64,000 nt of DNA from Mimachlamys varia (taxonomy: Eukaryota; Mollusca; Bivalvia; Pectinida; Pectinidae). The notes under the pieces are model-generated. The model was not told where the DNA came from. It did not search any database and saw only the letters and a list, made by a program, of their open reading frames with translations. The translations under genes and the position numbers were made by a program. Positions within the stretch are counted from its first letter, which is position 1; each line of letters opens with the position of its first letter. The stretch is from contig OX392538.1 in the NCBI GenBank assembly GCA_947623455.1, forward strand, positions 124,001 through 188,000. The letters are read 5' to 3'. Positions 1 through 64,000 of the stretch are shown here, piece after piece.

Positions 1-1483
1 AATGACATTGAACATTGGCCACTTTCAAGTGTGCAGGGGTCAAATATTTGAAAAACTTTAAACCTTCAAAAAGAGTTTTCTCAATAGTGAAGAGGTCATA
101 AGTAATATTTAGCCAGGTAGCATATTGGGACAAGTTTGTTCAAGTGGATGACCCTGACCCACTTTTGAGATCACGGTAGTGTAATATGTTCAAATATTTT
201 AAATGACTCACACTCCATAATCAAGACGCTAAGGAATTGACGCTAACCCCAAAGGCTGAAATGAATGATCCAAAACCCTTTCTAGGTCTCATGGGTGAAA
301 TATCTTTACAAGAGGCCCAAAAGACCTGTATTACTCACCTAGTTTTAGTTTCTCAATTGTAACCTTAAAGTGTTTAAGATGTATAACCAAGTCATTCCAA
401 AGAACATGTTAAGATTTCAACATTTAACCTCTGTGACTTTGAAAGCAAATCAAAGTTATTTTTTATCGCAAACTTTGTTTGGCCACTTCCAAAAAAGCTA
501 CTAGACAACTGCAAGTATCATGTGTCTATAGATCTTTCCAATGAAGCAGGTTGAAGTCTTGATCTCCTACAGAAATGTGCCGTGTCTCTGTGTGAAATGA
601 AGGTTGATCATTTCTAATACGCTCATTAATCTACCTCATGTTTTTTTTTTACTACTTGCTTTCACTGTGTGAGGATGTGACTTATCATTTAACCTAGATT
701 TTTCATGGTGAGGTATCGACGATGATACAGAAGATACAAATTTTAAAAACAATTAAATAAGTAGACGTTTTTCTTACAAATTCTTTGTTCATACAAAACA
801 AAAAACAATCATCTGCTTATTATAATTTAATAATAAAGAGGTGCTGCAAAATTTACCGTGCTTCATAGACTTCAAAAGCAGTAACAATAAATAAATAATT
901 GATCATAGGAACCTTGATCGTAATCAAGGTGAGATCAGAGTAACTACTGAACCAGATAAACAGAACAAAGAACAACCTATATATAATCATACTTGTAAAA
1001 CCTACTGATAAACATGAATTCTTGATTGATTGATTGCTAAGGATTCACCACCAGTAGTTACATACAATGTCCTCACATATACAAAACAATAAACTTAACA
1101 GCCTGACCAATGCTATTTAACACAGAAATCGGAAATTGAACTGACAATGAAAAAAAGTTGAATAAATAAGTACAGCTTCTTATAATACAAGTGTTCAAAA
1201 GTATAATACAATGTCACAAACAACTCAATTATCTAAATAGCCATCAATTTATACACTCATAAAATACATATATAAGCAAAATTCTCTTGTGAACTAGGAA
1301 ACGCATCTGAGCAGCATTCCCTCTCATACCAGCATCTAAGTAATCTATGTGCCTTCATCAATGTCCCTTTATTGATAAATAATCCCCTCCCCATCATCTT
1401 ATCGATGTCTACTTTTGACCACCTCATTCTCAATGGTCCCCTTCTGTGCCTCCCCATCATCTAATCAATGTCCCCTCCTCACT
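1..1483. other. AT-rich non-coding stretch, no gene seen
   Basis: No coding exon, RNA gene or clear mobile element could be supported here. The sequence is AT-rich with short homopolymer runs. Parts of 1-600 resemble dispersed intergenic repeat sequence, but I could not define ends. Confidence 0.5.
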
Positions 1484-4166
1484 ATGTACACTCGCTGTCC
1501 CCTTCTCCCACCCCCACACATACACATTGTATGTACACTCACTGTCCCCTTCTCCCACCCCCACACATACACATTGTATGTACACTCACTGTCCCCTTCT
1601 CCCACCCCCACACATACACATTGTATGTACACTCACTGTCCCCTTCTCCCACCCCCACACATACACATTGTATGTACACTCACTGTCCCCTTCTCCCACC
1701 CCCACACATACACAATGTATGCCCACTCACTGTCCCCTTCTCCCACCCCCACACATACACATTGTATGTACACTCACTGTCCCCTTCTCCCATCCCCACA
1801 CATACACATTGTATGCACACTGTCCCCTTCTCCCACCCCCACACATACACATTGTATGTACACTCACTGTCCCCTTCTCCCACCCCCACACATACACATT
1901 GTATGTACACTCACTGTCCCCTTCTCCCACCCCCACACATACACATTGTATGTACACTGTCCCCTTCTCCCACCCCCACACAAACACATTGTATGCACAC
2001 TCACTGTCCCTTTCTCCCACCCCCACACATACACATTGTATGTACACTCACTGTCCCCTTCTCCCACCCCCACACAAACACATTGTATGAACACTCACTG
2101 TCCCTTTCTCCCACCCCCACACATACACATTGTATGTACACTCACTGTCCCCTTCTCCCACCCCCACACATACACATTGTATGTACACTCACTGTCCCCT
2201 TCTCCCATCCCCACACAAACACATTGTATGCCCACTCACTGTCCCCTTCTCCCACCCCCACACATACACATTGTATGCCCACTCACTGTCCCCTTCTCCC
2301 ATCCCCACGCATACACATTGTATGCACACTCACTGTCCCCTTCTCCCACCCCCACACAAACACATTGTATGTACACTCACTGTCCCCTTCTCCCACCCCC
2401 ACACATACACATTGTATGCCCACTCACTGTCCCCTTCTCCCACCCCCACACATACACATTGTATGCACACTCACTGTCCCCTTCTCCCACCCCCACACAT
2501 ACACATTGTATGCACACTCACTGTCCCCTTCTCCCACCCCCACACATACACATTGTATGTACACTCACTGTCCCCTTCTCCCACCCCCACACATACACAT
2601 TGTATGTACACTCACTGTCCCCTTCTCCCACCCCCACACATACACATTGTATGTACACTCACTGTCCCCTTCTCCCACCCCCACACATACACATTGTATG
2701 TACACTGTCCCCTTCTCCCACCCCCACACATACACATTGTATGCACACTCACTGTCCCCTTCTCCCACCCCCACACATACACATTGTATGCACACTCGTC
2801 ACCCCCATTCCAACGCCCCCACACATACACATTGTATGCACACTCACTGTCCCCTTCTCCTACCCCCACACATACACATTGTATGTACACTGTCCCCTTC
2901 TCCCACCCCCACGCAAACACATTGTATGCACACTCACTGTCCCCTTCTCCCACCCCCACACATACACATTGTATGTACACTGTCCCCTTCTCCCACCCCC
3001 ACACATACACATTGTATGCACACTCACTGTCCCCTTCTCCCACCCCCACACATACACATTGTATGCACACTCACTGTCCCCTTCTCCTACCCCCACACAT
3101 ACACATTGTATGTACACTGTCCCCTTCTCCCACCCCCACGCAAACACATTGTATGCACACTCACTGTCCCCTTCTCCCACCCCCACACATACACATTGTA
3201 TGTACACTGTCCCCTTCTCCCACCCCCACACATACACATTGTATGCACACTCACTGTCCCCTTCTCCCACCCCCACACATACACATTGTATGTACACTCA
3301 CTGTCCCCTTCTCCCACTCCCACACATACACATTGTATGCCCACTCACTGTCCCCTTCTCCCACCCCCACACATACACATTGTATGTAAACTCACTGTCC
3401 CCTTCTCCCACCCCCACACATACACATTGTATGTACACTCACTGTCTCCTTCTCCCACCCCCACACATACACATTGTATGCCCACTCACTGTCCTCTTCT
3501 CCCACCCCCACACATACACATTGTATGCCCACTCACTGTCCCCTTCTCCCACCCCCACACATACACATTATATGCACACTCACTGTCCCCTTCTCCCACC
3601 CCGACACAAACACATTGTATGTACACTCACTGTCCCCTTCTCCCACCCCCACACATACACATTGTATGTACACTGTCCCCTTCTCCCACCCCCACACATA
3701 CACATTGTATGTACACTGTCCCCTTCTCCCACCCCCACACATACACATTGTATGCCCACTCACTGTCCCCTTCTCCCACCCCCACACATACACATTGTAT
3801 GTACACTGTCCCCTTCTCCCACCCCCACACAAACACATTGTATGCCCACTCACTGTCCCCTTCTCCCACCCCCACACATACACATTGTATGCCCACTCAC
3901 TGTCCCCTTTTCCTACCCCCACACATACACATTGTATGCATACTCATCACCCCCATTCCAACGCCCCCACACATATACATTGTATGCACACTCGTCACCC
4001 CCATTCCAACGACCCCACACATATACATTGTATGCACACTCGTCACCCCCATTCCAACGCCCCCACACATACACATTGTATGTACACTCACTGTCCCCTT
4101 CTCCCACCCCCACACATACACATTGTATGTACACTCACTGTCCCCTTCTCCCACCCCCACACATAT
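1484..4166. repeat. 47-bp minisatellite array, about 58 copies
   Basis: The unit reads TGTCCCCTTCTCCCACCCCC, then ACACATACACATTG, then TATGTACACTCAC (47 bp). A common 43-bp variant lacks one ACTC step. A third variant, with CGTCACCCCCATTCCAACG replacing the TGTCCCCTTCTCCC part, occurs once near 2800 and three times at 3945-4065. The unit has no stop codon in any plus frame and its length is not a multiple of 3, so long open frames of up to 942 codons occur in all frames. They are artefacts of composition: no initiation context, no domain, and the amino-acid pattern is only the repeat read in three phases. Confidence 0.95.
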
Positions 4167-5158
4167 ATAAAATGTCTAAAGAACACATAGAAAAGAGTAT
4201 TTTTGAAGCACGGATAATTAAAATATTCATCTTTTTAACTTAGAAATTTATCAAACGGAGAACCAAAAAATTAGACTACAGGAGTATAGGCAAACTGACA
4301 CATCAGATCATATAACAGTTATACTGTTCAGCAGTAATCATATGACAGGGATATTGTATTAATACTGACAACCCACACTTAGTATATGAACTGAACAGTT
4401 TGACTAGATAACAAGGAATGTATCACAGACTGCCACAGGTGATGTATACATACAATACAGTTAAAGGTTATCTGGACAACATAATGTACGTATAAGTGAC
4501 ACATTTAAAAGGATACATAGTTAAATAATATGATCAGAAACATTTGTACTTGGACAAAAGGTCACTGGAACTGAGATACAACTTCGGGTGACACAGAAGA
4601 TTGAAAGAGTGAACACCTTAAATTCTTTCTTTTTTTTTAAGATATTGATTCCATAAAGTGTAATCTGAACAAATTTGTCGTTGTATGAAAAACACTTTTT
4701 TTTTCCAGAACCAGTGCAATGGATCTTACAACTGAGAGCCACAAAATGGTTGTTGCACTCTGAGTCAGATTCTTTGCTCAAGCCCAATATTTTGTTCCCT
4801 TATCACTTTATAGATAGGCATATTTAATCAATGATTTGAGGAAATGTTGACTCACTTAATGCTTACACCTGATTTCTTTAGCCATGTTAAGTACATGCTT
4901 TAATGGAGATGGATGATACAGAAATAAGGTGTGAGCACAAAATCCAGGCTTGAGCATGAGATTGGTTACATGAATATTGGCCCTTGTTACCTACAACCCA
5001 CCAAGTCTAGTTCTCCTTTAACATTTTATATACTAGGCACAAATTAAAAAACAACTATCACAGGTGTTTCATCAGAAAGAATACAGTTTCTATAATAAAC
5101 TACTGATTGTCAATTAATACAGGTAAACATGGCCTATTAGAAAAAATACTGTTTTACT
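4167..5158. other. non-coding stretch, nothing recognised
   Basis: AT-rich sequence between two repeat arrays. A short open frame on the minus strand (4521-4787) has no recognisable domain and no supporting splice context, so I do not call it a gene. Confidence 0.45.
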
Positions 5159-5275
5159 GACTATATATCACAGTTTATTGGTGACTATATGTCACAGTTT
5201 ATTGGTGACTATATGTCACAGTTTATTGGGGACTATATATCACAGTTTATTTGTGACTATATATCACAGTTTATA
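5159..5275. repeat. 24-bp tandem repeat, about 5 copies
   Basis: The unit GACTATATGTCACAGTTTAT plus TGGT is repeated about five times with small changes (ATATAT for ATATGT, TTTG for TTGG). No gene is nearby. Confidence 0.85.
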
Positions 5276-5542
5276 ATGTCATCAATATCACACAACAATT
5301 TTCTATTATTTTCAACAGAAACAATATTCATAGTAACACATGTGTAACATCACATAAAACATTTTGGTTGTGTAAAATAATTTTTACATAAATACATGTG
5401 TAATTTGTCTAATGTATATACCGTTAATTATTGGAAGTTTTAAAGGAAGAACAAACTCGATCTTTAATTCCAAAAATATTGGACAAACAAATTTTTCTAT
5501 ATCAAAACATGATTTTTGTACAAACTTAAGTACATCACTATA

Positions 5543-5700
5543 CAGTTGAACCTCGTTATCTCGAACTCGTATGACTCAAAGACCCTTTTTAATTAAAAGT
5601 TTTTTGTTTGTCCCGGCCATGCTTTACAATAGCATTCAAACTCATGTAACTTGAGGTCTTACTTTAGTCCTGCTGACTTCGAGATAACGAGTTTTGACTG
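5543..5700. mobile_element. pogo/Tigger-like MITE, 158 bp
   Basis: The left end CAGTTGAACCTCGTTATCTC and the right end, whose reverse complement starts CAGTCAAAACTCGTTATCTC, form about 23-bp imperfect terminal inverted repeats. A TA dinucleotide lies directly outside both ends, as expected for a TA target-site duplication of the Tc1/mariner-pogo superfamily. There is no coding capacity, so this is a non-autonomous element. Assignment to pogo rests on the CAGT..CTCGnTA terminal pattern and is inference. Confidence 0.7.
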
Positions 5701-5738
5701 TAGTAGAAAACAGCAAATGTGTAATTAAACTGTGATGT

Positions 5739-8700
5739 GCTCACACAATTTACATACACAGCCCAAAGATAGCCGGGAGACAGTGCTCACACAGATTACA
5801 TCCACAGCCCACAGATAGCTGGGAGACAGTGCTCACACAGATTACATCCACAGCCCACAGATAGCTGGGAGACAGTGCTCACACAGATTACATCCACAGC
5901 ACTAGATTACATCCACAGCCCACAGATAGCTGGGAGACAGTGCTCACACAGATTACATCCACAGCCCACAGATATCTGGGAGACAGTGCTCACACAGATT
6001 ACATCCACAACCCACAGATAGCTCGGAGACAGTGCTCACACAAATTACATCCACAGCCCACAGATAGCTGGGAGACAGTGCTCACACAGATTACATCCAC
6101 AGCCCACAGATAGCTGGGAGACAGTGCTCACACAGATTACATCCACAGCCCACAGATAGCTGGGAGACAGTGCTCACACAAATTACATCCACAACCCACA
6201 GATAGCCGGGAGACAGTGCTCACACAGATTACATCCACAGCCCACAGATAGCCCGGAGTCAGTGCTCACACAGATTACATCCACAACCCACAGATAGCCG
6301 GGAGTCAGTGGTCACACAGATTACATCCACAACCCACAGATAGCCGGGAGTCAGTGCTCACACAGATTACATCCACTGCCCAAAGATAGCTGGGAGTCAG
6401 TGCTCACACAGATTACATCCAGAGCCAACAGAAAGCTGGGGGTCAGTGCTCACACAGATTACATCCACTGCCCAAAGATAGCTGGGAGTCAGTGCTCACA
6501 CAGATTACATCCACAGCCCACAGATATCCGGGAGTCAGTGCTCACACAAATTACATCCACAGCCCACAGATAGCCGTGAGTCAGTGCTCACACAGATTAC
6601 ATCCACAACCCACAGATAGCCGGGAGTCAGTGCTCACACAAATTACATCCACAGCCCACAGATAGCTGGGAGTCAGTGGTCACACAGATTACATCCACAG
6701 CCCACAGATAGCCGGGAGTCAGTGCTCACAAAGATTACATCCACAACCCACAGATAGCCGTGAGTCAGTGCTCACACAGATTACATCCACAGCCCACAGA
6801 TAGCTGGGAGTCAGTGCTCACATAAATAAGATCCACAGCCCACAGAGAGCCGGGAGTCAGTGCTCACACAGATTACATCTAAAGCCCACAGATAGCCGGG
6901 AGTCAGTGCTCACACAGATTACATCCACAGCCCACAGATAGCCGGGAGTCAGTGCTCACACAGATTACATCCCCAGCCCACAGATAGCCGGGAGTCAGTG
7001 CTCACACAGATTACATCCACAGCCCACAGATAGCTGGGAGTCGGTGCTCACACAAATTAGATTCACAGCCCAAAGATAGCCGGGAGTCAGTGCTCACACA
7101 ATTAACATCTATAACCCACAGATAGCCAGGAGTCAGTGCTCACACAAATTGCCTTCACAGCCCACAGATGGCCGGGAGTCAGTGCTCACACAGATTACAT
7201 CCACAGCCCACAGATGGCCGGGAGTCAGTGCTCACACAGATTACATCCACAGCCCACAGATAGCCGGGAGTCAGTGCTCGCACAAATTACATCCACAGCC
7301 CACAGATAGCCGGGAGTCAGTGCTCACACAGATTACATCCACAGCCCACAGATAGCTGGGAGTCAGTGCTCACACAGATTACATCCACAGCCCACAGATA
7401 GCTGGGAGTCAGTGCTCACACAGATTACATCCACAGCCCACAGATAGCCGGGAGTCAGTGCTCGCACAAATTACATCCACAGATAGCCGGGAGTCAGTGC
7501 TCACACAGATTACATCCACAGCCCACAGATAGCCGGGAGTCAGTGCTTGCACAAATTACATCCACAGCCCACAGATAGCCGGAAGTCAGTGCTTGCACAA
7601 ATTACATCCACAGCCCACAGATAGCCGTGAGTCAGTGCTCACACAGATTACATCCACAACCCACAGATAGCCGGGAGTCAGTGCTCACACAAATTACATC
7701 CACAGCCCACAGATAGCTGGGAGTCAGTGGTCACACAGATTACATCCACAGCCCACAGATAGCCGGGAGTCAGTGCTCACACAAATTACATCCACAGCCC
7801 ACAGATAGCCGTGAGTCAGTGCTCACACAGATTACATCCACAACCCACAGATAGCCGGGAGTCAGTGCTCACACAGATTACATCCACAGCCCACAGATAG
7901 CTGGGAGTCAGTGGTCACACAGATTACATCCACAGCCCACAGATAGCCGGGAGTCAGTGCTCACAAAGATTACATTCACAACCCACAGATAGCCGGGAGT
8001 CAGTGCTCACACAGATTACATCCACAGCCCACAGATAGCTGGGAGTCAGTGCTCACATAAATAAGATCCACAGCCCACAGATAGCCGGGAGTCAGTGCTC
8101 ACACAGATTACATCTAAAGCCCACAGATAGCCGGAAGTCAGTGCTCACACAGATTACATCCACAGCCCACAGATAGCCGGGAGTCAGTGCTCACACAGAT
8201 TACATCCCCAGCCCACAGATAGCCGGGAGTCAGTGCTCACACAGATTACATCCACAGCCCACAGATAGCTGGGAGTCGGTGCTCACACAAATTAGATTCA
8301 CAGCCCAAAGATAGCCGGGAGTCAGTGCTCACACAATTAACATCTATAACCCACAGATAGCCAGGAGTCAGTGCTCACACAAATTGCCTTCACAGCCCAC
8401 AGATGGCCGGGAGTCAGTGCTCACACAGATTACATCCACAGCCCACAGATGGCCGGGAGTCAGTGCTCACACAGATTACATCCACAGCCCACAGATAGCC
8501 GGGAGTCAGTGCTCGCACAAATTACATCCACAGCCCACAGATAGCCGGGAGTCAGTGCTCACACAGATTACATCCACAGCCCACAGATAGCTGGGAGTCA
8601 GTGCTCACACAGATTACATCCACAGCCCACAGATAGCTGGGAGTCAGTGCTCACACAGATTACATCCACAGCCCACAGATAGCCGGGAGTCAGTGCTCGC

Positions 8701-8993
8701 ACAAATTACATCCACAGATAGCCGGGAGTCAGTGCTCACACAGATTACATCCACAGCCCACAGATAGCCGGGAGTCAGTGCTTGCACAAATTACATCCAC
8801 AGCCCACAGATAGCCGGAAGTCAGTGCTCACACAGATTACATCCACAACCCACAGATAGCCAGGAGTCAGTGCTCACACAAATTGCCTCCACAGCCCACA
8901 GATGGCCGGGAGTCAGTGCTCACACAGATTACATCCACAGCCCACAGATGGCCGGGAGTCAGTGCTCAAACAGATTACATCCAAAACCCACAA
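5739..8993. repeat. 46-bp minisatellite array, about 70 copies, with a duplicated block
   Basis: The unit is ACACAGATTACATCCACAGC, CCACAGATAGCCGGGAGTCA, GTGCTC (46 bp). Variants include AGCTGGG for AGCCGGG and ACAAATT for ACAGATT. Rare variants, such as the one with CATAAATAAGATCC (6817 and 8051) and the one with TACATCTAAAGCCC, recur at a constant offset of about 1235 bp, so a block of about 27 units has itself been duplicated. Open frames of about 68 codons at 7149 and 8384 are identical copies within that block and are not genes. Confidence 0.95.
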
Positions 8994-10089
8994 ACTACAT
9001 TGCACATAATATTTACTGCTTCAAAAGCTACAGATAAAATGAAGAATTCTGCCCAAATATTCCATGTTGCTATTTCTAGTAGCTACCATACCTAACAAGC
9101 TGAAACAAGCTTCAGCTTTGAGCTTTTGAAGTGTTCAGAAAAAGTCAGTGGCTCTAGATCTGTACATTTCCACATTTTTACAAAAAAATTTGACAAAAAA
9201 TAATTCCTAACATCACAATGCACCATATAGGAATAGAGTTAAAATTATATAATCCATATCAAAGAATGGTAAATCAATGACCCTGTTTTTATTCCATTAC
9301 ATGTAATTTCTGTAGCCACTGTATACAGGTCACAGTAAAGTAGAAAAGGCAGGTAACAAATGTTAAGACAGAAATAGACAGGGGAAAGTTATGACTGCTG
9401 ATATTGAACACCATTATAAGTCATATTAAGTGTAAAGCATAAATATATATCTATGATGTCATCATAGACATTCTGTCTACGGCCCAGTTGTTCAAAAGAT
9501 GATTAATATAGCTTAATCAGTGATTAGTGCAAATTTCCTTTTCATATGTAACTTGAAAATGAAACCACTGAATACCGGGTAAGTTACAACTTTAAAGGCC
9601 CAATATACGTAACTTTCGGCAAAACTTGAAGCGAAAATAAAGCCTAATAACTTATTATATTTATAGATTTAGTTAAGATAAACTGATTTCAGCACTATCC
9701 AGGATGATTTATTACGTGGTTACCGGTACAGAAGCAGTTGAAACACGGATAATTTGTAAACATGCGTCCATTTCGAACTGTCTTCTAACTTCGGCTTGTT
9801 GTTGAAGTGTGCCCCACCTGAATTACTTTTGATTCTTTGGATTTTTCTGTCAAGAGTTTTTTGTTAGTTACCGCTAACGTTAACTTTGTTTTAGGCTTAT
9901 TTTTGCATGGTTATCAACTATATTTTTTTTCATAATTTTTCAGAATCCCACAAAATGTCCTGAAGTAATGTATATTGAGCCTTTAACATATCCTGTATTC
10001 CTTATAATTAGTGTCCACTTACTATAATTGCAAAATTGTGGGATTAAACTTTTGTTAATTGACAGAGTTATTTAAGGCTGAACAAGACC
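8994..10089. other. non-coding stretch 3' of the ZSWIM2-like gene
   Basis: No coding exon recognised. The sequence is AT-rich and is probably made partly of old dispersed repeats, but I cannot define element ends. Confidence 0.4.
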
Positions 10090-10940
10090 TGTCATCCCTA
10101 GGATAATGAAATACCCCCTGCAGATGCTGGTAGTTTATAATGCTTTACTGACCTTGATGGTCAACTTACAGAAATTTTCTAGAGAAATTCTTCATCTTGT
10201 ATTTGACATTAAGAGTGATGAAGATCTCCAAAAAGTTATTTTACATAAAGGGACATAACTCCCTTACAAGAAGTGAAACTCTGATATTAAAATGCTGATG
10301 CATCACTTCATAATATACTGATCATTCATGTGAAGTTTCATCAAAATCTATCTCGACAAGTTTTCCCATAAAGGGATATAACTTCCTTAAAAGCAGTTGA
10401 AATCTGAAATTAAAATGTGATATGCACAACTACGTAACATACTGAATGTGAAGCTTCAATGAAATGATGGCCTGTAAGTTAAGACAGATTTTCTGGATAA
10501 GTTATTTTGCATCAAGGGACATAATTATCTCCCTTAAAAAGAATTTTAATATGAAATATGAACAGGATATATCAGTGTGATATGAATACCCCCACTGACA
10601 TCAAAAGAGAATTAAACGTTTTTGGGTTGTTTTTTTAATGTCTTAATGTCTACTGGTGTTAGACAAGGTTTGCAATGTCGGTCATACCATTTAAATGAAA
10701 TTTTCGAAGAAAATTGCACTGTAAGTGTGAGGAAAAAAGTCATAACTCCCTAAAAAGGGTCGAAATCCAAAATAAAAATGTCAATGCACAACTACATGAC
10801 ATACTGATCATTGATGTGAAGTTTCATCGAAATCTGCCGGGTAGTTATAAGCAGATCTCCTGTTACTGCAGATGACAGACAGACAGATAGGGTGATTCTA
10901 GTACCCCCCACCGCAACTTCTTTGCGGGGGTATAAAAATG
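10090..10940. repeat. dispersed repeat with GGGACATAACTC-type internal blocks and a terminal hairpin
   Basis: Blocks resembling AAAGGGACATAACTCCCTTA recur at about 10250, 10373, 10516 and 10740, each followed by GTGAAGTTTCATCAAAATC-like sequence. The right end (10903-10935) can form a C/G-rich hairpin, TACCCCCCACCGCAA opposite TTTGCGGGGGTA. I recognise this type as common in bivalve DNA. The class is unresolved, and a Helitron-like 3' end is one possibility because of the terminal hairpin. Between here and 11290 nothing else is seen. Confidence 0.5.
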
Positions 10941-11290
10941 TTGTTAAATAGTGATTATATAATTATAAGCTAACCACTTTTTGAACAAACTGTTATACTT
11001 TATCAAAGTTCATTGGACTGTGTGTCTTTGTTTTAAGTGTATCTTACTTTTGTTTGAAACCATTGCAAACAGATGTACCTAAAAATATTTGTACATTTCT
11101 AAAAAAAATAATTTAAATTCACAAAACTGACCTTGAATTGCTTCAATTAGGGGGAAAAAAATCTTGCATTGATGAACTTTTCATAAAAAGCACAGTCTGA
11201 CACTTTTCATCCCAGTACACAATAAAATGACGTACAATTTGTGTTTATCATTTTTGGGACTTTCAGTACTTTGATCCTTTCACTAAACCT

Positions 11291-11515
11291 TTACAGGAGG
11301 TCTCTGAGAGTAAGATTGCTGAATCCATTGCCTTCTAAAGCAAGCTCACTGTTCTGACGTCTCGGGTCAATCTTCTTGCGACTTTTAGTTTGGCGAAGTG
11401 CTAGGTGTTCGCCAAACTGTCGCCTTGGGTGGCGTGGAGGGCGCCCCCTAGTAGCCGTCCTATCTACCGGTGATTGACTTTCTGGACTGTTGCCAACAAA
11501 CAGGTCTTTATAATG
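11291..11515 (-). CDS. ZSWIM2: ZSWIM2-like, last coding exon (12)
   Basis: Acceptor TTCTTTACTTACAG, 75 codons including the stop TAA at 11293-11291. The product is basic (RGRPPRHPRRQFGEHLALRQ) and ends LTLRDLL. I saw no clear minus-strand AATAAA in the next few hundred bases, so the polyadenylation site is unplaced. Confidence 0.75.
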   Translation of the reverse strand, partial: HYKDLFVGNSPESQSPVDRTATRGRPPRHPRRQFGEHLALRQTKSRKKIDPRRQNSELALEGNGFSNLTLRDLL

Positions 11516-14500
11516 CTGTAAGTAAAGAATGTACATGTATATAATGCTGTTAAAGTTAAGAAGATATGAATTGTGTTGTTTTTATGTTGTTAGAGATCCG
11601 AAATGTTTCCTTGTTACAACAAGTTTCCCCTCAGTCACTGACGAACCACATTGTTTCTGATCATTGTGTTTATCACACTCTTGTTTCTGACAATTAAATT
11701 TTACCCATATGATACAAGTGTTGTTTGAGTTGTTATATCTGGGCCTGGGCTGATAAACACATTTTACTCCAACGCGGGCCGATAACTGTATGATGACCAG
11801 TAATTAGCCCGGGCTGAAATCCCTGGACATCTGGTTTCTTCACTCTGGATTTTAGTTCAGGTTTTTTAGTATAAATTAAAGTTGTTGAATCCTTAATCTC
11901 TTTTTGTTCTGTTTTTCAAAATCTGTGATTTAAAGGATTTTAAGACATATAACTATTTTGATATCACACCCTTTTCCAGCAATTGACCTGATAAAGGTCT
12001 TCAGGCCTGATAAAGGGTGTGATATTAAAATAGTCATATAAGAACCTCTAATTATCTCTTTTTGCCATAAATCGAATCAATTCTTATCTTCTGAGGATAT
12101 CAATCATTTCAAACCTACAAAAATTGTATGACCATGACCAAGGTCATCAGAGGCGGGGGCTGCAATATATTGCCATGTCTATCCAAAATCTATCCAAACC
12201 AAATATAAATTATTTGATGCCAATCCCATGGTTTTAAAACAAAACTTGTTTAATGCTGGTGTTAGTCCCACATCTTAGCCCTCCTGATATAGTACACCCC
12301 CGAATCCCTACTAAATATAGACCTGAGGATGTTTTCAGTCAAATTTGGTCAAATATGAATCATGGGTTCAGAAGAGGAAGTTTTTATAACTGAGTTGCTG
12401 ACAAACAGATGCCTTAATCTGTGAAAATGCTCCTTATTTCTACTTACCAATTTAGCTACAAATGATATAAATCAGCTAAACAATAAAATATTGTAAAAGA
12501 ACACCTATCTGATATAGTATTTAAGAAATAATCAACTTTCTACACAGCAGTCTCACCTGCAGTCTGTTTAGGATTGCAGCCTCATCCTCTGTGGTAGTGG
12601 TGGAACCTGACTCAGCTCGATCTCGGCTCCGGGAACGGTTACTTTGATTACTCCCAGTGGCTGAACCATGACCACGATCTTCCGAGATAAAGCTCAACAT
12701 GTATTCTATGTCTGAACACCACAGCAGGAAAGGAAGTAAGACAAAAAGAAACAAACAAAGCATGCAGTTAGGCAAGAGCAGCATGCAGGAATAACGCAGC
12801 ATGTAGGAATAACGCAGCATGTAGGAATAATGCAGCATGCAGGAATAACGCAGCATGTAGGAATAAAGCAGCATGCAGTAAGGACTATTAATGTAAAGCA
12901 CCATCAAGTTAGGCTAAAGTAAGAACCATGCAGTTATGCTAGAATATAAACAATATGTAGTTTAAGGCTACAGTTTAAAGCAACACGCAGTAATGCTAGA
13001 CTATAAACACTATGTAGTTAGACTAAAGTTTAAATCACCACACAGTAATGCTAGAATATAAACACTATGTAGTTAGACTAAAGTTTAAAGCACCACACAG
13101 TAATGCTAGAATATAAACAATATGTAGTTAGGCTAAAGTTTAAATCACCACACAGTAATGCTAGAATATAAACACTATGTAGTTAGACTAAAGTTTAAAG
13201 CACCACGCAGTAATGCTAGAATATAAACACTATGTAGTTAGACTAAAGTTTAAAGCACCACACAGTAATGCTAGAATATAAACAATATGTAGTTAGGCTA
13301 AAGTTTAAATCACCACGCAGTAATGCTAGAATATAAACACTATGTAGTTAGACTAAAGTTTAAAGCACCACGCAGTAATGCTAGAGTATAAACAATATGT
13401 AGTTAGACTAAAGTTTAAAGCACCACACAGTAATGCTAGAATATAAACACTATGTAGTTAGACTAAAGTTTAAAGCACCACACAGTAATGCTAGAATATA
13501 AACACTATGTAGTTAGGCTAAAGTTTAAAGCACCACGCAGTAATGCTAGAGTATAAACACTATGTAGTTAGACTAAAGTTTAAAGCACCACACAGTAATG
13601 CTAGAATATAAACACTATGTAGTTCAAGGCTAAAGTTTAAAGCACCACACAGTAATGCTAGAGTATAAACACTATGTAGTTAGGCTAAAGTTTAAATCAC
13701 CACGCAGTAATGCTAGAATATAAACACTATGTAGTTAGGCTAAAGTTTAAAGCACCACACAGTAATGCTAGAATATAAACACTATGTAGTTAGACTAAAG
13801 TTTAAAGCACCACGCAGTAATGCTAGAATATAAACACTATGTAGTTAGGCTAAAGTTTAAATCACCACACAGTAATGCTAGAATATAAACACTATGTAGT
13901 TAGGCTAAAGTTTAAAGCACCACACAGTAATGCTAGAATATAAACACTATGTAGTTAGACTAAAGTTTAAAGCACCACGCAGTAATGCTAGAGTATAAAC
14001 AATATGTAGTTAGACTAAAGTTTAAATCACCACGCAGTAATGCTAGAATATAAACAATATGTAGTTAGGCTAAAGTTTAAAGAACCACACAGTAATGCTA
14101 GAATATAAACACTATGTAGTTAGACTAAAGTTTAAATCACCACACAGTAATGCTAGAATATAAACACTATGTAGTTAGACTAAAGTTTAAAGCACCACGC
14201 AGTAATGCTAGAATATAAACACTATGTAGTTAGGCTAAAGTTTAAACCACCACACAGTAATGCTAGAATATAAACACCATGTAGTTAGACTAAAGTTTAA
14301 AGCACCACACAGTAATGCTAGAATATAAAAAAATGTTAAGGCTAGAGTATAAATCATCATAAAGTTAGGCTAGAGTTGTAAATCATCATTCAGTAAGAAA
14401 ATAAAGTACAATGCAGTTAAGCTGCAACACAAACACCATGCAGGTAGGCAAGGTTTAACACATCATGAAGTTAGGTTAGAGTATAAACACCATGCAGGTA

Positions 14501-17500
14501 GGCAAGGTTTAACACATCATGAAGTTAGGTTAGAGTATAAACACCATGAAGTTAGGTTAGAGTATAAATTACCATGAAGTTAGGTTAGAGTATAAAACAC
14601 CATGAAGTTAGGTTAGAGTATAAACACCATGAAGTTAGTTTAGAGTATAAACACCATGAAGTTAGGTTAGAGTATAAAACATCATGAAGTTAGGTTAGAG
14701 TATAAATTACCATGAAGTTAGGTTAGAGTATAAACACCATGAAGTTAGGTTAGAGTATAAAACACCATGAAGTTAGGTTAGAGTATAAAACACCATAAAG
14801 TTAGGTTAGAGTATAAAACACCATGAAGTTAGGTTAGAGTATAAACACCATGAAGTTAGGTTAGAGTATAAACACCATGAAGTTAGGTTAGAGTATAAAC
14901 ACCATGAAGTTAGGTTAGAGTATAAATTACAATGAAGTTAGGTTAGAGTATAAACACCATGAAGTTAGGTTAGAGTATAAAACATCATGAAGTTAGGTTA
15001 GAGTATAAACACCATGAAATAAGGTTAGAGTATAAACACCATGAAATTAGGTTAGAGTATAAACACCATGAAGTTAGGTTAGAGTATAAAACACCATGAA
15101 GTTAGGTTAGAGTATAAAACACCATGAAGTTAGGTTAGAGTATAAACACCATGAAGTTAGGTTAGAGTATAAAACACCATGAATTTAGGTTAGAGTATAA
15201 ACACCATGAAGTTAGGTTAGAGTATAAACACCATGAAGTTAGGTTAGAGTATAAACACCATGAAATTAGGTTTGAGTATAAACACCATGAAGTTAGGTTA
15301 GAGTATAAATTACAATGAAGTTAGGTTAGAGTATAAACACCATGAAGTTAGGTTAGAGTATAAAACATCATGAAGTTAGGTTAGAGTATAAACACCATGA
15401 AATTAGGTTAGAGTATAAACACCATGAAGTTAGGTTAGAGTATAAAACACCATGAAGTTAGGTTAGAGTATAAAACACCATGAAGTTAGGTTAGAGTATA
15501 AACACCATGAAATTAGGTTAGAGTATAAACACCATGAAATTAGGTTAGAGTATAAACACCATGAAGTTAGGTTAGAGTATAAAACACCATGAAGTTAGGT
15601 TAGAGTATAAAACACCATGAAGTTAGGTTAGAGTATAAACACCATGAAGTTAGGTTAGAGTATAAAACACCATGAAGTTAGGTTAGAGTATAAACACCAT
15701 GAAGTTAGGTTAGAGTATAAACACCATGAAGTTAGGTTAGAGTATAAACACCATGAAATTAGGTTAGAGTATAAACACCATGAAATTAGGTTAGAGTATA
15801 AACACCATGAAGTTAGGTTAGAGTATAAAACACCATGAAATTAGGTTAGAGTATAAAACACCATGAAGTTAGGTTAGAGTATAAATCATCATGAAGTTAG
15901 GTTAGAGTATAAAACACCATGAAGTTAGGTTAGAGTATAAAACACCATGAAGTTAGGTTAGAGTATAAACACCATGAAGTTAGGTTAGAGTATAAAACAC
16001 CATGAAGTTAGGTTAGAGTATAAACACCATGAAGTTAGAGTATCATGCACTTTGCAGTTAGACTAAAATATAAAAACAATATTATACATCATTCATTTAA
16101 GTACCTATAAGGTTCTAGTAGTTTTGACGTCATAATTGCAGGATGATGTTATAAACAATGACGTGACGTCATTATTCGAGACAATAAGCAAAATGGCATC
16201 TGACCTAATGGTCTGTTTTTGTTGCATATTTTGTGGTCGTGTTGAGTAGATTTGGTATAATATAACAAATATTGCATGACACTTTGGGCAATATTGGAGT
16301 TTATGGACTGGTCAGTCACCCAAAAATACATATTTTTGGGTTACTGACCAGTCCAAAACTTCGATATTGCCCTCAGTGCCATGCAATATTTGTAAAATAT
16401 GAGTTAGCAAGACTAGAATATAAAACACCATGCAATTAGACTAGAATACCATGTATATATATCTAAGCACTATAGACTAGAATATAAAGCAAACATAACA
16501 AGCCTAGAACACATGTATTATGCAGTTAGACTTGGATTTAAAGCCATACATATTATTGAATCATGCTGGAATGTAAAGCAACATACAATTAGTCTGATAA
16601 ACAAATAATATCATTAGACTAGAATGTATTGTCTGCAAAGCCTGCCTGCCTATTATTAACGTGTCTTATCTACTAATATCTTCAATAAGATTGGAGTGAT
16701 AGCCATAAGTAGCTTTACAAAGGGACCAATTGGGCATGAACATGTACCTCGTTTATGCAAAAAATTAAAACTTTGATATCAAATATTAAACCCATCCGTT
16801 GTTGTGTTTTATGTATAAGGTATGACTTCCTGTCTGCAGCAACCACTTGTCTACAATAATAACCTGTCTAGAAGGAACACCTGCCTATTACAGTGGACTC
16901 CACTTAATATCACTCCTATTAATATCATATACCTCTTTATATCACGTTTTTCCGTAGCACCATTTTTCTCTCTATATAATCTAAGTAATTTTATTTGGTT
17001 AATGTCATGTATTTTGAGGTGAATTCCTCTTAATATCATGTTTTTCTTAACCAATTACATAAAATATCCAGAAAATGATGTAATTTCCATTGATTTCAGA
17101 TAGAACTTGTACAAAATGTTGCATAGAAAATAAAAAATATCCCCAAAATTGATTTTTAATTGAAATAATGTTGTCTATATACTGAAACATCTTCATATGT
17201 ACATTGAATAGCTTACTTATAGATATGGAGATTGGAAATGCACTAGATTTAGTGGAAAAACATGTTTCTCTTAATGTCACATTCCTGTTAATATCATGTT
17301 TTTGTCCGACAAATGCAACATGATATAAAGAGGAGTGTCCTGTATTGACATATTAAGATTTTCCAGTTTTCTGTATAACCTGTCTACAAGAACAATCTGT
17401 CTAGAGGGAACACCTGCCTATTATTGACATATTAAGATTTTCCAGTTTTATGTATAACCTGTCTATAGTGCCCATCTGTCTACAGGACAACCTGTCTAGA

Positions 17501-20500
17501 AGGAACACTTGCCTTTTATTGACATATTGGGATTTCCAGTTTTATGTATAACCTGTCTATAGTGCCCATCTGTCTACGGGACAACCTGTCTAGAGGGAAC
17601 ACCTGCCTATTATTGACATATTTAGATTTCCAGTTTTATGTATAACCTGTCTATAGTGCCTATCTGTCTACAGGACAACCTGTCTAGAGGGAACACCTGC
17701 CTATTATTGACATATTTAGATTTCCAGTTTTATGTATAACCTGTCTATAATGCCAATTTGTCTACGGAACAACCTGTCTAGAAGGAACACTTGCCTATTA
17801 TTGACATATTTAGATTTCCAGTTTTATGTATAACCTGTCTATAGTGCCCATCTGTCTACAGGACAACCTGTCTAGAGGGAACACCTGCCTATTATTGACA
17901 TATTTAGATTTCCAGTTTTATGTATAACCTGTCTATAGTGCCCATCTGTCTACAGGACAACCTGTCTAGAGGGAACACTTGCCTATTATTGACATATTTA
18001 GATTTCCAGTTTTATGTATAACCTGTCTATAATGCCAATTTGTCTACGGGACAACCTGTCTAGAAGGAACACTTGCCTATTATTGACATATTTAGATTTC
18101 CAGTTTTATGTATAACCTGTCTATAGTGCCCATCTGTCTACGGGACAACCTGTCTAAAAGGAACACTTGCCTATTATTGACATATTAAGATTTCCAGTTT
18201 TATGTATAACCTGTCTATAGTGCCCATCTGTCTACAGGACAACCTGTCTAGAAGGAACACTTGCCTATTATTGACATATTTAGATTTCCAGTTTTATGTA
18301 TAACCTGTCTATAGTGCCCATCTGTCTACAGGACAACCTGTCTAGAGGGAACACTTGCCTATTATTGACATATTTAGATTTCCAGTTTTATGTATAACCT
18401 GTCTATAGTGCCTATCTGTCTACGGGACAACCTGTCTAGAAGGAACACTTGCCTATTATTGACATATTTAGATTTCCAGTTTTATGTATAACCTGTCTAT
18501 AGTGCCCATCTGTCTACGGGACAACCTGTCTAGAGGGAACACTTGCCTATTATTGACATATTTAGATTTCCAGTTTTATGTATAACCTGTCTATAATGCC
18601 CATTTGTCTACAGGACAACCTGTCTAGAGGGAACACCTGCCTATCATTGACATATTAAGATTTTCCAGTTTTATGTATAACCTGTCTATAATGCCCATTT
18701 GTCTACAGGACAACCTGTCTAGAAGGAACACCTGCCTATTATTGACATATTAAGATTTTCCAGTTTTCTGTATAACCTGTCTATAGTGCCTATCTGTCTA
18801 CAGGACAACCTGTCTAGAAGGAACATTTGCCTATTATTGACATATTTAGATTTCCAGTTTTATGTATAACCTGTCTATAGTGCCTATCTGTCTACGGGAC
18901 AACCTGTCTAAAAGGAACACTTGCCTATTATTGACATATTAAGATTTCCAGTTTTATGTATAACCTGTCTATAATGCCAATCTGTCTACGGGACAACCTG
19001 TCTAGAGGGAACACCTGCCTTTTATTGACATATTTAGATTTCCAGTTTTATGTATAACCTGTCTATAGTGCCCATCTGTCTACGGGACAACCTGTCTAGA
19101 GGGAACACCTGCCTATTATTGACATATTTAGATTTCCAGTTTTCTGTATAACCTGTCTAGTGCCTATCTGTCTACGGGACAACCTGTCTAGAGGGAACAC
19201 CTGCCTTTTTTGACATATTGGGATTTCCAGTTTTATGTATAACCTGTCTATAATGCCAATCTGTCTACGGGACAACCTGTCTAGAAGGAACACTTGCCTA
19301 TTATTGACATATTAAAATTTCCAGTTTTATGCATAACCTGACTACAGTAACCACATGTCTAGAGGGGCCATCAACCTACAATTACAACATAAGTTAACCT
19401 CAGTAGTGTTTACTTAATAACAATCTGTCTATTACTTGTTTTTAGTATCCGCCTACTTTCGCTACATTTTATAGAGGGATTTGTTGTACATTGTAATTAT
19501 CTACATCAGCTAAGGTAATGAAGTAGTTGTTTGCATAGTCATTGCCCATACCTGCTTGCCGTCCCCGACTTCTGATTCCTGGCTGACCTTCAGTGACCTC
19601 ACTTCCTCCTGCACTTTCACCAGACGGGGACATAGCACCATTGGTAACAGACCTCTGAGATCCCGTTACTGATCGCACCTCTGGGGTCGACCTCACAGAG
19701 GTCATACCAACAGAGTCTACCAAAGCCTCAGTGTCAGGCTGTCTATTTCTCTGTACCTGTCTGTGATGGTTCAGATTGACAGAACTATTGAGGGAAATCG
19801 TCTCCTGATCGGACTCTCCAATGGTTGGGTAGTCTGGAGTCTCCTGTTCCTGATCACACTCTATAAGGGGAGGTAAGTCTCTCACAAACGGTGATCGTAG
19901 GTCAGTACTACTAAGCATACAGTTACGGATGCTATGAACTCGCTGAGGTGTGGATGGAAGGCTGCGATTCATGTCTCCCATGAACTCCTCTTCATCTGGA
20001 GTGTGTAGCATTGCAAGGTGATTCATAATTGTCCGCTGTGTTGGGGTCATGTGACCCATGACATCATCAACATACTGCTCCTGTGGTACAACTGCCATGG
20101 AGTGAATGTCAAACTGAGGAGGACCATTACTTTCCGATGCTGGCCTGGTTTCTTTCTGCTTTGGCCTTTGACTTCTACTAGCAAGTTTTTTGTTGAGGGT
20201 TGACCGGCTCGCCTGAGCACGCCCAAGGAGGCGATTCCCAGGAAGCTCTTCAGCGGGTGTCGTCTCACTGCCACCAGAGGCTCCATCAGAACTGTAAGGT
20301 TTCAGCACTCTTATTAAACACTGTATGGTATTATAGGTAATTAATGAACAAAACTTCTATAAAAGCTTGATTTATATACAAACAATGTACATATAAAACA
20401 TAATGCAACATTTCCAGACTGACAGATCAACCCCTTATAAGATGAAGTTACAAAGGGTTATTAGCCTGACATAGGGAACACTGCAACATATTTAATACAA

Positions 20501-23500
20501 ACACTGTGTATATAGCAAAACTTTACACCTATTTCCAAACTGATGAATCATATTGCAGATATATAAGTAAAGTCTTACACGAGGTAAGTCAGGTGGCAGT
20601 AAATAAATACAGGACAAAGGAAGAATACAATACACATTTACTATTGATTTTAAGATCAATCTTCTATATTTTATGGTTCTTTTCATTATATATCACCATC
20701 CCTTTAACTATTCCTCATTATTTTTGTCTGTACCTGTTACCAAAGCTGACCCCGCTGAGAGTGAAACTTGAGCGGAGAGGGGTCACTTTTTTGCTGGTGG
20801 AGCCTCGTCCTGGTTTTGTCTGGGATTGTGTACCAGCTGGAAGGCGTCGACTAAACCCACGGAGAGCACTGTCTCGACTGGCAGGACCATCTACCTGCCT
20901 CACAATTCCAACACCAGGTACCTCTAACATCAAGTCATTTCTGGCTGGTTGGCCATTTTGTTTGTTCTGTCGACGAGCTCTATAGTTAAATAATGTAATG
21001 TTGACACATGACATAAAACTTAAAATGTTAAATAATGACTCATATAAGAAAAAGTTTAATTACTTAGTTGAAGGTTCTACGGCAGCTGACATAATCTTGA
21101 TAACTTGTGTAAAGTGAATGCCATTTAAATTCTACCATTTATTCTGATTTATTTGAGATATAACTCGACATTTGATTGGTCAATAAAAATAACATGTGAA
21201 AGTAAAACCACGATATGTCCTCCGCAAATTTCCCATTTGCGTGTTAGGCCTTGATGGTTGTTGTTAATTACGTCATTGACCCCAGCTGACAAGACACATC
21301 ATGGATTTGATATCACCAATAATTACCTCAAATGTTAAAAAAAAATCCATCTCATTTTGAATAACTAATCCACATACAGCTGAGAGGCCAAGAATTGGGG
21401 AAAAAACATAAAAGTCACCGCTTCTTTTTAGGTAGATTTCATTGGTATGGATTAGAATAGAAATGACTCTACTGTATTTTGAAATTGCTGCAGTAAAACA
21501 TCATTATACCATTGCAAATATCCATTTTACCTGCTGGTCAACCGCTCAGCAACGCAATTAAAACTCTAATTTTGACAGTACATGTATTATCATGATATAC
21601 TGCGGCAAATCTCAATATACAGTAGGGTTGGAACAAATATCTCCTACCAATAAACAACTTGAGCACCACGGAACACAAGGACTTGTAATATAAGTACCTA
21701 GAGGGTTGTTCTGCAGCCTCATTCTGGGCAGAGATTGGGTCCCACACACTCTGGCCATCCACAGGACATGTTGAGTGAGAATGGAGCAGCCAGTTGTCAA
21801 TACAGTCGCGGTGGAACTGAAGGAAATTAAACCTTTATGAATATTACAGCATTATATTTTTTATAAAGATTATGAAGAATTTTCACACATTGCACACCAT
21901 AGGCAAGTTAATATACATGTAAGATAAGATACTTACCTTGTGTTTACACAGAGGCAGCTTCCTGACAAATTGTCCGACCTGGTATCCACGGAGACACACC
22001 CTACACTGCATCCCCGGGGCGAGGAGTGGCCCGTTGTCTCGTACTTTCTCTAGGGGAAATGAGTTCACCACACTCTCAGGAATATCACTCTGTTGTGTTG
22101 AGGTGTTACTGTGTAGCAAAATATAGATCTGTTAAAACCACATAATTTTAAGGTAACAATATATAGGGTGTCTCTGTACACTAAAATCTTAGTTATCAAT
22201 TTACAAGGTTTCTCAGTATACACAGATAATAATTCTGTAAACAAACAAAATAACTATAAATCTCACTTTGCATACAGAAATATTAAACATTTGTAATGAA
22301 ATAGGAATCCATAAGTCTACTAAAGCAGGACAGTTCAATTTGACCAGGTTAAAGAGTATACATGTCTCCAGACTAACAGTGTTACGCTGTAACACAAACT
22401 TCAGTGCATGTACTAGCTAGGCTTCAGTGACCAGATCACCAGGTTAAACAGTATACAAGTCTCCAGCCTAACAGTGTTACGCTGTAACACAAACTTTAGT
22501 GCATGTACTAGCTAGGCTTCAGTGACCAGATCAACAGGTTAAACAGTATACAAGTCTCCAGCCTAACAGTGTTACGCTGTAACACAAACTTCAGTGCCTG
22601 TACTATAGCTAGCTAGACTCCAGTGACCAGATCACATACCTGTCAAGTTGCATGAGAAGGTCATAGTCATTTTCTGAGAGTTCACGGTTGGCTAGACTCT
22701 CAGCTACCGCCTGAGGAAGGACAGCTCCATACATTCTCTGTGCTGATTTCCAATGCTGGTTACGCTTCTGTGTATACAAATTAAAAAAACATTACACTTG
22801 CTAGAAAATGCTTAGAAATCAAAAGATGACTTAAATGTTTATGCACTATAGATTCTCTTTATTTTGCTATTTATAATTAGTTCTTTGTTTGCATTAAAAA
22901 AAGCAACTATATGTCTCCAAGCATTACCCCAACACTTATCATTGCATATCAATCCTCTTATTAATGAAAAATTTCACATTGCTCAAATTACCACATAATA
23001 AAAGAGAGAACTATTTGATCCAAATGACAGAATAGCACTCACATGTCTGTACTCGAATGGGTGTTGGGTGTGAGTAGCGGTGTTGAAACAGGTCTGACAC
23101 AGATGGAAGTTGACACACACACGACACCTGTAATGACCATGTGTAAACTTGGTACAGACTTATCAGTTGTATAACATCAGTTTATTGTCTCTGCTATGTA
23201 CGTGTTGAGGATTGAAAATTAGTCTCTGCTATAGGTGTTCAGGATTCAAAATCAGAATCATTTTTATAAAGAACTGATCCAGTTTTACTGAGATACATCA
23301 GCATTCTGATACATTAGTAAATTATATTAAAAAGAAATGAACTGTTGGTTAAGATCTAAATGACATTTCTGATATTGTTTCCTGTTACAAATATATTACT
23401 GAAGGTTACCACTATACAGCTCTATTTCACTACATATCACTAACAAACAGACACATTACCTACATATCACTAACAAACAGACACATTACCTACATATCAC

Positions 23501-25749
23501 TAACAGTAACAAACAGACACATTACCTACATATCACTAACAAACAGACACATTACCTACATATCACTAACAAACAGACACATTACCTACATATCACTAAC
23601 AAACAGACACATTACCTACATGTACATATCACTAACAAACAGACACATTACCTACATATCACTAACAAACAGACACATTACCTTCATATCACTAACAAAC
23701 AGACACATTACCTACATATCACTAACAGTAACAAACAGACATATTACCTATATATCACTAACAGTTACAAACAGACACATTACCGGTACCTACATATCAC
23801 TAACAGTAACAAACAGACACATTACCTACATATCACTAACAGTAACAAACAGACACATTACCTACATATCACTAACAGTAACAAACAGACATATTACCTA
23901 TATATCACTAACAGTTACAAACAGACACATTACCTGTAACATTTTCCTTCAATCGGAGATATATGACAACTCTGACAGTCTGTCCCCAGATGCCGGTCCA
24001 TTCTGCCCCCCTGGGGAGCCCCGATAGCGTTCCGACTCTCCTGTTTGAGCAGCTCTAAAGGTCCAAAATCCTCACGACAAAACGGACATTTGATGACGGT
24101 ATCGCCTGAAGACTTTTGGTGGTCGGCCCATATCTTCATACACTTGATATGAATACTGTTCCCACAACCAAATCTGAGGAATTTAAAGTTATATTTACAC
24201 CAATATAATAATGAAGATAAAAAGTTTATACATTGTTTTAGTCATTGCATATTATTTTGTTTATTAAAGCAAAAAATCATTAATTTTGGAAAATACCTGG
24301 TATATATACTTGGATAAATGTATTGAAATTATAGAACTACTTAAATGTAATATATCTTCATAACTGATCCTTTAGTTCTAGATATTAGAGGTTCATTATG
24401 TAATCACTAGGCTAATTATTATCATTGCCAGATAACCCAACAAGTCATAGACATCACTAAGTAAATACATGTATAGTGTGGTAATAGAAGTTACAGAATT
24501 TACAATGTACAATATTAAATTTTTCATATCAAAGACATAAATTTTGAAACATAATCATCAGATTTAGTAAATGAACAAGTAAACTCACTTGCAGAAAGTT
24601 ACTGGAAGGTGTTTAGACAGTAGTTCATCCTGACATATAGGACATACATCATCATCTCCGATTGGTCGCTGCTGTAGTGCTTCCCTGCCACCTTCCTTAC
24701 CACTGCTGCCACTGGACTGACCTCGCTGCCACCGTGGCCCCTGTGGCTGCTGCCGCTGCTGCTTGGCAGCGTAGCCATGAAGAATGCCATTGATCTCTCG
24801 TTCCACTAGACCAAGCTGCCATGTTACTGAACAATCAAGTGAGAAATTATTCTCCAAGAGTGAGAAAATAAGTGATACATATATGAGCTAAAAACTTGAC
24901 CCAATGGTACATGTATGATTTAAAACCTTGACCCAACTGTATGTATAACTTATATAACCTGACTCTGTGGTACATATATATGTATTATTTACATATTAAC
25001 CTGACTGACTCTTTGACTCTTAATAATGATACATCAATCAATAACTTGTGACATGGTGGTACACTATATGCTCTTTAACTCTGTGATACTCTAAATCTCC
25101 TCTGATGTTAGAAATTAATTTATTTTTGCTGTGTTATTATAAATCAGATTCTAACATTTATACAGTGTTACATCAGCAGAATCCCCACCTTAATTAACCC
25201 TCTCATCCCTTGGTAGCATAGGTTTCTAGTGTCAAACACATTAAACACCGAAGTAAAGCTGCTTAACTTACTGGAATCATTCTGTGGTACCCTGAACTTT
25301 TTCAGCAGTAGCCAGCAGATGTGCTTGCAAAGGTCTCTATCCTTCTTGAACTGTGGGCAGGTACAGGTGTGTGGGTCGCCCAGGTAAGCCTGTGTTTGAA
25401 GAAGGTCACACATAATATTGTGGCTGAAAAGAATTATTTCTGAAGCAAATATGATGATATAACAAACATATATACATTGAAGGCCAGAAAAAACTATTTT
25501 GCTGCAGTTTTTACAACTGGTCCAATAGTGAATGATTTACAGCTGTTATAGAGTCAGGGTCACGTTCTCTCTGGAATGAATCCTATGTTATGACAATACC
25601 TTGAAAGGTTTAGACTGGCCCTCCTCCTGTAGTAGGAAGCCCGTTGGGCCAGTCTCTCGCAGGATGTACATGGTGGCATTGAGAGCCTCGGTTTGGCGCC
25701 AGTTGACTAGATCGTTACATGTCCTTCGCCATGCAACACTCCGCGCCAT
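11291..25749 (-). CDS. ZSWIM2: ZSWIM2-like E3 ubiquitin-protein ligase (whole gene, 12 coding exons)
   Basis: The spliced product is 871 aa. Coding exons in transcript order: 25749-25600, 25389-25272, 24826-24589, 24173-23934, 23127-23043, 22767-22640, 22108-21937, 21816-21698, 20979-20734, 20291-19552, 12711-12557, 11515-11291. All introns are GT-AG, every phase matches, and the total of 2616 nt divides by 3. Domains in order: SWIM zinc finger (C59, C61, C71, H73), first RING (C151 to C201), ZZ zinc finger (about 237-272), second RING-H2 (C355 to D397), then a long Ser/Arg-rich, probably disordered tail. This SWIM-RING-ZZ-RING order is that of ZSWIM2 (MEX), an E3 ligase that in mammals is testis-enriched, works with UbcH5-type E2s and affects death-receptor apoptosis. 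The tail is longer than in the roughly 630-aa mammalian protein. Intron 10 (6.8 kb) is mostly tandem repeats. I made this model by hand; transcripts could change exon ends in the tail. Confidence 0.9.
11945..12041. repeat. foldback (inverted repeat) element in intron 11
   Basis: Arms of about 29 nt, ACATATAACTATTTTGATAT.. (11945-11974) and its near reverse complement (12012-12040), with a 37-nt centre that itself repeats CCTGATAAAGG. It has the structure of a small hairpin MITE. Confidence 0.65.
12557..12711 (-). CDS. ZSWIM2: ZSWIM2-like, coding exon 11
   Basis: A pyrimidine-rich acceptor ending GTGGTGTTCAG, donor CTGCAG|GTGAGA. It encodes IEYMLSFISEDRG, then a Ser/Arg/Thr-rich stretch. Phase 1 in and phase 0 out match exons 10 and 12 across a 6.8-kb intron. 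Confidence 0.75.
12755..12875. repeat. 18-bp tandem repeat, about 6 copies, near the exon 11 acceptor
   Basis: Unit AATAACGCAGCATGTAGG. It starts about 45 bp upstream (transcript sense) of the exon-11 acceptor and shades into the 55-bp array, sharing GCATGYAGTTAGGC-like words. Confidence 0.8.
12900..14335. repeat. 55-bp minisatellite (dimer of 27- and 28-bp monomers), about 26 copies
   Basis: The unit consists of CACCACGCAGTAATGCTAGA ATATAAA (27) plus CACTATGTAGTTAGACTAAA GTTTAAAG (28). The two halves align with each other and with the 27-bp monomer of the next array. It lies wholly in intron 10 of the ZSWIM2-like gene. Confidence 0.93.
14336..16035. repeat. 27-bp minisatellite, about 60 copies
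   Basis: Unit CACCATGAAGTTAGGTTAGA GTATAAA, often with one extra A (28 bp). Very homogeneous. Diverged monomers continue at 16395-16640, beyond an inserted foldback element, so the old array was longer. Confidence 0.93.
16200..16400. mobile_element. foldback MITE copy A
   Basis: A near-perfect hairpin: the left arm 16265-16328 (ACAAATATTGCATGACACTT...) pairs with the right arm 16331-16392. Sequence related to the right arm and flank occurs again at 52454-52560, showing a dispersed family. It sits inside the monomer repeat array. Exact ends are uncertain. Confidence 0.7.
16805..19335. repeat. 94-bp minisatellite, about 21 copies, interrupted by a MITE
   Basis: Unit (94 bp) contains GTCTAGAGGGAACACCTGCC, TATTATTGACATATTTAGAT, TTCCAGTTTTATGTATAACC and TGTCTATAGTGCCCATCTGT. 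One unit near 16880 is split by an insertion at 16891-17342. It is located in intron 10 of the ZSWIM2-like gene and ends about 215 bp before the exon-10 donor. Confidence 0.93.
16891..17342. mobile_element. pogo/Tc1-like MITE with TA target duplication, 452 bp
   Basis: The left end CAGTGGACTCCACTTAATAT and the right end (reverse complement CAGGACACTCCTCTTTATAT) are terminal inverted repeats. The flanks read CCTGCCTATTA and TATTGACATATT, and removing the element with one TA restores the 94-bp repeat unit exactly. Subterminal TTAATATCA words recur inside. There is no transposase, so it is a non-autonomous copy. Confidence 0.82.
19552..20291 (-). CDS. ZSWIM2: ZSWIM2-like, coding exon 10 (long disordered tail)
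   Basis: A 740-nt exon, acceptor AACCTTACAG, donor GCAG|GTATGG, phase 2 in and phase 1 out. It encodes a Ser/Thr/Gln/Pro-rich stretch with no known domain, probably a disordered regulatory tail. The open frame continues 28 codons into the intron to a stop at about 19469, so intron retention would give a shorter protein. The donor is preferred because its phase joins exon 11. Confidence 0.8.
20734..20979 (-). CDS. ZSWIM2: ZSWIM2-like, coding exon 9
   Basis: Acceptor TTTAACTATAG, donor AACAG|GTACAG, phase 2 on both sides. It encodes a basic, Ser/Arg-rich, low-complexity segment without a recognised domain. Phase agreement with exons 8 and 10 is the main support. Confidence 0.8.
21698..21816 (-). 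CDS. ZSWIM2: ZSWIM2-like, coding exon 8 (second half of RING 2)
   Basis: Acceptor TTTCCTTCAG, donor TCTAG|GTACTT. It encodes FHRDCIDNWLLHSHSTCPVD, supplying H379, C382, C394 and an Asp (D397) where the last Cys ligand would be. As I recall, the mammalian orthologue also ends in CPID, and an Asp is used at this position in RBX1-type RINGs, so this is not a defect. Confidence 0.92.
21937..22108 (-). CDS. ZSWIM2: ZSWIM2-like, coding exon 7 (first half of RING 2)
   Basis: Acceptor TGCTACACAG, donor CACAAG|GTAAGT. It encodes NGPLLAPGMQCRVCLRGY and LPLCKHK, giving RING-H2 ligands C355, C358, C374 and H376. Confidence 0.93.
22340..22632. repeat. 95-bp tandem repeat, 3 copies, next to the exon 6 donor
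   Basis: Unit begins CCAGGTTAAACAGTATACAA and contains the palindromic GTGTTACGCTGTAACAC. The array ends about 8 bp from the exon-6 splice donor in intron 6. Confidence 0.88.
22640..22767 (-). CDS. ZSWIM2: ZSWIM2-like, coding exon 6
   Basis: Acceptor GTATACACAG, donor GACAG|GTATGTGA. It encodes KRNQHWKSAQRMYG and a helical acidic stretch. The KRNQxW element is conserved between the ZZ and the second RING in ZSWIM2. A 95-bp tandem repeat begins a few bases inside the following intron. Confidence 0.9.
23043..23127 (-). CDS. ZSWIM2: ZSWIM2-like, coding exon 5 (ZZ finger)
   Basis: An 85-nt exon, acceptor GTCATTACAG, donor GACAT|GTGAGT, too short for a simple open-frame scan. It encodes CRVCVNFHLCQTCF and the terminal histidines of the ZZ finger (HTQHPF). 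Phase 2 in and phase 0 out match both neighbours. Confidence 0.92.
23420..23935. repeat. 30/36-bp minisatellite starting at the exon 4 donor, about 15 copies
   Basis: Plus-strand unit TACATATCACTAACAAACAG ACACATTACC (30 bp), or 36 bp with an extra AGTAAC. Read in the sense of the gene each unit carries TAG|GTAATGTGTCTG, nearly identical to the genuine donor ACAG|GTAATGTGTCTG at its right edge. The array thus places a ladder of donor-like sites in intron 4. Confidence 0.92.
23934..24173 (-). CDS. ZSWIM2: ZSWIM2-like, coding exon 4 (second half of RING 1, start of ZZ)
   Basis: Starts after TCCTCAG and runs FGCGNSIHIKCMKIW, completing RING 1 with KCPFCRE (C198, C201). It then enters the ZZ finger with CQSCHISPIEGKCY. 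The donor TTACAG|GTAATG (23934/23933) is the first of about 15 near-identical donor-like motifs, because the intronic minisatellite starts exactly here. Confidence 0.93.
24589..24826 (-). CDS. ZSWIM2: ZSWIM2-like, coding exon 3 (first half of RING 1)
   Basis: Starts after TTGATTGTTCAG in phase 1 and ends in phase 2 at TGCAA|GTGAGT. It encodes WQLGLVEREI (family-conserved), a Gln/Gly/Ser-rich linker, then DDDVCPICQDELL and LPVTFC, the first zinc ligands of RING 1 (C151, C154, C168). Confidence 0.93.
25272..25389 (-). CDS. ZSWIM2: ZSWIM2-like, coding exon 2 (SWIM zinc finger)
   Basis: Starts phase 0 after CAAACACAG and ends phase 1 at CCA|GTAAGT. It encodes the SWIM motif CxCx9CxH (CTCPQFKKDRDLCKH, residues 59-73) followed by ICWLLLKKFRVPQN, which matches the ZSWIM2 family closely. 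SWIM fingers are DNA- or protein-binding zinc modules; in this family it sits N-terminal to the ligase core. Confidence 0.93.
25600..25749 (-). CDS. ZSWIM2: ZSWIM2-like, coding exon 1
   Basis: Codons 1-50, phase 0 at the end. The start ATG at 25749 begins MARSVAWRRT and follows an acceptor-like TTGTTTGCAG with only GCAGG between, so a 5' non-coding exon is likely. The RETGPTGFLLQEEG block is a conserved ZSWIM2 N-terminal motif. The donor is CAAG|GTATTG. Confidence 0.88.
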
Positions 25750-25754
25750 CCTGC

Positions 25755-28346
25755 CTGCAAACAATTTCCACACAGAAAATACAATCACCAGTAAGTTGTA
25801 TCAAATATTGTTCATATCTAGTAGATTAGTATTGACATAATTCATAACATATCAATACCTCACTTTTTGTGGGGTCGTAAAATCTTGCTACCGAGCTTGA
25901 CACCGGCCCAGGCTAGTAGATTGTAAGTCAGTGTGAGAGACCATGCTTTTGTTAATTAGTTGATTACTATGGGAATAAAGTTCAGCTCGCTGATTCATTA
26001 AAAAAAATTCAGTCTGTGGGACAGAACTTACACTAAATACAAAATATTACCGTAATTTCCTGCGTATTACCCGCACCGTAAATTAAGGCATTTTTGAAGT
26101 TTTTGTAAAATAAATTCCAGATAATCCGCACTGGCAGGTTATACGTCGAATGTATACCTAGTGAGTACAAGTGTACTTCGTAGGAGACTTTGTGATTTTT
26201 TGTTTTGAATGTTGGAAATAAGAGACAAATGATGGAAATATTGTGTTTATTTTGTAAATATATAGAGGATCTGTCATAAGTTTCTCTTCATATTAAATTT
26301 AATTATGATACAAGTTTTGCATTTTTCATTTTTGCGAGCCTCTGGCTAGTAAAAATGATAACTTCTAAACGAGTATTATAAATTCATTTTAAAATAAAAA
26401 CAGTTAAAGGACATAACAAAAGGGAGCATGTTTCTAAGTTCTTTGGGTAAGTTGGTAAAGATATTGATTATTAGTATCACACTGTAGACCTGGATTCAAA
26501 AGTCCATAGTAGTTGTATAGGGCCTCCCTCAATTCTCTGAGTTTGTCTCAATAAACCAAAATATATTGTTTTCAGGATTGTTTATCTCTCTATATTTGTT
26601 GTCAATCGCTGATCTCTATAGATCAGATGTATCTCGGGATTTGTCAACTCGGACACCATGATCTTGAAAGGTTGAAGGTTTCATTTTAACATATGTATAC
26701 AATGCTATTGCCAAATAAATATGTAAATATCTTAATGGATTTAAGGATTAAAGTTTCTTTCTGGTGGTTTTATCAAAGGATAAAGTTCAGTAGGATATCG
26801 ATAGTTGTTTCATGGAACGCGAATATATTTACTGTCCATGCCTTATATTCCCACGTGTAATTATTTCTTTAATCAGATATTATGATACTTACTGCGATGA
26901 AATCAAACAATATCGTTTGGTTTCGGTAGACTGTTGAAACAGCCGCCTTATGAGGTGACGAACTCTCGCGAAATTTCAGTCAACAAGTAAACAAAAAAGT
27001 TCCAAAAGATTACATCTTTTTATTGTTAATTTTTCACATAAGTTCAAATATAAACAAACCATACTGTCTTTGTTATTGTTATTGTATTAAAAAACCCATT
27101 AAAATGCTTCTTATTTATTTCTTAAATAAATTAACACATACTACGCGGCAGGATATTGATCGAGTCTGGAAAGTAGTGACGCGGCCTCTTGTTCAAATCG
27201 TAACGGAGTGTATTACTGCGCATTGCGCCAATAGGCGCGTGATCCACTGATTTTATCGGAAAATAAAGTTCAGTAGGCATTCGTAGAAATGTATAGGCAA
27301 TATACTATCAATTCCAAACAGACTGTAAATATACATGTATGTTTGAAACCCGCTCCAATATAGCAGAGCATACCTCTCATGTTCAGTTAAAGTATATGAG
27401 GGAAAAATACTGGAAAGCTAGCTTTTCTGGGATCCATTGATGCGGTATAAGGGATCCACTCACTATAGTCTATAGGTCAAGCATCGATCAGCAAACATAT
27501 ATGGTCAGTTGTTAGATGGTTGGCTGCCTGCACATTACATTTAATGGCAGCTTAGTGACTGTCACTGTTATAATGTATAAGGTCAGTTCCAATGGTTTGG
27601 AAAGGTGCATTGATACAGTTACATTATAACACAGAAGAACCGGTCATTAAGTCTGATGAGGAGACTTCTCAGGGTGGGAAATAGCCTCAAATAGGGTAAT
27701 AGTAAATGTCCAAAGTAATATATATACATAAGGAGGAAAAGCTAGTCCAATAGGTATGTAGGAGTCAAAATCTTACCACAATCTGACAGTGTGTAATTTT
27801 TTACATGGCGAGATACAAATGTACCTTTTGACAAAACTAACATATCCCATAGAAAAAAGGCTAAACAGCGACCTATTATAGATCTATAATGGTTGTTGTC
27901 ATATGATACGACATGAACTTTTTAATCCGTTATAATTCATAGACGGAAACAAGCTCTTTGACAACTCCTCTGATCTGTCACTGACGTCGACACTAACTTG
28001 ACCAATATTGTGTAACTGTGTAAAATGAAATCAATAACAAATGTATACTTAATCACGACAGAAGATACCAAAGAGAAGTTGTGATAAAAGCATATGAATG
28101 TATATTGTAAAATACGATCTTGTGAAAAGCAAGAACTGAAATTCAAACAGTGTAAATAAACAGGGACCGTATCAAAATCACAAAGCGGCGATCGGATTGA
28201 GATTCAATGGTTTCACTAAAAGTGTTCTGCAACTATTGTCACAACCTATATATATATTTTTTTTTTGTAAAATTATACAAATTGTTGATGTCAAAATGTT
28301 CCAATATCAAACAGGCACTAGCTTACTTTGAATCGAGTTAAAGTTT
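25755..28346. other. upstream region / probable 5' intron of the ZSWIM2-like gene
   Basis: No coding exon recognised. The acceptor-like TTTGCAG at 25755 implies an upstream non-coding exon, so part of this stretch is probably intron 1. A region with more CpG at 26930-27260 is noted without a call. Short open frames here have no domain. Confidence 0.35.
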
Positions 28347-28401
28347 ACCTGTCCAATTTAAACTTTCAGCAAGTGCACGTTAGGACGCCATGTTGTTTAT
28401 A
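28347..28401 (-). promoter_or_regulatory. candidate TATA box and short 5' non-coding exon of the ZSWIM2-like gene
   Basis: On the minus strand GGCTATAAACAAC (TATAAA at 28401-28396) is followed about 45 nt later by a donor, TTGGACAG|GTAAAC (28349/28348). This could be a short first exon that splices to the acceptor at 25755. It rests on motif spacing only; no transcript evidence is available. Confidence 0.22.
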
Positions 28402-29424
28402 GCCTCGTTTTCATGTCACTATGCAGAAATAGTACTATGCATAAGGTAATATCCGGTTCTTGTAACGAACGGCATTATGACGCATGTATAAGGCATATAA
28501 TACACAACTAAAGATATTGTGAAGATAAAAAAAGAAAGCAAGCATGCATTGTATAAGACATTTAGTTCAAATATTAACGTTATAAGGGAAAATTTAGATA
28601 AAGCCCTGTAGCTATAAATTAGATATTGGAAGGAAAAAATCTTTTATTTTTATTTATTTTAAGTAATCCTTTTTGTTGGTTAATATCTGCCTTCTATACA
28701 CTTTCAGAAACTGGTGATTTATAGTATAATAGTACCCAAAAGATATGAGGACGAATCTAGTATTTCTTAATATCTCATTATTGAACGAAAATTGATGGTT
28801 TCTTCCTTTTTGCTTTTTTTTCCAAAAATCAAATTGTGTATTAATACGTCACAATATAACAATAATATAATCTTTTATTTATACAGAGTGACATATTTAG
28901 ATTGACATCTAATTTACAATATGGCCCTGATACACAATATATACATAGACAAATAGACAGAATACAAACCCATTAGGGGTAACTAAGAGAGACTTCTTAC
29001 AAGACTCTATGGTGGGTAAGACATGCAACGAACCGTTTAGGTTGTTCCATAAAACACTTGCTGAGTAGCTGTAAACATCTCATATAATTTGATGTTCGAC
29101 ATTTTCTTATATCAATAGAACTCGCGACTGATGAAAGAACTTGCGACAGATTAAAGATTTTGCGACTTATAAAAGAATTTCCAGAGGAGACTTGATAGAT
29201 GTAAGTAAAATATTGTAAGAATTGTGCACAGTGAAACACATTTTCTTTAAATCATAAAACTTATGTATATGTCGCCATTTCAACTGCAGTAAAATCTCAG
29301 AAGTATGGGTAAAAGCATCAGCAACTTTTAAATAATTCTTGTTTCCCTCTTTTGAAGATTGAATAAATATTGTTGGATGGCGTACTCTATAATACAGAAC
29401 AATAGAAGAAGAAAAAACAAAAGA
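28402..29424. other. non-coding stretch, no firm feature
   Basis: AT-rich. A minus-strand frame at 28997-29239 faintly resembles the C-terminal end of a LINE ORF, too weakly to call. Confidence 0.35.
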
Positions 29425-29576
29425 TTTTGATAACAATGATTTTGATAACAATGATTTTGATAACAAAGATTTTGATAACAATGAATTTGATAACAATGAT
29501 TTTGATAACAATGATTTTGATAAATGATAACAAAGATTTTGATAACAATGATTTTGATAACAATGATTTTGATAAT
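29425..29576. repeat. 15-bp tandem repeat, about 10 copies
   Basis: Unit GATTTTGATAACAAT with small variants. The ORFs over it on both strands are shadows of the repeat. Confidence 0.88.
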
Positions 29577-30559
29577 TATTCAATGAGCTCTAGTGTAAAC
29601 CACATGGTGCATTGTATCATCAGTGTATAACACACTGTATTATTAATAATTTATAGTAAAAACCTTAATTTTGATAGCTGAGATCATAAACTTCATTCAA
29701 GCAAGAAACATATGAAACATGACACCAGAGCTATCACCCTATAGTTGTCCGGATCGCCCTTTATTTTTGTATACGGGTTTGATAATACCAAATGTCCATT
29801 CTTGGGGTACTAACCCTGGTATTGAAAATGATGTTGAACGAAACTTTATATAAAGACAAGTATTAACATAGGCTCTGCTTGCACCTGGTTGGGAATTCCT
29901 GTATCTTTTTCACCTTTTAATCTGCCAGAGACGGGTTTGAACTCCATTAACTATAGGCTAGTTGAGGTTGGATATTTCGCATAACTTTACATGAGACATT
30001 TATTTCCCGAATTGTGAGTAAAGTTATTCTTATATCAGGATAGACTGGTATTTATATTTCATTTGGCATTCAGCTGTACTTAAAAGAAAATAAATTGTTG
30101 AGTTTTAGAGGCTCTTTGTCGTTTTCTTTGTTTTATTTTTTATCGTAATAACGTGAATGAACACATGAAAGAGTACTATCACCTGTAAAGTGTAGAAGAG
30201 ACATGTCATAGTGAAGTAACATTTATAGTTAATAAAAGAGGGGTGGGGCTAGGAGAGAACCTTGAGGTACACCCTTCATGGTAATCTCATAGCTACTGCT
30301 GGAATCACATAAACTTCCACCCCCTGCTTCCAGTTTGATAGCATGGAATGTCTTATTTCCAATGCTTAAACACCTCATACATGAATACATGTCACACTTG
30401 TAAAATACTAGCTGCTTCCTATATCAACTCGTCTATCTCTAGATAGCGAAATTGAGAAGATTTTTTAAATCTAGCAGTTAATCTGTAGAAATTCCTCCTC
30501 TTACCGATCCTTTATGTTGGAATGTAGTATGTGACGATAATTAGGTGAAACCTCGTATA
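29577..30559. other. non-coding stretch, nothing recognised
   Basis: AT-rich sequence without a supportable gene. It precedes the LINE relic, and part may be degraded element sequence. Confidence 0.35.
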
Positions 30560-31620
30560 TAATGGTATAAGTCATCAGATGCTAAAATGTACAGCTAAAT
30601 CTATATGTGAGCATTTACGAAGTTTATTCAATAGATCAATGTCAGAAAGTATATATCCAGATCTGTGGAAACAGGCTCTAGTTATGCCAGTATTTAAAAC
30701 AAAAGATACATGTAACAGACCTATTTCATTATTATCTGTAGTAGGAAAAGTCTTTGGGGGTATAATTGTTAAACATCTACATAATTATTTCTTAGAAAAT
30801 AACCTATTTTTATTATAGTAAGCAATCTGGTTTCATGCCTAGTCATTCAACGGTACACCTATCACAATAATTGTTGAAATATGTAAGAAAACATAATGTA
30901 TAGTTTTTCTGCGATATCTCAAAAGCCTTTGACAGAGTATGGTACAGAGGTCTAATAGCAAAGTTTAGGGCATATGGTGTTTCAGGATTCTTTTACAATG
31001 GTTAGAAAATTATATAATGGACGGAAAACAAAAGGTCCTTATCCGTGAATCTCATTCTAATAATCGAACTTTGAGGGCAGGGGTCCCCAAGGTTCAGTAT
31101 TAGGACCCCTGTTGTTTTTAATTTTTATTAATAATATTGCAGATAAATTATTAAGTGTGTCTCGACTATTTACAGACGATACATCTATGATGTATTCCTC
31201 CGCTTCTTGAATTGAAGTTGAACGTGTAATAAATCATGATCTGAAACGTATAGATGATTGGTCAAAGCAACGGCTCCTCACATTTAATCCTAACAAAACA
31301 AAAGTATTATTTACCTCTAATATAACACATGATTATGACTTTGAATTATATTTCATTGAGACTATTCTTCAATTTTCAGGAAGCCACATGCACTTAGGTG
31401 TTACGCTTAGTTCTAATGCTAAACTGAATGACCATATAGAAAATATCTATTATTCAGGGTTTAAAAACGTCAACGCGTTGAGAAAGCTAAAATTCTTAGT
31501 GAATAGAAAAATACTTTGTAAAATACACATGTATATATCTTTCATGCTTCCAACCTTAGAGTATGCTTGTGAACTATGAAGCGGATGTGCTCAATACCAT
31601 GTAGATTTTAACGTGATCGG
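30560..31620 (+). pseudogene. LINE (non-LTR) reverse transcriptase relic
   Basis: Broken frames read, in order: LWKQALVMPVFKTKD and RPISLLSVVGKVF (RT block before the palm), then a GF.PSHSTV-like block, then SKAFDRVWYRGL (first catalytic Asp region), VPQGSVLGPLLFLIFINNI-like sequence, FTDDTS (catalytic DD), and HLGVTLSSNAKLNDHIE near the C terminus. At least three in-frame stops or frameshifts break the ORF. The order is that of jockey/CR1-group LINE RTs. No endonuclease domain is seen, so the copy is 5'-truncated, which is typical of LINEs. It is followed directly by a Tc1-like relic. Confidence 0.8.
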
Positions 31621-31699
31621 AAGGCAGTACTCGTGTAAGTGAATATCTATTGTCATTTTTGTGTCAGTATCTTTTTTATGGGTACCTTATGAAAAAAAG

Positions 31700-32660
31700 A
31701 CCCTAGTTCGAAGAAATAGCGATCTGGTAATGCCACGACTGACCGAAAATGAGCGTGGGTAATCGGCATGCTAGATCAGGGATGACCCAACACGACACCG
31801 GACAACGTTTCCACGTGCATAGGAAGGCCATAGTCTTTAGTGAGACGTTATCGGCAATAAGGCACAACCAACTCGGGATAGACCGCGCCTGGGACGATAA
31901 CTTGTGACGTCAATTCAATTGGACAATCACATATGGTTAACGCATCTTATCAATCGTTTCTAAACGTCCAGTTTAACATTTAGAAACATTCCTGGACTAA
32001 GAAATATCCGCCCAAGAACTACCCGGAACCGCCATACGTCCTGTAGTGCTTCAACGTCATCGCCAAGCACGATTAGCGTGGTGTCGTAGGCATATCTATA
32101 CAGCCAACGCCAATTGACGGGTGATGTTTTACGGATGGGTCGAGCTTTCACTTAGATAGCAGTGACGACCGTAGCAGAGTGTAGCAGAAAGACTTCGAGA
32201 TGCCTGCGTCGTAGAACGACGTTCTTTTGGTGGTGGCAGTGTCATGACTTGGGGATGTATCACTGTCCATGGCTGAACCCATCGCGTTAGTCCAAGGTAA
32301 TTTGACTGGAATTCAATACAGAGTTGCCCTCTTGCACAACATTGTGTGCCCTTCATTCTTAGCTAACAACGCCAAGTAATGTTACAGCAAGACAACGCTT
32401 GTCCAACAGAACATCAATGTTCTTCCATGGCCGGCCGTTTCGCTAGATTTGGCACCAATCGAGCATGTGTGAGATGAGATGGTACTTCGTCTACGTCAAC
32501 TGCCTAATCAGCCATTTACGTTAAATCAACTCAGCCAAGACTTGATCAGCGTTTGGAACAATATTCCCCAACACTTCTTTGGCACGTTAGTTCGCTCCAT
32601 GAGATATCGTTGCCAAGCTTGCATTGACGCAAATGGTGGACACACTCGATATTGACATTA
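31700..32660 (+). pseudogene. Tc1-like transposase relic
   Basis: From ATG 31730 a broken frame begins MPRLTENERG and continues with a helix-turn-helix-like part (GMTQHDTGQRFHVHRKA). Later blocks include VQGNLTGIQYR, LQQDNACPTEH (catalytic Asp region) and a SLDLAPIEHV.DEM-like block (third catalytic position), ending RCQACIDANGGHTRY-like. Multiple stops and frameshifts interrupt it. The sequence is a degenerate Tc1/mariner-superfamily transposase. Terminal inverted repeats were not identified. Confidence 0.78.
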
Positions 32661-33424
32661 ATTGTTAACTCGGTTTTGACCCCATATGTATTTGAACCCA
32701 TGTGAAATGATTTTTTATTCAAAATAGCCGATTTCTCTGGTCGACCCAATCTAGAACAAATTTTATAAACACCCTAATAGATAAGCTCATGATCAGTAGC
32801 TACCCTCAACGATTAGTAACAACACTTTTTACTGAATTTGATATTTACTAAATATCACCTTAGGATGTTTCTTTGCTGATTTAGCAAGACCTTCGGAGTC
32901 CGATCAGCCGAAGGGATTATACAAAATGTAGGCAACTTTTATCATTTAAATCTAAAATTGTTTCATGTTTTATGTATATTCTGTTTATGTGATGTAACGT
33001 GTCTTAATAAAGGGGCGGATAGCCTCGAAAATTTGATAATGTATTTCTCCGTACTGTCGCTATTACTTCAACGATCATATATGCTACGCTCTGCGGCTCT
33101 ATGCATTTTCTTATAGCCACAATCAAATTTCTGAAAAACATAATTTCAAAAATTGCTTCATAGTGTGAATCTAAAACACTGACAGTTAACAAGGCTATAT
33201 ATCTTCCATAATCATCAAACTTGAGATTTGGCCTCAAGGGTCAAACCCATGCAGAGACCTTGATCCGTAGCCAATTCATGCCTTGATGAGGTTTGACTTA
33301 CTTTCCTTCATAATGTAATGCCAGAACGCTTATCAGTAAAAAGCTATCAAAGATCTTGAACTTCGACCCGATTACCTTGACTCATCGTCAGTTGACTATT
33401 TTGATTCCATCAACTTTGATTTAA
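32661..33424. other. non-coding stretch between mobile-element relics
   Basis: No gene recognised. It probably contains the 3' part of the Tc1-like relic and other decayed element sequence. Confidence 0.35.
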
Positions 33425-34085
33425 TGCCGACCATCTTTGTTTATTCTTCTAAATTTGAAATAAAGGACACAAAAGACTCTTATACATTAGCTGCTTACCT
33501 CGATCTTTATTTAAACTAAAAAGTGTATGACCAACCTGGACAGCTTACTTTTAGACTATACGATTAACGTGACGCTTTCGAATTTCCGACCGAGAACTTT
33601 TCCTTTCTTGATAATAACATCTATGTTCTCCATCCTATGGTGTTAACATGTCACAGTTAATTCCTTATTTTAGTGCTTGCTCTATATATATCGATATTTT
33701 TGTGACAAATGTCGGCTGCTGACGAACGGATTTAGTGATTTCAAGAGATGTATGTTACAGTAATGAAGACTATGAGCAAATTTTATGGTCACCATTTTGG
33801 TCTCCTTATATGATATGAAAGTGGACGTTTTTTTAATATGCTCATTAGTATAAATGCTAGTTGTGATTGAGAATGATGCCAAAGTTCTTACATCGATGAC
33901 TTTTACTTGGATGTGACCTTCAGGTACATGTACATGGCGGGTGTCGCCGATGAAGCAGAAGACGCTTACTCTTCGGGAACACCAGGTCTTATTCTATCTA
34001 GAATTTCTAGGGCCTCCATCCAAACCTTTCAATCGTTTATATTTTGCCCCCAGTTAAATTGATTTTCAGTTTGGACAGGCGTTTT
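33425..34085 (+). mobile_element. degenerate retroelement ORF tail, copy A
   Basis: Broken plus frames read AAYLDLYLN, QLTFRLYD.RDAFEFPTENF, FLDNNIYVLHP and KFYGHHF, the order of a conserved C-terminal tail found after the reverse transcriptase in some animal retroelements (recognised from memory, family not named). Positions 33750-34085 align with 47730-48075 (shared words TTTTATGGTCA, TTGTGATTGAGAAT, TTACTTGGAT, GATGAA.CAGAA, GGAACACC). It lies directly upstream of the lectin gene's first exon. Confidence 0.5.
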
Positions 34086-34414
34086 GTCTCTCTGATTTTT
34101 TTTATTGAGTTATGAATAGTATTGCGTGTGGGAAAAACGATAACGAGAACTCTCACGAAAGTCAGCTCAAATAACAGTTAATCAACATAAACCGTTGGTC
34201 GTCTGATGAGTTCTTGTTTGAGTGGCAATTAGTTAACAACTATAAAGTAATAAGGATTTCACGGATGACAGCAGATGCTAACGAAAACAATTAAACGAAC
34301 CATTAAATATATGCATAGTCATAGAGACGTCATCGAAGAAACATAAGCCTCATTTTCGGTACATAATATTTGTAATACAAGACAGGATTGTCACACTCTA
34401 ACGGAGACTATAAC

Positions 34415-34437
34415 GAGAGAGAGAGAGAGAGAGAGAG
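34415..34437. repeat. (GA)n microsatellite
   Basis: About 11 uninterrupted GA dinucleotides, 47 bp upstream of the lectin start codon, probably in the promoter or 5' UTR. Confidence 0.95.
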
Positions 34438-34483
34438 TTAATTGACACCGGGCTGTCAACTGTACAGAACGCTGCCGCGAACA

Positions 34484-34532
34484 ATGTCACAGACAATGGC
34501 TTTCTTCGTGTTCATCTCTACTCTGGTGGCGG
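34484..34532 (+). CDS. lectin gene exon 1 (signal peptide)
   Basis: Two in-frame ATGs, at 34484 (MSQTMAFF) and 34496 (MAFF); either gives a signal peptide. The donor GGCGG|GTATGT is at 34532/34533, phase 1. The last 21-22 nt of this exon and the first 16 nt of the intron constitute the 37-bp repeat that follows. The exon is too short to be found by length alone; it is supported by the signal peptide and by phase agreement with exon 2. Confidence 0.75.
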
Positions 34533-37500
34533 GTATGTATCAATGATGCCATCTCTACTCAGGTGGCGGGTATGTATCAATGTTGTTATCTCTACTCTGG
34601 TGGTGGGTATGTATCAATGTTGTCATCTCTACTCTGGTGGCGGGTATGTGTCAATGTTGTCATCTCTACTCTGGTGGCGGGTATGTATCAATGTTGTCAT
34701 CTCTACTCTGGTGGCGGGTTTGTGTCAATGTTGTCATCTCTACTCTGGTGGCGGGTATGTATTAATGTTGTCATCTTTACTCTGGTGGCGGGTATGTATC
34801 AATGTTGTCATCTCTACTCTGGTGGCGGGTATGTATCAATGTTGTCATCTTTACTCTGGTGGCGGGTATGTATCAATGTTGTTATCTCTACTCTGGTGGC
34901 GGGTATGTATCAATGTTGTCATCTCTACTCTGGTGGCGGGTATGTATCAATGTTGTCATCTCTACTCTGGTGGCGGGTATGTATCAATGTTGTCATCTCT
35001 ACCCTGGCGGCGGGTATGTGTCAATGATGCCATCTCTACTCTTGTGGCGGATATGACACAATGTTGTCATCTCTACTCTGGTGGCGGGTATTTGTCAATG
35101 TTGTCATGTCTACTCTGGTGGTGGGTGCGTGTAAATATTGTCATCTCTACTCTGGTGGCGGGTATGTATCAATGATGCCATCTCTACTCAGGTGGCGGGT
35201 ATGTATCAATGTTGTTATCTCTACTCTGGTGGTGGGTATGTATCAATGTTTAAATCTCTACTCTGGTGGCGGGTATGTATCAATGTTGTCATCTCTACTC
35301 TGGTGGCGGGTATGTATCAATGTTGTCATCTCTACTCTGGTGGCGGGTATGTATTAATGTTGTCATCTCTACTCTGGTGGAGGGTATGTGTCAATGTTGT
35401 CATCTCTACTCAGGGGGCGGGTATGTGTCAATGTTGTCATGTCTACCCTGGTGGCGGGTATGTATCAATGTTGTCATCTCTACTCTGGTGGCGGGTATGT
35501 ATCAATGTTGTCATCTCTACTCTGGTGGCGGGTATGTATCAATGTTGTCATCTTTACTCTGGTGGCGGGTATGTATCAATTTTGTCATCTCTACACTGGT
35601 GGCGGGTTTGTGTCAATGTTGTCATCTCTACTCTGGTGGCGGGTATGTACTAATGTTGTCATCTCTACTCTGGTGGCGGGTATGTATCAATGTTGTCATC
35701 TCTACTCTGGTGGCGGTTATGTATCAATGTTGTCATCTCTACTCTGGTGGCGGGTATGTATCAATTTTGTCATCTTTACTCTGGTGGCGGGTATGTATCA
35801 ATGTTGTCATCTCTACTCTGGTGGCGGGTATGTATCAATGTTGTCATCTCTACTCTGGTGGCGGGTATGTATCAATGTTGTCATCTCTACCCTGGTGGCG
35901 GGTATGTATCAATGTTGTCATCTCTACTCTGGTGGCGGGTATGTGTCAATGTTGTCATCTCTACTCTGGTGGCGGGTATGTATCAATGTTGTCATCTCTA
36001 CTCTGGTGGCGGGTATGTATCAATGTTGTCATCTCTACCATGGTGGCGGGTATGTATCAATGTTGTCATCTCTACTCTGGTGGCGGGTATGTGTCAATGT
36101 TGTCATCTCTACTCTGGTGGCGGGTATGTATCAATGTTGTCATCTCTACTCTGGTGGCGGGTTTGTGTCAATGTTGTCATCTCTACTCTGGTGGCGGGTA
36201 TGTATCAATGTTGTCATCTCTACCCTGGTGGCGGGTATGTATCAATGTTGTCATCTCTACTCTGGTGGCGGGTATGTGTCAATGTTGTCATCTCTACTCT
36301 GGTGGCGGGTATGTATCAATGTTGTCATCTTTACTCTGGTGGCGGGTTTGTGTCAATGTTGTCATCTCTACTCTGGTGGCGGGTATGTATTAATGTTGTC
36401 ATCTTTACTCTGGTGGCGGGTATGTATCAATGTTGTCATCTCTACTCTGGTGGCGGGTATGTATCAATGTTGTCATCTTTACTCTGGTGGCGGGTATGTA
36501 TCAATGTTGTTATCTCTACTCTGGTGGCGGGTATGTATCAATGTTGTCATCTCTACTCTGGTGGCGGGTATATATCAATGTTGTCATCTCTACTCTGGTG
36601 GCGGGTATGTATCAATGTTGTCATCTCTACCCTGGTGGCGGGTATGTGTCAATGTTGCCATCTCTACTCTTGTGGCGGGTATGACACAATGTTGTCATCT
36701 CTACTCTGGTGGCGGGTATTTGTCAATGTTGTCATGTCTACTCTGGTGGTGGGTGCGTGTAAATATTGTCATCTCTACTCTGGTGGCGGGTATGTATCAA
36801 TGTTGTCATCTCTACTCTGGTGGTGGGTATGTATCAATGTTGTCATCTCTACTCTGATGGTGGGTATGTATCAATGTTGTTATCGGGTATGTATCAATGT
36901 TGTCATCTCTACTCTGGTGGTGGGTATGTATCAATGTTGTTATCGAGTATGTGTCAATGTTGTCATCTCTACTCTGGTGGCGGGTATGTATCAATGTTGT
37001 CATATCTACTCTGGTGGCGGGTATGTATCAATGTTGTCATCTCTACTCTGGTGGCGGGTATGTGTCAATGTTGTCATCTCTACTCTGGTGGCGGGTATGT
37101 ATCAATGTTGTCATCTTTACTCTGGTGGTTGGTATGTGTCAATGTTGACATGTCTACTCTGGTGGCGGTTATGTATCAATGTTGTCATGTCTACCCTGGT
37201 GGCGGGTATATGTCAATGTTGACATGTCTACTCTGGTGGTGGGTATGTATCAATGTTGTCATCTCTACTCTGGTGGAGGGTATGTATCAATGTTGTCATC
37301 TCTACTCTGGTGGCGGGGATGTATCAATGTTGTCATCTTTACTCTGGTGGCGGGTATGTATTAATGTTGTCATCTCTACTCTGGTGGCGGGTATGTGTCA
37401 ATGTTGTCATCTCTACTCTGGTGGCGGGTATGTGTCAATGTTGTCATCTCTACTCTGGTGGCGGGTATGTATTAATGTTGTCATCTCTACTCTGATGGCG

Positions 37501-40500
37501 GGTATGTATTAATGTTGTCATCTTTACTCTGGTGGCGGGTATGTATTAATGTTGTCATCTCTACTCTGGTGGCGGGTATGTGTCAATGATGTCATCTCTA
37601 CTCTGGTGGCGGGTATGTGTCAATGTTGTCATTTCTACTCTGGTGGCGGGTATGTATCAATGTTGTCATCTCTACTCTGGTGGCGGGTATGTGTCAATGT
37701 TGTCATCTCTACTCTTGTGGCGGGTATGACACAATGTTGTCATCTCTACTCTGGTGGCGGGTATTTGTCAATGTTGTCATGTCTACTCTGGTGGTGGGTG
37801 CGTGTAAATATTGTCATCTCTACTCTGGTGGCGGGTATGTATCAATGTTGTCATCTCTACTCTGGTGGCGGGTATGTATTAATGATGTCATCTCTACTCT
37901 GGTGGTGGGTATGTGTCAATGTTGACATGTCTATTCTGGTGGCGGTTATGTATCAATGCTGTTATCGGGTATGTGTCAATGTTGTCATCTCTACTCTGGT
38001 GGCGGGTATGTATCAATGTTGTCATCTCTACTCTGGTGGCGGGTATGTATCAATGTTGTCATCTCTACTCTGGTGGCGGGTATGTATCAATGTTGTCATC
38101 TTTACTCTGGTGGTTGGTATGTGTCAATGTTGACATGTCTACTCTGGTGGCGGTTATGTATCAATGTTGTCATGTCTACCCTAGTGGCGGGTATGTGTCA
38201 ATGTTGACATGTCTACTCTGGTGGCGGGTATGTATCAATGTTGTCATCTCTACTCTGGTGGCGGGTATGTATCAATGTTGTCATCTCTACTCTGGTGGCG
38301 GGTATGTATCAATGTTGTCTTCTCTACTCTGGTGGCGGGTATGTGTCAATATTGTCATCTCTACTCTGGTGGCGGGTATGTGTCAATGTTGTCATCTCTA
38401 CTCTGGTGGAGGGTATGTATTAATGTTGTCATCACTACTCTGGTGGTGGGTATGTATCAATGTTGTCATCTCTACTCTGGTGGCGGGTATGACACAATGT
38501 TGTCATCTCTACTCTGGTGGCGGGTATTTGTCAATGTTGTCATCTCTACTCTGGTGATGGGTATGACACAATGTTGTCATCTCTACTCTGGTGGCGGGTA
38601 TTTGTCAATGTTGTCATCTCTACTCTGGTGGCGGGTATGTATCAATGTTTTCATCTCTACTCTGGTGGCGGGTATGTATCAATGTTGTCATATCTACTCT
38701 GGTGGCGGGTATGTATCAATGTTGTCATCTCTACTCTGGTGGCGGGTATGTGTCAATGTTGTCATCTCTACTCTGGTGGCGGGTATGTATCAATGTTGTC
38801 ATCTTTACTCTGGTGGTTGGTATGTGTCAATGTTGACATGTCTACTCTGGTGGCGGTTATGTATCAATGTTGTCATGTCTACCCTGGTGGCGGGTATGTG
38901 TCAATGTTGACATGTCTACTCTGGTGGCGGGTATGTATCAATGTTGTCATCTCTACTCTGGTGGAGGGTATGTATCAATGTTGTCATCTCTACTCTGGTG
39001 GCGGGTATGTATCAATGTTGTCATCTTTACTCTGGTGGCGGGTATGTATTAATGTTGTCATCTCTACTCTGGTGGCGGGTATGTATCAATGTTGTCATCT
39101 CTACTCTGGTGGCGGGTATGTATCAATGTTGTCATCTCTACTCTGGTGGCGGGTATGTATCAATGTTGTTATCTCTACTCTGGTGGCGGGTATGTATCAA
39201 TGTTGTCATCTCTACTCTGGTGGCGGGTATGTATCAATGTTGTCATGTCTACTCTGGTGGTGGGTATGTATCAATGTTTAAATCTCTACTCTGGTGGCGG
39301 GTATGTATCAATGTTGTCATCTCTACTCTGGTGGTGGGTATGTATCAATGTTGTTATCTCTACTCTGGTGGCGCGTATGTATCAATGTTGTCATCTCTAC
39401 TCTGGTGGCGGGTATGTATCAATGTTGTCATCTCTACTCTGGTGGTGGGTATGTATTAATGTTGTCATCTCTACTCTGGTGGCGGGTATGTATCAATGTT
39501 GTCATCTCTACTCTGGTGGTGGGTATGTATTAATGTTGTCATCTCTACTCTGGTGGCGGGTATGTATCAATGTTGTCATCTCTACTCTGGTGGCGGGTAT
39601 GTGTCAATGTTGTCATCTCTACTCTGGTGGCGGGTATGTATCAATGTTGTCATCTCTACTCTGGTGGTGGGTATGTATCAATGTTGTCATTTTTACTCTG
39701 GGGCAGGTATATATTAATGTTGTCATCTCTACTCTGGTGGTGGGTATGTATCAATGTTGTCATCTCTACTCTGGTGGTGGGTATGTATCAATGTTGTCAT
39801 TTTTACTTTGGGGCAGGTATATATTAATGTTGTCATCTCTACTCTGGTGGTGGGTATGTATCAATGTTGTCATCTCTACTCTGGTGGTGGGTATGTATCA
39901 ATGTTGTTATCTCTACTCAGGTGGCGGGTATGTATCAATGTTGCCATCTCTACTCTGGTGGTGGGTATGTATCAATGTTGTCATCTCTACTCTGGTGGTG
40001 GGTATGTATCAATGTTGTTATCTCTACTCTGGTGGCGGGTATGTATCAATGTTGTTATCTCTACTCTGGTGGCGGGTATGTATCAATGTTGTCATCTCTA
40101 CCCTGGTGGCGGGTATGTGTCAATGTTGTCATCTATACTCTGGTGGTGGGTATGTATCAAAGTTGTCATCTCTACTCTGGTGGTGGGTATGTATCAATGT
40201 TGTTATCTCTACTCTGGTGGCGGGTATGTATCAATGTTGCCATCTCTACTCTGGTGGTGGGTATGTATCAATGTTGTCATCTCTACTCTGGTGGTGGGTA
40301 TGTATCAATGTTGTTATCTCTACTCTGGTGGCGGGTATGTATCAATGTTGTTATCTCTACTCTGGTGGTGGGTATGTATCAATGTTGTCATCATTACTCT
40401 GGTGGTGGGTATGTATCAATGTTGTCATGTCTACTCTGGTGGCGGGTATGTATCAATGTTGACATGTCTACTCTGGTGGTGGGTATGTATCAATGTTGTT

Positions 40501-43500
40501 ATCTCTACTCTGGTGGTGGGTATGTATCAATGTTGTCATGTCTACTCTGGTGGCGGGTATGTATCAATGTTAACATGTCTACTCTGGTGGCGGGTATGTA
40601 TCAATTGTTGTCATCTCTACTCTGGTGATGGGTATGTATCAATGTTGTCATCTCTACTCTGGTGGAGGGTATGTATCAATGTTGTCATCTCTACTCTGGT
40701 GGTGGGTATGTGTCAATGTTGTTATCTCTACTCTGGTGGAGGGTATGTATCAATGTTGCCATCTCTACTCTGGTGGTGGGTATGTATCAATGTTGTAATG
40801 TCTACCATGGTGGCGGGTATTTATTAATGTTGTCATCTCTACTCTGGTGGCGGGTATGTATCAATGTTGTTATCTCTACTCTGGTGGCGGGTATGTATCA
40901 ATGTTGTCATCTCTACTCTGGTGGTGGGTATGTATCAATGTTGTTATCTCTACTCTGGTGGAGGGTATGTATCAATGTTGCCATCTCTACTCTGGTGGCG
41001 GGTATGTATCAATGTTGTTATCTCTACTCTGGTGGAGGATATGTATCAATGTTGTTATCTCTACTCTGGTGGTGGGTATGTGTCAATGTTGTTATCTCTA
41101 CTCTGGTGGAGGGTATGTATCAATGTTGCCATCTCTACTCTGGTGGCGGGTATGTATCAATGTTGTTATCTCTACTCTGGTGGAGGGTATGTATCAATGT
41201 TGTTATCTCTACTCTGGTGGTGGGTATGTATCAATGTTGTCATCTCTACTCTGGTGGTGGGTATGTATCAATGTTGTTATCTCTACTCTGGTGGCGGGTA
41301 TGTATCAATGTTGTCATCTCTACTCTGGTGGAGGGTATGTATCAATGTTGTCATCTCTACTCTGGTGGCGGGTATGTATCAATGTTGTCATCTTTACTCT
41401 GGTGGCGGGTATGTATTAATGTTGTCATCTCTACTCTGGTGGCGGGTATGTATCAATGTTGTCATCTCTACTCTGGTGGCGGGTATGTATCAATGTTGTC
41501 ATCTCTACTCTGGTGGCGGGTATGTATCAATGTTGTTATCTCTACTCTGGTGGCGGGTATGTATCAATGTTGTCATCTCTACTCTGGTGGCGGGTATGTA
41601 TCAATGTTGTCATGTCTACTCTGGTGGTGGGTATGTATCAATGTTTAAATCTCTACTCTGGTGGCGGGTATGTATCAATGTTGTCATCTCTACTCTGGTG
41701 GAGGGTATGTATCAATGTTGTTATCTCTACTCTGGTGGTGGGTATGTATCAATGTTGTCATCTCTACTCTGGTGGTGGGTATGTATCAATGTTGTTATCT
41801 CTACTCTGGTGGCGGGTATGTATCAATGTTGTCATCTCTACTCTGGTGGAGGGTATGTATCAATGTTGTCATCTCTACTCTGGTGGCGGGTATGTATCAA
41901 TGTTGTCATCTTTACTCTGGTGGCGGGTATGTATTAATGTTGTCATCTCTACTCTGGTGGCGGGTATGTATCAATGTTGTCATCTCTACTCTGGTGGCGG
42001 GTATGTATCAATGTTGTCATCTCTACTCTGGTGGCGGGTATGTATCAATGTTGTTATCTCTACTCTGGTGGCGGGTATGTATCAATGTTGTCATCTCTAC
42101 TCTGGTGGCGGGTATGTATCAATGTTGTCATGTCTACTCTGGTGGTGGGTATGTATCAATGTTTAAATCTCTACTCTGGTGGCGGGTATGTATCAATGTT
42201 GTCATCTCTACTCTGGTGGTGGGTATGTATCAATGTTGTTATCTCTACTCTGGTGGCGCGTATGTATCAATGTTGTCATCTCTACTCTGGTGGCGGGTAT
42301 GTATCAATGTTGTCATCTCTACTCTGGTGGTGGGTATGTATTAATGTTGTCATCTCTACTCTGGTGGCGGGTATGTATCAATGTTGTCATCTCTACTCTG
42401 GTGGTGGATATGTATTAATGTTGTCATCTCTACTCTGGTGGCGGGTATGTATCAATGTTGTCATCTCTACTCTGGTGGCGGGTATGTGTCAATGTTGTCA
42501 TCTCTACTCTGGTGGCGGGTATGTATCAATGTGTCATCTCTACTCTGGTGGTGGGTATGTATCAATGTTGTCATTTTTACTCTGGGGCAGGTATATATTA
42601 ATGTTGTCATCTCTACTCTGGTGGTGGGTATGTATCAATGTTGTCATCTCTACTCTGGTGGTGGGTATGTATCAATGTTGTCATTTTTACTCTGGGGCAG
42701 GTATATATTAATGTTGTCATCTCTACTCTGGTGGTGGGTATGTATCAATGTTGTCATCTCTACTCTGGTGGTGGGTATGTATCAATGTTGTTATCTCTAC
42801 TCAGGTGGCGGGTATGTATCAATGTTGCCATCTCTACTCTGGTGGTGGGTATGTATCAATGTTGTCATCTCTACTCTGGTGGTGGGTATGTATCAATGTT
42901 GTTATCTCTACTCTGGTGGCGGGTATGTATCAATGTTGTTATCTCTACTCTGGTGGCGGGTATGTATCAATGTTGTCATCTCTACCCTGGTGGCGGGTAT
43001 GTGTCAATGTTGTCATCTATACTCTGGTGGTGGGTATGTATCAATGTTGTCATCTCTACTCTGGTGGTGGGTATGTATCAATGTTGTTATCTCTACTCTG
43101 GTGGCGGGTATGTATCAATGTTGCCATCTCTACTCTGGTGGTGGGTATGTATCAATGTTGTCATCTCTACTCTGGTGGTGGGTATGTATCAATGTTGTTA
43201 TCTCTACTCTGGTGGCGGGTATGTATCAATGTTGTTATCTCTACTCTGGTGGTGGGTATGTATCAATGTTGTCATCATTACTCTGGTGGTGGGTATGTAT
43301 CAATGTTGTCATGTCTACTCTGGTGGCGGGTATGTATCAATGTTGACATGTCTACTCTGGTGGTGGGTATGTATCAATGTTGTTATCTCTACTCTGGTGG
43401 TGGGTATGTATCAATGTTGTCATGTCTACTCTGGTGGCGGGTATGTATCAATGTTAACATGTCTACTCTGGTGGCGGGTATGTATCAATTGTTGTCATCT

Positions 43501-46500
43501 CTACTCTGGTGATGGGTATGTATCAATGTTGTTATCTCTACTCTGGTGGAGGGTATGTATCAATGTTGTCATCTCTACTCTGGTGGTGGGTATGTGTCAA
43601 TGTTGTTATCTCTACTCTGGTGGAGGGTATGTATCAATGTTGCCATCTCTACTCTGGTGGTGGGTATGTATCAATGTTGTAATGTCTACCATGGTGGCGG
43701 GTATTTATTAATGTTGTCATCTCTACTCTGGTGGCGGGTATGTATCAATGTTGTTATCTCTACTCTGGTGGCGGGTATGTATCAATGTTGTCATCTCTAC
43801 TCTGGTGGTGGGTATGTATCAATGTTGTTATCTCTACTCTGGTGGAGGGTATGTATCAATGTTGCCATCTCTACTCTGGTGGCGGGTATGTATCAATGTT
43901 GTTATCTCTACTCTGGTGGAGGATATGTATCAATGTTGTTATCTCTACTCTGGTGGTGGGTATGTATCAATGTTGTCATCTCTACTCTGGTGGTGGGTAT
44001 GTATCAATGTTGTTATCTCTACTCTGGTGGTGGGTATGTATCAATGTTGTTATCTCTACTCTGGTGGTGGGTATGTATCAATGTTGTTATCTCTACTCTG
44101 GTGGAGGGTATGTATCAATGTTGCCATCTCTACTCTGGTGGCGGGTATGTATCAATGTTGTTATCTCTACTCTCGTGGAGGGTATGTATCAATGTTGTTA
44201 TCTCTACTCTGGTGGTGGGTATGTATCAATGTTGTCATCTCTACTCTGGTGGTGGGTATGTATCAATGTTGTTATCTCTACTCTGGTGGTGGGTATGTAT
44301 CAATGTTGTTATCTCTACTCTGGTGGTGGGTATGTATCAATGTTGTTATCTCTACTCTGGTGGCGGGTATGTATCAATGTTGTCATCTCTACTCTGGTGG
44401 TGGGTATGTATCAATGTTGTCATCTCTACTCTGGTGGCGGGTATGTATCAATGTTGTCATCTCTACTCTGGTGGCGGGTATGTATCAATGTTGTTATCTC
44501 TACTCTGGTGGTGGGTATGTGTCAATGTTGTTATCTCTACTCTGGTGGCGGGTATGTATCAATGTTGCCATCTCTACTCTGGTGGCGGGTATGTATCAAT
44601 GTTGTCATCTCTACTCTGGTGGCGGGTATGTATCAATGTTGTCATCTCTACTCTGGTGGCGGGTATGTATCAATGTTGTCATGTCTACTCTGGTGGCGGG
44701 TATGTATCAATGTTGACATGTCTACTCTGGTGCTCTGGTGGTGGGTATGTATCAATGTTGTTATCTCTACTCTGGTGGTGGGTATGTATCAATGTTGTCA
44801 TGTCTACTTTGGTGGCGGGTATGTATCAATGTTGACATGTCTACTCTGGTGGCGGGTATGTATCAATGTTGTCATCTCTACTCTGGTGGTGGGTATGTAT
44901 CAATGTTGTTATCTCTACTCTGGTGGAGGGTATGTATCAATGTTGTCATCTCTACTCTGGTGGTGGGTATGTGTCAATGTTGTTATCTCTACTCTGGTGG
45001 AGGGTATGTATCAATGTTGCCATCTCTACTCTGGTGGCGGGTATGTATCAATGTTGTAATGTCTATTCTGGTGCTCTGGTGGTGGGTATGTATCAATGTT
45101 GTTATCTCTACTCTGGTGGTGGGTATGTATCAATGTTGTCATGTCTACTCTGGTGGCGGGTATGTATCAATGTTGACATGTCTACTCTGGTGGCGGGTAT
45201 GTATCAATGTTGTCATCTCTACTCTGGTGGTGGGTATGTATCAATGTTGTTTTCTCTACTCTGGTGGAGGGTATGTATCAATGTTGTCATCTCTACTCTG
45301 GTGGTGGGTATGTGTCAATGTTGTTATCTCTACTCTGGTGGAGGGTATGTATCAATGTTGCCATCTCTACTCTGGTGGTGGGTATGTATCAATGTTGTAA
45401 TGTCTACCATGGTGGCGGGTATTTATTAATGTTGTCATCTCTACTCTGGTGGCGGGTATGTATCAATGTTGTTATCTCTACTCTGGTGGCGGGTATGTAT
45501 CAATGTTGTCATCTCTACTCTGGTGGTGGGTATGTGTCAATGTTGTTATCTCTACTCTGGTGGAGGGTATGTATCAATGTTGCCATCTCTACTCTGGTGG
45601 CGGGTATGTATCAATGTTGTTATCTCTACTCTGGTGGAGGGTATGTATCAATGTTGTTATCTCTACTCTGGTGGTGGGTATGTATCAATGTTGTCATCTC
45701 TACTCTGGTGGTGGGTATGTATCAATGTTGTTATCTCTACTCTGGTGGTGGGTATGTATCAATGTTGTTATCTCTACTCTGGTGGTGGGTATGTATCAAT
45801 GTTGTTATCTCTACTCTGGTGGCGGGTATGTATCAATGTTGTCATCTCTACTCTGGTGGTGGGTATGTATCAATGTTGTCATCTCTACTCTGGTGGCGGG
45901 TATGTATCAATGTTGTCATCTCTACTCTGGTGGCGGGTATGTATCAATGTTGTTATCTCTACTCTGGTGGTGGGTATGTGTCAATGTTGTTATCTCTACT
46001 CTGGTGGCGGGTATGTATCAATGTTGCCATCTCTACTCTGGTGGCGGGTATGTATCAATGTTGTCATCTCTACTCTGGTGGCGGGTATGTATCAATGTTG
46101 TCATCTCTACTCTGGGGCAGGTATGTATCAATGTTGTCATCTCTACACTGGTGGCGGGTATGTATCAATGTTGTGATCTCTATTCTGGTGGTGGGTATGT
46201 ATCATTGTTGTCATCTCTACTCTGGGGCAGGTATGTATCAATGTTGTTATCTCTACCCTGGTGGCGGGTATGTGTCAATGTTGTCATCTCTACTCTGGTG
46301 GCGGGTATGTATCAATGTTGACATGTCTACTCTGGTGGCGGGTATGTATCAATGTTGTCATCTTTACTCTGGTGGTGGGTATGTATCAATGTTGTCATCT
46401 TTACTCTTGTGGCGGGTATGTATCAATGTTGTCATCTCTACTCTGGGGCGTTTGTGTACATCTCAGTGTCAACTCTCAGTCCTAGCCCTAAGCCTAATCC

Positions 46501-49500
46501 TAACTTTTAGTCCGATAAATCCCACAAAAACCCTAACCCTATCTATCTCTAATTATAAAATCACAGTGTACACGCGTGCTTTGTTGTCATTTCCACATCA
46601 AAAACATATTGAAGCAATACATCAACAAGTTATGTATATGAAACTGCATATTCAAAAAGAGAAAATGCATTTTTGTGCACACATTTACTTAACACAGAGC
46701 ATTTTGCATGACTGTGTTGAAGTGTTTGATTAAACTGCAATAGTTAGGTACGAAACAACTGTTGGTGTTATAAGTGCATATCTTGTTGCAGACCGTACAT
46801 ATATCAAATGTTTCAAAAGCCTTCTGAATCCATTCAAAACTTAACCCTTTTTGCCTCCACAACCGGCAATTTCGCTACATAAATCCCCCCATGTCAACAT
46901 TATTGCCCCCCCCCCCTTCATATTGGCTTTAACACGGTGTACTTGGGATTTTTATAAAACCTTCATGCTGCCTAAGTATAGGATATGAATTCACCTGTCT
47001 AAAGCACTATCGTTATGGTTTATTTAACAAAGGTTAAAAAAACTTTAGGTTTATGGCTTAACAACAGCTAATCATATAGCAATAACCACATCTCGGAAAA
47101 TTCTCATCTAGCCCAAGTATCGACTTGATAAAATATATATCATTGTTGAGGTCTTTGTTTGCTCACCCGAGTGATTACTACCGAGAGTGATATCCAATCA
47201 CGCTATCAGGATCTTTGAACTATTTCTTCACATATCAAATTTTCTTTCTCAGCAATATATTCTAGTGCTTATCTATATTGGTGCCCCGCAATGGTGACAT
47301 GTCACTGAACGCATCTAATTCAATGTCAGACAAGGTCAATTTCGTGTTCCTTAGTATAGATTTACCATTAAGAAAATCTTTAGGTTTAAACTGCTGTCTT
47401 GAGAAGGCGGTTTATCAAAGGTCATTTGTGAGTATGGGGTGTATCAGAGGTCTTTTGATATCGGGGTAAAGAATGTCAACGAAATAATAAGACATAATTA
47501 TGTTAAAAACGTATACACATGTATATAGCCTACCGATATCAATATAATAGCCCAATGGATAAATATCAATATTGTTATATATTGTTTGAAGGGAGAGGCT
47601 GATATGCTCTCTTGTAATAAAGTTAATTATCAACATCAATGATAGTGAAATCCTATTTTATCTATTTTAATGATTGTATTTGCAAACAAACAACTTACGG
47701 CACAAGGATTCGAAAGGTACAGGTTGATAGACTATGAACAAGTTTTATGGTCAGTATTTTGGTTTCTTTGAGAAATATTCTACATCCTTGTATGCTATGC
47801 TATGCTATGCATATTTTTGAGTATGCTCATTTAGTATGCCTGCTTGTTGTGATTGAGAATTATGCCTCAGTTCTCATTTGAAAACATGATATTTACTTGG
47901 ATTTAACCTAGATTTACATTGTGCTTGTCGTCGATGAAACAGAAAACACTTATTTTCCGGAACACCTGATCTAATTCTCTTGTCCTTTTACAAGGATCTC
48001 TATGTAAATTTGTCCTTTGTTCACATTTTGCCTCTAGTTATATCGATTTTGAGTTCGGAGTATGGTTTTGTTGACGCTTTGGTATTCTCTTATTTTATGT
48101 TTTTCTTGACAGGTTTCGTCACTGCAGAGATATTCAGATTAGATCCCGACCAGAATGTCCTCGATATCAGAGACTATTACGTCACACTGTCCACCTCGGC
48201 CCTAAGTAAGATCCACTGCGGCTTGTTGTGCACCATGAGGCTTGGCACGTGCCATTATTACATTTATAACGCAATTTCAACCACATGTTACGGCCGACCA
48301 AACACGGCGTTTATACCGTATAAATCAGGGGAACTGATGCGGCTGCCAAGCGCGTCTTCAAAGATGGTTGACATCACAAACACACAGAACGGTAAATATA
48401 CGGTCATTCCGATTACAGGTGAACGTGAGACAGAAACAGACAGGTAAGTACACGGTCATTCCGATTACAGGTGGACGTGAGACAGAAACAGACAGGTAAA
48501 TACATAGTCCTTCCGATTACAGGTGGACGTGAGACAGAAACAGAGAGGTAAATACACGGTCATTTCGATTACAGGTGGACGTGAGACAGAAACAGACAGG
48601 TAAATACATAGTCCTTCCGATTACAGGTGAAAGTGAGACAGTAACACACAGGTAAATACACGGTCGTTCTGATTACAGGTGGACGTGAGACAGAAACACA
48701 CAGGTAAATACACGGTCATTTCGATTACAGCTGGACGTGAGACAGAAACAGAGAGGTAAATACACGGTCATTCCGATTACAGGTGAACGTGAGACAGAAA
48801 CTGACAGGTAAATACACGGTCATTCCGATTACAGGTGAACGTGAGACAGGAACGCACAGGTAATATAAATACACGGTCATTCCGATTACAGGTGGACGTG
48901 AGACAGAAACAGACAGGTAAATACACGGTCATTCCGATTACAGGTGAACGTGAGACAGTAACATACAGGTAAATACATGGTCTTTCCGATTACAGGTGGA
49001 CGTGAGACAGAAACAGAGAGGTAAATACACTGTCATTTCGATTACAGGTGAACGTGAGACAGTAACACACAGGTAAATACACGGTCATTCCGATTCCAGA
49101 TGGACGTGAGACAGAAACACACAGGTAAATACACTGTCATTCCGATTACAGGTGAACGTGAGACAGAAACAGACAGGTAAGTACACGGTCATTCCGATAA
49201 CAGGTGAACGTGAGACAGTAACACACAGGTAAATACATGGTCTTTCCGATTACAGGTGGACGTGAGACAGAAACAGAGAGGTAAATACACCGCATTTCGA
49301 TTACAGGTGAACGTGAGACAGAAACACACAGGTAAATACACGGTCATTCCGATTCCAGATGGACGTGAGACAGAAACACACAGGTAAATACACTGTCATT
49401 CCGATTACAGGTGAACGTGAGACAGAAACAGACAGGTAAGTACACGGTCATTCCGATTACAGGTGAAAGTGAGACAGTAACACACAGGTAAATACACGGT

Positions 49501-52500
49501 CGTTCTGATTACAGGTGACGTGAGACAGAAACACACAGGTAAATACACGGTCATTTCGATTACAGCTGGACGTGAGACAGAAACAGAGAGGTAAATACAC
49601 GGTCATTCCGATTACAGGTGAACGTGAGACAGAAACTGACAGGTAAATACACGGTCATTCCGATTACAGGTGAACGTGAGACAGGAACGCACAGGTAATA
49701 TAAATACACGGTCATTCCGATTACAGGTGGACGTGAGACAGAAACAGACAGGTAAATACACGGTCATTCCGATTACAGGTGAACGTGAGACAGTAACATA
49801 CAGGTAAATACATGGTCTTTCCGATTACAGGTGGACGTGAGACAGAAACAGAGAGGTAAATACACTGTCATTTCGATTACAGGTGAACGTGAGACAGTAA
49901 CACACAGGTAAATACACGGTCATTCCGATTCCAGATGGACGTGAGACAGAAACACACAGGTAAATACACTGTCATTCCGATTACAGGTGAACGTGAGACA
50001 GAAACAGACAGGTAAGTACACGGTCATTCCGATAACAGGTGAACGTGAGACAGTAACACACAGGTAAATACATGGTCTTTCCGATTACAGGTGGACGTGA
50101 GACAGAAACAGAGAGGTAAATACACCGCATTTCGATTACAGGTGAACGTGAGACAGAAACACACAGGTAAATACACGGTCATTCCGATTCCAGATGGACG
50201 TGAGACAGAAACACACAGGTAAATACACTGTCATTCCGATTACAGGTGAACGTGAGACAGAAACAGACAGGTAAGTACACGGTCATTCCGATTACAGGTG
50301 AAAGTGAGACAGTAACACACAGGTAAATACACGGTCGTTCTGATTACAGGTGACGTGAGACAGAAACACACAGGTAAATACACGGTCATTTCGATTACAG
50401 CTGGACGTGAGACAGAAACAGAGAGGTAAATACACGGTCATTCCGATTACAGGTGAACGTGAGACAGAAACTGACAGGTAAATACACGGTCATTCCGATT
50501 ACAGGTGAACGTGAGACAGGAACGCACAGGTAATATAAATACACGGTCATTCCGATTACAGGTGGACGTGAGACAGAAACAGACAGGTAAATACACGGTC
50601 ATTCCGATTACAGGTGAACGTGAGACAGTAACATACAGGTAAATACATGGTCTTTCCGATTACAGGTGGACGTGAGACAGAAACAGAGAGGTAAATACAC
50701 TGTCATTTCGATTACAGGTGAACGTGAGACAGTAACACACAGGTAAATACACGGTCATTCCGATTACAGATGGACGTGAGACAGAAACACACAGGTAAAT
50801 ACACTGTCATTCCGATTACAGGTGAACGTGAGACAGAAACAGACAGGTAAGTACACGGTCATTCCGATAACAGGTGAACGTGAGACAGTAACACACAGGT
50901 AAATACATGGTCTTTCCGATTACAGGTGGACGTGAGACAGAAACAGAGAGGTAAATACACCGCATTTCGATTACAGGTGAACGTGAGACAGAAACACACA
51001 GGTAAATACACGGTCATTCCGATTCCAGATGGACGTGAGACAGAAACACACAGGTAAATACACTGTCATTCCGATTACAGGTGAACGTGAGACAGAAACA
51101 GACAGGTAAGTACACGGTCATTCCGATAACAGGTGAACGTGAGACAGTAACACACAGGTAAATACATGGTCTTTCCGATTACAGGTGGACGTGAGACAGA
51201 AACAGAGAGGTAAATACACGATCATTCCGATTACAGGTGGACGTGAGACAGAAACAGACAGGTAAATACACGATCATTCCGATTACAGGTGGAGGTGAGA
51301 CAGAAACAGACAGGTAAATACAAGGTCATTCCGACTACAGGTGGACGTGAGACAGAAACAGACAGGTAAATACACGGTCATTCCAATTACAGGTGAACGT
51401 GAGACAGTAACACACAGGTAAATACATGGTCATTCCGATTACAGGTGGACGTGAGACAGAAACAGAGAGGTAAATACACGATCATTCCGATTACAGGTGG
51501 ACGTGAGACAGAAACACACAGGTAAATACACGGTCATTCCGATTACAGGTGAACGTGAGACAGAAACACACAGGTAAATATACGGTCATTCCGATTACAG
51601 GTGAACGTGAGACAGAAGCAGACAGGTAAATACACGGTCATTCCGATTACAGGTGAACGTGAGACAGAAACAGACAGGTAAGTACACGGTCATTCCGATT
51701 ACAGGTGAACGTGAGGCAGAAACACACAGGTAAGTACACGGTCATTTCGATTACAGGTGAACGTGAGACAGAAACACACAGGTAAATACACGGTCATTCC
51801 GATTACAGGTGGACGTGAGACAGAAACAGGCAGGTAAATACACGGTCATTCCGATTACAGGCGGACGTGAGTTCACAGTTTCTACAATATGGTCACGTGG
51901 AGGTCCATATTTTGTGGTATTAACCTAATGTTTCTGCAATTAGAAACACCGAGTTAATATTGTATTTGTGACGTCATAATCATTGTCATGTAATAGTGCC
52001 CAAGTGTGAATTCCATGCTTCATCAAGATAAATATAATGCAGTCTCAGTCTTTTGCAAAACGTGTACACATTTTGTTCATGTTTTCATATGCCGACGCGC
52101 TTCCTAACCTTTGTCTTGTGTTACAGAATTCCGGTCGTGTGTACTGGAACAACGAGGTATACTGGTGGGAAACAGTACCTGTATACATGTCACAGACACG
52201 ACCGTTAGTGGGTATGGTATTACGGACATCTGTGCTGAATATGATGGAGTTCCATTTGAACCGAGGTCAAAAGTCTTGTCTGAAGCGTACAAAGTGCCGA
52301 TGCTTGAGCGTGGTTATACAGGTATATATCCTCATTGTTGTGTATACTTGCGTGAGGTCATTGGTAGTGTTATTTATCAAGTGCATGGAACTGAGGGTCA
52401 TATTGGAGTTTATGGACTCACATATAAGCTGAGGCCACTATACATGCATGCACATATTTTTGGGTAACTGCCCAGTCCATTAACTCCCATATTGCCCAAA

Positions 52501-55500
52501 TTGCGATGCAATGTTTGTAATATTATATCTAATCTACCAAACACGACCACATCATATGAAATAAATAGAGGATATATTACAGTGTCTTCAGTAATACCAA
52601 ATATATTTCAGGAGTGGGCTAATATTTTGATATTTTTCACGAGTGCGCAGCATGAGTGAAAATATCAAAATATTATCCTCACGAATGAAATGTATCTCGT
52701 ATTACTGAAGATACTATTAGATATTCTGTTTATTTCATTTTCATTGCAAAAGATCACATCAAGTTGACAATACTTGGTGTAGATACTTTTGACACTAACA
52801 AGTCTAGACACTTCGATGGGACAAAATATAGTCCTCTCTGTTAACATTTCAATAAAATGTGAAAACTCGTCACTTACTTCTTTTGAACCCTGATTTTAAA
52901 GAAGAATGTGTTTGTCTTCATATTTTAAATAAGTATGTCATATTACTGAAATAATGTAAAATATCTGGAAGAAGTCCCGCCATCAACGCAGATCATTACG
53001 CAATGTTGATAACCGCCGAAGCTACAGTCGGTAGATGGTGAGAAGCGAGGGAAATGATGAGTTGTTTTGTCACCATTTATCCAGATGATAAATATCAGTC
53101 CCATCCAGGCTTGTGTAAGTTACACTTTATCCCTATCACTGTCAGAGATGATCCTAGTTCTCTTGTACATGTACTTTTCGCTATATTTTGCGACTTGGAG
53201 ACGCTGTGTTTCGTTTGGTCAACACAAGTTTCCTCCAATCAAACAGATAGAACTACTGACTTGCATAGTATAACAGGTTCCTTAAAATGACGATAAATTT
53301 AGAATTAAACACTGTGTTTTTACAGGGATAAATTCCCGATTAAGGTGACAGATCTGAAAATTCTGTGCAGTAAAATGAGCCTTCCGTGTCGTTAAACTAA
53401 CTAGCATTTGAACAGAACGGTAGCTTGAATTTTTCCCCAAGCTAGTTTGTAAGCTGTGTTTTGGTTGGTCAAATCAGCAAAAGTGATATTTTTTCACTAG
53501 TGAAATATTTTCGATATTTCACTGGTAAAAATGTAATAAAAACAGAAATCTATCACAGCCGAAAAAGGTATAGTGCCCGCTGCCAGGTATACAGTAGTTC
53601 CCGTTGCTAAGGAAGGCAGATTACTATACCAAATAGAACATGGCCTGTTATCCAATAGCCTTCCTAGATATTGTCATGTAACGTACTTATTTTATTTATG
53701 TCTCACTCCTTGCCCTGAAATCTACATGTAGTGAACTAATTCCAATAAATACTTGTTTCACTAAAACTATCTGGTTCTATTTTTTTAAACATAATTGATA
53801 AATTCCTACATATAATCAGTTCTCATTCTAGTCTTATCTATCTGATGACTAGTATATATAAATTCTAAATGAACCAAAATAACGTTCATAATAGAATGAA
53901 TTATTGAAATTAACATGTATTCATCTATATACAACACTGTCTTTGAAGCGTGCTGGTAACTGTCCTTTCGTTGCGCGCGCGGATCGTCGGACCGGTATAT
54001 CAGGACTACCTGACTTGTCCATTGCGTCATCTATGACGTCATCAAAATCCCCATCTACGTCATCATGCGACATCCCAGATCTTATCGGTTCGCTATCATT
54101 TTGTCGAAAGTTCTTCCTGCAACTTTCGGTTAGATCGCGCTCTTTATCGTTTCTGTCATGTTGCGCGTTAACTCTCTGATCTGGTTGCGCGTCATTAGCT
54201 TCATCGCGTTTTTCCACACGAATATCTGGATCCTCGAATACTGAATTCCTATTTCCATTCGAATTCACATTTCGCTTAGACTTTTCATGAAACTTTTTCA
54301 CACTGGTTATATTTCGCTTATATTCCTGACCTTTCTCGGTCTGGATTTTTACACAATTGCGATATTTGGTCACAACTTTAACTGGTTTCGGATCAAACAC
54401 TGGATCTAACTTATTTTCACGATCTTTCCTTAGCAACACTTGATCGCCTACACCGATATCACTTTCTTTCGCTTTTCTTTTGTGGTCCACATAGACTCTT
54501 CCCTTTTCTTTGTTTTCGCCGTCGCGATACCGTACCTTAATGTCGATGTCTGTTGATCGATATTCCAAATCCGGTAATTTGGTTCGCAGTTTCTTTCCAT
54601 AACAGAAGTTCCGCGGGACTGATTCCTGTTGTGGAATGTGGTGTGGCGCGGTACATCATCAGATATGTCTGGAGATCGTCTTTCCAGTTATGTTTCTCAG
54701 CATGAGCGATCCGTATTTGTTTCAAAATAGATCGGTTCTGTCTTTCGACCTCCCCATTTGCCTGGGGCCAATGCGGCGTTACGCGCCTATGTTCAATGCC
54801 ATTTTTCCTTAGAAACGACTGGAAATGATCACTTTTGAATTGTGGTCCATTATCGGTAGTGACACTCACTGGATTTCCAAAGGAACTAAACAGTTTTTTA
54901 ATACTAGCGACAGTCTTTTCAGCTGTTATCGACTTACTTATGCTGACCTCTACCCATCTCGAATAATAGTCAACAACAACAAGCAAGTTGTCTCCTGATG
55001 ACAAGGGTCCCAAAAAATCAATAGCAATATCTTGCCATGGTCCTTGTGGAAGCTCGGATCGGGTCATAGGTTCAGGCTTCGATGGATTACATACGAGTTG
55101 ACACCCATAACATCCTTTACAGTGATTTTCCACATCCTTATCCATCTTGGGCCACCAAACCTTTGTACGCAGTCTCTGCTTCATCAAAACTATCCCTGGA
55201 TGTCCTTCATGACCTATTTCCATGACTTGTTCTCTCAGAGATGTTGGCACAACAATCCGAGTACCCCTGAGTACTAGATTGTTAACACATGACAGTTCCT
55301 GTCTTACAAATAGATAAGCTTTGTACTTGAGTTTGTACCACTGCCCAGATGCCATATATTGTCTCATGTTTTGTAACTCTGGGTCGACTTGAGACGCTGT
55401 CTCGATCTCTTTCAGTGTCATTGCTGTCGGAACACTTGATTCCGCCACAAATTGAACATATTCCTCAGTCAGATTCTTTTCCTCTTGTCGTGTACCATCT

Positions 55501-58500
55501 TTTCCTAGCAACCGTGACAACGAATCTGCGATGTTCTGTGTTCCCGGAATATGTCTGACTTGGTATTTGTACGGCTGAAGTCGCAATACCCAACGCTCAA
55601 CTCGTGCACTTGGTTTTGACTTTTCTGAAAAGATATACTGTAGAGGCTTTTGGTCGGTCACTAACTCAAAATTAGTACCGTAGATATACAGGTGAAACCT
55701 TTCGCATGCCCATACTAAGGCAAGAGCCTCCTTTTCTGTTTGCGAATACCTTCGTTCGACATTTGACAAACTACGGCTTGCATAGCAAATCACTCGACTT
55801 TGTCCATTTTTCTCCTGTACTAGTATTCCCCCTAGTCCAACAGGACTTGCATCGGCTATGACTTGGGTTTTAGCATTTAAGTCAAAATACCCCAACGTCT
55901 TTGCACTAGATAGTCTCTCTTTCAAAGTCTGAAATGCACCTTCTTGTTCGGTTGTCCACACAAATGGTTCACTTTTCTTTGTCAGCTTCCGCAACGGTTC
56001 TGCCACCGTAGCAAGATCGGAGATAAATCTTCCACTGAAATTGACAAGTCCCAGAAAACTCCTCATCTCAGTCACAGTTTCTGGACGTCTAGCTTCCTGA
56101 ACCGCTTTGACTTTGTCGTTTGCCAGTCCTACTCCTTTTCCTGACAAAATGTGTCCCATGAATTCAACTTCTGGCAAGTTGAATTTGCACTTATCATAGT
56201 TCAAGGTAAGCCCTTTCGCTGACAAAACTGATAAGACTTGGTGAAGCCTGTTGTCATGTTCTTCCTGTGACACCCCGTGAATCACAATGTCATCAAATAT
56301 GCTATGTACTCCTGGACATTTGTCTAGTATCTGCATCACAATCCGATCGTAGATTTCCGGAGCATAGCTAATCCCGAACATCAGACGTTTATATTGAAAT
56401 ACACCCTTGTGAGTGATGAATGCTGTGATCCTCTTGACTCTGGATCCAGTTCTATTTGGTGATAAGCCCATTTGATGTCAAGTTTTGTGAAAACTTTGCT
56501 GCCATTTAATTCCTGTAATATCTCGTCTACAATTGGTATTTGATATCTTTCTCTCACAATCGCCGTGTTGGCCTGCCTCATGTCCACACACAATCGTATG
56601 TCTCCAGATGATTTTGGAACGAAAACGACTGATGATACCCATTCTGTTGGTCCAGTAACTGGCTCAATAATGTCCCGTTGAACAAGTTCAGTCAATTTTT
56701 TTTTTCAAGTTTTTCTCTCAGTTGATATGGAATCCTACGACTCGCTTGGACGACTGGTGTCACATCTTTGTTTATTGGAAGTCTTAACTGGAAATCTTTA
56801 AGTTTTCCAAGACCCTCAAAACAGTTTGGATATAAATTCCGAATATCCACCGAATTTATTTGCTCAGCCTCACACTCAGGTCCCAATCTTAGTACCTTCA
56901 GTTCCATGGCTGTTTTCCTCCCTAGCAGTGCCTTTCCATTTTCTTTTATTACAAAGAACTCTGCTGTAGTCTCGACACGTGATTCTTTCACTTTTATGTT
57001 TGCGACAAAACTTCCCACGACTATTAGTGGCGTTTCATTTCCATATGCAAACAGTTTTTTCTTTGGTTTCCGGTTTTGGTCTACCACCTTTATCTTTGCT
57101 TTTTTAAGCTGCTCCCAACACCTTTGGTCAAGTACGTTAACAGTAGCACCTGAATCAATAATTAGTCCTGTGTCTACACCACCAAATTCAAACGTTATCA
57201 GAGTAGTTTTCTCTTCAACACCAATTCCAAATAAAAAATCGTCATCCGATTCCTCAGTTTCTAACTGTTTCACTCGGTGTTTCACTTTTGTACTCTCATG
57301 TCTCGCCTTTGTTTTACAACGCGACGCGAAATGTCCGATGTTGTGACATTTGTTACACTTTTTCTTTTTAGCAGGACAACTGGGATCTGATTTAACATGT
57401 CCAGTGTAACCACACGCGTAACACAGTCTAGTGTCCGTTTCATCAGACTTCCTAGGTTTTTGCCACGATTTTTTCACGTACGAGCCTTTGGATTTTACTT
57501 TATTCACAGTTTCGTGATTTTCGATAGAAGTTGCCTCCCTTTGTGCATTTTCGTATGCATGACTGATATCGCGTACCTGTTCAAGCGTGACATTACGTCT
57601 CTCCAGAAGTTTCCTCCTCAGCCTGGTCGAGTAACATTTCTCTATGATCTGATCTCGAATCATTTCATTGATGTCGTTGAAATTACAAAATTGTGCTTTT
57701 TCACGTAGTCTAGTGATGAATTGATCAATCGATTCGGTAGCTTCTTGTATCATAGATCTAAACTGTGATCTTTCAAATGTTTCATTTACTTGGGGTCGAA
57801 AATGTTCCATTAGAACAGTTTTTGTTACGGTGTAAACTGTCTCACCTTGATCTTGGTTTGGGTCCCTTAATGTCGGCAACGTATAGTATATATCCTGTAC
57901 TGCCATTCCAGCGCAATGTAGCAACAATGCCTTCCTCTGTTCGGCTTCATTAACCCCTTTTCCCGTATCATACAGCTCGAAGGATCTTATCCATTTCTGC
58001 CAACGGTAATACAGAGTCGATGTTTTTGTCGTGTCAAATTGGCAAATACAACCTAAATCCGTTAGATTTACAGCGGCTGCTTGACCGTTATTTTTAACTA
58101 TTAATTATAATTCTCCAATAATACACATGTAGCTTATACAATGACATGTATATGTGAATACTACACATATCACGATGTTTCAAGTTACAACAAGGAAAGA
58201 CTCATTGGCTTTAGCTATCTTGACCCAGCACATACAATGTAACACGTGTTAGAAATCTCAGACTAATTGTTAAAATAATGTCAGTAGTTTTAGCTCTGGA
58301 ACGGTGCACACTTCAGGTGCAGGCTGATGTACTGATGTTACTGGGGGTTTTATCAAAAATAATAAGTCATGATGAAAAGTTAAAAACAAACAAGCATTAC
58401 TAAAACAAGCTGAGTGAAAACGGCCAAACATGTGAACGATATATACAAAGATGTATTTCGATCTCTCGGATAAGTGTTTATTTGTTCAATGTAGTTCTAT

Positions 58501-59304
58501 GCATATCAACAACTGACTTCGTAGCTTGACTGAACTGACGTGTGAGATGACAATACCAATTAATTCTGTTACAGAAAGCACAATATCAACAACTGACTTG
58601 GTAGCTTGACTGAACTGACGTGTGAGATGACAATACCAATTAATTCTGTTACAGAAAGCACATATCAACAACTGACTTGGTAGCTTGACTGAACTGACGT
58701 GTGAGATGACAATACCAATTAATTCTGTTACAGAAAGCACAATATCAACAACTGACTTGATAGCTTGACTGAACTGACGTGTGAGATGACAATACCAATT
58801 AATTCTGTTACAGAAAGCACAATATCAACAACTGACTTGGTAGCTTGACTGAACTGACGTGTGAGATGACAATACCAATCAATTCTGTTACAGAAAGCAC
58901 AATATCAACAACTGACTTGGTAGCTTGACTGAACTGACGTGTGAGATGACAATACCAATTAATTCTGTTACAGAAAGCACAATATCAACAACTGACTTGA
59001 TAGCTTGACTGAACTGACGTGTGAGATGACAATACCAATCAATTCTGTTACAGAAAGCACGCCCTACTGGATCGGACTCGAGTACAATCCACAGCGCCGT
59101 GTCTACAGCTGGCTGTCGGACGGACAGGGAGCCAGCGATACTGATTGGTGTATAGGCAACTGTTCCACTTCCCCGCCTCAACCGGACGAACAGCAAACAC
59201 AGCATTGTATAACTACTGTGTATCTGTCAAACAAAGGCCCTTTTGGCTGGTGGGACAAAGGTTGCACTTCAGAGTTCCATCTCATCTGTGAAACCGCTCC
59301 ATGA
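34484..59304 (+). CDS. secreted PAN-like + C-type lectin domain protein (whole gene, 4 coding exons)
   Basis: Exons 34484-34532, 48113-48391, 52127-52321 and 59054-59304 join in frame (all introns phase 1, GT-AG) to 257 codons plus TGA. Residues 1-21 are a signal peptide (hydrophobic AFFVFISTLVAGFVTA, cleavage probably after A21). Residues about 46-77 carry C52, C56, C63, C75 in a PAN/apple-like spacing. Residues 128-253 form a C-type lectin domain with YWIGL, WLSDG, a QPD motif (217-219), C226, WWDKGC and FHLIC (C253). Secreted lectins of this kind in molluscs are mostly implicated in glycan recognition and immunity. The usual WND calcium motif is WWD here. Introns are dominated by arrays seeded at the splice junctions, and intron 3 holds an antisense Gypsy relic. 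A PAN assignment is weaker than the lectin assignment. Confidence 0.85.
34511..46448. repeat. 37-bp minisatellite, about 320 copies, seeded at the exon 1 splice donor
   Basis: The unit is TCATCTCTACTCTGGTGGCG G (21 nt, from exon 1) plus GTATGTATCAATGTTG (16 nt, from intron 1). The first unit is the real exon 1-intron 1 junction. Most units keep GCGG|GTATGT or GTGG|GTATGT, i.e. a near-consensus 5' splice site. The unit has no stop in any plus frame and 37 is not a multiple of 3, which explains overlapping open frames of up to 510 codons. Rarer variants (TGACATGTC, GGGGCAGGTATATATT, GTTTAAATCTC) mark larger duplicated blocks. It fills most of intron 1. Confidence 0.95.
46449..47689. other. rest of lectin intron 1, no further gene
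   Basis: Unique-looking AT-rich sequence with a poly-C tract near 46904-46915 and a short CCCTAACCCTA word near 46535. An open frame at 47278-47469 has no domain. Confidence 0.4.
47690..48075 (+). mobile_element. degenerate retroelement ORF tail, copy B
   Basis: Aligns in the same orientation with 33750-34085, continuing to within about 40 bp of the exon-2 acceptor. It contains a (TATGC)4 run near 47792. It is another copy of the retroelement tail seen upstream of exon 1, so exon 1 and the 37-bp array are flanked by direct repeats. Confidence 0.5.
48113..48391 (+). CDS. lectin gene exon 2 (PAN/apple-like)
   Basis: Acceptor TTTTTCTTGACAG, donor AACG|GTAAAT, phase 1 both sides. It encodes the end of the signal peptide (FVTAE) and a region with C52, C56, C63 and C75 (HCGLLCTMRLGTCHYYIY), like a PAN/apple fold. 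An alternative donor, ACAG|GTGAAC at 48418, is 27 nt later and also phase 1. The splice choice is uncertain because a repeat array starts exactly here. Confidence 0.8.
48392..51880. repeat. 52-bp minisatellite, about 66 copies, containing donor and acceptor motifs
   Basis: Unit GTAAATACACGGTCATTCCG, ATTACAGGTGAACGTGAGAC, AGAAACAGACAG (52 bp). Each unit holds an acceptor-like TTCCGATTACAG and a donor-like ACAG|GTAAAT, bracketing 25 nt. Rare variants (AGGAACGCACAGGTAATATA at about 48850, 49684 and 50520; CACCGCATTTCG at about 49290, 50124 and 50960) recur at about 835 bp, a higher-order repeat of 16 units. It fills most of intron 2. Confidence 0.95.
52127..52321 (+). CDS. lectin gene exon 3 (N-terminal half of the C-type lectin domain)
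   Basis: Acceptor TTTGTCTTGTGTTACAG, donor TACAG|GTATAT, phase 1 both sides. It encodes FRSCVLEQRG, NSTCIHVTDT and the helix with GITDICAEYDG, the first cysteines and helix 1 of a C-type lectin domain. Confidence 0.82.
52397..52560. mobile_element. foldback MITE copy B
   Basis: 52454-52560 (ATATTTTTGGGTAACTGCCC.. to ..CAAACACGACCACATC) matches the reverse complement of 16200-16330, and 52403-52418 (ATTGGAGTTTATGGAC) is part of the other arm. The left arm is rearranged. It starts about 75 bp after lectin exon 3. Confidence 0.65.
52571..52722. repeat. 150-bp hairpin in lectin intron 3
   Basis: TCTTCAGTAATACCA.. (from 52584) pairs with ..GTATTACTGAAGATAC (to 52714), and the inner arms GATATTTTTCAC and GTGAAAATATC flank a short GAGTGCGCAGCAT centre. 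It has the structure of a foldback element unrelated to the neighbouring MITE copy. Confidence 0.65.
52723..53920. other. intron 3 sequence left of the Gypsy relic
   Basis: No coding exon recognised. The 3' flank (LTR, polypurine tract) of the antisense retroelement should be in or near this stretch, but no repeat shared with 58088-58490 is visible. Confidence 0.4.
53921..54568 (-). pseudogene. Gypsy integrase C-terminal region
   Basis: Basic sequence with GDQVLLRKD, typical of the integrase C-terminal domain, followed by a charged tail ending RRSARATKGQLPARF. It is separated from the integrase core by a one-base break. Confidence 0.8.
54537..56471 (-). pseudogene. Gypsy RT C-terminal part, RNase H and integrase
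   Basis: IFDDIVIHG (RT catalytic DD), VIADASPVGLGG (RNase H), an integrase zinc site with HEGHPG and CKGCYGC, and the core Asp-Asp-Glu positions in IAIDFLGP, TTDNGPQF and GEVERQNR. The frame is lost near 54575, in the region that normally reads on to the C-terminal domain. Confidence 0.9.
56381..56695 (-). pseudogene. Gypsy reverse transcriptase, N-terminal piece
   Basis: Contains RDIIEPVTGPTEWVSS, RLCVDMRQANTA and FTKLDIKWAYHQIEL, the last holding the first catalytic Asp. A one-base frame break near 56430 separates it from the rest of the RT. Confidence 0.85.
56692..58081 (-). pseudogene. Gypsy gag and protease region
   Basis: Gag-like capsid sequence is followed by two zinc knuckles (CYACGYTGHVKSDPSC with C-x2-C-x4-H, and CNKCHNIGHFASRC, canonical) and an aspartic protease active site, DSGATVNVL. 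The frame stays open upstream to about 58081 without an ATG. It ends at the A10 run, where the frame is lost. Confidence 0.85.
58088..58494. other. intron 3 sequence right of the Gypsy relic
   Basis: No gene, and no obvious LTR or tRNA primer-binding site next to the gag end. Confidence 0.4.
58499..59060. repeat. 80-bp minisatellite, 7 copies, ending in the exon 4 acceptor
   Basis: Unit starts TAGCTTGACTGAACTGACGT and ends with CAATTAATTCTGTTACAGAA AGCACAATATC.. (80 bp). Unit starts lie at 58522, 58602, 58681, 58761, 58841, 58921 and 59001. Each carries the acceptor TTCTGTTACAG|AAAGCAC; only the last continues into exon 4 (GCCCTACTGG). Confidence 0.95.
59054..59304 (+). CDS. lectin gene exon 4 (C-terminal half of the C-type lectin domain)
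   Basis: Acceptor TTCTGTTACAG, stop TGA 59302-59304. It encodes TPYWIGLEYNPQRR, YSWLSDG, SPPQPDEQQTQHCITT and GWWDKGCTSEFHLICETAP. The WIGL core, the paired cysteines (C226 and C245; C253 at the C terminus) and the QPD motif identify a C-type lectin domain. QPD predicts a galactose-type site in classical lectins, but the WND calcium motif is WWD. Confidence 0.92.
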
Positions 59305-59559
59305 CGTCTCCAAGTAAAATGTCATACACACGTGGAGTAGTATCGAGGTTTTACTCGCTACTCGAACACTGGCTTAACGTGTTTCAACGTTTCAAGAACG
59401 ACTGATCCATATTAGCAAGCTTTACATAAGGCTTCGATATTAACATAATTCAAAGTGATGAATCTCATTGACAATACCTATTGCTACCGGGTTGCTAACA
59501 TCAGTTACATATCCGACTCTCGTCACCTCGGTAGCGTACTACCTACATGTTCTTAGAAA
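59305..59559. other. 3' flank of the lectin gene
   Basis: Probable 3' UTR. No AATAAA signal recognised before the next repeat array. Confidence 0.35.
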
Positions 59560-60640
59560 ACCTAATTTCTATAATGTAATTAATGTAAATATTTTACTTA
59601 TACATGTATCTCATCATGTTGCTAGTTTACCTACCTTTTATACTGTTATTAATGTAAATATTTTACTAATATCACATCATGTTCTAGTTAACCTATCTTT
59701 TATACTGTTATTAATGTAAATATTTTACTAATATCTCATCATGTTCTAGTTAACCTACCTTTTATACTGTTATTAATGTAAATATTTTACTAATATCTCA
59801 TCATGTTCTAGTTAACCTACCTTTTATACTGTTATTAATGTAAATATTTTACTAATATCACATCATGTTCTAGTTAACCTATCTTTTATACTGTTATTAA
59901 TGTTAATATTTTACTAATATCACATCATGTTCTAGTTAACCTATCTTTTATACTGTTATTAATGTTAATATTTTACTAATATCACATCATGTTCTAGTTA
60001 ACCTATCTTTTATACTGTTATTAATGTAAATATTTTACTAATATAACATCATGTTCTAGTTAACCTATCTTTTATACTGTTATTAATGTAAATATTTTAC
60101 TAATATCACATCATATTCTAGTTAGCCTACGTTTTATACTGTTATTAATGTAAATATTTTACTAATATCACATCATGTTCTAGTTAACCTATCTTTTATA
60201 CTGTTATTAATGTAAATATTTTACTAATATAACATCATGTTCTAGTTAACCTATCTTTTATACTGTTATTAATGTAAATATTTTACTAATATAACATCAT
60301 GTTCTAGTTAACCTATCTTTTATACTGTTATTAATGTAAATATTTTACTAATATCACATCATGTTCTAGTTAACCTATCTTTTATACTGTTATTTATGTA
60401 AATATTTTGTTAACCTATCTTTTATACTGTTATTAATGTAAATAGTTTACTTATATCTCATCATGTTCTAGTTAACCTACTTTTTATACTTTTTTTAATA
60501 TAAATATTTTAAGTTAACCTACCTTTTATACTATTATTAATGTAAATAGTTTAAGTTAACCTACCTTTTATACTGTTATTAATGTAAATATTTTAAGTTA
60601 ATCTATCTTTTATACTGTTATTAATGTAAATATTTTACTT
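59560..60640. repeat. 62-bp minisatellite, about 17 copies
   Basis: Unit GTTCTAGTTAACCTATCTTT, TATACTGTTATTAATGTAAA, TATTTTACTAATATCACATC AT. Copies become shorter and more diverged to the right, and recognisable decayed units (CATGTTCT, TTAACCTACC words) continue to about 61080. Confidence 0.93.
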
Positions 60641-61394
60641 AACCCCTTACATGTAACACATTCGTTTTATCCTGTCAGTGATGTAAAAAATTACTAATCG
60701 TTTAACATATTTTAATTAACTGTAATCAATATGTTAAATATTTTTACTAATCTTTCAATGTCTTCTTTATCAAAATCCCTATATTACTGTCATTTAACGT
60801 ACTACATATATCTTAATACGTTCTGAAATTATATTGCTATATCCCCTCATTGATGTACATAATCTATTTATCTCTCAACATGTTCTGTATTAATGTAACT
60901 TTTCGCCGTCATTTATGTTCATATTGGACTTATTTCTTAACACGTTCCGTGTTAACCTACCAATTAGTAAGTCATTACTATTAATAGATCATGTATCTCT
61001 TAACATGTTCTTAATTTACATACAATGTACATGTACCTATTATCCTGTCTCTAATGTAAACATGCTACTTCATTAAGCATTGTGTAACAATATCTGAATT
61101 AATTGGGAAATCTCTTGGTGTAAACAGTTTTAATGAAGTGTAGCATGGATTCTCTATAGATATAATAATTTATTTTGCAAAAGAAAAACCCTTAAATTCG
61201 CACATCAGAATGTACATATAAGCCAACTACAAATACAAAATCTTATAATGTCTATAAATAACCATCTGCCGGACGACAGGCAAATCTAATCATACATAAA
61301 CTCATGATCATTTATATATACTTTGATTAATAAAACTTTTTCTGAACTGCTGGCCTCATCACTATATGAATCATCCAAGTCGCTAACAACGTAA

Positions 61395-62395
61395 AAAGGC
61401 AATACCATTTAACACACACCATCAACGTAAAAAGGCAACACCATTTAACACTATATCATCAACTTCAAAATAAAACACCATTTAACACTATATCATCAAC
61501 TTCAAAAGACAACACCATTTAACACTACATCATCAACGTAAAAATACAACACCATTTAACACTACATCATCAACGTAAAAATACAACACCATTTAACACT
61601 ACATCATCAACGTAAAAAGGCAACACCATCTAACACTACATCATCAACGTAAAAATACAACACCATTTAACACTACATCATCAACGTAAAAAGGCAACAC
61701 CATTTAACACTATATCATCAACGTAAAAAGACAGCACCATTTAACACTACATCATCAACGTAAAAATACAACACCATTTAACACTATATCATCAACTTAA
61801 AAATACAACACCATTTAACACTACATCATCAACGTAAAAAGGCAACACCATTTAACACTATATCATCAACGTAAAAAGACAGCACCATTTAACACTACAT
61901 CATCAACGTAAAAAGGCAGCACCATTTAACACTACATCATCAACGTAAAAAGACAGCAACACCATTTAACACTACATCATCAACTTAAAAAGGCAACACC
62001 ATCTAACACTACATCATCAACGTAAAAAGGCAGCACCATTTAACACTATATCATCAACGTAAAAAGACAGCACCATTTAACACTTCATCATCAACGTAAA
62101 AAGGCAGCACCATCTAACACTACATCATCAACGTAAAAATACAACACCATTTAACACTACATCATCAACGTAAAAAGGCAACACCATTTAACACTACATC
62201 ATCAACGTAAAAATGCAACACCATTTAACACTACATCATCAACGTAAAAATGCAACACCATTTAACACTACATCATCAACGTTAAAAGGCAACACCATTT
62301 AACACTACATCATCAACGTAAAAAGGCAACACCATTTAACACTACATCATCAACGTAAAAAGGCAACACCAATTAACACTACATCATCAAAAGCA
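61395..62395. repeat. 37-bp minisatellite, about 27 copies
   Basis: Unit CACCATTTAACACTACATCA TCAACGTAAAAAGGCAA. It is unrelated in sequence to the 37-bp unit of the lectin intron 1. The array ends at CATCATCAAAAGCACCATTGG. Confidence 0.95.
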
Positions 62396-62499
62396 CCATT
62401 GGTTGTGGTAAATATCAGACTGCTGACAACAAAACTACGAGTATCATTTTAGCTGTCAACATAATCACAGGACACAGCACTGAAACAACAAACAATGTA

Positions 62500-64000
62500 G
62501 GAAACAATAACAAAACGATATCACCGGAGAAAACACATACTCAGGAGGCACCAATAACAAAACGATATCACTGGAGACAACACATACACCGGAAACACCA
62601 ATAACAAAACGATATCACCGGAGACAACACATACACAGGAAACACCAATAACATAACGATATCACTGGACACAACACATACACAGGAGGCACCAATAACA
62701 AAACGATATCACTGGAGACAACACACACAGGAAACACCAATAACAAAACGATATCACTGGAGACAACACATACACAGGAAACACCAATAACAAAACGAAA
62801 TCACTGAAGACAACACATACACAGGAAACACCATTAACAAAACGATATCACTGGAGACAACACATACACAGGAAACATCAATAACAAAACGATATTACTG
62901 GAGACAACAACTACACAGGAAACACCAATAACAAAACGAAATCACTAGAGACAACACTTGCACAGGAAACACAAAAACATAACGATATCACTGGAGACAA
63001 CACATAGACAGGAAACAACAATAACAAAACGGCATCACTGGAGACAACACATACACAGGAAACACCAATAACAAAACGATATCACTGGAGACAACACGTA
63101 TACAGGAAACACCAATAACAAAATGATATCACTGGAGACAACACATACACAGGAAACATCATTAACAAAACGATATTACTGGAGACAACACGTATACAGG
63201 AAACACCAATAACAAAATGATATTACTGGAGACAACACATACACAGGAAACACCAATAACAAAATGATATTACTGGAGACAACACGTATACAGGAAACAC
63301 CAATAACAAAATGATATTACTGGAGACAACACATACACAGGAAACACCAATAACAAAACGATATCACTGGAGACAACACATACACAGGAAACACCAATAA
63401 CAAAACGAGATCACTGGAGACAACACATTCACAGGAAACACCAATAACAAAACGATATCACTGGAGACAACACATACACAGGAAACACCAATAACAAAAT
63501 GATATTACTGGAGACAACACATACACAGGAAACACCAATTACAAAACGAAATCACTGGAGACAGCACATACACAGAAAACACCAATAACAAAACGATATC
63601 ACTGGAGACAACACATACACAGGAAACACCAATAACAAATCGATATCACCGGAGACAACACATACACATGAAACTCAAATAACAAAACGATATCATTGGA
63701 GACAACACACACACAGGAAACACCAATAACAAAACGATATCACTGGAGACAACACATTAACAGGAAACTCAAATAACAAACCGATATCACTGGAGACAAA
63801 ACATACACAGGAAACAACAATAACAAAACGAGATCACTGGAGATAACACATACACAGGAAACACCAATAACAAAACGATATCACTCGAGACAACACATAC
63901 ACAGAAAACACCAATAACATAACGATATCACTCGAGACAACACATAGACAGGAAACACCAATAACAAAACAATATCACTGGAGACAACACATACACAGGA
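62500..64000. repeat. 47-bp minisatellite, about 31 copies, runs off the window
   Basis: Unit CAATAACAAAACGATATCAC, TGGAGACAACACATACACAG, GAAACAC (47 bp). Variants are ACGAAATC, ACGATATT and CGTATACAGG. The array continues past the right edge. Confidence 0.95.

Follow-up and report, generated by a model that had tools for sequence, protein, structure and literature searches.

Minisatellite arrays on splice junctions of two adjacent genes in the bivalve Mimachlamys varia

Minisatellite-like tandem duplications of exon-intron boundaries are known from amphioxus, where they are called mirages. In the accessible parts of the two reports they are described for the globin genes BflGb6 and BflGb9 and for Adh3 (PMC3087553), and TnC and PGBD5 also carry them (PMC3902484). 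They affect donors or acceptors, have units of 10-160 bp, and many of the copies hold splice signals (PMC3087553, PMC3902484). Regular splicing is reported to be undisturbed, the mirages were proposed as a route to new introns, and that of Adh3 is unstable in somatic cells (PMC3087553). In the human gene IFI6 (6-16, G1P3), as far as the available text goes, several splice donors are provided by a minisatellite located at the end of an exon (Turri et al. 1995), and extra mRNAs arise from the use of two downstream repeat units as donors (PMC4526556). Boundary minisatellites also alter intron structure in human segmental-duplication genes, for which the accessible sections give 27 intron modifications, units of about 30 bp with 4 repeats on average, and paralogue differences with transcript support (PMC2812944). 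An earlier note on the DNA studied here had claimed that no described gene is arranged in this way, which the amphioxus genes and IFI6 contradict. Lancelets and one human gene were earlier examples of junction arrays, and the present locus is a much larger case. No molluscan array that spans a junction was found in the literature searched, whose reach left out most subscription papers; PMC6905558 presents an intron-3 minisatellite and, in the part available, makes no statement that the junction is spanned.

The window analysed here is a stretch of 64,000 nucleotides from Mimachlamys varia (contig OX392538.1, positions 124,001 to 188,000). It contains a C-type lectin gene, the focal gene of this study, and next to it a ZSWIM2-like gene (Table 1). 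Like the amphioxus mirages, the units of the arrays A1 to A4 include the exon-intron boundary, the copies carry splice signals, and both boundary types are hit, donors in A1, A2 and A4 and an acceptor in A3. The GT is intact in 313 of the 324 A1 units, while A2 holds 64 donors, A3 7 acceptors and A4 15 donors, the genuine sites included. The copy numbers differ from amphioxus: about 323, 67, 7 and about 15 were counted here, whereas the BflGb6 haplotypes have 6 and 3 units in the accessible account. A further difference is that all three introns of one gene are affected, in a mollusc. Unlike in IFI6, as described in the text available, each inner motif-matching site tested here breaks the frame.

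Table 1. Positions in the window of the two genes, their arrays and the sites discussed in the text
Feature	Position	Strand	Description and basis
ZSWIM2-like gene	19469..25749	-	10 exons, 772 aa (SWIM, RING, ZZ); gene model, Pfam, homologues
Array A5	22343..22635 (TRF 22343-22605)	-	95-bp repeat, 2.8 copies; near exon-6 donor, donor itself not copied
Array A4	23430..23935	-	30-36-bp minisatellite, 15 donor copies; starts at exon-4 donor with 2 exonic bases (AG)
Exon 1 (coding part)	34484..34532	+	very probable signal-peptide exon, ends in phase 1; spliced model, absent from two Pecten maximus models
Array A1	34512..46450	+	37-bp minisatellite, ~323 units; covers the exon 1 / intron 1 junction and includes 21 exonic bases
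Genuine donor of intron 1	34533..34538	+	GTATGT; heads the ~313 units whose GT is intact
TGA in frame with exon 1	34544..34546	+	upstream of second donor (last exonic base there 34569)
Exon 2	48113..48391	+	spliced model; aligned to P. maximus LOC117344093 and LOC117344393
Array A2	48384..51871	+	52-bp minisatellite, 66.9 copies; spans the exon-2 donor from 8 bases inside the exon
Exon 3	52127..52321	+	spliced model and P. maximus alignment
Array A3	58503..59060	+	80-bp minisatellite, 7 copies; reaches 7 bases into exon 4 across its acceptor
Exon 4 (last)	59054..59304	+	C-type lectin half-domain, stop TGA; spliced model, PF00059

The spliced model of the focal gene joins four exons to a protein of 257 amino acids and a stop, with GT-AG introns that are in phase 1 throughout. 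The C-terminal part of the protein matched PF00059 with an E value of 2.5e-5 (25.4 bits against a cut-off of 22.6). A Pfam search with exons 1-3 alone gave no match at E values up to 1. Against PDB sequences only weak C-type-lectin matches were observed, the best with an E value of 0.0094. Among 149 candidates, two uncharacterized Pecten maximus proteins were the only relatives found (59% and 54% identical), and a profile search with the family alignment among 2045 candidates returned the same two proteins and none with a counterpart of exon 1. Both proteins, which are automatic models of unnamed loci, run on across the junctions 2/3 and 3/4 of the focal gene and begin at or adjoining exon 2. 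When exon 1 is joined to exon 2, the phases match, the intron ends are GT-AG and the frame is unbroken, and by the usual cleavage rule a signal peptide of 21 residues ending in V-T-A is completed. Judging from the phase, the splice sites and the completed signal peptide, exon 1 very probably encodes the signal peptide of this gene. The focal gene looks like a small secreted-lectin gene, and it holds tandem junction copies in each of its three introns.

Array A1 had been described as a 37-bp minisatellite of about 320 copies on the exon 1 / intron 1 junction. TRF bears this out with 322.5 copies of period 37 (34512-46450, 91% matches, 0% indels), although the array ends at 46450 and not at 46448, as had been stated. 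A wrap-around alignment divided it into 324 units, of which 323 are complete; 306 of these are exactly 37 bp long, and 92 distinct sequences occur among them. The first unit was correctly read as the end of the exon, the 5' splice site and 10 further intron bases, as it consists of the 21 exonic bases 34512-34532 and of 16 intron bases beginning with GTATGT. The 21 exonic bases are identical to the array consensus, and upstream of them the similarity breaks off sharply. The number of intact GTs agrees with the view that hundreds of near-identical donors come after the genuine one, and the complete GTATGT is retained in 288 of 324 units. The junction motif GCGGGTATGT occurs 168 times in exact form, so the claim that most copies keep it barely holds; its chief loss is at the CpG directly 5' of the donor (C to T in 95 and C to A in 25 of 323 units). 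The sequence GGGTATGT was found 280 times within A1 and nowhere else in the window on either strand. Inside A1, 78 units are duplicated at a lag of 2884/2885 bp with exact runs of up to 608 bp, the expected outcome of unequal exchange or gene conversion; such internal duplications are consistent with turnover of the array, as judged from one haplotype. A coding role of the long open frames in A1 was rejected, since a 37-bp unit that in most copies has no stop accounts for them; so was an origin of A1 from a transposon, since the first unit is exon sequence.

The earlier note had overlooked two further junction arrays of the focal gene and a fourth at a donor of the ZSWIM2-like gene. In each intron of the focal gene one junction is covered by an array, namely donor 1, donor 2 and acceptor 3. 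In A2, 6 of the 8 exonic bases match the array consensus, and in A3 all 7 do. A2 also contains 52 exact acceptor-like sites, TTACAG|GT. The acceptor at 48113, named in the earlier note, joins in phase in the spliced model. The similarity of A5, read by eye, starts behind the exon-6 donor at base +5 of the intron; the TRF edge is 34 bases away. At the exon 4/5 junction of the ZSWIM2-like gene (residue 249), 8 of 37 homologue alignments reach residue 276 or beyond and 8 of 37 end exactly at 249. The latter hint at an older intron, and nothing comparable was seen for the focal gene.

The placement of the arrays was compared with that of the other repeats in the window. Tandem repeats form 18 merged stretches, 7 of them in the 12 modelled introns and 11 outside (the TRF row 1181-1220, which lies outside introns, was omitted from the merged list). 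Four of the seven intronic repeats straddle a junction, A1, A2, A3 and A4 by 21, 8, 7 and 2 exonic bases, respectively, and A5 does not. The two remaining ones have 1.9 copies each and lie 59 and 49 bases from a junction. In the two genes a second copy of at least 15 of 20 bases was found within 300 bases at 4 of 24 tested junctions, as compared to 1.8% and 3.3% of the non-array positions; at the other 20 no duplication was observed within this distance. Junction duplication in these two genes is frequent but not general.

The consequences of using an inner copy were followed with the sites that match each array's own splice motif, the genuine sites included. A full protein was obtained only from the outermost of these, 1 of 296 in A1, 1 of 64 in A2, 1 of 7 in A3 and 1 of 15 in A4, and none of the inner donors so matched in A1, A2 or A4 gives the full protein. 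Pairing to U1 was predicted from the 5'-end letters of this RNA. Among the 323 A1 donors, 170 equal the genuine one (itself included), 151 are predicted to pair more weakly and 2 more strongly. The genuine donor of A2, with a predicted -5.5 kcal/mol, is weaker than all 63 other GTAA[AG]T sites preceded by a purine; with a looser motif, 67 of 132 sites are predicted to be stronger.

We consider that the arrays are probably mirages that were seeded at junctions, amplified neutrally and tolerated with the outermost genuine site joined. Short tandem duplications would arise across exon-intron boundaries and then be amplified by unequal exchange or gene conversion. In the case of A1, a 37-bp segment of 21 exonic and 16 intronic bases would have been duplicated and expanded to about 12 kb inside intron 1. 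Such arrays may be tolerated when the outermost genuine site is joined and the copies stay within the intron, and any transcript spliced at a copy would contain a frameshift or a stop and would probably be degraded. The direction from exon to array, the neutrality, the use of the first donor and the decay of mis-spliced products are what we infer from the sequences. For the direction, the protein sequence of homologues continues across the second and third junctions of the focal gene and across the fourth of the ZSWIM2-like gene, which suggests that the exonic part came first. The weak donor 2, the 20 junctions without duplication and the lack of exon 1 in the P. maximus models count against the mirage reading. 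With such a weak genuine donor, the assumption that the first site wins needs a positional mechanism. Neutrality alone also leaves the preference for junctions unexplained, because duplications that lie wholly within an intron should be tolerated no less well; a selective filter does not explain the seeding at junctions.

The mirage reading was weighed against other explanations. It is unlikely that 34484-34532 is not an exon and that A1 merely holds a signal-peptide-like frame, with transcription starting near exon 2. The beginning of both P. maximus models would fit such a start, an in-frame ATG is found at 48097, 16 bases before exon 2, and the 340 bp before exon 2 are similar to the sequence before exon 1. 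With a start at this ATG, however, about ten residues would precede the same cleavage site, whereas exons 1 and 2 together give the complete signal peptide; the P. maximus models are automatic, and A2, A3 and A4 are left untouched by this explanation. We regard it as quite unlikely that A1 owes its length or order in part to the assembly. The near-identical blocks at lag 2884 with their long exact runs are hard to assemble, but the 92 unit types and the uneven distribution of variants speak against a collapse or a simple machine duplication, and ordinary long reads suffice for the shorter arrays A2, A3 and A4.

A function of the donor arrays would lie in the binding of U1 snRNP by the copies, either to regulate output via unproductive splicing or to shield the long intron from premature polyadenylation. 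U1 protects long introns, and the high retention of GT and GTATGT in A1, the 63 A2 copies with a better predicted pairing than the genuine donor and the damage to the protein by any inner site tested are in line with such a role. However, a test across the A1 columns found no conservation specific to the donor (P 0.29, and 0.33 when the CpG columns are excluded); the donor hexamer is the 8th least variable of 37. Since the donor columns are as variable as the others, the copies are read as passive, and homogenisation alone would keep the GT. The acceptor array A3 is also at odds with a U1 role. We hold a functional donor array to be very unlikely. That the arrays came to lie on junctions by chance in a minisatellite-rich region is scarcely credible, even with 18 repeat stretches in the window and 11 of them outside the modelled introns. 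When each repeat is placed uniformly in the rest of its intron, the four straddling repeats among seven correspond to a P of about 8e-9, and five of seven within 35 bases of a junction to a P of 7e-4, both calculated post hoc under this simple null.

Mirages have been described as a peculiarity of cephalochordates, and four of them in two adjacent bivalve genes suggest a wider process. We tentatively propose, as a possibility that we hold to be somewhat doubtful, that splice junctions are birthplaces of minisatellites in this lineage. A process tied to the boundary would seed the duplications, with transcription, R-loops or nucleosome edges as candidates, many genes would carry hundreds of decoys, and the spliceosome would choose by position over strength. 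A1 and A2 are natural experiments in the choice of a splice site among hundreds of near-identical donors, and if splicing still takes place at the weak genuine donor 2, position counts for more than strength. We know of no laboratory gene in which this contrast was built on such a scale.

Rfam at gathering thresholds and ARAGORN returned nothing in the window. Near an unverified exon of another gene there is a repeat block at 12778-16038, which does not touch that exon.

About 340 bp upstream of exon 1 of the four-exon C-type-lectin gene were found to be similar to the 3' end of its intron 1, directly preceding exon 2. The two stretches aligned at 71.5% over 253 columns, with another 35 bp at 88.6%, and this likeness is perhaps the relic of a tandem duplication within the gene family, or else a dispersed repeat.

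Several features resembled mobile elements. The frames in intron 3 resemble the gag and pol of a Gypsy-type LTR retrotransposon, and the fragments on the plus strand resemble a non-LTR reverse transcriptase. Two further stretches are MITE-like; their internal inverted repeats matched at 87.7% and 78.1%, respectively, and the two were 84.7% alike across 111 bp.

The two predicted exons on the minus strand are probably the last ones of another gene. A tandem-repeat block (12778-16038) lies immediately upstream of them. Minisatellites were very abundant across the whole window.

Further features of the window; modelled introns are the 12 introns of the C-type-lectin and ZSWIM2-like genes
Feature	Position	Strand	Remark
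Reverse-transcriptase-like fragments	30549-31579	+	
Similar pair, upstream of exon 1 and end of intron 1 (C-type-lectin gene)	33767-34075 and 47729-48059		
Long open frames	53921-58104	-	within intron 3 of the C-type-lectin gene
Two putative last exons, another gene	11294-12720	-	
Two related MITE-like stretches	16218-16398 and 52455-52738		internal inverted repeat in each
Minisatellite stretches	1483-4165, 5737-8992, 12894-16038, 17380-19348		beyond modelled introns
Further minisatellite stretches	59546-60644, 61387-62390, 62505-64000		beyond modelled introns
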